A program made the position numbers and the translations under genes. From Malania oleifera (taxonomy: Eukaryota; Streptophyta; Magnoliopsida; Santalales; Ximeniaceae): a DNA stretch of 64,000 bases. This document shows, piece by piece, positions 1 to 64,000 of this stretch; the stretch's first letter is position 1, and every line of letters begins with the position of its first letter. The notes below the pieces were generated by a model. The model was not told where the DNA came from. It saw nothing but the letters and a program-made list of their open reading frames with translations, and ran no database searches. The stretch is from positions 4,382,001 to 4,446,000 of the forward strand of contig NC_080422.1 of assembly GCF_029873635.1 (NCBI RefSeq), in the 5' to 3' direction.

Positions 1-437
1 ACAAAGAGAGAAGTGAGAGAGATACATAGAGAGAGAGAGAGAGAGGAGCGCTAAAAATGGGTAAAAATCCAGGTTTTTCACTCTTTATACTGCCAGATTC
101 GTCAATGAGACACGTCACCTCGTCGACGAGTTCTTCATTAAATTCGTTGACGAAACCCTATATTCGTCGACGAAATTCAGAGCATCCCATATCCGTCTTT
201 CGGTATTTTCTCGTTGACAAAACCCTATATTTGTCGACGAATTTCCTTATGTACTCATCAATGAAACCCTGTATTCGTCGACAAATTTTCTGGCAATTCC
301 TTGAAATTATTATTATTATTATTATTATTATGTCCAAAATACGATGTCGTTGACGAAGTCTACTGCCTCCTTCTGTTCCTGTTTCCATTTTTCTCTCTCT
401 TTAATATTTAAATATCAGTATTTTTCGGGTCATTACA
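1..437 (-). mobile_element. LTR fossil, 5' part, minus orientation, cut by the window edge
   Basis: Reading leftward from 437, the piece begins with TGTAATGACCCGAAAA, the same kind of start as the solo LTR at 10202 (TGTAGTGACCCGAAG). It then has a (TTA)n tract, a cluster of CGTCGACG-like palindromes between about 96 and 355, and a TATA-like box near 84-89, in the same order as that solo LTR. The (GA)n tract at 20-45 matches the CT-rich leader after the TATA box in the other copy. It is a long-LTR retrotransposon remnant sitting next to gypsy-like internal sequence, probably inserted into it. The other end lies outside the window. Confidence 0.7.
306..331. repeat. (TTA)n microsatellite in LTR
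   Basis: A run of about nine TAT/ATT triplets inside the minus-oriented LTR fragment. The isoleucine runs it produces in translated frames are artefacts. Confidence 0.9.
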
Positions 438-726
438 AAGGGTATGGTTGTATATGGATGGATTAGAGTAGGTTGTGTAGTTAGTTGTTGGTAGTTTTAA
501 TTATAGATAGTCTTTGAAAAAATTTGTTATAGTTATTGTATTTTCCCAAATGCAGTATTATAATCACAGTATTCCTCTGCCATAAGTGAGGGTAGTTAAT
601 AAACTTGGGACAGGGCCGCTATGTGGGTGGCTACCGACTCTTCTGTAGACAAGGATCGTGAGTTAAGGAGGTGATCGGTAATAGTTAACAAATTTCGAGG
701 ATGAAATTTTTGTAAGGAGGGGAGAA
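438..726 (+). mobile_element. LTR-retrotransposon internal 3' end with polypurine tract
   Basis: The segment ends with a purine-rich tract (AAGGAGGGGAGA, about 715-726) directly before an LTR start (TGTAGTGATCC). This is the arrangement of a polypurine tract and 3' LTR in Ty3/gypsy elements. The stretch 690-715 (TTTCGAGGATGAAATTTTTG) is typical of the end of plant gypsy pol regions. No intact coding frame is present; the element is a broken fossil whose remainder lies left of the window. Confidence 0.65.
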
Positions 727-1481
727 TGTAGTGATCCTTAAAAAAATAAAAATAATAAAATAAATAAAATTAAAATTAAATTTAATTTAATTAATTTTCA
801 AATTTTAAATAATAATAATAATTATTATTAATTAAATAATATAATATTATAATAAAATATATATTAGATATATATAACCCTCTGGCTTTAGGAAGGAATT
901 AACATCCCTGAGAAAAGAAGACACAGAGGTAGCGCAGAAGCTCTCCATTTCCTCGTCTCCTCTCTCCCACTCTCCTCAATCTCGTTTCCAATATTTGGTC
1001 GATTGAAAATCCGAAGATACCGTAGGGTTCCTATCACCACCACCGACAATCCTACTGTAGCAGATTTATCGTAGGAGCAGTGTAGGCATATCTCTTGGGG
1101 TAAAGTCAATTCTCAAACTTACCTCAAATTTGCTTAAACCATAAGCCCAATTAACGAACGGAAATTGTCAGGAGACTCGTGAGGAGATTCTCTACAATCT
1201 AACCAAAGCGGGTTTTCGAATTAAAGCTCCGGGACACCAACCTTAAATCGAGGGTAAGTGTAATAATTTAGACTTTATTAGGCTATTTAGGGTATTCAGA
1301 ACCTAAGGGAATTTTATGAAAATTTATTCTAGGGATTGTGATGAATAATATGATTAAGTTTGAATTTCAGGGTTTTAAGGGTTTTTGAACACCTGGGCAT
1401 AGGCTGGGGTGTTATCGGGCTTTTTAGGAATCAAGTAAGGGGATTAAGTTAATTCAGGAGTTTTATTTAATTTGAACCGAT

Positions 1482-1509
<28 letters not shown>
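1482..1509. repeat. (AT)n microsatellite
   Basis: A run of about 14 AT dinucleotides inside the gypsy-type LTR. Confidence 0.9.
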
Positions 1510-1514
<5 letters not shown>

Positions 1515-3119
1515 TTGAAGGTTATTTCAAAAACCAACCGTTTGAAATGGATTTTACAAACCTAAGATATATGGTATGGTATTTTGAATAGAAACGAACG
1601 GTGGAAAGTTTGGTTGTTTATATGATTATGTTTGAAGTTAAAATCGTGTGACCGATGATTTTTTGGTAAGATTTATTGTTTAAATGAATTTGAGATTGTT
1701 TGCAAAATATTGGAACTGTTTGTGAAATATTGGAATTGTTGCGAAAAATACTAAAATTGCTTGTGAATAATGCAAGAATTTGGTATAACGGCCGAGTTTT
1801 AATTGACGGCTATACACAGGGTTGTATTTTGTGGCCGGGGGCTAGGTTTTTGAAACAACAAGAAATATATGTGAAATGATGTTTTAAATGTTATTTTTTA
1901 TTATCTAAACTGCATGATATGCTTTAGGAACCCTGAGGGCCAGTGTATTGTGAGCACGGTACCGTTGTTAGAGATTTGTTATGTGGCCGTGTGTGCCCAC
2001 ACCTGTGCTGAGAGGTGTAGGGTGGTCTTATCCAATTTGCCTACATGAAGTGAATGCACCCCTAAATGAGGGCAATAATGTCATGACCTGCTCATTTTCC
2101 ACATATATATATTTTTTTTTAAATCAACATCAATGTCACATATCTCATATTCTAGCTCAGCAGGTCACCATCCACCTAGACCCGTGGGTACCAGGGATAT
2201 ATCATATCACATAGCAGAAGCCTACGCAGTAGAAAACACACAGTAATATGTATTTAATCATATCATACACCACAATATTCTAGAGTTACTACATCCACTG
2301 TATTTCCAGACATACATCCCAAAAATAAAACCTAGGGACATTTCCCACAAAATCTAACTCTCCCTACAAAACTCACCCTTCAAAAGGGCAACTAACAGCT
2401 CTATATCAGCGGGGTTTTTCCCGCTCTCCTATCTGTGGCTCGTGAAAAGTTAATAAGATTTAGGGGTGAGACACCTCTCAGTAAGGGAAATAAACTAATA
2501 CCAGTGTGTGGCAACATAAGTATTCTGTGTTCAACACATATCATACATAACATGTTCAGTACTGTTTATCAAATCTGGGAAAACATACATATACTATCAA
2601 AACATGGCAAAACATACTGCATTTTTCATAATCATATTTCATCTCATATAATAATAATAACATAAAACAATCATGGTAGGTTAGCTGGCTGTTGTCATAT
2701 ATTACCCCCACATGACTGGGTTGTGCGGCCCGAAGGCGGGACCTGACAATGGTTGGCCGACCACTGCCAAGTCAAACAGTAGTCTGTAGGTTCGATGGGT
2801 CTACCCAGACTGGTCCGTGCACCAGGGGCGATAACAGCACACTTCTTGAAAATAACCACATCGACCATCCAATCTCACACCACTCAGTACAGCGGCGTTA
2901 ACACAAATATCATGATCATGAAGACCATGGACACATAGCAACGGTACCGTGCAAGTGCTAGCCTAAACCAAACCAATCAAGTTCTGATATCATATACATA
3001 TACTAAAAATCGTGATACATGGATATCTCATATCAATAATTATCAAATCAATCATATCATTTTTTACATATACATATTTCATGAAAATCATCGGCCTGTA
3101 CGTCGGAATTACACATTTT

Positions 3120-3275
3120 ATCATAGCTTGGTCTATACGTCGGTAAATCACAAAGCACAGCCCGTACGCTAGCAAATCACATAGCTCGGCCCGTACGCCG
3201 GCAAATCACATAGCTCGGCCCGTATGCCGGCAAATCACATATAAAAATCTCAGCTCGTACGCCGGTTTTCCATCA
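3120..3275. repeat. Minisatellite inside LTR, about five units of about 31 bp
   Basis: Units contain GCCCGTACGCCGGCAAATCA followed by CATAGC. About five diverged units are seen here, against about eight in the related LTR at 55835-56070. Confidence 0.85.
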
Positions 3276-3942
3276 TAAAAATTCATACCATCCACATTCC
3301 TAAAAAACAGCATTTCACAACATTTTTATACTCGTGCCACACTTAACAAATTTTCCACGTATTCAATATATCATCATTTAAACAGTATTTTCCAAACATA
3401 AATCATATATATAAATATATTTATTTTTCCTAAAACCAGATGCTACTTATATAGTTATACATGCATTTTCTCAAAAAGAACTAGCTTAGTTTACCTCTTA
3501 CCTGATTCCAAAAAAGCCCCTAAGAAAATTTCCCCTACAGCTGCAGGGTTCTCAACTCAACACCCTGAAAATGAAAACTAGCAAAATTGAAATTCAATAT
3601 TTTTACGTGCATATCACTTTCTTCAACTGTCAAAAATCCAAATATTGAATATAAAGTCTTACCTCAACTTAGGGATGATTTCCAACTTCCCAATCAACAC
3701 CCTTGGAAACGAAAACTCTCAGTATTAAACTTTAATATTTCAACGTGTATAACACTTTTCTCAACTATCACAACTTCAAATTTGGCTTAAAAAGCCTTAC
3801 CTCAACTTAGGAATGATTTCCAAATTGCTTTCTCCAACGATTCGCTCCGGCAGATTTGTAGAGAATTTCACCAGAAGTGTCGTGGTGGTTTCGATTTGTC
3901 GATCCGGTGTAAAACTGGCCCGGAATCGAAGAGAGAGAGTCG

Positions 3943-3945
<3 letters not shown>

Positions 3946-4010
<65 letters not shown>
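3946..4010. repeat. (GA)n microsatellite in LTR
   Basis: About 32 GA dinucleotides. On the minus strand it is a CT tract in the LTR leader. The RE/LS repeats in translated frames come from this run. Confidence 0.95.
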
Positions 4011-4012
<2 letters not shown>

Positions 4013-4084
4013 CACTGACGTAACACCAAAAATCCAATTCAAATTGGATTTTTGACTTTCAAAGCTTCTTGAAGAAGCTTGTGG

Positions 4085-4088
<4 letters not shown>

Positions 4089-4132
<44 letters not shown>
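4089..4132. repeat. (TA)n microsatellite in LTR
   Basis: About 22 TA dinucleotides near the LTR start as read on the minus strand. Confidence 0.95.
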
Positions 4133-4136
<4 letters not shown>

Positions 4137-5036
4137 ACATTTTTTTTTGTCCTTATCATACTATTCATTTTACTTGTTTAATTTAATTAATTTATTTTAT
4201 TTTATTAATTTATTTATTTATTATTATTTTTTAAAAAAATTTTATTTTTTTCCCGGTTACTACAAATCAGACCAGCAGTTGGAGCTGCGTATACCCGCAG
4301 AGTATGTTAGCAAAGAGTACATATGACTACTATCTGGGTGGATCCCCTAGGACATTAGTCCAGCCTTCGAGTCGCACAACCTGTGCCATGGGGGAAGTAA
4401 ATGGCGTGCTTGTCACAGGGAGTGTCTTATATGCATATATGTTATCATGTGAATACGAATAATTAATAAGATAATTTTGAGAGCTTGTTGAGAAAAGCGA
4501 GTGTCCTAGTAGCAGTAATGGTATTAGAGCAGAGAGAAGTTACTTGTATGGGCGGGTAATCTTCCCTATTCTCAGTCAATTGTGTGTGTGAGTGTAAAAT
4601 AAGAATGTTTCATAAATGTTTTTATCTACTTAGTGAACTGATTATTTTCTGTACACTAAACGCATACTAGCCACACACTGACATTAACTTAGTCTTTCCT
4701 TTACTGAACTGTGCCTCACCCCTACTTTACAAATTATCTTTTCAGGAAATCCTAGAGATCGAGTCTAGCGGGCTAGAGGAGCCGGACTAAAGGTGTAAAT
4801 TTATGTAGGTAGTGTATAGATAGAGATTTATTTTTGTTTTGTTTTATGGGATGTAATTATGTGAAAATAGATATATTTGTGTATAAAGATAGTTAGAACT
4901 CTAGTAATGTAATTTGAGAATTTTGTATTTCATTTCGCTGCATATATGTGTTTTATATATGATGAACAAGGTATTAGGTACACAGATGTCACTAAAGTAG
5001 CACTCCGAGCTCACGTGGCGGGTCGAGGTCGTTACA

Positions 5037-5830
5037 CATGCATTCCCCTAGAGCACCTCATTGGAGTGTTGTGAAGCACATACTCACATATTTGAAAGCC
5101 ACCATAAATGATGGTTTTTTTTTTTTTGAATCCAAATCAAGTCTCACTCTCCAAGCTTACTCGGATGCCGATTGGGGGGGTTGTCCAGATGATCATCGTT
5201 CCACTAAAGGATTTTGTATCTACCTTGGCAAACACCTCATTTCTTGGAGCTCCAAAAAGCAACAGACTATTGCTAGATTTTCAACAGTAATTGAGTACAA
5301 GTCAATAGCTTCCTCAGTAGTTGAACTAATTTGGTTACAAACAATGTTGTGTGAACTTAGCATCAAGCTTTCTCAAGCTCCTACTTTATGGTGTGACAAC
5401 CTAGGGGCGACATACCTCTCTGCTAATCTTGTATTTCACTCAAAAACAAAACACATGGATATTGATTTTAATTTTGTTCAAGACAGGGTGGCTGTCAGCT
5501 CACTTAAAGTTTCATTCATTAGCTCCAAAGATTAAATTGTGGATGTCTTAACAAAACCACTAGTTGCTGACAAATTTCTTCGGTTCAAGTTGAGTTGATA
5601 CACCATTGGACTCGAAGGAGCATATTAAGCTATATACCCCAGCTACACATAAGGAGACCTTTTCACAAACACTTAGTATGCAGGGTTCTAAAGCTTTGTA
5701 AAATCTGTTATTCCTCTTCTATTATATATAACCAACCTATACAAATTTATTCTTTTTTTATATTCTCTTTCTCTGTATATATATTTGTAGATCATTCAAT
5801 GAGAAATACAGAGAATAATTCCAGTAATTT
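5037..5830 (+). mobile_element. Ty1/copia 3' fragment: end of RT, RNase H and probable 3' LTR start
   Basis: The translated region has the copia RNase H signature: YSDADWGG, then STKGF, ISWSSKKQQTIA, VIEYKSIA, WCDN and HSKTKHMDID. The sequence after it (DVLTKPLVADKF-like) and a purine-rich stretch near 5610-5625 fit the end of a copia pol and the start of a 3' LTR, which fades out near 5830. It abuts the gypsy-type LTR at 5036, which apparently interrupted it. It is a broken fossil fragment. Confidence 0.85.
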
Positions 5831-6837
5831 TTTTTCTCTTCTAACAAAAGTAAGTAACATTTTAGAATTTTACCACCATCTAATTTGAAATTGTATTAAT
5901 TTTTACCAATTGCTAATTTTGAAGAGTAAAGCTTACCAATATTTCAAAATAATACAATCTAATGTTTTCTAAATGCGAGAAACTGAGAATGATTTAACGC
6001 TTAAATTGTCAAAATACTTATAGCAACCTCAGAAAGCTTTTCAAACAAAAAAAAAAAAATAATTAAATTTTTGTTTGATAATATAATAGATAAACCACGT
6101 TACCAATTTTCAAATTGAAATTATCAATTTTGACTAGTTCAGTAGTTCGAACCTATGCTACCAAAGTGTCAATAGTGTCTTTATAACTATGTTTTATTAA
6201 TAACGAGATTATTTCATCGTCGATACATTTTGTATTTTTTAAGAAAATATTTAACATTAAGTAGTGTATCAGGTTTGCATCATCATCATTATTATAACCC
6301 TAAAATACAAATTTTATCAAATTTATATGAAATCTATTTTTTTTTTTTACTGTCATTTTGTTTTTATTCTTTATATATGTATATTGTCATGGTAGCCTAT
6401 GAAATAAAACTCTCTAAGGTCTAAGTATGTAGTTTTCACCTTGAATTTAAGAAAAAACTGGTATTTTAGATTCACATATTCAATTCTAAAATTTAGAATC
6501 CGTGTTACCAAAACACATGAACTCGTATAGTATCCCGAATTGTGAGAGTTGTATTCTCATTCTTCCAAAGATGGAAAAATAAAATCATTAGATTTAAGTG
6601 TAGACTTATACATAAAATATTTCTTAATACAAAACACGCTAAAATTTTAAAAGTATCTTTCTTAAAAAGTGATAGCATATTTTTTGTTGAATTTCAAAAA
6701 GTTCTTTTTTGAAAATTATGAGATAATGAAATATGGATGACACCATATTTTTCTTTCAAAAGGATTCTTATTAATTCCATTTTTAATAAGTCAAATAAAA
6801 TTAATTAATGACAAAAAATCGCATTATTTAATTAATA

Positions 6838-6960
6838 CCATGAGGACCCATATCTCAGTAGTATAGCATTTGAGTGCAGATCAAGAGGTCACCGATTCGA
6901 ACCTAGTTGGACCCTTTCTCTCTTGATAATAGTCTTCATCACATTACTAATTTTCAAATT
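6838..6960 (+). mobile_element. tRNA-derived SINE-like head
   Basis: An A-box-like ATCTCAGTAGTATAGC and a B-box-like CGATTCGAACCTA lie about 35 bases apart, the layout of an internal RNA polymerase III promoter. The cloverleaf is not convincing, so this is a SINE or tRNA relic, not a tRNA gene. A partner copy is at 7770-7860. Confidence 0.5.
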
Positions 6961-7769
6961 AAAAATTTATCAATTTTGATTTGGGTCTTAAATTCGATTT
7001 GTGAATTAATACAATTTCATAATATATTTTGTTTAATTCTATACAAATATGAATCTAAAACTTGAAATCCATGCTACCGAAATCTATTAGGGCTCTAAAA
7101 TTTATATGAAATCTATTCTTTTTTCCTGTCATTTTTTCTTTCTTTTTTGTTCTTTATTAATTTTTGTGGTGGTAGGCTAAGAAAAAAAAAACCCTCAAGG
7201 TCTAATTCTATGATAGACCATGGAAAAAATTGCCAGTTAGTATCAAGTTGTCATCTCTCCATAGGTGGATATATAAATAAGAAATTAAATTCTAATTTTC
7301 CAAATAAGATTGTGTTTGTATCGAACCTTGAATTTTGAGTTCTAGTCTTAAACATGTAATTTTAGATTGAAATAAATGTAATTTTGTATATTTTAGTCAA
7401 ATATAATTATATTCAATTCTAGGATTTATAATCCGTGTTACCAAAACATGTGAACTCGTATGATATCCCAATAGAGTCGTATTCTCATTTTTTCATAGAC
7501 GAAAAAAATATTGAATTTAAAGTGCAGACTCATGATTAAAGTATATCCCTAAAAATTTAGAGATATCTTTCGCATACTTTTGTGAAATTTTACAAAGTCC
7601 TATTTTGAAAATTATGAAGTGATGGAAAATGGATGATAACATATTTTTCTTTCAAGATATTCTTAGTAATTTTCTTTTTAATAAGTCAAAATAAAATTAA
7701 TTAACAACAAAAAAACACACTATTTAATTAATATTACTCAAACTCGGTAGATGAAAAAAAACACACTAT

Positions 7770-7860
7770 TTAATTAATATTACTGAAACTCAGTAGTTGA
7801 GCATTCAAGTGAGGTCACCGGTTCGAACCCGATTGAGCCCTTTTTCTCTTAATAACATAG
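7770..7860 (+). mobile_element. tRNA-derived SINE-like head, second copy
   Basis: AACTCAGTAGTTGAGC followed by CGGTTCGAACCCGA resembles A and B boxes. It sits at the same relative place in the second unit of the local duplication. Confidence 0.5.
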
Positions 7861-8109
7861 TCTTTATTATGTTCTATTTTAAAAATTATGAGACAACAAG
7901 ATATTTTTTCTTTCAAAAAACTATTCAAAAGTTTCTTCTTTAACGAGCTAAATAAAACTAATCACCAAAAATCACATTATATTGTTCAGCTACGCTACGT
8001 TTGGAAGCTTAAAAATTCAACAAAACTTTATATAACTACATACTATAATTTATCAAGTTTATACAATTGCAAACATAGCCCCAACCAAACACGGCATTAT
8101 TTCCGGTGA

Positions 8110-9288
8110 TCAAATACAAACCGGGCAGTGAACCAGGCCATTCTCATTACACTCCGAGCACCTCTCTTTCTCAATAATACCAACTTTACCCCCACCCGTC
8201 TTCTTCACCACCTTACAACTTCCTCCACACTCCAAACACGGCACAAACCTTAGTCCCCCGCACCCCCCGCACGCGCGCCTTCCCGCCCCTCTCTCCACTT
8301 GCGCCCGACTCAGCACTTTCCCGAGTCGACCCGACTCGTTCATGCCCACCACCTCCTCCGCTCCCCCCAGATACCTTCCTTTCACGAACACCCTCGGAAC
8401 CGCAGCCTCCTCCCCCAGCACCGCCCTCAGCTCCGCCCTGTAGCCGCCGTGCACCGCCACGTCGCGCTCGTCCACAACTACCCCGTGCCCCTCCAGCACC
8501 GCCTTCACCCGCTCGCAGTCCTCCCGCGTCCGTCGCACTCCCCCCAGCGACGTCGTGTACACCACCACCGCGTCGCCGCCCCCCGGCGGGCACTTTTCCG
8601 GGAACTCGCTCAGCGGGTCCCGCACAACCTGCCTCGATACTCCCCCTCCCTTTTCCAGCCTATCTCGCACCAGGAACGCGTTCTCACTCACCGGTTTCAA
8701 CCCTTCGGTACCGGCCGGCGGCGGGAAAGGAGCTCGTGACTCAGAGCGATTCGACTCGTTCTTCACCGAACCGAGCTTCTTTAACTCGGGAACCGGAGCG
8801 CGCGACTCCGACTCGTTCTTGACCCGGTCGAGTTTCTTCTCGGCCGTGTTGGAGCGCTCGAGCTTCGCGTCGAGTTCTTCAACTGTGTGAAACGACAATC
8901 TCTTGTCATGACTCTTGGGGGCGGTGGAGACTTGCGGCGGGGGCGGGGGCGGGGGCGGTGACATCGCCGCTGGCAAGGACACCGGAGGGGGGGCTACTGG
9001 TGCGTTGTTGCGGAGGGTGGGCTTGAGGTCCTCGAGGGCCTTGCTGACCTCGGCCCATGAAGCGGGATTACCGCCGGCGTCAGCGACGTGCTCGAAGGCG
9101 GTGAGCTTGTCGAGAATGGCAGGCGGCGCGTGGGAAGACTTGTCCTGATGGCCGAGGTGGTGGGTGGCGTCGGCGGCCTTGAGCCAGGGTTCTTCGACGG
9201 CGGAGATATCGAAGGCGGCGAAGCTGGCGGGCGGCGGACGGTAGAAATCGACGGTGGCTTCGATGCGCTTGGAGGAGCTGCACCCCAT
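8110..9288 (-). CDS. Glutaredoxin-domain protein, At5g39865/At3g28850 type
   Basis: Intronless, 392 aa. The start is MGCSSSKR, a good N-myristoylation and palmitoylation signal, so membrane association is likely. Residues 1-235 are low-complexity linker with an eight-proline run (111-118) and a duplicated VKNES...SRAP motif (156-166, 175-188). Residues 240-330 form a glutaredoxin fold (VVVYTTSL, RDVAVHGGYRAEL, VPRVFVKGRYLGG). The catalytic CxxC position reads SLGGVRRT, so no redox-active cysteine is present; this is usual for the subfamily. The C-terminus has DnaJ-like zinc-binding pairs: C340/C343, C351/C354, C377/C380 and C388/C391. The gene is much more GC-rich than its surroundings. Length and domain order fit the plant family; the biochemical role is not established. 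Confidence 0.93.
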   Translation of the reverse strand: MGCSSSKRIEATVDFYRPPPASFAAFDISAVEEPWLKAADATHHLGHQDKSSHAPPAILDKLTAFEHVADAGGNPASWAEVSKALEDLKPTLRNNAPVAPPPVSLPAAMSPPPPPPPPQVSTAPKSHDKRLSFHTVEELDAKLERSNTAEKKLDRVKNESESRAPVPELKKLGSVKNESNRSESRAPFPPPAGTEGLKPVSENAFLVRDRLEKGGGVSRQVVRDPLSEFPEKCPPGGGDAVVVYTTSLGGVRRTREDCERVKAVLEGHGVVVDERDVAVHGGYRAELRAVLGEEAAVPRVFVKGRYLGGAEEVVGMNESGRLGKVLSRAQVERGAGRRACGGCGGLRFVPCLECGGSCKVVKKTGGGKVGIIEKERCSECNENGLVHCPVCI

Positions 9289-10201
9289 GGCGGTGGCTGC
9301 GGGCGAGTGAGTGAGGGTTTGGAAGTTTGGAGAGTTGGGGCCTTGGGGGAGCTATAAGGAGGTGGCGCGTGTGGAATGTGTGGTATAGGGTTGTGGGTTT
9401 ATCTCGTGGGATTCGGATTGGTGGCGATGGATCCTCCAGGTGGATATGTATTATGTGGTGTATGGTGCAATCAGCAATGTGAGATGTGGGGCAAACCCGA
9501 TTTGGAAAATATGGATCGTGAGATGACTCCAGCTGGCAAACTGGTGGGCATGGATTGCCTTCACACCTGGACCGTCAATCCTCTCTTGCTAAGCTCGAGC
9601 TCTCAAGATTTTTAATGCACAAAATTGAATGTGTACATTTAAGCTTATCTAGAATTTTAATTTTTTTTAACATATGGAGATATAGTAAAGCTCAGCTCCA
9701 CTCGAATTCAATTTGTTTAATACATAAATAAATTGTTAAAAATTTACTTATGAAAAATTAATTGCATAACCAGAAGGCAAAGGATTATTTGGAAAATGAT
9801 TTTTATAACATTTGGAAGAAATTAGTAAACTCAAACAAACTTTCATGTGTGATACAATAAATTTTGTGTTGGATTAGTTTTGTTTTTTTCGGTTTTATAT
9901 TTATGGATTAGTGTTTTTCGTGCTAAAAGTGAAAAGAAAATGCGAAGGAAATTTATTTTTTACTATATTTTCTATCTATATCAAATACTACTAAAAATAA
10001 AATTATAAAATTCAAATGGGTTCAATTTTTCTTACTAATTTGGTGTAGGTTTAGTCAGTTGACCTTAAGTTAGGCAAGGAGGTAAGAGTCCGAAGAGCCT
10101 GATCATTATGAGCATTTTGGTTTTCGTTGTGGATGGCGATTTTGGTTGCTGCAGCAAAGCATCATTTTATGTTTTTTCATGCTGCAAAAGCAGAAGTGCA
10201 T
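9289..10201. other. Upstream region of the glutaredoxin-like gene; no further gene
   Basis: The first 100-150 bases are GC-rich and presumably hold the promoter and 5' UTR of the minus-strand gene. A plus-strand open frame at 9376-9615 has no recognisable domain and I do not call it. From 9620 the DNA is AT-rich with nothing recognised, up to the solo LTR. Confidence 0.5.
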
Positions 10202-10274
10202 TGTAGTGACCCGAAGAATAATAACATTTTAATAATAAAAGGGAGAAAAAATAGATACAGAAACAGAAGGAGAC

Positions 10275-10420
10275 CGTAGACTTCGTCGATGAGAAAGTAC
10301 CAAGAGGGGTTTCGAGGTAGCCTGAATTTCGTCGACGAATACAGGGCTTTGTCGACGAATTTAATGAAGGACTCGTCGACGAGGTGACGTGTCTCGTCGA
10401 CGAATCTGACAGTATAAATA
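10275..10420 (+). promoter_or_regulatory. LTR promoter: CGTCGACG palindrome cluster plus TATA box
   Basis: TCGTCGACGA or close variants occur near 10277, 10328, 10350, 10372 and 10394, followed by TATAAATA at 10413-10420. The spacing of roughly 22-50 bases and the place just upstream of a TATA box suggest repeated binding sites for a plant factor. TGACG within the cluster resembles a bZIP core; this is inference. The same order is seen in the LTR pieces at 1-437 and 60270-62301. Confidence 0.6.
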
Positions 10421-10731
10421 GAGGGAAACCGGGATATTTCTCATTTTTCACCGCGCCTCTCTCTCTCTCCCCTCTCTCTCTACACCACTCTCTCCCTTCT
10501 CTCTTCCATTCCGGCCCCATCAGTCGCCGGATCGACGATCTGAGGTTACCATGACACTCCTGGTGGAGTTCTCCACAAGTCTGCCGGAGCGGATCATCAG
10601 AGAAATGAAGTTAAATTTCATCCCAAATTCAGGGTAAAGTCTTTTATCCAGTTTTTGGCCTCATGACAGTTATAGGAAATGATATAGGTAGAAAAATACT
10701 GATATTATGTTCTGTCATATGTTGGTTTCAG

Positions 10732-10795
10732 GGTGTTTTGTAGGAGGCCCTGCGGGTGTTAGGCTTGTATTCCTTAGGAGCTTTCCAATAGTCAG
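10732..10795 (+). other. Conserved mini-exon-like block in LTR
   Basis: This 64-base block lies between an acceptor-like GGTTTCAG and a donor-like CAG-GTAAGGG. Blocks of 61-65 bases with the same borders occur at 1371-1434, 3564-3502 (minus), 46593-46657, 56368-56306 (minus), 61831-61768 (minus) and 63243-63303. The conserved size and borders suggest a spliced leader exon; there is no direct evidence of splicing. Confidence 0.5.
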
Positions 10796-12070
10796 GTAAG
10801 GGAAAATATGTTATGTTAGGTATTTCTTAAAATATGATACAATTTATTTAATTATGAAAATTATGTATTTAGTATGGTGTGGCTTGTGAATATGTATATG
10901 GTACGGGGATATGTTTAACGAATTTAGTTTCATGATTTTACGAATTTCAGTATTATGATTATGCGAATTTCAGTACCATGATTATACGGATCTCAGTACT
11001 ATGATTACATGAATATCAATATTATGATTATGCAGTTTCTATGTTATGATTATTCAGTTCTCAGTATTATGATATATGAATTACAGTACAGTTATGCAGC
11101 ATCATGGTTATTTCAGTACTTTAGAATCATGGTAAATCAAATAAACATATATATAGAAATATATTCTACAATATCAGACCCTGTTGGACTTGTAACTACA
11201 GAGCACAGTACCGTTACTACAGATATTATGTTACTTTATGAGTGCAACCACCTATTCAGATAATACGTGGTAAAGTCAACCACCTAGGCCCTTGAAGAGG
11301 TTAGACTCCCCATCCAGATATGGGTTGAGGTGGGCAGGTTGACTGACAGAGTTCAGTGATTTATTCTTGGTTGGTCAGCCAGGGTAAATCTAACCTACGG
11401 GCCGCACAACCTTGTCATGAGGGGGCATGTCATGACACAAATAGCCACAGGGAACAGTTTTCAATTACTATTACGTATGTACAGATTTACAGTAACAAGG
11501 TACATACTTATGTATGATAGAACTATTTTAAATAGCAACTTTTAATACTGTTATGTTAAGCAACATGGAAAGGGGATGAATTTTCTTACTTATACTGTAC
11601 TTAACATATCCAGTTATACATATTTATATGAAATCAGATTTTGCATAATATTGTTAGTTCATTTGTCATACACTAGTAATAGCATATTTCTTCTTACTGA
11701 GCGTTGACTCATCCCAGTATCGAAACATTTTTCAGGTGATCCAGGTAGGCGAACAGATCAGACTCGCAAATAGAGGGGCGTCTGTAGTGCTCTGTTAGCA
11801 AAGTGAGTATGTTTTGGGAGGATTTTTGTATTACCCTAGCTAGTTAAGGGTATTTTGGGTAATTCAGATATATGTGTATACTGAGAAAACATGTAGTACT
11901 CTGGTATTTGGTAGTATTGGTTTTGTATTGTATATAATGGTTATGGATATGTTTATATGATTCTGTTTCTTGCTGCTTATGTTAATGTTGTGGTATCAGA
12001 GTATGTTAATTGTTACAGTGTTTTTTTTTTTTTTAAATAAATAAATCTATTAATTAAGCAGGTCGTTACA

Positions 12071-12421
12071 TGCATGTTGCCAAGAGAATCATTTTTCTGT
12101 AAAAGCAGAAGACAACTATGAAACAACTAAAAGTTGTTTTCTTCAACTCAAATAACATATCTGCTCAGCTATTGTTATTAGTTTCCTTGCAAATTTCTAC
12201 CTAAAGAAAAAGCAGCAAAGACATCAGCATAAAAGCTTTGGTTTTCACTTGAAATGGGCTATATCAGCATGAATCAAAATGTTCAATCCAAATCCTTATA
12301 CATTTTTGTTTGTGTACTCTTCTCTCAGCTTTCTACCTTGGATGCTCTTTTCCTTGATGAAACTGAACTTCATAGAGCATCATTCTGGGTTTCTGAGAAG
12401 TACACATAAAATGGATGTGCC
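12071..12421. other. Unassigned intergenic DNA between two retroelement insertions
   Basis: After removal of the solo LTR this joins the sequence before 10202, and after removal of the copia element it joins the sequence after 19018. No gene or domain recognised. Confidence 0.4.
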
Positions 12422-12933
12422 TGCAAATAATAATATGTTATTATTTACTATAAACACAGGATCTTTAAATCATCATGATCTTCACCTATATGTTACCTTT
12501 ATACAGAAAAATAAAAAAGTAATTAAGTCACATACCGGAATCGTTCATGGTATATGTCAACTGAGAAAAATGCTCGTAGAAATCGTTTCTCTCGCTTCAC
12601 CTCGATCTCTTTCCGTACTCCACCAGATTTATAAGAATATGGCTGATGAACAGAGAGTTAAGGTAAAGAGAGGACAATTCCTATATACCTTGCTTTTAAT
12701 CTATTCTATTACTTTGCAGAAAATTTTAACAAATAAGCTACTCCCCATAACAATAGCTATATATAGATTTATAGGAAATTCAACTTTCAGTCATTATATC
12801 TCACATTAGTTAATTCATAGATAAAACTTTTCATTTTAGATAAGACGTTTCATTTTCCTTATCATAAGTCATTTCATTTCACTTATCATATAGTACACTT
12901 ATCTTTCGTGTGGGATATAGAAATATTCATACA
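12422..12933 (-). repeat. 3' LTR of the copia element
   Basis: Pairs with 18496-19018. The outer ends are TG and CA, and it is flanked by half of the GTGCC target duplication. Confidence 0.92.
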
Positions 12934-15900
12934 TTCTCCTACTTGACCCATATGAATAACTTTAATATGGATTAACAATATAACCATAATATGCGCATAA
13001 CCATTAGCTTATTCATGCTTTTAGTGAGATTACCATAATATCATAATTAGATAATTAAATGACACGAGTGATGACGGTAAATATCAATATAGCGACATCT
13101 TCCCTTCCATTTACAACAAATGCTAGCAAATTACTTAACTATAATTCATAATAGGAAGTAACCATAATGTCCCTGTAATATCTTTTGTCAAAGACTATTC
13201 CTATTAACAATAATTCATCTCCATAATTACGTAATTGATGGTAAACAATGATAATGTTTAGAAACACTGTCATTGATATTATTATACAAATGTTATAGAA
13301 CAAAACATAAAGATCCACAATCATACATTAAGGATTACAACAAATACTCATGTGATTAGCATGTTCCATAAATGTCTTTCGTAATAATCCTTTAGTTAAA
13401 GGATTTGCTATCATGAGCTCAATTCTAATATGTTTTATAACCACTGTTTGTTTCCGAACTTCCTCTTTAACAGTCAAATATTTGAGCTCCATGTGTTAAC
13501 GCCGTTAGAATATTTGTCCTTTTTGGAGAAAAAGACTACTACGGAATTATCACAATAAATTCTCAGCAGCCTAAATATACTCTTGATAAATCCAAGTCCT
13601 AAGATAAAGTTCCGCAACCACAAAGCATGAATTATGACCTCAAAGCATGCAACAAATTCAGCTTCCATAGTAGATGTTGTTATAATAGTCTGTTTGGCGC
13701 TTTTCCATGATATTGCTCCACTAGCTAAAAGGAACAAATAACTATAAGTTGATTTTTGACTATCAACACATCCAGCAAAATCCGAGTTGGAGTAACCAAT
13801 CACTTCCAACTAATCTGATCTTTGATATGTGAGCATACAGTGTCTCGTTCCTTTCAAATATCTCAAAACCTTCTTTGCAACTTTCCAATGATCCATTCTG
13901 GGATTACTTTGATATCTCCTAAGCATTCCAACTGCAAAACTAATATCTGGTCTCGTACAAGTCTGCATATACATCAAACTTCCAATAATAGATGCAAAAG
14001 GAATATTTTCCATTCTTTTCTTTTATAATTAATTCTGTGGACAATCATTTTCACTAAACTTGTCCCTTTTACAAATAGGAGTTGGAATTGGTTTGCATTC
14101 AGCCATATGAAATCTTTGTAGAACTTTATTGATATATCTCTTCTGAGACAACCCTAACAATCCACGTGATCTATCACGAAATATTTCAATTCCTATCACA
14201 TAAGTTGCCTCACTCATATCTTTCATTTCAAAGTTCATAGAAAGAAATCTCTTTGTGTCATTCAATAAGCCATGATCTTTACTAGCAAGCAAAATATCAT
14301 CAACATAGATAATAAAAAAAATAAACTTGCTCCCACTGACCTTTAGATTTATACACCAATCAACGATATTTTCCTTAAATCCAAAGGTCGTGATGGTATC
14401 ATAGAACTTAAAATACCATTATCTGGAAGCTTATTTAAGTCCATATATTGACTTCTTTAATTTACAAACCATATGCTCCTTTCCTTCAATCATTAAACCT
14501 TAATGAAGATCCATATACACCTCTTCGTCTAAATTCCCATTTAGAAAAACAGTTTTCACATCCATTTGGTGTAACTCTAAATCAAAATGAGCCACCAAAG
14601 TCATTATGATCCTAAGAGAGTCCTTTTTAGATACAAGAGAGAACAGTCTCTTTGTACTCAACACCTTTATTTTGAGTGACACCCTTTGCTACTAGTTTAG
14701 CTTTATATTGTTCAATATTGTCATTACAGTCGTGTTTGGTTTTAAATTCCCACTTACACCCAACTGTTTTAAAACCTTCAAGCAAATCAACGATATCCCA
14801 GACTTTATTCTGTTTCATGGATTTCAACTCATCATTTATGACATTAATCCACTTTTCAGAATCATTACTTTTAGTAGCTTGTGAAAACGTAACTAGATCT
14901 TTACTAGTCCCTAAATCATAGTCAGATTTTTGCAGATATACCAAATAATCATCAGGAATAGCTGATCTCCTTAATGCTATTTCTTGTTATTGTTCTGCAA
15001 TTGGTTCAATGGTGACATTTTCATTATGAAGTGACAGATCACTAGATTGTTGTTCAATATTATCTTACTGTTTAATAACTGGAGGAACAACAATATCTGT
15101 TAAAGGTCTAAATATCGATATAGGAACCCGAATTTCTTTAATGACCACATTACATGATACATTACTCCCACTCATTTCACCATTTTCAAGGAACTTGGCA
15201 TTTATGATCTCAACAATTCTTATACTATGGTTAGGACAGTAAAACTTATACCCTTTAAACTTTTTTTGATAACCAATAAAGTACCAGCTTACAGTTCTGG
15301 AATCCAATTTCCTTTCATGTGGATTATAGATCCTAACCTTTACTAGACAACCCCAAACATGAAAGTGCCTTAAATTTGGTTTCCTTCCCGTCCACAATTC
15401 AAAAGGAGTTTTCTGAACTATCTTACTAGGAACCTGATTAAGCTCATAAACAACTATTTTAAGGACCTCCATCCATAATGAAATGGGTACTCGGGAATTA
15501 TTTAACATATTTCTAACCATTTTCATAAAAGTATGATTATGCCTTTCAGCCACACCATTCTGTTGAGGCATACCAAGCATTGTGTATTGTGCACAAATAC
15601 CATGTTCTTCCATGAATTTAGCAAATGGTCCTAGACATTGTCTAATTCCATCATACCTACCATAATACTCACCACCTTTATCAAATTGAATGTTTTTCAC
15701 CTTTCTATTTAATTGTCGCTCAACTTCAGCAATATATGTTTTTAAAACATCTATTGCTTGAGACTTTTCATGCAACAAATAGACATAATCATAACGTGAA
15801 ATATCATCAATAAAGGTGATAAAATACTTTTTTCTACCTAAAGACAGTAAGTCAAAAGGTCCATATATATATCAGTATGAACAATCTCCACGAGATTCCC

Positions 15901-18495
15901 ACTTCTTGTGACTCTTTTCTTTGTATGTTTGGTTTGCTTTCCTTTAATGCAATCAACACATACATCGAAATCAGTAAAATTAAGATTTGATAAAATCTCA
16001 TCTTTTACTAATCTCTCCATTCTCTCTCTGGATATATGACCCAGTCTTTTATGCCACAAGAAAGAGGAATTTTCATTAACTTTGCCACGTTTAGTTCCAA
16101 CATTATGATGTAAGGTGAGGAGTGTTTCAGTAAACTTTTCATTAAGATTAAATTTATACAACCCCTCAGACAAAATACCAAAACCAACACACAAGCCACT
16201 TTTCATAAGACGAAAACCTTTATATTCAAAATACAAACCATAACTATCATTATCTAGTCTTGACGTGGAAATTAAATTCTTAGAAATAGTTGGAACATAA
16301 AAAGTATCGAAGAGGTCTAAACAATGACCTGACTCTAACTACAACTGAAAGGTTCCAACACCAACAACAGGTACTTGATTTCCATTCCCCAAGACTATAA
16401 AGTGGTCATTTTCCTTTATATTCAGGATTGTAAGGTATCCCTGTATCGAATTTGAAACATAAACAGTAGAACCAGAGTCAATCCACCATGTGTTAGAAAG
16501 AACTTGTGTCATGTTAGATTCGAAACATACATAAGCTAAAAGCTATCTCTCTTTTCGAATCAAGTTTTACGCTTCGGGTAGCTTTTCTTTAAATACCCAT
16601 AGCCACGACAGAAATAATACTTTGGCTCATTATGTTCCTTCTTGCGAGCCTCATTACCATGAGAAGTACCCGCTACCTTCAATGGATCTTTCTTTAAACC
16701 TTTCTTTAATTTCTTTCCTTTACTTCCAATTGCATGACTCATGACATTAATTGAATGATGTCCTTGTTGTTTAAGTCTTGCCTCTTCTTGAATTAACATG
16801 CTCGCCAATTCACTCACATTTCACTTTTCTTTCATAGTGTTATAGTGAATCTGAAAAGTCTCATACTAAAGAGGCAAAGAATTCAAAATAAATTGAACAA
16901 GGAAGCTTTTATCAACATTCATTCCCAAAGTTTTTAGTCTAGCAGCTAGATTAGTCATATCCAAGACATGTTCGTTCATTCCTCAGCTACCATCAAACTT
17001 CATGGTAGTAAGTTCAGACATTAACCTCCTTGCAAGGGACTTGTCTGCTGAACGGAACCAATCTTCCACAGCCTTAGGATATTCCTTTGCATTTTCTAGT
17101 TAAGGAAGTGTTGATTTAATATTGTTTGTTATACACATCTGCATGAATATAATACTTAATCTGTTTGACCTTTCTCATGACCTATACAAAGCTCGCTGCT
17201 TCGAACTGCTTGTTTCAGTAATAGCAGTCGGTTTATCTATTCGTAGAGTCAAGCCCAGATCCAGAACACCAAGGTGAAACTGAATATGTTTATTCCAGTC
17301 AAAAAAATTTGTTCCATTAAAGATCAGAACAAAAGAAGCTAGCGAATGTAGTGAAACAAGAACAGACATTGTTATAAAACGATCACAACATTAATACTTT
17401 GAATAAAACATTTCCATTAGTAAATTGCTTTTAATCTTTGGATCAAATTATGCAATATACTAATGTTCACATTTACTGGTGATTTACACCCATCCAAGCA
17501 TAATTGATAACCTTTTAAAGTTCGATTGGACTGTCACCTTTGGGCATCCATCCCAATCTCACTACCATTCTTTCAATTATCCTAACTAGTTTAATGATTA
17601 CTTGAAATTTGGTGCACCTTTGGGTCAACCGTAATAATCAAATAATCATTCTGTAATAATATTTAAAAAAAAAAACATAATTCAATTCAATGTTTATAAC
17701 TTTTCTTAGTAAGATCACTTTGGTGACAACATGTTGATTACAATATAACATTGATGGATAAATATCCAAGCAAAAATCTATCCATACTAAAACCAAACAA
17801 TAAAGCATGCATAACGAAAAATTCCCAGACTGTTATGACGTCTTTTGTTGAGGTGGCGCTGATAATGTGTCGGTGGGGCCCAGTGATGATTGTGCTAAAT
17901 TATATCAGGTAAATTCTCAGGTAAGTAGGGAGTCACAATGGACCGCTTAAGTCCTATTTTCATAGACAAAATTTACCTTAGATATGTAATTAGCATAATA
18001 TACCACATAATCGGTCTTAATGTAAACTACTCTTTAAAAGCATATAATTAACCATACACACTTAAATACAATCATTCACCCAACTATAAGAATTTAACAT
18101 GCTTACTTTTATGTAAAATTCAAAAATTCATGCATGCATACATACAATCGATCACCCAATATAAATAGGTCCATAACATGGTCAACTTACTATTATAAAA
18201 CATATGAGAGTTCCACACTTAATCAAATAATAAAATTGTTTGCATGCATTTTCATTTAACAATCCACTTTAGTATCACTGTATATGGGAAAGCCATCAAC
18301 GGTTTTAGGATGTTAGCAAGTTCACGATTTCAGAACTATGATATTTCAAACCAACAAAACCCAATAAAACTGGAAAATATCATATAAATTTTTCGATATT
18401 ATACGAAACATTAACGAGATCGTAAGGGGTTAACAGAAACGATCTTTATCATAAAAGGAAGATCACAATAATTTCAATATTGCTCTAATACCACA

Positions 18496-19018
18496 TGTAA
18501 ATAATTATATGTTATTATTTACTATAAACACAGAATCTTTAAATTATCATGATCTTCACATATATGTTACCTTTATATGGAAAAATAAGAAAGTCATTAA
18601 GTCACATGCCGAAATCGTTCATGGTGTATGTCAATCGAGAAGAACACTCGTAGAAATCGTAGAAATCGTTTCTCTCGCTTCATCCTAATCTTTTTTCGTA
18701 CTCCACCAGATTTATGGGAATATGGCTAATGAATAGAAAGTTAAGGCAGAGAAAGGACAATTTCTATATGCCTTACTTTTAATCTATTCTATTACTTTCC
18801 AGATATTTTAACAATCATGCTACTCCCCATAATAATAGCTATATATAGATTCATAGGAAACTCTTCAACTTCTAACCATTATATCTTACATTAGTTAATC
18901 AATATATAAGATTTTTCATTTTAGATAAGACCTTTCATTTCCTTTATTATAAATCATTTCATTTCCCTTATCATATGGTGCACTTATCTTTCATGTGGGA
19001 CATAGAAATATTCTTACA
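18496..19018 (-). repeat. 5' LTR of the copia element, beside the primer-binding site
   Basis: It starts on the minus strand at 19018 with TGTAAGAATATTTC. The tRNA-Met-type primer-binding site follows at about 18494-18483. Confidence 0.92.
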
Positions 19019-19230
19019 GTGCCTTCTCTGGAAAGAAGACATGAATGAAAAAACAGTTGTGTAAAAAGGTATAATGCAAGAGTATCTAAGCAAGGATGAA
19101 GTAGGCATGGACTTTTTCCATGACAACAAACTTGCAAAGGGGCATCATGATTCTCACAATGTTATGTTTATGCAACATCTGAGTGTGAAACAGACACCAT
19201 ACAACAAAACTTGACAACTAATTATAAAAA

Positions 19231-19660
19231 TGTAGAGAATTTCACTTGTGAATTTATGTCACAATGAAAAGGTAGAGTTTATGATGAGTGCTTGTATACA
19301 TAGTTGGACCTAAGGTTTAATGGCTTAAACTTTTGGGTCAAATTGATACTCACTCATATATAGCAGATCTACTTATAAGGACTCTCTCAATCCTAACAAG
19401 TGGTATCAAAGTCAATAGTTCAAACTGACTCGAGTGCTCATGCACGTGTTTTTGCATATGTTAATCCCATAGAAAAGAAGTGATGAAAATTTCACTTGTA
19501 AGTTGAGTGGCTGATGAGTATTTATGTGTATACTCAAAATTGGGTGGTTTAAGCGGATAATTAGTGTTTATATATATAATTGGGCTCAAGATGTGATGGT
19601 CATCCATGTATATTATATCCGTTCATGAAGACTTTCTGCTCAAAAAAGGAAGAAGAAATA
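19231..19660 (+). mobile_element. TRIM-like miniature LTR element
   Basis: Two similar segments begin at about 19238 (AATTTCACTTGTGAATT) and about 19484 (AATTTCACTTGTAAGTT). Both continue with a GATGAGT...TGTATAC motif and a TTGGGTC/TTGGGCTC motif. Between them, TGGTATCAAAGTC at about 19402 resembles a tRNA-Met primer-binding site, followed by about 75 bases with no coding frame. Two short terminal repeats around a primer site without genes is the TRIM layout. The copies are quite diverged and the outer ends are uncertain. Confidence 0.45.
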
Positions 19661-20110
19661 ATCTACCTTGAAGGAAAGGAAGGAAGGAAGCTGCTTCTGG
19701 CTGAAGCCCAACAAGGGTTGCATTATTATATTCATGTTCCTCTCCTTAATGTAGGGAGATAGAATTTGAAAAATTGATGGATTAAAAGCTTGAAGGAATG
19801 GAAATGAATGGTAGATGCCCTAGCTAAAAATAATGGAAGAGGATGGAAATTTTCCACCCTCTAGGGTTTCCAACACTGTTTAGGATGCTACTTGAAAATT
19901 CTGTTTTGTTAGTCCACCCTTATGTTGTAAATCAAAGTTTGGCGACGAATTTAAACCTAATACTAAAATTCAACAAACACTTTATTCGAAGGACTTGAGT
20001 TTGATCACTTCAAATGATTTGAGAACTCATGAACAGATAAATTATAGAAATTTAACAAACCTTGTGAATAGTAACGTTAGGAAAAACATTAGTGTTACAA
20101 CAATGACCAA
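19661..20110. repeat. Intergenic, with a diverged repeat shared with 22040-22110
   Basis: The segment around 19886-19950 (CTACTTGAAAATTCTG...TATGTTGTAAATCA) matches 22043-22105 (CCACTTGAAAATTTTG...TATGTTGCAAATCA). The parent element is not recognised. No gene is supported. Confidence 0.4.
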
Positions 20111-20119
20111 GACATGGAT

Positions 20120-21420
20120 GTTAATTTACACTGATTCGTCCTTTTACTGCGTTTGAGAGTATGAATTTCGAATTTTAGATTTGAATTTTAAATTAATATT
20201 TATTTATTTTAATTTTGCGTCATGTTAAAACAAACTTTGATTTTTGATTGTATTTAATTAGAGAATGAAAATATAAGGGAAAATGAATTTATTGTTTATT
20301 TTTTTTGTTCTTTTCCTCTTCACATTCAAAATTCTTGATCCAAACGGAGTATAAGGGGTCGTTTGGATCAAGGATTTTATTTAAGAAAAGGAAAGTAAAG
20401 GAAAATAAAGAGAAAACTCATTTTCTTTTATATTTTCCTTTTCTATTAACATATTATTATTTTTATTAAATAAATATGACAAAAAAGAAGTTAAAAAATT
20501 ATGAAGGGCCATCAATTAGTTGTTGAAAACTATTTTTATTTTCTCAAAAAATTATAGAAATTCTAACATACTTTTTAATTTTGTACTAATTAAAAAGATA
20601 TAAAAAATGAAGTGTTTGTTTAGTTGAGCAAAATAGTTTTCCATTTTTTGAATTTATATTTCAAAATGATTATAGAAAAACAACTTAACGAGCAATGTGT
20701 AATAGATCAGTTTTTGCACTGGATTAGTTTTGAAATTTATTTTTTTGGGTTATGCATTTTTATGTATAGTTTTTCTTGGTTCTATATGCACTCAGATAAT
20801 TAAGTCATGGATCAATTTTCTTTAAGCAAGTTATGTTAGTTAAATGAATGGTTCAATTTTGTTGATCATCTTTTGAGTTACTACATGCTGCTAAAAATGA
20901 AGGAAAATTTTCTAAAGGAAATAAAATATCAAAGAATCCTCATTTTCATGTTTGGCAGTTAAAAAATTAGAAAAAATAAAAATATGTCAAATTTATATAT
21001 AAATTTTTGATTTTACACATCATTAATATTTTTGTGCACCGGGCTGCCTTTTTTTTTTTAATTAGTAGAGAAGGAAAATATTAAAAAATGAATTTATTTT
21101 TTACTTTTTTGTTCTTTTCCTTTTCACACTTAAAACTCTCGATTCAAACGAAGTACAATGGTCCATTTGGATTAAGAATTTTACATAGGAAAAAGAAAGG
21201 AAAGGAAACTCATCTTCTTTTATATTTTTCTTCTCTATTAAATACTATCAAAAAATAAAGTTTATTTTAATATGACTAAAAATTAGAAAAAAAATTAAAT
21301 ATTAATGATGCGTATAGTCAAAATATTTACTTTTCTCAATAACCAAACGTAAAAATGTGAATTTTTTGATATTTTTTCCCCTTTTCTTAATATTTTTAGA
21401 ATTTCAAACGAGCCTAAATG
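20120..21420. repeat. Cluster of MITE-like AT-rich repeats
   Basis: Two adjacent units of about 790 bp are related: 20290-20460 and 21085-21245 share TTGTTCTTTTCC, a GATCCAAACGGAGT/GATTCAAACGAAGT motif, and GGTCGTTTGGATCAAGGATTTTA/GGTCCATTTGGATTAAGAATTTTA-type sequence. Motifs of the CGTTTGGAT type and their complements suggest old terminal inverted repeats of hAT- or Mutator-type MITEs. Boundaries are not resolved. Confidence 0.45.
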
Positions 21421-23038
21421 AATAGAAATTTATTTTATTTTTTAACACTGCCTCTGTGTTAGGGAGTGATAATGTAATGGGAAAAAGGGGGAGAGAGATA
21501 CTGTTATAATTGTATTCTTTAAGGATTTAGAATGAATATATGATTATTTGTGTCAAAGTTTGTATGATTATTCTCTTGAATTTGAATAATACAAGTAGTC
21601 ATTTTCACTATAGTGTTTTGTTGCCTTGAATTGTGATATACCTGATTGTTGTAGTCTTATTCGGTGTATGTGAATATATTGCTCGTGTGATATCATATTG
21701 TTCCTTGTTTCTCTTGAGTATTGAGACTCACTTGATGCTCGTGCTTGTAGGCTTAAAACGTGTAAGGTTTGGCTGACTCATCGGGGGAGAGCTCTCAACG
21801 AATGCCACACAATCCTTACTTGAGTTTCATTTTGGGGTCCGTGACACTTACTTAAAAGCACTTATCCTGTTGCGGATATTTTGATTTCCATAAGTGCAAG
21901 GTGTCAAAAGTGAAGATTGTGAAAACTGAGAAGTGCATTTTTGTTTTGTTATGAATGAGCATTTGCCCATCATGGTGGACCCGTGGCAAGCAAAGATTAA
22001 ATAGGCATGAACTTTTCCTGCAAGGATTAAAATTACAAGGGGCGCCACTTGAAAATTTTGGTCTAGCAGACCCCTATGTTGCAAATCACAAATTGGAGAT
22101 CGAAGTTAAAAATAAAACTATAAATATCATGCTATATTTAAAATTTGGTTCATGATATCAGTAATATTTTCATGCAATGACATTTTGGAAAGTCTCGTTC
22201 TTCAGATTTTTGCAAATGAGATGTCAGTCTCATGGAGACATATGTTTAGTCCGTATTATAAGAATCTCATACATGTTAAATGAACATACCTATATTAGTA
22301 TTTGATCAAATGTGAAAATCTCAATAAATTTTGAGATTTAGATTTAGACAAATTTCAATATAATTTAATACAAAAGAATAATTATATTTTCAATATAAAA
22401 AAATCTACTAAGAATCGTACCATTTCACCCAAGGGTTTGAGCCCAACTATTTGAGAGATCAATAGCTTTATCTCACTTATTGAAACCACAAAACAAAGAA
22501 TGTTATTGATTTGCGTTCTTTAAATTTTTGAAAACAATGAATCAAAAGGCATGTTGTGTTAGATTTCATTTCCACTTTTTTTGGCTCTCTCTCTCTCTCT
22601 CTCCCAAAAATTCCAATGCAGTGAACCCAGAGGTAAAGATGGGAAAGGAAACCGCAGGGACAAGCACACTTTGTCACGAGTGTTTAGAAACTGCAAGGGG
22701 GTGGAATCTCAATCCTTCACATGTTGAGAGTTGACTACACACACAAACGCACACTATTATTTTACCTTATCCTTTGGCAACTCTCTTCTATTGTTTTACC
22801 AATGAATTCACCGTCCAATTTTGCTAATTTGGCTCTATCCCAACGGTCAAATTACACCCACCTTTCAAATTTTCAAACCCACCAAAACAAAAATGTCACA
22901 TCCCTTGTCCTCTTACCCCCAACTAGAACTGTTCCCTTCAATTTTGAATACACTCTCCCTCCCCCTGCTTTAAATTGTGATGGATCCCGGGATATGCTCT
23001 GCAGCAAAGTTCAGAATTCAGAGAAAGGGTGTGTGTAA
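21421..23038. other. Intergenic and promoter region of the PADRE gene
   Basis: The stretch 21421-22700 is AT-rich with the second copy of a diverged repeat (22043-22105) and no recognised gene. A CT tract lies at 22586-22603. The last 300 bases before the start codon are CA- and CT-rich, as in a plant 5' leader, with no clear TATA box. Confidence 0.4.
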
Positions 23039-23593
23039 ATGGGGAATTGTTCTCTAAAAGGGGGTACCGGGAAAGGTCCCAACTGCGTCCGGATTGTGAA
23101 GGACAATGGAGGCATACTAGAGCTGGAAGGTCCCACACCAGTTCAAGAAGTCCTTGGAGATTTCCCCGGCTATGGTGTTTTCTGGCAGGGCCAAATGTCA
23201 TCGCCGGTAAGTGACTCTGCCCAACTTCTCAATGGCCAAGTCTACTATCTTCTTCCACTTGTGAAGGAAACAAGGACTCAGGTCTCTGATACGGGGCAAG
23301 ACAATGAGTGGCCTAGTCGGAGGGAGCTTCTGACATCGAGGGAGTCGCTGGAAATGGCACCTGACCCTTTTACAGGCTCGTCCCTGGAGGTGTTGCCGTC
23401 ACCGGGGAAGGGTGTTTGGAGAGTGAAAGTGGTGATGGGTAGCAAACAGTTGGAGGAAGTGCTGGCAGAGGAGGTGACCATGGAGGCTTTGATTCAGAAA
23501 ACGAGAATGGCAGCTGCAAACTCATCAGCTGGTCTGGTTCCTAGGAGGACAAAGAGCCACTGGGGAGGAAGTTGGAAACCACCAGCCCTCTAA
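23039..23593 (+). CDS. PADRE (DUF4228) domain protein
   Basis: Intronless, 184 aa. It starts MGNCSLKGG, a likely N-myristoylation site. Residues about 15-75 carry the PADRE core: VRIVKDNGGILELEGPTPVQEVL, then the GYGVFW-type turn and LLNGQVYYLLPL. The C-terminal part (VWRVKVVMGSKQLEEVLAEE, then MEALIQKTRMAA) is the usual conserved tail of this plant family. Lengths of 150-200 aa are normal. Family members respond to pathogens and abiotic stress; their molecular role is not known. An in-frame upstream ATG is not evident, and the MGNC start fits relatives. Confidence 0.93.
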   Translation: MGNCSLKGGTGKGPNCVRIVKDNGGILELEGPTPVQEVLGDFPGYGVFWQGQMSSPVSDSAQLLNGQVYYLLPLVKETRTQVSDTGQDNEWPSRRELLTSRESLEMAPDPFTGSSLEVLPSPGKGVWRVKVVMGSKQLEEVLAEEVTMEALIQKTRMAAANSSAGLVPRRTKSHWGGSWKPPAL

Positions 23594-25378
23594 AGTGTTC
23601 TTAAAGCCCCCACTGTTGATCGGAAATAACCATTGTACTTCATTTTCTGCAAATGGCCAGGATCAAGAACAGAATCATATCTGATAGATGGAAAAGATAA
23701 TCCCAAGAAGCAAACAGAGTGAACATCTATGTTGTTCTTAACCTTTTATTTTATAGAATGGTGCCTTGTAGGTCATAGGTCTTTGTGACCATGTAAGATA
23801 TGTATATTGAAAAAAGATACCATTAGGAGTGATTTTATATATATAGGTATGTATGGCTGCGTGCATTGTTTTAAGTTCATTTTAGGTCTTTGTTTTGGTG
23901 AGGCAAACAAATAAATGTGGATTCTCCTAGAGCGTGTGGTTCGATGCCTAAGGTTTACATGATTGGATTGGACCAAACTAGAAAAGACTGAGCCATCTAT
24001 AATTATTATCATGTCTTATGTTTAGATGAATACACTCATGGTAGGCCCATTGAGAATCTCATGAAGATGTACTAGAAAATTTTCCCTTTCAATTTTTTTC
24101 GTCCAATTGAAAATGCCTAACTTTGAGACTCCTGGTTTTAGATATGGGACCGAAGCTGTTGGTGGCAGTGGCAGAGAAGACATTTGGGGCCGGGAAGGGG
24201 GAGGACCCTTGTACATTTAACTTTCTTTCCGGTTCCCTATCTTTTTTCAGATAGAAAAAGAAAGACAATTACAAATCTCCAAGAATAAGACATTCTCCTA
24301 AAAAAACCAGACGAGCTATTACAATAAAGCTACCCCCTCCAATCTCTGGAGGTCAATGAATGAAACTCAAAATACTCCAACAAAAGTGCCTAAAGAAAGG
24401 CCAAAAAATAACTCCATCTCACATTAAAATACTAGGTGTTGATAGTCTGTTGGCTATCATAAAACTGATAAGAATTTAAGATACTTGGTCAATATTTGAA
24501 GCAATTCTGTAACAACTCTTCAAAGCAAATTGCAGGCAGAGAAACCTTCAAAAGGAGAAATTTTCACGGCAAACAAACAAAATAGAACATAAAGCCATCA
24601 ACTGCAATTTCCTTGCAATTTTGTGTGTACAATAGTAGAACCTTCTGAAGTTTCTTCTGATCAGCTAGTACGCAAATTCGTTTACTTTATGTTTGGAGAG
24701 GCATTGAATTTGAATTTGTATTGAATTTGGGTATAATGTAATATAAAATTATATTAAAATTTATCTAAATCTACACAAACCAAATCTGAGGTCCGAAATC
24801 CATGCTCTCAAATGCAACATTACCGAAACATTAGTTAAAACATGGCTTAATGCTCTGCAGACATCCCTGAAAATTAATTTCCTTCTACTGGTTGATGCTT
24901 GCTCCTCTTATTGATCTCTCCTCTTTTAATTGAAAGATGGAGGGAACACCCTAACAAAAGTATTCAATGAACACCCTTCACATGCCCCACAGTTACTCCA
25001 TTCTTCTGCCACACGGCTTTCAACATCATTGTCAACTTTTTTGTGTTGTCTCTCTAGTATGAGGTACAATGATTTTTCGCAGGTATTTGAACAATACACA
25101 AAAATTATTTTATAACAAAAAATTCCATGGTTCGTAGGGAAAAGAATCAAGACTCATTCTAATCCAATGACAAGTTACTTGGACACATGGTTTTCTATCA
25201 ATCAAAACTCCATTCACAATAATACTTAAATACATTTGCAAGTAACATCGGGAAAAGACAAAACAAAACAATGCAATAAATTATAAGATAAGTACAGGTA
25301 TGATTACTGTCAACTACTTATTCATCGCTTAACTACTTACCTAATTACAATCTGTCACACAAGATTATGGAACAACAA
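23594..25378. other. 3' flanks between the PADRE gene and the FAR1-family gene
   Basis: The region holds the 3' UTR of the plus-strand PADRE gene (to perhaps 23900) and the 3' UTR of the minus-strand FAR1-family gene. At 24236-24420 the minus strand resembles a plant LINE 3' tail (low confidence). A MITE-like motif (ATGTTTGGAGAGGCATTGAA) lies at about 24688 and is shared with about 40432. No further gene recognised. Confidence 0.4.
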
Positions 25379-27643
25379 TCATAGTCCATCTTGTGACAAA
25401 CAATCCTCAAGCCCTTCAAAATCACTTGGCACGTTTGAAGTCGGATATTGATAAGAGGATGAAGATCCCTAAAAAGAAAAAGAAAACAGAAAATGACAAT
25501 TATGCCTTGAAGTGGGAAAATAGTCTCAATCATAAAATAGCCTGCACGCGCACACACAATATAAATACCTGGCTCAAAAGGGAAGTGAATGGCATGTTAT
25601 GATTTTCAAGCGGCTGGGCAGGTTGGTTATCGTCATCAGCACAAACCCGGGCCGATTTCTGTTTTCTAATTTCATCCATTAATGTCTCCAAATGTCCCAA
25701 TGCAATTTTGAATGTATCTTCATTTTCAGCAGCCAAAGCAATAACCATCAAAGCTTTTAGCATTAACTTGCCAAAATGATTGTACTGGGATAAATTTTCT
25801 GGCCCCCAAAGACAATCACTTTGCATAACCTCTACCTTAGCACCTTTGGTCCATCTCCTTAAAACGTAAGCGCTGGGAATCTCTGAAATGGTTATATTAG
25901 CATTCAAAACACACAATGCATGTCGGCACAACCACCCTTTTGACTCAAACAACTTACAGCTGCAAGTAATAGCACAATCATTAGAGTTAAATCTCACATG
26001 GTGTCTTTGACCATCCTGACATGCTAGAGTGTAGTTGTGAACTGTTCCAACACTAGAAGTGTTCAAAACCCATTCGGACATACTCTGCAAAAATTCATCC
26101 TGGAACTTATAAAATATGGCATGGGTATACACAGAAGCTGCATGTGTCAAAATTTTATTATTCCTCACAAATAGTTTAGGTTTATCCTGTGAATTACAAT
26201 CATCTTGCACTTCAACCTCCCTCATCCGCTTCACCTCTTCTTCATAGCAATGCACAAATTTAATAAGGTCCATTGTATTGGCTGATATTTGTTGAAAAAC
26301 ATTGTATGCACCCTCACTTCTCTGGAGGGACCTAATGTCAAATGAAAAGATGTCACGACTAAAGGCTGCACTCCATTTAAATCTAAGTTCATATAGTCCT
26401 TGAAGCCACTTATTGTCGCTGGTGCCCCATTTCTCTTCCATTTTCTTCCAAGTAGATTCAAATTCTTGCTCCGTTTCACAACCATGCAAGAGTTTAAAGA
26501 AATATTTATCCTTAAATTCTGGTTTTCCAAATAGATAAGGGATGTTTTGGGCCGCATTTTTTGCAATATGCCAAACACACAAGCGATGTTGTGTATTAGG
26601 TAAAACTTTTTGAATGGCATTTGAGATTGCTTGGTCTTGGCCAGTAAAAATAATTTTAGGCACCTTATTTCCCATTGCCTCCAAAACAGTTTCAAACAAC
26701 CACACAAATGAATCAATAGTCTCATCCAATAAAAGTGCACAACCAAACAAAACATTCTTCCAATGATGATTGACTCCAACAAATGAAGCACATACCATGT
26801 TATATTTGTGAGTGCGATAAGTTGTATCAAAGAGAACCACGTCTCTAAAACAATCATATTCAACTTTGGACAGACTATCTCTCCAAAAAAAATTAGTCAA
26901 CCTACCTTCCCCATTAACTTGCACTGCATAAAAAAACATTGGGTTTTGCATCTGCTTGCTTTTGAAATGATTTAACAAGCTTTGACTATCAGCACCACTG
27001 ATTGTATTTGATCTGTGAGATAGCCAGTCTCCTGCACTGATAGTGCTTGATCTTAGAGATTGCCTATCACCTCCACCAATAGTATTTGATCGTGATTGCA
27101 AAACATTCTGTCGCTTACGCATTATTAACCCAAAATCATTTTCCTCTTCAGCCTCATTTGCTGAGACTTTGTGTGCCTTGGTCCCTCCCATGCCAGCTTT
27201 TGCCATATTAGCAAGAACACCTTTACAAGGATCAGATACCATCCTCCCACATCTTATTAAATGTTTTTTATTTTCAGGGATAAACGCATGATTGTGATCA
27301 GAATTGTACTCCAGTACCTCAAAAGCACCATTTTCTACTTTAAACTTGATACGAGCAAGGCACCCACACCTTTCTTCTAATCTCTCATACTTCTTTTGTT
27401 CATGGGCTGGAGTAAATGGAGGATATCCCTCACAGTTGCACACAAAGGTACGTCGCGTGATCTCACCCTTGGCATTCCTGCAAGTTTTATCCTTCCGAAC
27501 TCCAAAACCCTTACCTAATGCATATGCAACATAAGTGTGATATGCTTCAAGCTCACTAGGAAAAACCATACCAACTCTGAACTCAAAGTTTTGCGGAAGA
27601 TCATCCAAGACATGGGCAAGGTGCTCATCAACATTGTAGTATT
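25379..27643 (-). CDS. FAR1/FHY3-family protein (FAR1-RELATED SEQUENCE type), 5' end unresolved
   Basis: The main exon is 27643-25569. The acceptor is TTTAACTGTAG before it and the donor is CAG-GTATTT after it. The last exon is 25468-25379 (acceptor TTTTTAG), ending ...EDCLSQDGL and stop. Counting from the main exon, residues about 25-130 are the FAR1 WRKY-GCM1-type zinc finger (GFGVRKDK, CNCEG, ERCGCLARIKF, DHNHAF). About 265-365 is the MULE transposase fold (LFDTTYRTHKYNM, TGQDQAI, HRLCVWHI). A SWIM finger follows (CSCKLFESKGWLCRH). The exon begins with two bases of a split codon, so an upstream exon is required. An open frame extending upstream to 27860 is intron read-through. Family members are nuclear transcription regulators descended from a transposase. 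An S(R)SNTI...GD..SL motif recurs three times in the linker (about residues 183-222). Confidence 0.88.
26985..27100 (-). repeat. Three-copy in-frame repeat in the FAR1-family linker
   Basis: Three coding units of roughly 45 bases (NTIGGGDRQSL, STISAGDWLSH, NTISGADSQSL) lie between the FAR1 finger and the MULE domain. They look like a recent in-frame expansion. Confidence 0.75.
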
Positions 27644-27649
27644 CTACAG

Positions 27650-28640
27650 TTAAAGAGAATAGCTTCATTAATATTAGTACACTTACAAGAAGACTAAAAG
27701 ATCTTAGTGATATAATTCTTAGTAAAAGGAGTAACACCAATAACAAATAATCAATGCCAAAACGTACTTCCCTGTAGAATAACTTCTTTTTTAGAAGAAT
27801 AAAAAAAACTAGATGACAAAAAATGGAAGTTAAACAATACTTTTGAATTTCTTGTTCCATTCACCAAATTAGCAATTGAAATAACATATTAGTACATTTC
27901 AAATCATAAAAAAATAAAGCATAGTTCACATTGGATAAATTTTCATTCACATGATAGAATTTTTTTTTGGCTAAAAGAAAAAGAAAAAGAAGAAACTTAA
28001 CTGGCAATTCCAAATTCCTCTAAATCAGGAATATGCAACACAAGTTCTCATTTGACATTTCTTATTCTTTTGAGTTTGAAGAATAGTATCAAAATAATTT
28101 ATATTCTAAAACTGATGTGAACTGAATGAGACACAACTAGAGATGAATTAAACGGTAGTATATGTAGGCAACAAAGTGTGACGTTGACATTGAGTATTCA
28201 AGAAATATAAAAAATCAAAGTATTTCAGGAAAAAAAGGTTCACCTTGAAGATGCAAGCATTTTACTATAAATAATGGCATATATAAATAACTACAACAAA
28301 CAAAAATGCATTATATAAATCACATTATCTTATGTATGCCAATCAATGTTATCCATCAAATCCTAACAAGTTCTCTATTTTGGGCCTGGCATACTAATAT
28401 CTTGTGTCAATTATTGAAAAGGTTTAGGTTACTGATATTAGAGGAGATGATACGCTCATTCTTTAACAAAAAAGCTAAGGTCCCTCGAATTTGAGATTAA
28501 GGTTTTACATCAGAAAAACTAAGGCCATATCTCATAAAGTGTTGATGTCGAGGAGAAAACAATTTGAGAATGAAGGTGTTAAAAAAAGTGCAGGGTCCAT
28601 CCCTGTGTGAATTTTAGGGGGAAAAAGTGTGAAGCAATGG
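27650..28640. other. AT-rich intron or upstream sequence of the FAR1-family gene
   Basis: No domain, repeat or second gene recognised. It is probably intronic if the gene's first exon lies further away. Confidence 0.4.
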
Positions 28641-29290
28641 GCTATGACTTGCACAACAAGCCATGCTGCATCTCCCCAAAACTCACATGTGCATACCCAC
28701 ACGTATGAGGAGGGGAAAAAAAACGGAAGGAAGAAGCAAGTGGCAGCTTTTGTATGGTGTGATAAGAAAAATTGGGAGCATAGCAGTCAAAGGTGCAAGT
28801 CACACTGAGGCGTACAGGGTACCTACAGCCAACGTGCACAATGCACACACTCACAAAGAAAGTGCTTCCCAGAGAAAAAAAAAAAAACAGCTGTGTTTCC
28901 AGAAAGAACAGAAAAAATTGGGGAGAAAAAAAAAAAACCATAAAGTGGGCTCAGAGCAGCAGAGCAGTCCACACACACAAAATGGAGGAAGAAAAGAAGA
29001 AGAAGAAGAAGACAGAGAGCAGCAAAGCAGGATTTCAGGAAAAAAAAAGGTGCAGAAATTCCAAAAAATAGCAAAATAAATCAAAAGTGGGTGACAACAG
29101 CTCTAACTGAAAGCAGCAGAGCAACAGAATCACTGATTTTGGCCGAAGAAGAAAAAGAAGAAGAAAAGGAAGAAAAGAATGAAAGTGGGCCTTCAAAATC
29201 TAGGTTGGACTTCAATCGCAGCTCTGCCTGTCTTGTGGAATGCTCAGAATTTTTTTTAAGGCAATGCTGGCCAGCTGAAAGTTGAGAAAC
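28640..29290 (-). other. Strand-asymmetric purine/pyrimidine tract
   Basis: The plus strand is strongly purine-rich, with GAA and poly-A runs and repeated AGCAGC/GAGCAGCAGAGCA words near 28958, 29016 and 29113. On the minus strand this is a CT-rich tract, as in plant 5' leaders. It could be an untranslated leader of the minus-strand FAR1-family gene or an unknown repeat. The open frames in it are low-complexity. Confidence 0.35.
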
Positions 29291-29389
29291 ATTAAATGCA
29301 AGATAAGATAGAAACTATCTTTTTTTTTTCACCTTTTTCAGCATACACACAAATCAGATGGCTGAGATAAAAAGGAAGTGTGAGGTAAA

Positions 29390-29505
29390 CATTGACGAGG
29401 CATGCCTCACAGCTCTGTGTGCCCCAGTGCACCTCTTGAAGATCACCTTGCCTCAACCCCTATGAGGTGCAAGCCTCATCACCCCAATGCACTTCATGCG
29501 TAGAC
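29390..29505. repeat. GC-richer block of GAGGC/GCCTC inverted words
   Basis: It contains the perfect 12-bp palindrome GAGGCATGCCTC (about 29398-29409) and several further GTGCACCTC, GAGGTGCA and GCCTCATCACC words. It may be a scrap of a repetitive element. Confidence 0.4.
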
Positions 29506-29544
29506 ACAACTTTGACTACTATGATTGGAAGGCTCTAAGGTTTC

Positions 29545-32500
29545 TTGGCTAATTGTTGGTGGTTCAAGCATGCTGTCCTCAAGCCTGACACTTTGCAATC
29601 CCCCGATTCCCCCCACAACTCTTCATCTTGGCAAAGCAAAGAGATTTTGTCAATATTTGGGTGTTCCCAAAGTTGTTAAAATCTTGTTGCTGAGGTGAGA
29701 TATTTCTTGTACTAGTCTCGAAGTTTATTTGGTGATATTTGTGGCTTCCTGATTGTTTTGTACCCCATGTTGGGGCAGAATTTATAAAGATTTCATGTCC
29801 TCATCATACGTAATGGACTATCTTTCAGTCTGCCCCATGGTGTTTCCTTCTGTGAGACAGGGTTTTTCAACATTAAATCTATTTTTCTGTTACATTGCTT
29901 ATTTTTATTATTGCTGGATAGTGATTGAGTGGTGATTTGTTTGGATATTTTTGCTTGAATTACTTTTTTTTTTTGTGTTCGTTATTTATACATAACTATG
30001 TTATTTGTTGTTCCTAGATCTAAACAAGTTGTTTCAAAGCAACGTAAGGTCAGTGATTGAAGTTGGTTTGTATGAATTAAATGGAGGGTACTTCCAGTAC
30101 CATGATTAAAATAAACGATTCCAATTAGGCAAGTTGAAAAATTGTCCAATTGGACCAGTACTGTTGAAGGTGAAAAAAAAAACCTGATGATAAGGAAGAT
30201 TAAAAAAGATGAATTGGAAAGCCATTAGCACCATTAGATAATGGTTGAATTTCATTGTTTACACCACATGCAGGACAAGACATCTGCCGATGATATATGA
30301 AAGAAGCTAGAGAATCCTTACAACAGAAAAACAATAGGGAACAAAGCCTTCTTATTAAGGAAGCCTGAGAATATGAAGTACAAGGTGGCCTTCCCATCAC
30401 CAAGCACCTGAATGAATTTCAGAGTACAGTACATTAGTTGTTGCAAATGGTTGTTAATTGCTTCATGGTTTGGTTGCCTCGAATTGTGTGATTGATTGTG
30501 TGAAGCATCAATGGAAGAGCCATGCCATGCACTAAATACCAAGCGAACTAATGTGCTAGAAGAGCAAGCTGACACTATCAACCATGTGGTCATACAGATG
30601 GCTCAACTTACGAAACGTGTTTGTTTATTAGAGGGATACCAAAAACAACAAGAAGGTTGAATTGGGGAATTGTCGGAAAATTTCCGTAGTAGGATAGACG
30701 CATTACGACACATGACTTACTACCAAGATGAACCAAATGGTTTGTGCTCTAAAGAATCAATTCTAATAAGGTAGATTATGATAGAATAATGGTGCCAAAA
30801 CCGTGAGCATACACTATGATAATAAAGAATTAAAGAACTTCTTATTTGGCATAGTACAATACTTTCTCATGGTTAAGACTGACTCGGAGGAGGCGAAGTT
30901 ATACATGGCTACTATGTACTTAAACTAAAGATGCTAAGTTGTGGTGAGTAACAAGTAGAATGAAATTTAGAACAATCAGTGTGTAATTGATACTTGAGGG
31001 ATTTAAAGAGAGAGCTCTAAGGCCCAATTCTTTCCTAAGAATGTGGAGTAGCTTCTCAAGCACACCAGTAGATTAATAGAGTATCTGAAATAGTTATGTG
31101 CTCTGATGTTGGATATTTGGGACATGTCAAAGAAAGATAAAGTGATTTATTTCCTTGAAAGTTTGAAATTAGGACAAGGGCTGAAGTGAATCAACAATGA
31201 GTTCAAGACTCGCCTAATAAACAAAGTCTACAGACTACTGCAGAACGTTGAACTAACTACACTGGAGAGAGTTCTTATTGCAGAACACAGAACCAACTAT
31301 ACTGGAGCGAGTTCCCCATGGCTAAGGAGAGTGGCTTGTCAAGTGGAAATAGCAGACAGTCTCTTAAGAAGGGCAAACCCAAAAATAAGGAAGCCAATAC
31401 CAAGGCATCAACCTCAAAGGAAGCACCCTGGTCTCGATCTTCCAACAAACCGGATGATAAGCATAAGATTGCATGCTTTTTTTGTCAAGGCCCTTCTATA
31501 GTTGTTGATTACCCTCACAACTCATTGCTCAATGCCTTGCAAACTTCCACTACCTAGGAGACACAAGGACAGGATGAGGATAAGAGGAAACCCCGAGGAT
31601 GGTGCAATGCGGTTACTCAACGCAATGGAGAAGCAAATGAAAGAACCCAAGTTTTGCCCATGCTAAAAGGTTATTTTTGTGGATCTATGGATCAATGGAA
31701 AAAGCACCTTCGCTATGATGGATAATGGAGCTACTGATAACTTTATTTCACGTGGCAAAGAGTTGATCTAGACAAAGATTCAAGGTGCATAGAAGTAGTT
31801 AACCCCGTAGCTTAACCAACATTAGGATTAGCCAAGCAAGTGATTATGAAGCATCGGCAGTGGTTCGGACATGAATTTTGTAGCCATTTGAGAGCTGATT
31901 CCAAAGTGATACTTGGAGTGAAATTCTTACGAGAGCAAGGGTGGTCTCAATGCTGTTGGTTCCTTTTGCAGAAAGCATCCTTTCATGGTGCAAGTTGTGA
32001 TGAAGAAAGGAGATGATGAAAAGTTCATCTCTACCATGCAACTCAAGAACAGATTAAGAAGGGGTGAATCAACTTACCTTGCCTCGTTGGGGTTGAATGA
32101 AGATGTAAGAAGAGTTGATGCCGCCATCCAAGAGGTGTTTTGTGACTACCTTGAGAAGTTTGTCATAGAATACTTTGATGACATTATTGCCCATAGTTTC
32201 ACTCTAGAGGAACATTAAGGCATCTATGGAAGGCGTTTGCTAAAAAATAACATCATTTATGCGAAGAAAACGAAGTGCTCTTTTACTTAAAGGAGTATCA
32301 AATTCTTTGGTCATGTGGTTGAAAAAGGTCACATCCAGATGGATATGTAGAAAGTGAGAGCTATTCAAGATTTCAAGGACCCAACAACAATCAATGAGCT
32401 GCGTTCCTTTGTTGGATTCACCAAGTATTATTTCTTTTTATAATAAAACAAATCTATTAAAAATAAAACATAATTACAATGAAATGAGGATAATAAATTT

Positions 32501-35500
32501 CCCAATTAAAAGCACAAAAAAAAAAAAAAAACAGGGAGGTGGGGGGAGAAGTGAACTAACAAATTACATCAAAGCTGCTTTCCAATCCCTTTGAATGTTG
32601 ACAGTGAAAGACCCCCAAAAAACCCCAAAAGAATGAGAGCAAAAAGAAGCAGGGAAAATAATTTTCTTCCAAAGCAATCTCGGCAAAGTCTTCTAAACTT
32701 TAAAAACTCTAGCATTCCTTTCCAGCCAAAGCAACCCCAAGATTGTAACAACAGCATAAGTCTCAAAATATCCTCTCTCTCCTTCTCAAAATCCCAAAAC
32801 TTCACTTTCAAAAAATCATGAATTGTAGTCAAAGTGACCCAATACTCACCGAAGCATGAAAACAAATTGTTCCACATGCATCTTGCTACCTTACAATGAA
32901 TGAACAAATTGTTCCACAAGATTCGCCAATTATTGTAAGTCCACTGTGGGGTGGTCAAGGAGGACTGCTCCATTAATCAAATTATTGAAGGAAGATCATG
33001 GGTAAATCAGTACACAAGAGTGCCAAGAAGCCTTTGACAACTTGAAGGAAGCCATGATGAGGGATCTTGTACTTAGACATCATGAAGACCTTCGAGGTAA
33101 AGACATAACAAATTATGCCATTGTGAAGTCTTGCTACAAGATGGGCATCTTGTTAAATACTAGAGTCGCAAGCTAAGTGAACCTAAGCGCAAGTACATGA
33201 TTTAAGAAAAGAAGTTGTTGCCAATGATTTCATTGCATTCATGTGTGGTGGATAATCTACTTACGTCTAAGTTCATGACGAAGGATAACTCAGTTATCAG
33301 TCATTTCTTTACACAACCTAAGTTATCCACCAAGCAAGCTCGTTGGTGAGAATTTCTGGAGAACTTTGATTTCTCTTTCAAGCACAAGGAGGGGCAAATA
33401 AACAAAGATGAGGATGCACTAAGCAGGAAGGCCGAGCTTGCTGCCTTACAAGTAGTAACTCACTTGAGGATAAGGTTACCACAACGATGCGAGAGTGCAT
33501 TAAAGAGAACCTTGTCAATTGTTCTATAGTTGCCCAAAACCTCATGAAGATGGTGGAAGTTCTAGCTAGAAAATAGTTAACTGCTAACACATGGTAACCA
33601 AATCTTCGTGCCTCGAGCTAGTGATCTAAGAAAGGCATTGTTGCAAAAGTATCATGACACCATGTGCATAGAACACTGAGGATGACATCGGACTCTAGCA
33701 TTATTGTAGCAAGGTACTACTAGCCACATATGTGAGATGAGGCAATTGAGTATACCCGAACTTATCTCACTAGCCAGCAAGACAAGTTTGAGCTGAAGAA
33801 GATTGAAAGGTTGTTGGAGTCTCTTCAAGTATCAATGAGACCATAAGAAAATGTCTTCCTTGACTTCATCACCAACCTATCCAAAGTAGAGGACAAAAGG
33901 TCTATACTTGTTATAGATAGGTTTTTAAAGTGCAATATACCAACGCCAAATTACAGCTCAGAAAGGAACAACATAATTGTATTTACACATCATGATGTAT
34001 TGGGTTGTTCCTCAAGACATTGTCAATGACCGAGACACAAGATTCTCAGGAAACTTTTAGATAGAACTTTTTCGAATTCTCGATTCATAATGACACTTCT
34101 TTAAATTACCACCATTAGATAGATCGACAAAAAGAGAGATCCAACGGGCCATCAAAGGAATACTTATGCTATTTTGTTACCACCAACCAGAAGAATTGGA
34201 TGTAGCTACTTGATGTAGTTCATTTTTATTTCAATGCCCAAAAGAGCTTAACAACCAACAAGATTCCTTTTCAACTTGTTACAAGCCAACAATAATTGTT
34301 ACCTCGCATTAAATGAGACAAAATAGATGGAAGAGCCCAAGAGCGTACATCTTCACCAAAAATGGTGACAGAATGCATAAATTACCTAAGCCTACAATCT
34401 ACATAGAAAAAGCTTCAATTTGATTAAGAGGAGGCATTTCAAGTGATAAGACCATTGCATTTCATCATGGATAATTTGTGCTTGTTAAGCTCCATGTAGA
34501 ACAAATCAAATCACTACAAGGTCAAGATAGGAGGCTGCTTTGGAAGTGTGAAGGACCATTTGCCATTTTGGGCAAGGTCAAGATGGCCTCTTAAAAGGTT
34601 GATCCTCTTGGATAAAGGAGCAGCCAAAGTTTCAATCAATTGTCTTAAGTCATTTAAGGCTAACACTTAAGATCCAATCCCAAGCCAGCCAGGAAGATAA
34701 TTAAAAAGCAACAAACAAGAAGTTAGACATATCCTTGCAGACAAGAGTTCACATCATCAAGAAGAAAACAACAGAAGTTCTTAGTGAAATGAAAGGTCCT
34801 TGGAGATGAAGAAATGAGTCACACGTTAGCAGAAGGCATGCAACAGTTCATGGACAAAGTCAAAGAGCACCCAACATCTACAAGGACGTCAACCGCATAA
34901 ATGTGGGAGGATGTTTCCAATACTTACCTATGACCATTTTTTTCTTATGCATGTTGGGTGTGTAACCACAATGTAAATACTAGTTTAGGTTTTATTCTTT
35001 GATTAGAATAATGTTTTAGTGAAAATAGTGTATGAATCATCAATTAGATTGATGTTTCTTTGAGACGAAGTGAGAGTAGCATAGAAAGCTCTTTAGGAGA
35101 GGGTGATTGTTCATCAGTCATTACATAACTCACTAACTTCTATAATCATGTTTAGCCTGGCTCCCTCGCTAGACACACATCGCCTACAAAGGTGTAATGA
35201 TAAGAGTTGTGGGCACAACTTTTCCATCCTTGAAGACAGTCTCTCCTTTGTCTGTGAGGTCGATGATTGGACATTTGGACCTTAGAAGGAAAAGCATCAA
35301 TAGGAGGAAGGCCCATTTATCTTTCCATTGAGCTAAAGCCCTAGATTCAAAATAATTGACAAAGAGCAAGCCCTAACTTGTGGATCCATGGACAGCAAGA
35401 AATGACTCACTGATTTTTTCTTACCAAAAAAAAAAAAAAGAAACACTGATTAAAAGGGGTCGACTCTGAAACCGATTCTTGGGCAAACTATTCTAAAATA

Positions 35501-36305
35501 GTTTTCATTGCTGAGTTTGCTTTACATGTTTACTGCTTAACTCATGTTTACATTTGCTTTTGCTTACTTTGTATCGATGGTTGCAAATTTATTATTGTGG
35601 TGAAATTGTGGTTTACTTTAAGATGACTAGACAACTAGTGTTGCACAAGATGGAGTGTTCAACCCGTGGCACTATGGCTTATACAACCACCAAGCCTGAA
35701 CCCTCCTCCCCCCCCCCCCCTTTCCTCCCAAAACACCCACATTGACACACATGAAAATAGTGAAACAGAAAAAGAAAAAAGAAAAAGATAGTGGAAGAGG
35801 TAAGTGGGAGATGTTGCACAATATGATAACAAAAATAAAGAGAGCTATTGAGTTTATCTCAGCTAGTTGTTAGTGCTCCAAGCACATTGTACTAAGGATA
35901 CAACTACAAATTCGACCATGGCTCTTCATCTTTGCATAGCTTGAAGACATTATAGGATTTGGGTATTTTTTCAATTGTGAGAATCTTGTTGCTAGCAGTG
36001 AGATTGTTCTTGGCAGCTTGTTTGGTGATATTTGTAGTTTTCTCACTGTCTTGTACCATAGAATGGAGCAAACTTGGGAGGATAAATTTTGCATCCCATT
36101 ATTACATAGTGGAGTATTTTTCATTGTGCATGTGGTTTTTCCCTCCTTAGAGAGGGTTTTCCACGTCAAAACTTTGTGTTATGCTATCAAATTATTTATT
36201 TTTACTTTTACTGGCTTGTAATTGTGCATGATTGGCTTGGATATGTTTGCCTGAATTACTCTATTTTTTCCTACTTAATTTACACAACCACTTTTTGTAG
36301 CAGGA
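29545..36305 (+). mobile_element. Composite fossil: copia LTR pair around gypsy-type internal sequence
   Basis: Two related LTR-like segments, about 29545-30016 and about 35855-36305, share motifs such as TTTGGTGATATTTGT, CTTGTACC and GGGTTTTC. After the left one comes copia-like gag sequence (about 30080-30430; EGTSSTMIKI-like start). From about 30560 the sequence is gypsy-like: gag, a zinc-knuckle-like CFFCQGP at 31470, protease, RT with YFDDIIAHS (32110-32215), RNase H (33000-33420), integrase (33600-34300) and a purine tract near 34900. The piece is a heavily broken patchwork with many changes, plus an inserted LINE fragment. Confidence 0.75.
32430..32990 (-). mobile_element. LINE 3' fragment inserted into the gypsy-type fossil
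   Basis: On the minus strand the translation has the C-terminal zinc-binding (zf-RVT) region of plant L1-type LINEs, around LFIHCKVARCMWNNLF and FGEYWVTL. It is followed by sequence ending in T-rich DNA at the left (a tail as read on the plus strand). It interrupts the RT/RNase H part of the surrounding fossil between about 32430 and 32990. It is 5' truncated, as LINE copies often are. Confidence 0.7.
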
Positions 36306-36309
36306 CCTC

Positions 36310-36840
36310 AAAAATAGGACCTCCTCCCTTCCCCAATGAATGCTAGTAATATTGAAAAGGAGAAGTTTATTGCTGCAATCAGTTCTCACTTCTCATCCTC
36401 CTGCAACTGAAGAAGCATTTTTTAATTCATTATTTGAGAATGACACTGTTATTTGACTTCCTTCAAAATTGAGAAAATTAGTTAAACAGCAGATTGATGG
36501 GAAGGCGAGGGATAAACAGTTTAAAGCGCCTTGCCTTCTTGCTTGGTTAGTTATTCACTTATTCTGGATGGGTTTTCTTCTCTGCAAACGATGATGGAAT
36601 CTTCCTATTGATGATATTGTTTGGCACTTTTTGTATGAAATGATAAAACACCAAGAGTTTAGCTTTTCAAACACCCCTTTTCAAATCAAACTTAGTACGA
36701 ACCCATCTTTTAAAGGCTTACGTTCACAGATCAATAGGTAATTGGTCATGATGAATTCTGTTGGACTATTAATTCATTGACCATTACGATAAAAACATTA
36801 ACATAAAATAATTTTCAGATAAATTTATCTCGAAAATGCG
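36310..36840. other. Intergenic or intronic DNA next to the composite fossil
   Basis: Weak retroelement-like sequence continues past the right LTR-like segment. No domain could be assigned. Confidence 0.3.
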
Positions 36841-36850
36841 AGGACTGTAC

Positions 36851-36887
36851 CGTCTATCGCCTGCTTGCCTGCATTCGACGCTCTCAT
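36851..36887 (-). other. Candidate first coding exon of the FAR1-family gene
   Basis: A minus-strand ATG at 36887 is followed by 12 codons (MRASNAGKQAID) and one extra base, then GTACAG. This leaves the phase needed by the main exon at 27643, which starts with two bases of a codon. A CpG-rich, CT-containing leader lies just upstream (36900-37250). The intron would be about 9.2 kb and contain the retroelement nest. The donor is weak, so this is a proposal only. Confidence 0.3.
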
Positions 36888-36899
36888 TGTGGTTGCTGG

Positions 36900-37255
36900 G
36901 GTTTCGGCTAGGAGCAAAAAGAACTAAATAGCTTTGATTCTCTCCCCCTGTTTCGTATCAAAATCAGGGTTAGGGTTTTCAGTATAAGAGAAAAATGGCA
37001 AAGAGCTAAAGAAAGAGGCTACTTTTCGAGGAAAACGGGGCTGCAGTCGCCGGAAATTGTGGATTCCAGGTGGTCGCCGTCGTTTTCCCCTCGTCAGGCC
37101 TTCCCGTGAGATAAGGATCGAGAAATGTAAGTGGGGAATCGAAACGATAGCTCCGATCTCCGAAGCTCTGACGCTCTGAGCTTTGCTTTGGCTCCAAACT
37201 CTCCAACGAGGGAGAGACAGAGAGAGGGAGCCCTTCTGATTGGAAATACACTTCA
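36900..37255 (-). promoter_or_regulatory. Promoter or 5' UTR-like GC-richer block, minus strand
   Basis: The block contrasts with AT-rich flanks. It has GA/CT-rich stretches and ACCCTAACCCTGATTTTG on the minus strand, all usual for plant 5' leaders. An open frame through it (37256-36924) has no recognised domain. Confidence 0.4.
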
Positions 37256-37259
37256 AAAT

Positions 37260-41009
<3,750 letters not shown>

Positions 41010-41340
41010 CTTACTCACTATCTCCTCCCAAGTTATTTTAGGTCTACCCCTACCCCTTCTACTACCCCCACAGTAACTAAGTCACTATTCCTCATAGGTG
41101 CACTATAAGGCCTACATTGCGAGTGTCCATACCATCTGAATCGTCCCCCTCCCTTATCTTCTATAGGAGTTATACTTAACTTATCACGAATATGTTCTTT
41201 AATTTATCTTTCAATGTTATACCACTCATTCATCTAAACATTCTCATCTCAGCAACTTTTCTTTTTTAGACATGTTTTTTCTTCACCCAATATTCCGATC
41301 CATATAGCATAACTGATCTTATAACACTAATGAAATAAAA
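41010..41340 (-). mobile_element. RTE-type LINE 3' fragment
   Basis: Minus-strand translation in pieces gives the end of an RTE-clade reverse transcriptase: MRMFRWMSGITLKDK, then RFRWYGHSQCRPYSAPMR. This fits the family pattern RMLRWM-G and LRWFGHV-RRP. The frame is broken. It lies about 280 bases downstream of the KELP stop codon. Confidence 0.75.
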
Positions 41341-41370
41341 TACACAAATTGAAAATTATATTATATAAAA

Positions 41371-41372
<2 letters not shown>

Positions 41373-41408
<36 letters not shown>
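41373..41408. repeat. (AT)n microsatellite
   Basis: About 18 AT dinucleotides downstream of KELP. Confidence 0.95.
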
Positions 41409-41410
<2 letters not shown>

Positions 41411-41617
41411 CATTGAGCAGAGAAGGTCCAAACCTACAACACTTGTGTTAAGCACTGATCCAAACCACCACAGCAGTGACGCAAAAGTCTACACCAAAAT
41501 CTTCAGGAGGGATCAGGCATTGAGCAACTACCACGGTAAAACCTATCCCCAAAAAGAACCAGAGCCAAAGCACTGAACTGCAGCCATGGAGGGCATCAAA
41601 AAGCTCGAGCAACGATC

Positions 41618-43760
41618 TCACATCAACCTTGCCTCCATCTTCCTGATTGCTTCCTCTATGGCAGGAACATTTTTCTTGAAGGTTGTCCATTGTTCAGCTG
41701 TCAAGCTTATGCCTGGGGTTCACAGAACTGAAATGTTACTAGGTGAAAATAAATACGCCATATTATGTTGGATATAAAGGGAACACACATAACATGGTCT
41801 GCATGCGAAGGAAAATCACAAAAAAGAAAAAAACAAAAACCAAAAACATAAAACCAGCCAAGATGCTCTTCATAACTATCAAGTACTAATCTACAAAGAA
41901 TCCAAATCCAGGTTCTAATGTGTGTGTGTGCGCGTGTGTGTCTGTGTGAGAGAGAGAGAGAGAGTCTTAACAATAATCCCAAGAGAATCCATATTGTCAT
42001 TAGCAAGGGAACCAGATTTTCACACTTCAATGGGCTGTCTGACTTCAATAAAAAGAATCCCTAGTATTTATCAATGTATAGCTAAATGAAAATAATCAAT
42101 AACAAGGAAAATCACAATGGATTGAGGCACTTCAACAAATAATCAATGTTACAAAACAATCCATTTACAAATAATTGAATAAGACAAATGATCATGCAAG
42201 GTTTTAGCCTGCAGAGTTCAAATAATAGTTCCAATTTTATCAAATGTCTCCGTAGAGAATTTAAAAAATAGTTCAACAATTGCAATTGCAGCCAAAAAAA
42301 GAGAAAAAAAACCCTCAGTAAGTAAAATCAAAAGACCACAAGTAAATGACAGTCTCTTTTCCTTTCTTACTTTTTTTTCTTTTCCTAATTTTTACTTGTA
42401 ATTGTTGAAGGCAAGACCACAGGGATTGACCTGTGAACTGAAGGCATTACACTTGCAGAGTTGCAGTAGCCAAATAGCAAATCAGTCTGACCAATAAGCC
42501 ACTAAGGATTTAATTAATATTTTCCAGTGGTATAGAAAGAAAAATCCCAGACAGGATACGGTGAATTAATATGCAAAACAATTTGGAATACAAATTAAAT
42601 TTTTACACTTTTAGTCCTAATTATCCTGGATGGAGCATTAAAAAACCTACAGGTGCCGTAGGTATCGAGCCATTAGTAGTCATCTGAAAAAAATGAAAGC
42701 TTATAAAAGGATCTACACACCAGCAGGTTAGACATTTTTGTCAGCAACGAAAAGATCACATTTGTTTGGAAGCACCTAACTTGTTCCCAACCAATTGATG
42801 ATTTCAACCATTTAAAGGAGGCAAGGAAACAAATTTTGGTGCTAGTAATTGAAAAAGTAGATAAAGTTGAAAAAATTGCTGACTACAGATATTGAACACC
42901 AGATCGAATATGTCATGATGGGAAACATAAAAAAAATAGTTTACTCAACCAAGTTGGAGAACTGACAAAAAGAAGCTTTTTGTTCAAGATGTTTCAGCCA
43001 TTCAGTATGAATGGCTCGCGTTAGTGATCAACTGCCCATTGGTGAATATGGTTGGAAATTATGTACTGAATAAAATGTCTTGGGGTGGTAAAACTGTCAT
43101 ATAAGCTCTTGTTCATGCAAGAATCCACCACCTCACAGAATCACCATAGACATCTATCAACTATTTCTTATGTTGAAATTTATATTGTGTGCGCAAAGGC
43201 CAGTCCCTCCTAATAATGTTTTCATGCTAGACATGAGGGATCCCTCACAAAAACTCATTGTGGTTCAGGTGCTGTGTCCAAGGACAGCAACAAGTCCACC
43301 TTTTTAGGTTTTCAATAACTGCTGCAGCTGAAGCTGTATTATGCCTGGGACTCAAACCAATATTAAAAGAAATACAGCTGGCCATAATATATTTTCAGAA
43401 AATCACTGTAGCAACAGCCATTGAAAAATGAGAATGGTAGAGCCGCATTCAGGAACAATACTAATGGAAACCCTAACAGTGGAGACTGACATAGAAGCTC
43501 AAGCAGAGGCAAGTGTGGCCACTGATGTAAGCAGCATCAAGGATGGGGAAACAACGGATGTGGGGACAAAGAAGGCAAGGCTGGCATTGAAGTGGATGAG
43601 AGCACGGCAGGCGAGGATGATGAAGCAGCAGGGGAGGGCCCCCAGCATGAAGACGATGACAAGTATGTTGTCAACACTGGCATCAGGGTAGAGGAAGTTA
43701 AAATAGTGGACAGTGCTAATGAAAGCACTTGCGAGACGAGGAAGCTTGCGCCCAGTGTAA

Positions 43761-43794
<34 letters not shown>

Positions 43795-46229
43795 GAGAGA
43801 GAGAGAGAGTTGAGCTCATGCCTAATAGCAACCAAACTGGTCACATGTGCAAACATCTGATCTTTTATATAGGTAGATATATTATTGCGTTGGGACTTGG
43901 AAGCAGGGGTTGGATAGCATTCAGTAAGCTGCAGTCATCTTTAGAGAGAGACATTAATGCGTTAAAGCCAGTGGACAGTGTGGATGAAGACATTTGGAGG
44001 AGGAAGCTGGTGCTCAGTGTGAAGTAGAAGAGAGAGAGTTGAGCTCATGCCTAGTTGAGAAAAGAAAAGCCAGTGATCCAGAAAAGTAGATAATCAAAAT
44101 TCAAAAGGACATGCCAGATGACAACCAAACTGGCCACGTGTGGACATCAGATTTTGAACATAGGTAGATGTATTGTTGCATTGGGAACAGAGGTTGGATA
44201 GCATTGAGTAAGAAGCAGCCATTTTCTTGAGAGGAACACTTAGAGATTGAAGCCAAACATGAACATACTTCTTCTCACTACAGCTTATGCACTGTTTCAA
44301 CAAATAGGTTTTATTAGTACTTACTACCTGCCACTGATTCACTCCTTTCTGACTATTTACCAAGCAGATCAATGACTTGACTCTCGAATTATCTTCATTC
44401 ACTCATTCAAATTCTCTACCATTTGTTAGTGCAACATAATGTGTATGCTTCCATTCGAAAGAGTGTCATAATAAAAGATTAATCCACCACCACTTTTTAA
44501 GTCCCCAATCCATCTATTTTTTCCAAAAACACAAGAAACGTTAGCAGATCCAGTCTATATTTAATTCCTAACAGGACAAATGCGTCTCAAAAGGATGTTT
44601 TAGTAAATCCCCTAATATGATAATTGTAACCTCACAGACTAAAATGTCACCTCTTCTAATAAAATTAACACTATGTTTCGCTTTTAAGGTTGCACATGTT
44701 TATCCAAAACCAAGTCCATATACAAGATTCAAATACACAAACCACATCAACGGGGTTCCTTCTCACAAAGGTGAGAAATACGAGGGAATAGAAACCCTCA
44801 TGCATTCCACACTATTATATATTTCCAAAGAAAAGATCTAAATGAGTTTCCCCCCATAGAACCGTATTTAGTGTACCCATTCCTATTCCACTTAAGCCAG
44901 TAACCATATTTTAATAAGTTGGAAGCCTTCCTACAAATTGGTTTAAGACTTATACCCATAAATCTAGGCCTTGCACAGGAGCCAAAGTAGGAAGCACCCA
45001 GAACAAGATTTAAAAACAAAAAAACAAAAAAAACACCAAAATGAGCAGAAACGTAAGGGATAATTTCCCAAAGAAAGGACTGTCTTCAGTTGTCCATAAA
45101 CTACTGAAAATGCGTTTGAAGAATAACAAACAGCATGTATTAGAGAAATTCCAACAAGAGAGTGAGTATTTTCTTCCCAAAATAAAAGGAAAAAGATAAA
45201 GACTATCTACTTTGACAAAGGGAAGCCTATACCTCTCATATGAAAGAAAATTTACCTCCTTGATATCATGAAGTCAGGAATAGTAAGGACCTTTGCCTTC
45301 CTCTTAATTCATTATGAAAACCTTAAATTGCCTATAGAGGAAGCTTATCTTGGTGATGACCACATGGTCTAGATGCAGGGGTGTCACAAACAAAATAAAT
45401 GGCTACAATACAACAAACAAAGAAGGGGGAATGTTTTATTAAAACATATTACTACCTTTGGAAGAAGGACACTCTCTGCCATCCTTTTTAAAGTATTCCC
45501 TTATGGAGACCAAAGTTTTCCCTCTGAAATCTTGAATAGTCACCCTTCTCCTATCCGATATCTGCAGTAAAACAGATAAATAAGAAAACAATAATCAATA
45601 GACAACCAATATGATTTGCTAAAGTTTTTCAATCCACAAGGTGGCAGGGAAAAAAAATGCAGGAAAAGAATAAGAACTAGACATGTTCAAAAAGAAACAT
45701 TTCATTAACGAGGTGAAAATTTTTAATTTCCCTAAAACTAAAAAGAGAATAAAATTGAATTCATCTTGCTTTATTTTTTTTCTTATGAATTATAGTTGGC
45801 TTACTTTATTTTTCTTTTCTAAATTCAAACAAAGAGGAATGAGGGTTTATATTCTCTTCAAGCCTCAATAGGAGGCAGAAGAAAAGCAGGAAAAGAAAGA
45901 ACTAGAAATTTCAGAGGTTAGGATAGAACATTTTATTAACAAAGAACAAGTTCTTTCTTTCAGGAAAAGAAAGAACTAGGAAAAGATAGAACATTTTATT
46001 TAACAGTGAACTTTTTTATTTCCCTTCAAGTAATCAGAGGTTAACACTGAGTCATCTAAAGAAAAGAACCAAATATTTTGAAAACCAAACAAATGTAGTA
46101 ACCGAAAAGAAAAAAGTATATATATATATATATATATAGTAATAATTAATCAATTAATTAACTAATTAGGTGGTTAAGTAAATGACATAATTGAATAAAT
46201 AATAATAATAATACACACACACACACACA

Positions 46230-46273
<44 letters not shown>

Positions 46274-49200
46274 AAACAAAAGACAAATATAAGTACATAT
46301 AATACTAATATAATAATAATATATTGGATGTATATGTTAGTTATACGAGTCTCCTGAAGAGGAGAAATCAAAATGAGATTTCATTTGAAATCCATCTTCA
46401 AGAGAGCCAAGCGCGAAGAACACACTCTCTCTCACCGTCTCTCTCTCCTCGCCTTACCTCTCTCTCTCCTCATTTTCTCGACGAATACTTGGCCGATCAA
46501 AGAACGGAAAATACTACTGAATTCCAATCTCAACCACCAACATTTTAACCAGGGTGGATTGAGTTAATTGAACTGGGGAAAATTGATTTCAGGGTTTCAA
46601 GTTTTGAATGTCGCGGGCGTGGAATTAGGAATTTTAGCAGGCCTCTCAGTAAGCCAGGTAAGGGGAATAAATTATAACAGGTATTTTTGGGAAAATTAAT
46701 TATTGAGTAAGATTGTGAAAATGAGAATATGGTATTTAGTTTTGAAAATGATGATATAGATATTTTTCCTGTGATCATTATAGAATGAATATCAATTAAA
46801 CTTTGTGTGGCATGAGGATTATGAAACAACAGATTTATACTGGAAATGTATTTGAACTGGGATATGTGATTTGCACTGGGAAAATAACGCTATGATACAT
46901 ATATAATGAAATGTTTTATATAGAAATGAAGACAAGGGAAACTCAGTTATGTTTTACATACATATTTGTGATGATATGAGATTTATAAATGGAAATAATG
47001 AAAAGTGGAATATAGAATTGTTTTATAGCGAAACAATGAAATGGTGAGAATATTTCTGATGTGATGAAATGTACCAACATATTGAAATGTAAATACTGAA
47101 ATGCGAATACTGAAATGCGAAAATGAGAACCCTGATGGACTGAAATTGGATAGAGAGCACAGTACTGTTGCTAGCGAGGTGTTAGTGCAACCACACGGTC
47201 TCATGGAGAGTGTGATGTGGCAGTTGATTGAGCCAGTAAGAAGGATAGTTTTGCCACCTGACGTCTGAACCAAGGGTGGACAGGCCAATCGTACTACAGA
47301 CAGACAGATTCCTTGTTTTGATCTAACCGGGTAGGCCAACCGCGGTTAGGTCCAACCTTCGGGCCGCACGACCCGATCATGGGGGGAAACATAACGATGT
47401 GAATATCCTCAAGACAACCATGAGTTACAGACAGAATGCGTATTTGTTACTGGTAGATACTCATGAACTAGTTTGTGAAATGAAAATGAGAAATGAAAGA
47501 GTGTAAGTTTAATTGCATAAATAATTAGGACAAAGTAAAACTCTCCGCCTAAGGGCTTACTGAGTAAGATAAGTGTCCTGATAACTATCAGTTGTAGCCG
47601 CACCCAAGTTAATTAGGCAAGGTTACAAACAATATCAGAGCAGAGGGACACTATATGTATCAGCGTGTAATCTCCCCTATCCTCGGAATCTTTCACTGAT
47701 AAATATTGGTTGTATATGTGTAAGTATAGGAAATGGTAACATTGCTTATGAAATTATATTTTATATCTATATGATTATGAGTATTTATCGGTATATTTTC
47801 TCAGATGATGTAATCACTTAAATGAGTATATTATGATATAATTAACTCATATGGCTACACACTGTGAATAATTTATTCCGTTTTACTGAGAGGTGTCTCA
47901 CCTAAATATCTAAACATTTCAACAAACTATGACAAACCAGTAGATAGAGCTACGAGATAGAGGGGAGCTGGTACCCTGGTAAACGGGGTAAGTGTTTTGT
48001 GTTGGGGATATGTTTGTGTAATCTCCTAGGGTACATTATGAATTTTTGGGATACGTATGGATGTAGAGAACTCTAGTTATTTGTATTCTGGATGATTTGT
48101 AAATATTGACTTCGCTATTAGGTTTGTTTGTATGAGATCGACTGTTTACCCAATACCCATTTCGGGTCGGGTAATGTTAGAATGGTATCAAAGTTTTTGA
48201 CATGGCAAATGTTTGATTAATATTTATTATTTATTGGAGATGAAAATGAAAAAAAAAATGGTATGAAAATTTGGGCGTCACAATTTGACTATCAATGAGC
48301 TTCTCCATTTCCCTTCAACTAGAGGTTAATACTGAGATTGAGTCATCTAAAGAAAAGAACTAAATATTCTAAAAACCAAGCATTTGACTATTATCATATG
48401 TTTGGGAGAGACCTTACATTTGGATTTGTATGGATTTAGTCCAAGTTTTCATTCAAAGTTGAAGCATATTGATGTTCGATACCACTGGATTCGTGAAGCG
48501 TTGGAGTCAAAGCAGTTGAGTATAGAGACGATTCATACTAATGACAATGCATCACATATGACGATTAAGATAACGTCCAAATCAAAGCTCGAAACTTATA
48601 GAGCCGCAACAGGTTTGGTGGAACTCTCTGCAAGAGTCGGGCAGGGGAGATTTGTTGGGGCCTGCCTCATTTAATAAAGCAAGACAAAGTTGCTGCCAAT
48701 TGATGGTACCGGCTAGTGCAAATAATTAATAAAGCAAAAAAAAGGCAAGCTTCACAAGGGGTCAAATATGGTAGGCTTCACATAGGGTCAAATATGGCAG
48801 CAGGGTTGACGCAGTCGACTGGTGTAAAGGAGAAGACTTGCTGAAATAATTTTCTCCTATTCACCTATAAAAGGAATACTCCTCCTTCATTGTTTCATGC
48901 TCTCGGTGGTGAATTGATATACACTAAAAAGTGTTGATATACACACAAATGAAGTATGAGTGAGAGCGAGCAAAGACACAATAAGTGTGAGTGCACTGTG
49001 AGTGTGTACTAAAGTGAGTGAGTTGAGTGTATTGTAATTCTCCTCCTCCTTCACTGCATACCCATATATATATATATAGTGAAGTTACTCCTCTCCCATG
49101 GACGTAAGCTAAATTGGCCGAACCACATAAATCTTGTATGTTATTTGTGTGCGTGTTATTTGATCTTGGGCGAGATTCATATCCTAACATGTCTCTCTAT

Positions 49201-50690
49201 GCCCTTCCCTTTCTCCTACACAAAATCCTTTGTGGATGGAAAAGTGGTGAACTAGGCTGGAACACCTGTGTCTGATAAAGCTACCGTACAGATAATGGCC
49301 GAAATTCCAAAATTTGTATGTAGGTGATTATTCTGCCAAAGCTTCATAATAGCTCTTGAAATTTCATGTTTGTTAACTTCTCAATTTCCCTCAAACTAAA
49401 CATGTTACAAAAAACCGCAACAAAACCAGCAAACACAAAAAAATGAGAAAAAACCACAACACACATAATACGAGATTTACAAGGTTCAGCAATTTGCCAA
49501 CGTCCTCGAAATTAGATCAGATCATCAATCAATTCTATTATTTAGCAATAAGTAACAAGTAGAATGCCTTAACCCCCTTTCACTCGCTCCTCTTATTCAA
49601 TAGTTTGTTTTTCCAAAATGAGAATAACATATTTTATATGAGGATATCAGAAAACCTTAGTAAGCATCCCACTCAACAGAAAAATACTTTGTTCCAGGAG
49701 CCCCCAGCCCTGCTAACTGGCTAGCAAGACAAGGGGTGCACCTCCCTCCAACCCCCCATCCTGGGGAAGCCACAGTCAAAAGTCACACCCAAAATACAGC
49801 TCATGTAATGTACTACTGTTCCATGTACTATAAATCAAGATCCACATATAACAAAACAGAGGACTAACATTGAAATCTCATTCTCTTTTTTTCTGACTGT
49901 AAAGGACAGGAATTAGAGTTAATGTTCCCTTCAAACCTCCAAATGGTGGGAGAACAAAATGCAGAAAAAGCAAAAAACTAGAAGATTTCAAAATGAAACA
50001 TTTGATTATAAGTGAATTTCTCAATTGCCCTCAAACTAACCAAACGATAGCATTGAAAACATCTTATTCAATCGCTATTTTCGAATTGTAACGAAGAGGA
50101 ATTAGAGGTTATTTCCCCCTCAACCCTCTGAAAATCTAGCACCAATCAAATCAAAACGACTGAACGACAAAGAACGAAATAACCCATAATCTTTTTTCTT
50201 TTTAAAAGTTCAATGCCTATGAGTAGGGTTTATTTTCTCTCTAAACCCATGAAAACACAATACATCAGTAACAGTCATAATAACTCCGAAAACTCGAGAT
50301 CAGTAACAGGCACAATCAAATCAAAACGACTGAGCAAGAAACACAATCATTTTCTAACCAAAAACTGACCCTGCAAATAATGAGATCCCCGTCGTCATCG
50401 TACTCCTTCTCACCAACTCTCTTCGGCCGATCCTCCTCCTCTTCCTCCTCCTCCGCTTCTCCTTCTCCTTTCGCATTCTCCAGCTCGGCCTCCGCCTTGG
50501 ACTGGCATTCCTTGATGAACGCCTCCACTACCTGCCTGACGAAGCGCTTACGCTCCTTCTCCGAGAGGTCGACGCCGAGCTGCTCCGACGCCATTTTGCG
50601 GACCTTGTACTCCGTTATGGTCGCCATGTCAGCGCTTTTCAGGATCTCCAGCACCGTATCCTCTATTTTCTCCCGGAGTTCTGGCTCCAT
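41618..50690 (-). CDS. KELP: RNA polymerase II transcriptional coactivator KELP
   Basis: Three exons can be read: 50690-50370, 45561-45456 and 41712-41618 (stop). Sites are donor AGG-GTCAGT, acceptor TTACTGCAG, donor AAAG-GTAGTA and acceptor ACCCCAG. Joined, they give 522 bases, 173 aa. Exon 1 encodes the DEK-C domain (about residues 3-62; ITEYKVRKMASEQLGVDLSE), an acidic linker with a run of glutamates (80-87), and KEYDDDGDLIICR. Exons 2 and 3 encode the PC4 single-stranded-DNA-binding domain (RRRVTIQDFRGKTLVSIREY, KKDG, then ISLTAEQWTTFKKNVPAI). This matches the plant KELP layout. KELP acts in the nucleus as a coactivator and binds single-stranded DNA. Both introns (4808 and 3743 bp) are unusually long and contain transposon remains. 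Confidence 0.95.
41920..41964. repeat. (GT)n-(GA)n compound microsatellite
   Basis: Lies in KELP intron 2. Confidence 0.9.
43428..43755 (+). pseudogene. Coding-like acidic remnant in KELP intron 2
   Basis: The plus strand has two overlapping frames with coding-like composition: EAQAEASVATDVSSIKDGE in one, then DESTAGEDDEAAGEG and DDDKYVVNTGIRVEEVKI in another. They could be a fragment of an acidic protein with a frame change between. No family recognised. A duplicated segment follows at 43808-44230. Confidence 0.25.
43762..43809. repeat. (GT)n followed by (GA)n
   Basis: About 14 GT dinucleotides then GA repeats in KELP intron 2. Confidence 0.95.
43808..44235. repeat. Diverged tandem duplication in KELP intron 2
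   Basis: GTTGAGCTCATGCCTA, CAACCAAACTGG, CACATGTG/CACGTGTG, ATAGGTAGAT and GGTTGGATAGCATT occur in the same order at 43808-43925 and 44037-44205. Confidence 0.7.
46094..48282 (+). mobile_element. Solo LTR in KELP intron 1
   Basis: It runs from TGTAGTAACCGAAAAG to GGGCGTCACA, about 2.19 kb, plus orientation, antisense to KELP. It shares the start motif and internal order of the 54796 family. It includes acceptor-like GATTTCAG ending at 46592, a 65-base block (46593-46657), donor CAGGTAAGGGG and a GGGCCGCACGACC motif at about 47361. The flanks do not show a clear target duplication. Similar intronic repeat units lie on both sides. Only one LTR is present. Confidence 0.75.
46117..46260. repeat. 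(TA)n and (AC)n microsatellites
   Basis: TA runs at 46117-46138 and AC runs at 46213-46260, both inside the start of the intron 1 solo LTR. Confidence 0.9.
48440..49189 (+). mobile_element. Ty1/copia 3' end: RNase H tail plus 3' LTR
   Basis: Translation from about 48440 shows the copia RNase H tail (FHSKLKHIDVRYHWIREAL, then ETIHTNDNASHM). A purine tract (GCAGGGGAGA) follows at about 48641, then an LTR from TGTTGGGGCC (48653) to ATCCTAACA (49189), 537 bp. The remainder of the element is absent. It sits in KELP intron 1, antisense. It is a truncated fossil. Confidence 0.82.
49430..49700 (-). mobile_element. Copia LTR remnant, minus orientation
   Basis: CGAGATTTACAAGGTTCAGC and AATTTGCCAACGTCCTCG are the complement of the common copia LTR motif of a GGACGTAGG..TTGCCGAACC type, which is also seen in the neighbouring plus-oriented LTR at about 49100-49130. 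Boundaries unclear. Confidence 0.5.
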
Positions 50691-51039
50691 TATCCGGCAA
50701 GAAAATGTTGGGGAATTGTCGGGAAATGGTTTTCTCGGGAACCTCTCAGCCCACTCTCCCAGCTATTTGTGTCCTCCGACTCTCCGAGTTTCTTACTCAA
50801 CAGGAAAACTATCGCGTTTATAGAAAAGGAGATGATCGCATATACCCGAGCGCATCATAAGTTCGGAGAAATTCTCTTTTTCGACCAATTATATGTAGCC
50901 ACGTTGCTTTTCAGAGATAAAAATACAAAATATGACTAGAATAGAGCATTTTTTTATTATTAATTGATAATAATATATTAAATAATATCTTGTTCGGAAA
51001 AATTATTTTCAAAATGACGCTCACATAATCTTGCTACAT
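50691..51039. other. KELP upstream region
   Basis: It contains the presumed KELP promoter and 5' UTR (about 50691-50860) and then AT-rich DNA. No clear TATA box. Confidence 0.4.
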
Positions 51040-51480
51040 AGTCTGGCGAGATTTGCCTTGCTTCAGGATTAATTTTTTTTCCAAGCAGATCTTACTGGAC
51101 CAAGTAGCAAGATTTGTTTGTCACGCGTCAACACTCAATTGGACTACCATTTAAATCTCGATACTTGATCCAGCGAGATTTGTTTAGAAAAGTATTACAG
51201 CATTTGATGCATGACAAATCTCATTGTCTATCTGTTGTGGGACGCGTGGCAAAACTCGTTGAACCATCCAGCGAGTTTTGCTTGAATATTAAATTTCCTC
51301 CTTCCTTTGCTCGCGTACAAATTGTTGAGACCAGAGAGGGCTTTGTAGAGCAGAGGCGCGGACGAGAGCAGAATTGGTCGAACAATTGGACGAGAGAGCA
51401 AGTGACCGTTGGAGAGGACTCGCCGATCGTTGCTCGTCGAACGTTAGGGAGAAGGTATAAAAGGGAGAGATGAGGTATGT
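51040..51480 (+). promoter_or_regulatory. Promoter-like block with repeated GCGAGATTTG motifs and a TATA box
   Basis: Variants of (C/G)GCGAGATTTG(C/T) or its complement recur near 51051, 51109, 51172, 51219, 51255 and 51280. A TATAAAAG lies at about 51456. An open frame at 51114-51473 (119 codons) has no recognised domain and overlaps the motifs, so I do not call a protein. If a plus-strand gene started here, the hAT transposon at 51571 now lies about 110 bases after its TATA box. Confidence 0.35.
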
Positions 51481-51562
51481 AACTTCCTCAACTCTTGCTC
51501 ACGTTGTCGATTTTTTGAACAATATATTAGTTTGATTCAAGTGTTTAATAAATTCGTGATTG

Positions 51563-51570
51563 ATTGCAAG
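51563..51570. repeat. hAT target-site duplication, left copy
   Basis: ATTGCAAG, identical to 58621-58628. Confidence 0.93.
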
Positions 51571-52591
51571 TAGACCTGGCAAAGCGGATCGGATCGGTTT
51601 ATCCGTGGCGGATAAGGCGAATTATCGGGTGAAAAAATCTTAATCCATATTCGACTCGTTTAAGTGGCGGATTAGGCGGTTTCGGGTCGGATAATTCATG
51701 GCGGATGGGCTGATAATCTGTCATTCTCAAATATAATTTTATTAATAATTTATTTTTGTCATAATAATTTAAATTGTATACGATAACTTGCAATTAGTTT
51801 GTGTATTAACTTTTTTAGTAACTATATCAATCATTCAATCATTTATACTAATTAACAACTCCTAATTCATGCAAGTAAAATTGTAAGCAATAAAACATAA
51901 TAAATTAATCTCAATCCAACTCAAAATAAAAACTTAAACTGTGTGACTCGTGTGAGTCTAAAATCTAAACATTATAATTGTTCTTACAGCATGTGAGTTT
52001 CTTTAAATACAACTATTTTCAAATCGTGTGAATCTCTCAAAATAAAACTATCAACAAACTAAAAAAAATCTCAATCCATCCTTCAAATAACTTCAAAATC
52101 ATTTGAATGCCTTGAATTAATTGAAATGCTTTCATTTGTGACATCAAAACTTTCATCTTCTTCTCCTCATGTGCCTATCATGAAAGAATTCAAAATATAA
52201 TTTAAGTTATGAATCGAATAACATAAATTGAACTTATTAATTAGCATCTCAAAAGTTACAAGTTATCAAACTGGAAAAAAAATTACAAATAATTTATTCA
52301 ACACTACAAGTTAAAACAAAAAATAAATAATAATTTATTGACTGCATAATTTTCAAAGATAAATAGAAGCACTAGCTGCACAACCTGTGCTAGTGTAGTA
52401 ATATTCAAATAAGGTCAAATAAAGCAAGATGATACACTAGATGAGGTACAACCTGCTCTTTCAGCTTGAGCAATATCTTCAACAAGTTCTTCCTTATCTG
52501 CAAAATCTTCAACTGCATTCAAAATTTAAAATATAAATAAATAAATAAATATTGCATAATACATAGTAATTATAATAATATAGAAATATAA

Positions 52592-54681
52592 TTAAATAAG
52601 CATACCTCCTCGACTATACAGCCAATCACAAGTTAAAATGATAGTTTCAGCATTATCAGGCGTAAGAGAACCACATGAAATATTTATCACTTTTCCTCCA
52701 ATACTAAATGCTGATTCCGATGCAACAGTTGATATTGGAATTGATAAGATATCTCTTGCCATTCGAGAAAGAATCGGATACCTATATTTATGACTCCTCC
52801 AAAAGTCCAAAATATCCAATTCTTTATCACAATCTACCATCCTCTCTCTTAAAAACATTTCTAGTTCTGACATAGCAGCTTCTTCATTTTCCTTAGCAAA
52901 AGCTTTAAAACCCTAAAAACAAGTATATAGCAATAGAAATATAAAAATTCTATAGATGTATAATAAAAGTAAATAAAATTTGTATTTAAAAAAAAATCTT
53001 ACTTTTAGTATCATGTCAACTGATGTTGCAATAGGTGTCATATGACCACGATCATGACTAATAGTTGCTTCAATGGAAGGCATTTTCTTAGAAGTCGAAG
53101 GGGAGTGGTGCTTCACATACTTATCAAAAAGTGAATGCATCTCACGCTGGATGTCGTTTACTCGATCTTTCAAAGACATTGGTTGCACTTCTTTTAAACA
53201 AAAAGATACAAATTGTATCTTGAAATAAGGATCCAGAATAACAGCCATTGCCAAAATTTTACTATAATCTGACCAGTATTTGTCAAATTTCCCTTGCATT
53301 TTAGTAGCCACATTCCTTAAAAAGACATCATCATCCAATGCTGCATTAAGTAAAGTTACTTGTACCTTCCATACTCCTTGAAAGTACAAATTTGCAGTTG
53401 GATAAGATGCCCCAGAAAAAAGATTTGTCAAGTCATAAAAAACCTTCAAGAAACTAGCAATTTTCTCAATTTCCTTCCATTCATCATCATTTGGGCAAAA
53501 CTTGAAATTCTCCTCACTAAACCTAAATTGGCAAATAGCATCTCTATAGTATAAAGCACTTTCAAGCATCATATAAGTAGAATTCCACCTAGTAGGACAA
53601 TCTTGGCGAAATCCTCTCACACGTGGCACTCTCACCTTTTCACAACATTCATGAAATCTAAACTTTCGATGTTGTGAATGCTTCACATATTTGACATAAT
53701 CTCGTATTTTGTCCACAGCGAAATGAGATAATTTTAGGCCATCTTGGACAATGAGATTCAATATGTGAGTGCAACAACGAACATGGAAAAATTTTCCTTC
53801 CCTTACCAAAGCATTTTTCAAGTTCAAATTAGACTTCAAAAATTCTACAAAACAGTCATTGGATGTAGCATTGTCTCCAATGTTATGGAAAATAGCTTCT
53901 TGTCTATACCCCAATTCACCAATAAGTCCATGACTTTGTTACTAAGTGCTAGACCAGTGTGTGGAGGAGGCATGCTTGAAAAACTCAATACTTTCTTCTG
54001 AAGCTTCCAATTTTTGTCCACAAAATGTGCAGTTAAACATAAATAGCCATCAGTATTTAACGAAGTTCATAAGTTCGAAGTAAGAGAAATTCTACTAGAA
54101 TTATTCAATAAAAGCTCACAAATGTGCTCTTTTTCCTTGAAAAAAACCCTCATAACATTAGCTTTTGCAGTATTTCTTGTCACAAATTTTGTCTCTGGAT
54201 TTAATTCTAAAGCCCATTCATGAATTCCTTCATACTCAACAAAAGAAAAGGGCAAATTGTGTCTCACAATTGCCATTGCAACTTCCTACGTTGTACAACT
54301 TGATCAAGTTTTCGTGTATGCAAAGACAACTTTCCATCACCTTGACTCATTAGCATTTGTTTCAGATCATTATTTTTCTTTCCCATACATTTTTTCATAT
54401 GACAATGTAAGTTTGATGTCCCAGAGTTCTTAGTAGAGATATTTCTTAGGACAATACTTACATTGGGCATATTGTTTATCTCCACTTTCAATCAACTCAA
54501 AATCTATCCAAATATTAGATGTTTTTTTTCTTGCTCTTTTTACTTGTGGAGTTGTTTCTTTTGTAGGTTTTGTGTTTGATGAATCTGGCAACTGAACTTC
54601 TTCTTTACTCATTTCATCATTTTGATCAATTGAATTCGCTATTGACTGAGACATTTTTTTTCCCAAATCCTTGTAATGCAC
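52592..54681 (-). pseudogene. hAT transposase (BED finger, catalytic core, hAT dimerisation domain)
   Basis: From the N-terminus: an acidic/basic leader (from 54681), a BED zinc finger split by a frameshift near 54430-54445 (CKYC in one frame, HCHMKKC in the next), then AIVRHNLPFSFVEYEGI. A further break, an in-frame stop, occurs near 54067, at SRISLTSNL, where relatives have LW. The core follows at 53914-52999 (FHVRCCTHILNLIVQDGL, DCPTRWNSTYMMLE), then a donor AAAA-GTAAGA. An intron runs to acceptor TTTTTAG, and the last exon 52912-52592 carries the dimerisation domain (PISTVASESAFSIGGK, LTPDNAETIILTCDWL). At least three breaks are visible in the whole frame. Transposases of this kind cut and reinsert the element. 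Confidence 0.88.
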
Positions 54682-55834
54682 TACAAAAAATTATGAAATG
54701 GGATTAAATGTTTGCATTGCCCAGCAAAGGATTAAATTCATCTTGAAACAGAAACAATGCTACTATGCAGGCCTACAACAATAACAATGCAGAGATGTAA
54801 CGACCTACTCCTCTTTCACATATATTTTTTTTTATATAAATAAATTATCATCACATCATACATTCCAACTCAGCAGGTCACAATCCACCTGGGCCCGTGG
54901 GCACCAGGAATATAACAAAACATACAGCAGAAGCCTACGCAACAGAAAGTATAAAATCATATACATCTCATCATAATGTGCAAAACACATACCAGAGTCA
55001 CTACAATTACTATCTCACAGTATATACATCTCAAAAATGAAATCTAGGGACAATCCCCACAAAACCTAACTGTCCCTACCAAAAACTTACCCTTCCAAAG
55101 AGGGCAAACAACTGATCTAAATCAGCGGGGCTTTTCCCGCTCTCCTATTAGGGGCTCCTGAAAAATGTATAACATTTAAGGGTGAGACATCTCTCAGTAA
55201 GGGAAATAAACTAATACTAGTGTGTGGCAACATGAGTATTCTGTGTTCTACATATACCATACATAACATATTCAATACTGTTTATCAAATCTGGGAAAAC
55301 ATATGCATATCAAAACATAGCAGAACATATTGCATTTTCATAAACATTTCTCATCTCATATCATAATAATAATAACATAAAAACAATCCTGGTAGGTTAG
55401 CTGGCTGTTGTCATGTATTACCCCCACATGACTGGGTTGTGTGGCCCGAAGGCGGGACCTGACAATAGTTGGCCGACCACTGCCAAGTCAAACAGTAGTC
55501 TGTAGGTCCGATGGGTCTACCCAGACTGGTCCGTACACCAGGGGCGATAACAGCACACTTCTTGAAAATAACCACATCGACCATCCAATCTCACACCACT
55601 CCGTACAGCGGCGTTAACACAGATATCATGATCACGAGGACCATGGACATAGCAACGGTACCGTGCAAGTACTAGCCTAGACCAAGCCAACCAGGTTCTG
55701 ATATCATATACATATACTAAAACCGTGATACATAAATATCTCATATCATTTATTTTCACATCAATCATATCATTTCACATATATACGTGTATCATGAAAA
55801 TCATCGGCCTGTATGCCGGTATTACACATTTTAT

Positions 55835-56070
55835 CATAGCTCGGCCCGTACGCCGGAAAATCACATAGCACAGCCCGTACACTGGCAAACCACATAGCAC
55901 GGCCCGTATGCCGGCAAATCACATAGCACAGCCCGCTGGCAAATCACATAGGACGGCCCGTACGCCGACAAATCATATAGTACAGCCCGTACGCTAGCAA
56001 ATCACATAGCACGGCCCGTACGCCGGCAAATCACATATACATATAAAAATATATCGGCCCATACGCCGGT
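55835..56070. repeat. Minisatellite in LTR, about eight units of about 31 bp
   Basis: Units contain CGGCCCGTACGCCGGCAAA then TCACATAGCA. The copy number exceeds that in the related LTR at 3120-3275. Confidence 0.85.
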
Positions 56071-56744
56071 TTTCCATTATAGAAATCCATATCGACCCCA
56101 TTCCCAAAAAGAATAGTATTTCACAACATTTTTATACTCATGCCACACTAAACAAATTTTCTACGTATTCAACATATCATCATTTAAACAGTATTTTTCA
56201 AATATAAATCATATATATAAATATATTTATTTTTCCTGAAACCAGATGCTACATATATATACATACATTTTCTCAAAACAAAACTAGCTTAGTTTATCCC
56301 CTTACCTGATTCCTGAAAAGCCCCTAAGAAAATCTTCCCCGTACCCACAAGGTTCTCAACTCAACACCCTGAAAATGAAAACTCGCAGAATTAAAGTTTA
56401 GTATTTTTGTACGTACAACATTTTCTATAACTACCACTAAGTCAAATTCGACTTAAAAAGTCTTACCTCAACTTAGGGATGATTCCCAACGTTCCCAATC
56501 AACACCCTAGAACTGAAAATTTTCAGTATTAAAGTTCAGTATTTTTACGCGTATATCACTTTCTTCAACTGTCAAAAATCCAAATATTAAATATAAAGTC
56601 TTACCTTGGATTTGGGATGAAATCCAACTTCGTTTCCCCGACGATCCGCTCTAGCAGACTTGTAGAGAACTTCGTCAGGAGTGTCGTGGTGGCTTCGGTT
56701 TGTCGATCCGGCGTAAAACTAGCCCGGAATCAAAGAGAGAGAGA

Positions 56745-56912
56745 GTCGTAGGAGAGAGAGAGAGAGAGAGAGAGAGAGTGCACTCACGCCCCCCAAAATC
56801 TAATTCAATTTGGATTTGACTTTCAAAGCTTCTTAAAGAAGCTTGTGTTAGTTTATATATATATATAATAGTAAACCTTAATTAAAGTAAAGCTTCTTGA
56901 AGAAGCTTTCAT

Positions 56913-56952
<40 letters not shown>
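56745..56952. repeat. (GA)n and (TA)n tracts in LTR
   Basis: GA run at about 56751-56778 and AT run at about 56917-56952, at the same places as in the LTR at 2079-4264 but shorter. AGCTTCTT...AAGAAGCTT is duplicated around 56827-56907. Confidence 0.85.
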
Positions 56953-56958
<6 letters not shown>

Positions 56959-57089
56959 CCTAATCATACTATTCATTTTACTTGTTAATTTAATTAATTA
57001 ATTTTATTTTCTTATTTTATTATTATTATTTTTTAAAATTTTATTTTTTTTCCCGGTTACTACAAGAGATGTCAAAGTATTTAAAATGA

Positions 57090-57145
57090 CAAAGGCCTAC
57101 AACAATAGCAATGCAGAAATGTCAAAGTATTTAACATGACAAATA
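57090..57145. repeat. Short tandem duplication in the hAT element, split by the solo LTR
   Basis: GCCTACAACAATAGCAATGC and the following ATGTCAAAGTATTTAA repeat the target region of the LTR at 54769-54795 plus 57065-57090. The empty site was thus a tandem pair of about 53 bp. Confidence 0.7.
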
Positions 57146-57749
57146 ATGTAGTTGCTAGAAGTTTTGGCTTAGAGCTAAAAATTCATATTTTCACTAGCCT
57201 TCACTAACTTGAACATTGGTCTATTTTTCTATAAAGGAGGAATTAAATAGAATTAAATTTCTTCGGTACCAAGGCTATAAAGGAGGAATTAATGTTTTTA
57301 CTAAGGACTCCATTATCAAAGAATTGCACTTAACTTATTAGCTAAGACTTTAGTAATAATCTCAAGGTTGATAGATGCATTAAGAGAACCTTATTTTTGT
57401 AGGCCTATATATACATGATTTTATCTCTTTATTCTTTGAGTTTGAGTAATAATGCCATTTGCTTTTCTCCAATGAACAAAAGTTGTCAAAAGAATGTGTA
57501 CATGCATCATACATGTGTGTGTTTGTACATGGTCAATCATTCAAAAATAAGTATATAATGTTTATAAATTGCATTAACTGTTTTATAAATCATTACTGAA
57601 GTAATTATGTTTTACCAGTGAAGAATTAAATATAAAATATTAAGTTAATCTGTTAATGTCTGTATTAGCAAATACCAAGACTTCTTTAACGAATTTGCAA
57701 GGAATCAATATTTAATACATTTAAAATTAAATAAAAATAGAAGCATGGC

Positions 57750-58440
57750 TCATGGCTGCATGAGGAAGAAAAGTAGAAAAATAAAATAAAAATACAATAC
57801 ACAATGACAGTGGAAGTGTGGACTGTGGAACAGACAAACAGTGGTGGAACTGTGGAACAGTGGAAGGCATAAACCAGAGTGGAGCTCGGAGGGACTACCA
57901 GTAACCAGACTTCTGAGTTCTAAAGCCCCCTCCTGCTGGTTCGAAGCTCCTCGCGCCTGCTGGTTCGAAGCTCCTGTTGGTTCGAAGCTCGAAGCTCCTG
58001 GCACTTGTATGGCAATTGCGTATCCAAAGACTGGTTTGAAGGATCGAAGAAACTCGGAGGGCCGAGGGCAGAGGGGTCGAAGAAGAAGGGTCTCGTGCGG
58101 CCGCCGACTGGTTTCCACTTCCCCACTTCTCCTTCTCTAAGTCTCTGTGGCTAGGGCACGAATGGGCGAATGGGGCTGACCTGGGGGCTGGGAGCTTGGA
58201 AGCCTGGGGCTGGGAGTCTGGGACTCTAGGAATGGGACTGTGGGAGGGCCGAGGGGCTGAGACTCAAAAGGGGCACGCATGTGTAGCGCCATGTGGGCTG
58301 TGGGCTGTGGGCACTTGGGCCGAGGCGTTGGGCCTTTGAGTTTTGGGCAGTGCCTCAGTGGGCTGGAGCGTGGAGCCGCTAGACCAGCTGGCTTAGGCCT
58401 TAGGGGCAGTGGGCTGCTTTTATGGGTTAATATTTAATAA
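57750..58440 (-). promoter_or_regulatory. GC-rich 5' region of the hAT element
   Basis: It is GC-rich, in contrast to the rest of the element. GGTTCGAAGCTC is repeated three times around 57938-57990. Minus-strand open frames lack any domain. As the transposase reads on the minus strand from 54681, this is probably its promoter or noncoding leader. Confidence 0.4.
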
Positions 58441-58620
58441 TGTAACTGTAAGCGGGTTGGCAGATATCTGCCGGATAAACTCGACCCGACCCGCTAAGAA
58501 GGCGGATATGAAAATGAAAACTCATATTCGACTCATTTAACAAACGGATGTTCATGAGTCGGTTAGAATGGGTCAAATACGGTTCGGATTAACAAATTTT
58601 TATCCATTTTGTCAAATCTA

Positions 58621-58628
58621 ATTGCAAG
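58621..58628. repeat. hAT target-site duplication, right copy
   Basis: ATTGCAAG, identical to 51563-51570. Confidence 0.93.
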
Positions 58629-60269
58629 TATTTATTGGAAACCCCCAAGATTAAGGTTAGGGTTATTATGATTTTGTGGTTAATTTACTTGAATTTGATA
58701 TTATATTTCCTGCCATTAATTTCATTTGTATTTCTTACCATTTATTTCATGCATACGTAGACTGTCTGTGTAATTCAAATGGGATGAATTAATGAAAAAA
58801 AAATTATATAATCAATCTCACTTGATGGGACTTAATGCTTTGTTGTTGTTATTATTATTGTTATTGTTGTTTAAAATTTATCTTTCTTATATTTAGGTAT
58901 AGTCTTGAATTTAGATATGTATGAATTTAAATAAATTTTTTATTAATTTTTTTCAATATGTATAATTTCAAATCTAAAATTAAAATCTCAAACTTTGAAA
59001 ACGTACCTCCATTTTAAAACCTGAATATTTGTGTTTGGTCCGCAGCCAACCGGCGATTTCAAGTTAAATGTTAATTTTCTCTCTCTTGCTTAAGTTAATT
59101 TAATGAGTTTTAAGACAGTGTCAAAAATTATAATCATGATGATAAATTTAAGTTTGGTAAATTTTAAAAAACATTTATATATTTTTTGAATATGACAATG
59201 TATTTTAAAATTTTTTATTTTTATAAAAAAATATCTCATAAAATGATTTTTATAAAGTAGAATAGCTTATTTGTACTTATGTATGCGAAGTAAGACTATT
59301 TTTGTTAAATTTATAATCTGAAAAAATATTATTAGTCATATAAAATTTCAGACTGAATGGTGCGTTTGGATCTTGTTCAAGTTTAATAACAAAATGTTTG
59401 TGTTCAGTGGCCTTTCCATTCTTCACGATATTAATTTTTCGAAACCCCCATCTCTACATAGTGAATTTGTGCAAATGCAATCTTAGGAGTCAAACTTTTT
59501 CATTCAAGGGTGAGGAAATAAGCAATTAGGTTCAAATTCTCATTCAAAAGAATTATTTCTTTGTAAAAAAACTTAGATGTCATGGGAGTATTGTGTCCAC
59601 TCCATTAATAATTGGTATTGTGTATGTGTAATTGGTATTGAAAGAAAAAATTAATACAAAAGAAATTATCATGTGTTTTAATAAAAGAAAGTTAATTGTA
59701 AACTTTCAATATTATTCAATAGTTATAAAGAATTTAGTTAAAATAATTTCAATTTATACACTCCTTTAACTTTTGGTACAACTAGGAATTAAAATTATAA
59801 AATTTTGTACATAATTCGGGTAAATTAAATATTATTTCGATAAAATAAGCTCATGACTTATAGACACGAGAAACAAAAACAAAAATTATTCTAATAAAGG
59901 TTAACTTTTTAACAAAAAGTTAAATTTTATCCTCCTCATAGAGAAAATAGTTGTAAATTAATTATTAAATATTCTAACTCTCATATTCAACAAAATATAC
60001 CTTATAACTTAAATAATTACAGAGCTTTTATTAAAAAAAATACAAATATGTTAAAAGTTTTGTTAAAAATATCAACTTAAATAGAAAATATCCTCGACCT
60101 GTAAAAATATGCTATAGCCATTTACTACATAATAACATAATATATTCACATATGTATTTTAAAATATTGTATTTCTAATAATCTTTTGTATTCATTTATA
60201 TTGTCACATAATAGCTCAAGAATAATTTTTTTTTATTTAACTTCCATGAGTATTCATTTAAGTAGTTTT
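58629..60269. other. AT-rich intergenic DNA
   Basis: No gene recognised. A MITE-like pair of complementary words (TTGAATTTAGATATGTATGAA and TTCAAATCTAAAATTAAA) lies at about 58910-58985. Confidence 0.4.
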
Positions 60270-62301
60270 TGTAACGACCCGACCCTTTATACAGACCTAA
60301 GTGTCACTCACTCATACCTAATACCTGTACTTGTTCCAGATACATAGACAACCCGCCCTAACAGGGACATATGGGTGTACTCATACATAATAATAATGTA
60401 AATGTTATGAAAAAACATAAACATTCATTAGGATTTCTACTAGACTTATACTAGAGTTTACTAACACATTCACAATTTACATAAATTCGGACTTCAAATA
60501 AATCTTGTTATTACAACCTTCCAAAAAAGGAAATTCACTTAAGTTTAATACAAGATCCAAATGCTTACGTAAGCTAAACAAAAAAATCTGATCTCCCCAG
60601 TCCCTTTAGCTACTAGGACCGACGTATTGATGGACCTAAAAACAAAGGTGGTATGATACGGTGAGACACCTCTCAGTAAAGAAGAAAGGGTTACAACAGT
60701 GTGTGACTGCATATATGCGCATTTTCATACAAACTCATACATTTGAAACATTTGTTTATAATACTGTATCAAATAACATTTATCTACACATCAAGTATTT
60801 AAATTATGCATATGATTATTAGAATACCTCCAGCTTGATATGACAATTTGCCTATTTACCCCATGGCATAGGTTGTGCACTGATTGCCTTTGACAGTGTC
60901 CTGTTCGTGCAGACAAAGTCGAGCATCTTTATAGTCGGACCGCCCCTTGGTTTATTTTTACCAGCAGCTTACTAACTCCTTGTAGGTCGACCATCTAATA
61001 TACCCTTATTGATTTTCTCATGTATGGTTGCACTACCAGCATCGGTACTTAGCCCTAGGAGTTTATTTCAACTCACGAATTAGAGTATCTTTCAACCCCT
61101 TTTTCTGAAGTTTATTTCGACTTCTTTTGGTCACAAGCTGTGGTTCCAGAGTCATATATACAATTTATAGCAAAATATAGTAATCTTTGCAATTCCAGTA
61201 TTTTCACAATTTCAGATAAACACATTGGGTTCAAACCGATGCCTTTCCACTCAGTTTACCCCTTTTTGTTTACTGATTCAGTTCGGTGTATCACCGGCCT
61301 CCGTTTTCCATATTCTTAGTATAACAAATTGGAACTTCGTTCCCATATCTATATCAATAATATAGAAAATTCATACATTTCCATTTCAACATACTCAGTA
61401 TAACAAATTGGAACTCCGTTCCCATAATCTATATCAATAGTATAGAAAATTCATACATTTCCATTTCAACATATATCACACAAGTTTCATCCAAAACTCG
61501 CTAAATGATAAAAAATCCAGTAAACGTCATTTAAATGATAAAGTAAAGGATTTGAGCATCTCCTATTATAGTATAAATACAAATAAATGATTTTTGTAAA
61601 GTTTGGAGATCATACGCCAAAATCATTGTTTTTACCAAAACCGTAAAATTAACATTTCTACTCGGTAGAATTTAGCAAATAAGCAGTTAAATCATACATA
61701 TAAGTAAAAACTAACTTTTTAGCGATTTAGTTTTCCAAAAATGTTGTTGTAATCAAATTCCCTTTACCTTAAACTCAAAACTAAACTTCGTACGAATACG
61801 GTCCAAATCGACAACCCGCGATCCTCAAAACCTAAAAACCACAGAATATAATCTTACTATATTTTCTACTACTATCAAAATATCCAATCAAAACTGAAAT
61901 CAGATCCTTACCTCGATTTTTGGGAAAACTGGAAAATCTCCGAAACTACAATCTGGTCCACTAAGATTGTAGAGTTTCCTCTTCTGATCCACACAGTACC
62001 CTCCATTTTTGGAAACGGACGATGATCGGCGAATCTAAACAACTAAAATGGATATTTATAGGGCCTTTGACCAAGTCCAACTTGTCAGCGAGGCGGCGTC
62101 TTCATTGACGAATCCACCACACAGCTCGTTGACAAGGCCATCCCTTCGTCGCCGAGTTCAAGTTCCAGATATTTCTCTGATCCGCTCAGTATTTGCTCAT
62201 CGACGAGGCTCTGAATTTTGTCAACGAGGATCTGAAGGACTTCATCGACGAACGTGACCCTTCATCGACGAACCCAGCTTATACAGGTTTGGGTCTCTAC
62301 A
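60270..62301 (-). mobile_element. Solo LTR, minus orientation
   Basis: The ends are TGTAACGACCCG and GGGTCTCTACA, about 2.03 kb. The flanks are GTTTT (60265-60269) and ATTTT (62302-62306), a probable target duplication with one difference. Read on the minus strand it has CGTCGACG-like palindromes (62275-62090), a TATAAATATCC box (about 62061-62051), acceptor GTTTTTAG, a 64-base block (61831-61768), donor AAG-GTAAAGGG and a late acceptor-like TTTGTTTTTAG near 60632. The layout equals that of the solo LTR at 10202. Confidence 0.82.
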
Positions 62302-62439
62302 ATTTTACTTCTTAATTGTTATTGAATATACTGTTTTTTCATGATTAATCTGGAACTCCAACTGCATGGCTAATACAGTATTGTGAAATGCATGCTGGTA
62401 GTTGATTAGTAGTGCGTGCTGAATGAACTAAATGCCACC

Positions 62440-62687
62440 CGTAAAGACCCGAAAATTTAAAAGGATTAAAATAATTTGAAAAAATAATAATAAATAAATA
62501 AATAAAATAACAGATAAATAAATAAAAGGAATGGTGTGGGAAAAAGAAAAAAAAATAAAAATTAAAGAAATTAAATTAAATTAAGATGAACTAAATAATT
62601 AAATAATTAATTATTAAATTAAATATTTTTACATTGGATTTAAAAAAAAAAACTAATTAGAATTATATATATAAATAAGTTATTATA

Positions 62688-62720
<33 letters not shown>

Positions 62721-64000
62721 AAGTAAAGTAAAAGAAAGAAAAAGAAGAAAGAAGAAAGAAGAAGGAGGAGAAGATGTCAGGCGGCCACAACCCCCCCAGA
62801 ATGCGCGCGCCAGCCACCTCCGCCTCCGTCTCTCTCTCTCTCTCAATTTCTTGATGAGTTTGCGACGGATCGGGAACCGGAAGGTGCCGTTAGAATTCTG
62901 GTTCCACTACCGACATTTCTACTAGAGCAAATTTTTCATGGGAACGGTTTAGGCACTGCTCTTAGGGAAATGTAATTTTTCCCTATTTTCTCAATTTTGT
63001 TATTAATATGTGGTTAAATCGACGAACGGACACCACCATGGGGTCCTAGTAGTCGTCATCGTCATTTTGACGTAGGTAATTTTTCAATAGGGATTTTCTA
63101 AACCCTACTCCAAAGCGAGAGTGGGATTTGAGAATTTGGCTAAATTTAATGATATTGTTATTTATTTAGGAATTATGGCCCTAGAAAATATTTAAATAAT
63201 ATTTTATTCAATAATAATTTATTGGAACTAATCTAATTTTAGGGTCTGGGTGAGCGCCGCAGGTATTTTTCGGAGTTCTTGTTGGCGTAGTTCAAGAAAC
63301 CAGGTAAGGGGAAAAATATATATTAAATCAGAATTTTTATGAATTTAATGAAAAAATAAATTGTGTTATATGTACGTGTATATGTTTCAGTATGGGTAAA
63401 ATGCCAACTATTTAAATTATATATATATATATTTTTTTTTTGTTTAGAGCTGTTTATTAGATATGTATATGCGAAAATGAACTGATGAAAGTGAGAAATA
63501 TTTTCAGGATAATTAAATAAGAAATGAAAAGTATTTTCAGTATATAAACATTAAATGTTGGTTGGCTTATTTTACAGGCAGTGTATAAATTTTATTGCTA
63601 AATTGTGTAGCATGAGATTCTGTATAAATATATGTTAAATGTATGAGATGTAGGCTAAGTAAGTAAAGCAATGAAAATAAAATATGATATGGATAATGTT
63701 GCCTGTGTATGTTAAATGCAACCATGTAAATGTAAGACAGCTGAAAGACAGTCATGTTAGCAGATCTAGCACACTTCTATGTAGACTAACTGATGACAGC
63801 TAAAAGGAGCTGTGTTAGCAGATCTAGCACGTTTCTACGTATACTAACTGATGATGGCTAAAAACCAACTGTAGTACGAAGTAATGAAATGAAATGTTAT
63901 GCAATGAAATGACGATGAAATGACAATGAAATGAAATGACAAAGGTAAATGATGTAAATGGGAAAAAGTCACTTAAAGTGAAACGAAATGCAAAGTTAAG
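62440..64000 (+). mobile_element. LTR fossil, 5' part, cut by the window edge
   Basis: It starts near 62440 with a (T/C)GTAAAGACCCGAAAA-type LTR start, followed by an AT-rich stretch, an (AT)n run (62687-62719), a GA/CT-rich leader, an acceptor-like AATTTTAG ending at 63242, a 61-base block (63243-63303) and donor CAGGTAAGGGG. A local tandem repeat follows at 63745-63870. Its 3' end is outside the window. Confidence 0.7.
63735..63870. repeat. Tandem repeat of about 67 bp in LTR
   Basis: GTTAGCAGATCTAGCAC followed by TTCTA(T/C)GTA and ACTAACTGATGA occurs twice, about 67 bp apart, with part of a third unit. Confidence 0.75.

Follow-up and report, generated by a model that had tools for sequence, protein, structure and literature searches.

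In the stretch of DNA analysed here (the window: 64,000 bases, 35% G+C by base counts), the LTRs of one diverged and probably Ty3/gypsy lineage are judged fairly likely to hold, together with a promoter, a putative 5′ leader spliced from several AUG-poor exons. A sequence-only reading of the same DNA had proposed a conserved spliced leader encoded inside the LTR. The borders of the putative exons, the ranks of their splice-like sites, base composition, the pattern of ATGs and the presence of an additional exon 1b and of an exon 3 all argue for this proposal, although exons 2 and 3 show no excess conservation. The leader had also been called noncoding; the avoidance of ATG in the exons suggests an mRNA's 5′ leader upstream of translated sequence rather than a free noncoding RNA.

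The LTRs of the window and the block they share

Each of the seven blocks named in the earlier proposal lies inside its own long LTR (L1–L7):

727..2078 (+), first part of L1, with a polypurine tract (AAGGAGGGGAGAA) just before it
4265..5036 (+), second part of L1, with the terminal GGTCGTTACA and an acceptor TTTTCAG/ ahead of 4746 (here and below a slash within a splice-like motif marks the border)
2079..4264 (−), L2, inside L1, which it splits; target duplication AATAA and AATCA (4/5 bases)
10202..12070 (+), L3, a solo LTR of 1869 bases, TGTAGTGACC...GGTCGTTACA; target duplication TGCAT (5 bases, exact)
46094..48282 (+), L4, without a usable exon 1 donor
54796..57064 (−), L5, a solo LTR of 2269 bases; target duplication AGAGA (5 bases, exact)
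60270..62301 (−), L6; target duplication AAAAT and AAAAC (4/5 bases)
62441 (approximate start)..64000 (+), L7, with a worn start (GTAAAGACCC), continuing past the window edge

The six complete LTRs are 1869–2269 bases long. The LTRs start with TGTAG(T/A)(G/A)A(C/T)C, end with GGTCGTTACA or close to it, and are bounded by short inverted repeats, TG...CA, which are worn in L2, L4 and L7. The target duplications of L2 and L6 were read by eye; those of L3 and L5 are picks among many chance candidates, chosen because the LTR ends there match the family ends, and a search for one at L4 found none. L1 is probably a 3′ LTR, given the polypurine tract before it. A short NFEDEIF frame runs into this tract and presumably resembles the pol end of Ty3/gypsy chromovirus (Tekay/Del clade) elements. 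Neither an internal coding region of the lineage nor a full-length element was seen in the 64-kb window.

The LTRs had been described as largely unalike. They are strongly diverged, but belong to related families: L2 and L5 are ~79% alike and are therefore not independent, while other pairs share patches only (58–77%). As judged from their sequences, all seven are probably distant relatives within one diverged plant LTR retrotransposon lineage, most likely Ty3/gypsy. One more LTR of this lineage, the eighth (437–1, minus strand), starts with TGTAATGACCCG and runs off the window before exon 1 is complete, and so before the block; two of its stretches are 80–83% alike to the 5′ part of L3. Sequences near to TGGTATCAGAGC, which in plant elements serves as the primer site for initiator-Met tRNA, occur at 11991–12002, 48183–48194 and 4519–4530, inside LTRs and not after them; the window holds 11 near matches to it by comparison with 3.4 expected, some of them outside LTRs.

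Elsewhere in the window, five of six scanned open frames matched Pfam (glutaredoxin, FAR1/MULE, PADRE, hAT-like and retroviral SH3-like among them), a content suggestive of a flowering-plant chromosome segment:

8110–9351 (−), glutaredoxin and GRXCR1/2 C-terminal frame, likely a host gene (Pfam)
23039–23593 (+), PADRE frame, likely a host gene (Pfam)
25530–27860 (−), FAR1-MULE-SWIM frame, likely a host gene (Pfam)
15065–15871 (−), retroelement polyprotein remnant (SH3_retrovirus; integrase core below cut-off)
52913–53938 (−), hAT-like transposase remnant (Pfam)

The blocks themselves, which we refer to as putative exon 2, were found at the same relative position in all seven LTRs that reach this region:

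1371..1434 (+), L1 exon 2, donor CAA/GTAAGG
3502..3564 (−), L2 exon 2, used for splice-site rank
10732..10795 (+), L3 exon 2, the block under study, used for border conservation and splice-site rank
46593..46657 (+), L4 exon 2, the sole exon 2 containing ATG
56306..56368 (−), L5 exon 2, used for border conservation and splice-site rank
61768..61831 (−), L6 exon 2, donor AAG/GTAAAG
63243..63303 (+), L7 exon 2, donor CAG/GTAAGG

All lie where they had been reported, with lengths of 64, 63, 64, 65, 63, 64 and 61 bases. The border motif given for them (a pyrimidine with TTTCAG or TTTTAG ahead of the block, and (C/A)AG then GTAA(G/A)GG at its end) is exact in five of the seven; the 1371 copy, however, ends CAA/GTAAGGGG and the 3564 copy has GTAAGAGG.

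A strict pattern for the block matched five times in the window, each time among the seven, whereas 200 locally matched Markov shuffles gave 0.005 matches on average and never more than 1. With looser patterns there were seven matches (two outside the seven; shuffle mean 0.18) and nine matches (four outside; mean 2.41). When a profile built from six blocks was used to find the seventh, six of seven were recovered with E values from 7.6e-14 to 5.1e-5; the 61831 copy of L6 was missed (E 23), and the best stretches of the window outside the seven scored E 1.9 or worse. Taken together, the pattern and leave-one-out results make it unlikely that the likeness of the blocks is due to chance.

Pattern scans for relatives of the block returned 0, 1 and 0 stretches from viral contigs and 13 from prokaryote genome contigs. 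These 14 matches were rejected as relatives and taken as chance, with no visible likeness beyond the pattern itself; when the seven LTRs were compared with the 14 loci by blastn, a single match of 31 bases came out. The lack of relatives in these collections is as expected for a plant element. Two further candidate explanations of the block were set aside: a structured RNA, for which RNAalifold gave no consensus pairs in the seven blocks and Rfam no window match at gathering score; and a small protein, ATG being present in only one of the seven exon 2 copies.

Conserved borders and the anatomy of the putative exon array

Mean pairwise identity among six families (L2 dropped) was 0.91 over the last 6 bases before the block and 0.92 over the first 8 after it. 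By the same measure the block body reached 0.40 and the flanks 0.34–0.41, the latter compared ungapped, which tends to lower their values; 0.28–0.33 is expected by chance from composition. A gapped alignment had its borders anchored by hand and was scored on five families, without L2 and L7. When its ten-base windows were ordered by conservation, the LTR ends took ranks one and five, the exon 2 donor rank two and the exon 2 acceptor rank seven; parts of the long intron also ranked high, TTACTGAG...CTCACC and GCCACACACT most of all. An anchor-free MAFFT alignment placed the donor in register in L1–L6 and the acceptor in L1–L5, and missed the rest.

Exons 2 and 3 are no better conserved than the intron that follows exon 2: between L2 and L5, identity is 0.83 in exon 2 and 0.81 in exon 3 versus 0.91 in the long intron, with 0.97 in exon 1b and 0.70–0.75 in the short introns. 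Conservation of exon sequence was thus rejected as proof of exons. From the alignments, the families appear to share the borders, roughly the length and, with less certainty, the scarcity of ATG; such a pattern would fit a leader otherwise free in sequence, though it does not prove splicing.

Splice-like sites were scored with approximate matrices and ranked among all GTs or AGs of each LTR. On this scale, in five of the seven LTRs none of the 81–165 GTs scores above the exon 2 donor, which comes second in L6 and third in L1; among the AGs the exon 2 acceptor leads in four LTRs and comes second in L4, third in L1 and 14th in L7. Low ranks were obtained for the exon 1b acceptors (11 and 16) and for the exon 3 donors of L3 (22) and L6 (27). 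The antisense strands of L1, L4 and L5 hold fair to strong donors, and the antisense donor of L1 beats every sense donor of that LTR.

Common descent might by itself account for the block, which would then be an unspliced remnant of the ancestral LTR or a protein-binding DNA motif. The LTRs are indeed homologous; other short stretches are equally conserved (the LTR ends, TTACTGAG...CTCACC and GCCACACACT); and the L2 and L5 exons show no advantage over the long intron. Descent alone would not, however, be expected to hold 14 border bases above 0.9 while body and flanks drop to ~0.4, nor to put the exon 2 sites at the head of the GTs and AGs in most LTRs, nor to thin the ATGs of the exons, and we consider this explanation very unlikely.

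Read in the sense direction under the preferred spliced-leader interpretation, the LTR presents in order a TATA-like site, exon 1, in some copies exon 1b, exon 2, a long intron, exon 3, a donor and the LTR end. The TATA-like site lies 145–275 bases from the LTR start and is a clear TATAAATA in L3 and L6; those of the remaining LTRs are weak because they lie in AT microsatellites. A CT-rich stretch follows the TATA-like site in most copies. With exon 1 starts set at TATA + 32, the following were delimited:

10445..10632 (+), putative exon 1 of L3; start from TATAAATA at 10413; donor CAG/GGTAAAG or one base on
56605..56827 (−), putative exon 1 of L5; predicted start; donor AAG/GTAAGA
61912..62028 (−), putative exon 1 of L6; start predicted from TATAAATA; donor GAG/GTAAGG

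The donor-like site that had been noted upstream of the block in several LTRs is present in six of the seven, where putative exon 1 ends AG/GTAA or AGG/GTAA; L4 (the 46593 copy) has no exon 1 donor at a distance giving an intron of normal size. These donors rank 1–4 in five of six, that of the 10732 copy (L3) being weak (14th of 134 GTs). The short intron measures 80–167 bases, exon 2 61–65, the long intron 940–1266 and exon 3 64–67; in L2–L6, exon 3 is followed by GTAAGT, GTGAGT or GTAAGC and then by 268–299 bases to the LTR end.

A second exon-like block of about 46 bases had been noted in the LTR at 54796. This block exists, but it is 40 bases long (56506–56467), and it has a partner in L2:

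56467..56506 (−), extra exon 1b of L5, 40 bases
3663..3701 (−), extra exon 1b of L2, 39 bases, partner of the 40-base block of L5

Both copies keep AG and GT borders. Exon 1b consists of the start of exon 2 (GGTGTTGA) joined to an exon-1-like end, and looks like a duplication that fused the two. The introns on either side of it are 98–99 bases long; the second of L2 best matches the first of L5 (84/98), the first of L2 is equally like either L5 intron (73/98), and straight pairing gives 0.745 and 0.704. This cross-matching is suggestive of exchange between units of a tandem array in which the AG and GT borders were retained. The tandem exon–intron units span 3549–3826 in L2 and 56348–56631 in L5. 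A further tandem repeat, with a unit of ~28 bases containing CCGGCGTACGGGCCG, was read by eye in the long introns of the same two LTRs, with copy numbers that differ:

about 3140–3290 (−), CCGGCGTACGGGCCG tandem repeat of L2
about 55840–56080 (−), CCGGCGTACGGGCCG tandem repeat of L5

Towards the LTR end a late acceptor had been claimed. Its AG is present in four of the six LTRs that reach this point, 291–366 bases before the end, but is lost in the other two. It would open a putative exon 3 of 64–67 bases, which the sequence-only reading had not named; in five of the six copies a donor comes directly after this exon:

2378..2441 (−), L2 exon 3, assigned from its position; acceptor without its AG (CAC); donor GTGAGT one base on
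11736..11802 (+), L3 exon 3, 67 bases; TTTTTCAG/ ... /GTGAGT
47924..47987 (+), L4 exon 3, assigned from its position; acceptor without its AG; donor GTAAGT
55091..55157 (−), L5 exon 3, 67 bases; TTTTTCAG/ ... /GTAAGT
60569..60635 (−), L6 exon 3, 67 bases; TTTTTAG/ ... /GTAAGC; donor rank low (27)

Both borders are present in L3, L5 and L6, at exactly 67 bases in each; L2 and L4 have lost the acceptor AG and kept the donor, L1 has an intact acceptor and no clear donor, and L7 ends at the window edge before exon 3. A pattern for exon 3 matched five times in the window (the three in L3, L5 and L6, and two outside LTRs) by comparison with 0.37 expected. Each of the six LTRs that extend this far has, starting 41–45 bases ahead of exon 3, a conserved stretch that reads TTACTGAGAGGTGTCTCACC or close to it, with inverted-repeat ends (TGAGA..TCTCA):

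2484 (−), 4701 (+), 11694 (+), 47883 (+), 55200 (−) and 60679 (−), TTACTGAGAGGTGTCTCACC stretch

G+C is 0.47 in the exons, 0.27 in the short introns, 0.36 in the long introns and 0.34 after exon 3. U makes up 0.39 of the short introns; the long introns have no U excess (0.332 versus 0.331 in exon 2).

Intron-mediated enhancement is the boost given to expression by a first intron, and the introns described here might act mainly in this way, or as DNA, with the leader itself unimportant. Borders conserved without conservation of exon sequence, and short AT-rich introns near the promoter in six of the seven LTRs, are what such a role would leave behind. As the main function it is very unlikely in our estimation, the steady exon lengths (61–65 and 64–67) and the avoidance of ATG being left unexplained; enhancement and a spliced leader can both hold.

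Start codons and the proposed route of the RNA

ATG counts were compared with expectations from 2000 dinucleotide shuffles, for exons whose limits were set by eye at splice-like borders, in part when the ATGs could already be seen; the P values are optimistic, since the LTR copies are related. Exons 1b, 2 and 3 together contain 2 ATGs versus 9.4 expected (P 0.0025), and all 20 exons 12 versus 20.9 (P 0.0075). Exclusion of L7 left 5 versus 17.3 expected in the exons, a count that none of the 2000 shuffles equalled or undercut. Exon 2 by itself was rejected as proof of ATG avoidance, its count of 1 versus 3.1 expected being non-significant (P 0.14); the only exon 2 to bear an ATG is that of L4, the copy lacking a usable exon 1 donor. 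Exon 1 over all six copies is not significantly short of ATG (10 versus 11.4 expected, P 0.39) because that of L7 has 7; excluding L7 the count is 3 versus 8.3 (P 0.01).

L6 exon 3 was added after the first ATG count and L1 exon 3 was left out. Other choices for exons 1b, 2 and 3 gave 2 versus 9.0 without L6 exon 3 (P 0.001), 3 versus 9.9 with a 63-base L1 exon 3 containing one ATG (P 0.005), and 2 versus 6.7 with L2 dropped (P 0.0135); all exons with that L1 exon 3 gave 13 versus 21.0 (P 0.021). The eight short introns have 11 ATGs versus 15 expected (P 0.12), and there is an excess in the five long introns (233 versus 189) and in the five stretches after exon 3 (61 versus 49).

These counts also bear on the possibility that the LTR is a gene in its own right for a spliced noncoding RNA, which ends within the LTR (in solo LTRs too) and does not run into gag. 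Exon 3 starts 291–366 bases before the LTR end in the four copies with an intact acceptor, which leaves room for a last exon, and the array is kept in the solo LTRs L3 and L5. Avoidance of ATG in exons is, however, expected of the leader of a translated mRNA; a donor follows exon 3 in five of the six copies, and the sequence beyond it exceeds its shuffles in ATG content. We therefore regard a self-contained RNA gene as quite unlikely.

According to the spliced mRNA leader that we favour, the LTR would hold a promoter and three or four short noncoding exons, and transcription would start downstream of the TATA-like site, which lies ~145–275 bases into the LTR. Exon 1 would be joined to the 61–65-base exon 2, and exon 2 to exon 3 (64–67 bases) across an ATG-rich intron of 0.9–1.3 kb; the exon 3 donor would then splice out of the LTR to a predicted acceptor in the internal region before gag. 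In this way splicing would turn a long leader filled with start codons into a short AUG-poor one that may serve translation. Packaging and copying would use the unspliced RNA, on the logic that copying of spliced RNA would have stripped the introns from the LTRs. The conserved stretches of the long intron would be candidate signals restricted to unspliced RNA.

A wider version of this scheme, which we put forward tentatively and think rather unlikely, is that the multi-exon leader is a trait of an entire lineage within the plant gypsy elements and leaves packaging and dimer signals in the long intron of the unspliced RNA only, with solo LTRs acting as portable promoters with spliced first exons for host genes. 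Candidate signals for this would be the TTACTGAGAGGTGTCTCACC stretch and a near-palindrome, ACGGTACCGT or ACAGTACTGT, both in the long intron:

1956, 2941, 11205, 47159 and 55655, palindrome ACGGTACCGT and variants, long intron

The 10-base palindrome ACGGTACCGT is present in L1, L2 and L5; L4 has ACAGTACTGT, changed on both sides and still a palindrome; L3 has one mismatch and L6 has not kept it. The window contains 13 near matches to it versus 6.2 expected, a number reached by 1 of 100 shuffles. With the L3 mismatch, the loss in L6 and near matches being common, it is treated as a lead only.

Relation to known spliced elements and significance

In retroviruses the major donor is usually in the leader downstream of the LTR, and no chain of short exons is known inside the LTR. 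These viruses resemble the proposed arrangement in that a donor in a short leader serves subgenomic mRNA and the unspliced RNA is the genome; they differ in that the donor as a rule comes after the LTR, whereas the putative exon chain of L1–L7 is within it.

Among plant elements, Ogre (Ty3/gypsy, Tat) has an intron between gag-prot and pol that is removed from part of the transcripts, according to PMC6317226 and PMC12786077. Like the present, probably Ty3/gypsy lineage, it is a plant Ty3/gypsy element with an intron (here putative); in Ogre, however, this lies between reading frames, while the putative exons and introns of L1–L7 are inside the LTR, ahead of coding sequence. An intron of the Ogre type was not found in L1–L7: their features lie between the TG and CA ends of LTRs, which in two cases are solo. 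For BARE1 (Ty1/copia), PMC3735527 describes separate RNA pools, the unspliced one being for copying, and a U-rich intron with G+C-rich exon flanks. Splicing for extra Gag is described for EVADE (Ty1/copia) in PMC12786077 and likewise for BARE1 in PMC3735527. The intron of both copia elements is at the gag end; it is not LTR-internal and does not form a multi-exon leader as proposed for L1–L7. Maize CRM1 (Ty3/gypsy, centromeric) produces back-spliced circular RNAs from the proteinase-coding region and adjoining sequence, as reported in PMC7010299. It shares with the present proposal a spliced plant Ty3/gypsy transcript, but its products, as described there, are circular, do not constitute a leader and come from outside the LTR.

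LTRs across clades share end signals, a TATA box and polyadenylation parts, and LTR length variation prevented models for plant Metaviridae (Ty3/gypsy), according to PMC3601003. In the main text of that paper 'splic' occurs 0 times and 'intron' once; the text of a CRM survey contains neither 'intron' nor 'splic'. In the open-licence literature, outside which lie most subscription papers and all bioRxiv preprints, we recognised no report of a plant LTR with introns inside it. The splicing described for plant LTR elements takes place in or next to gag and pol, and what would be new, to judge from sequence, is the putative leader exons inside the LTR.

If the proposal is true, a conserved multi-exon leader in the LTR would be an added class of intron-bearing elements, and would bear on how such elements separate translated from copied RNA. 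LTR-internal splicing would be an unusual mRNA route for such an element. Long solo LTRs would carry a promoter and exons to wherever they are inserted, and would be a possible source of host 5′ exons; equally, LTR exons would be a possible source of spurious multi-exon gene models.
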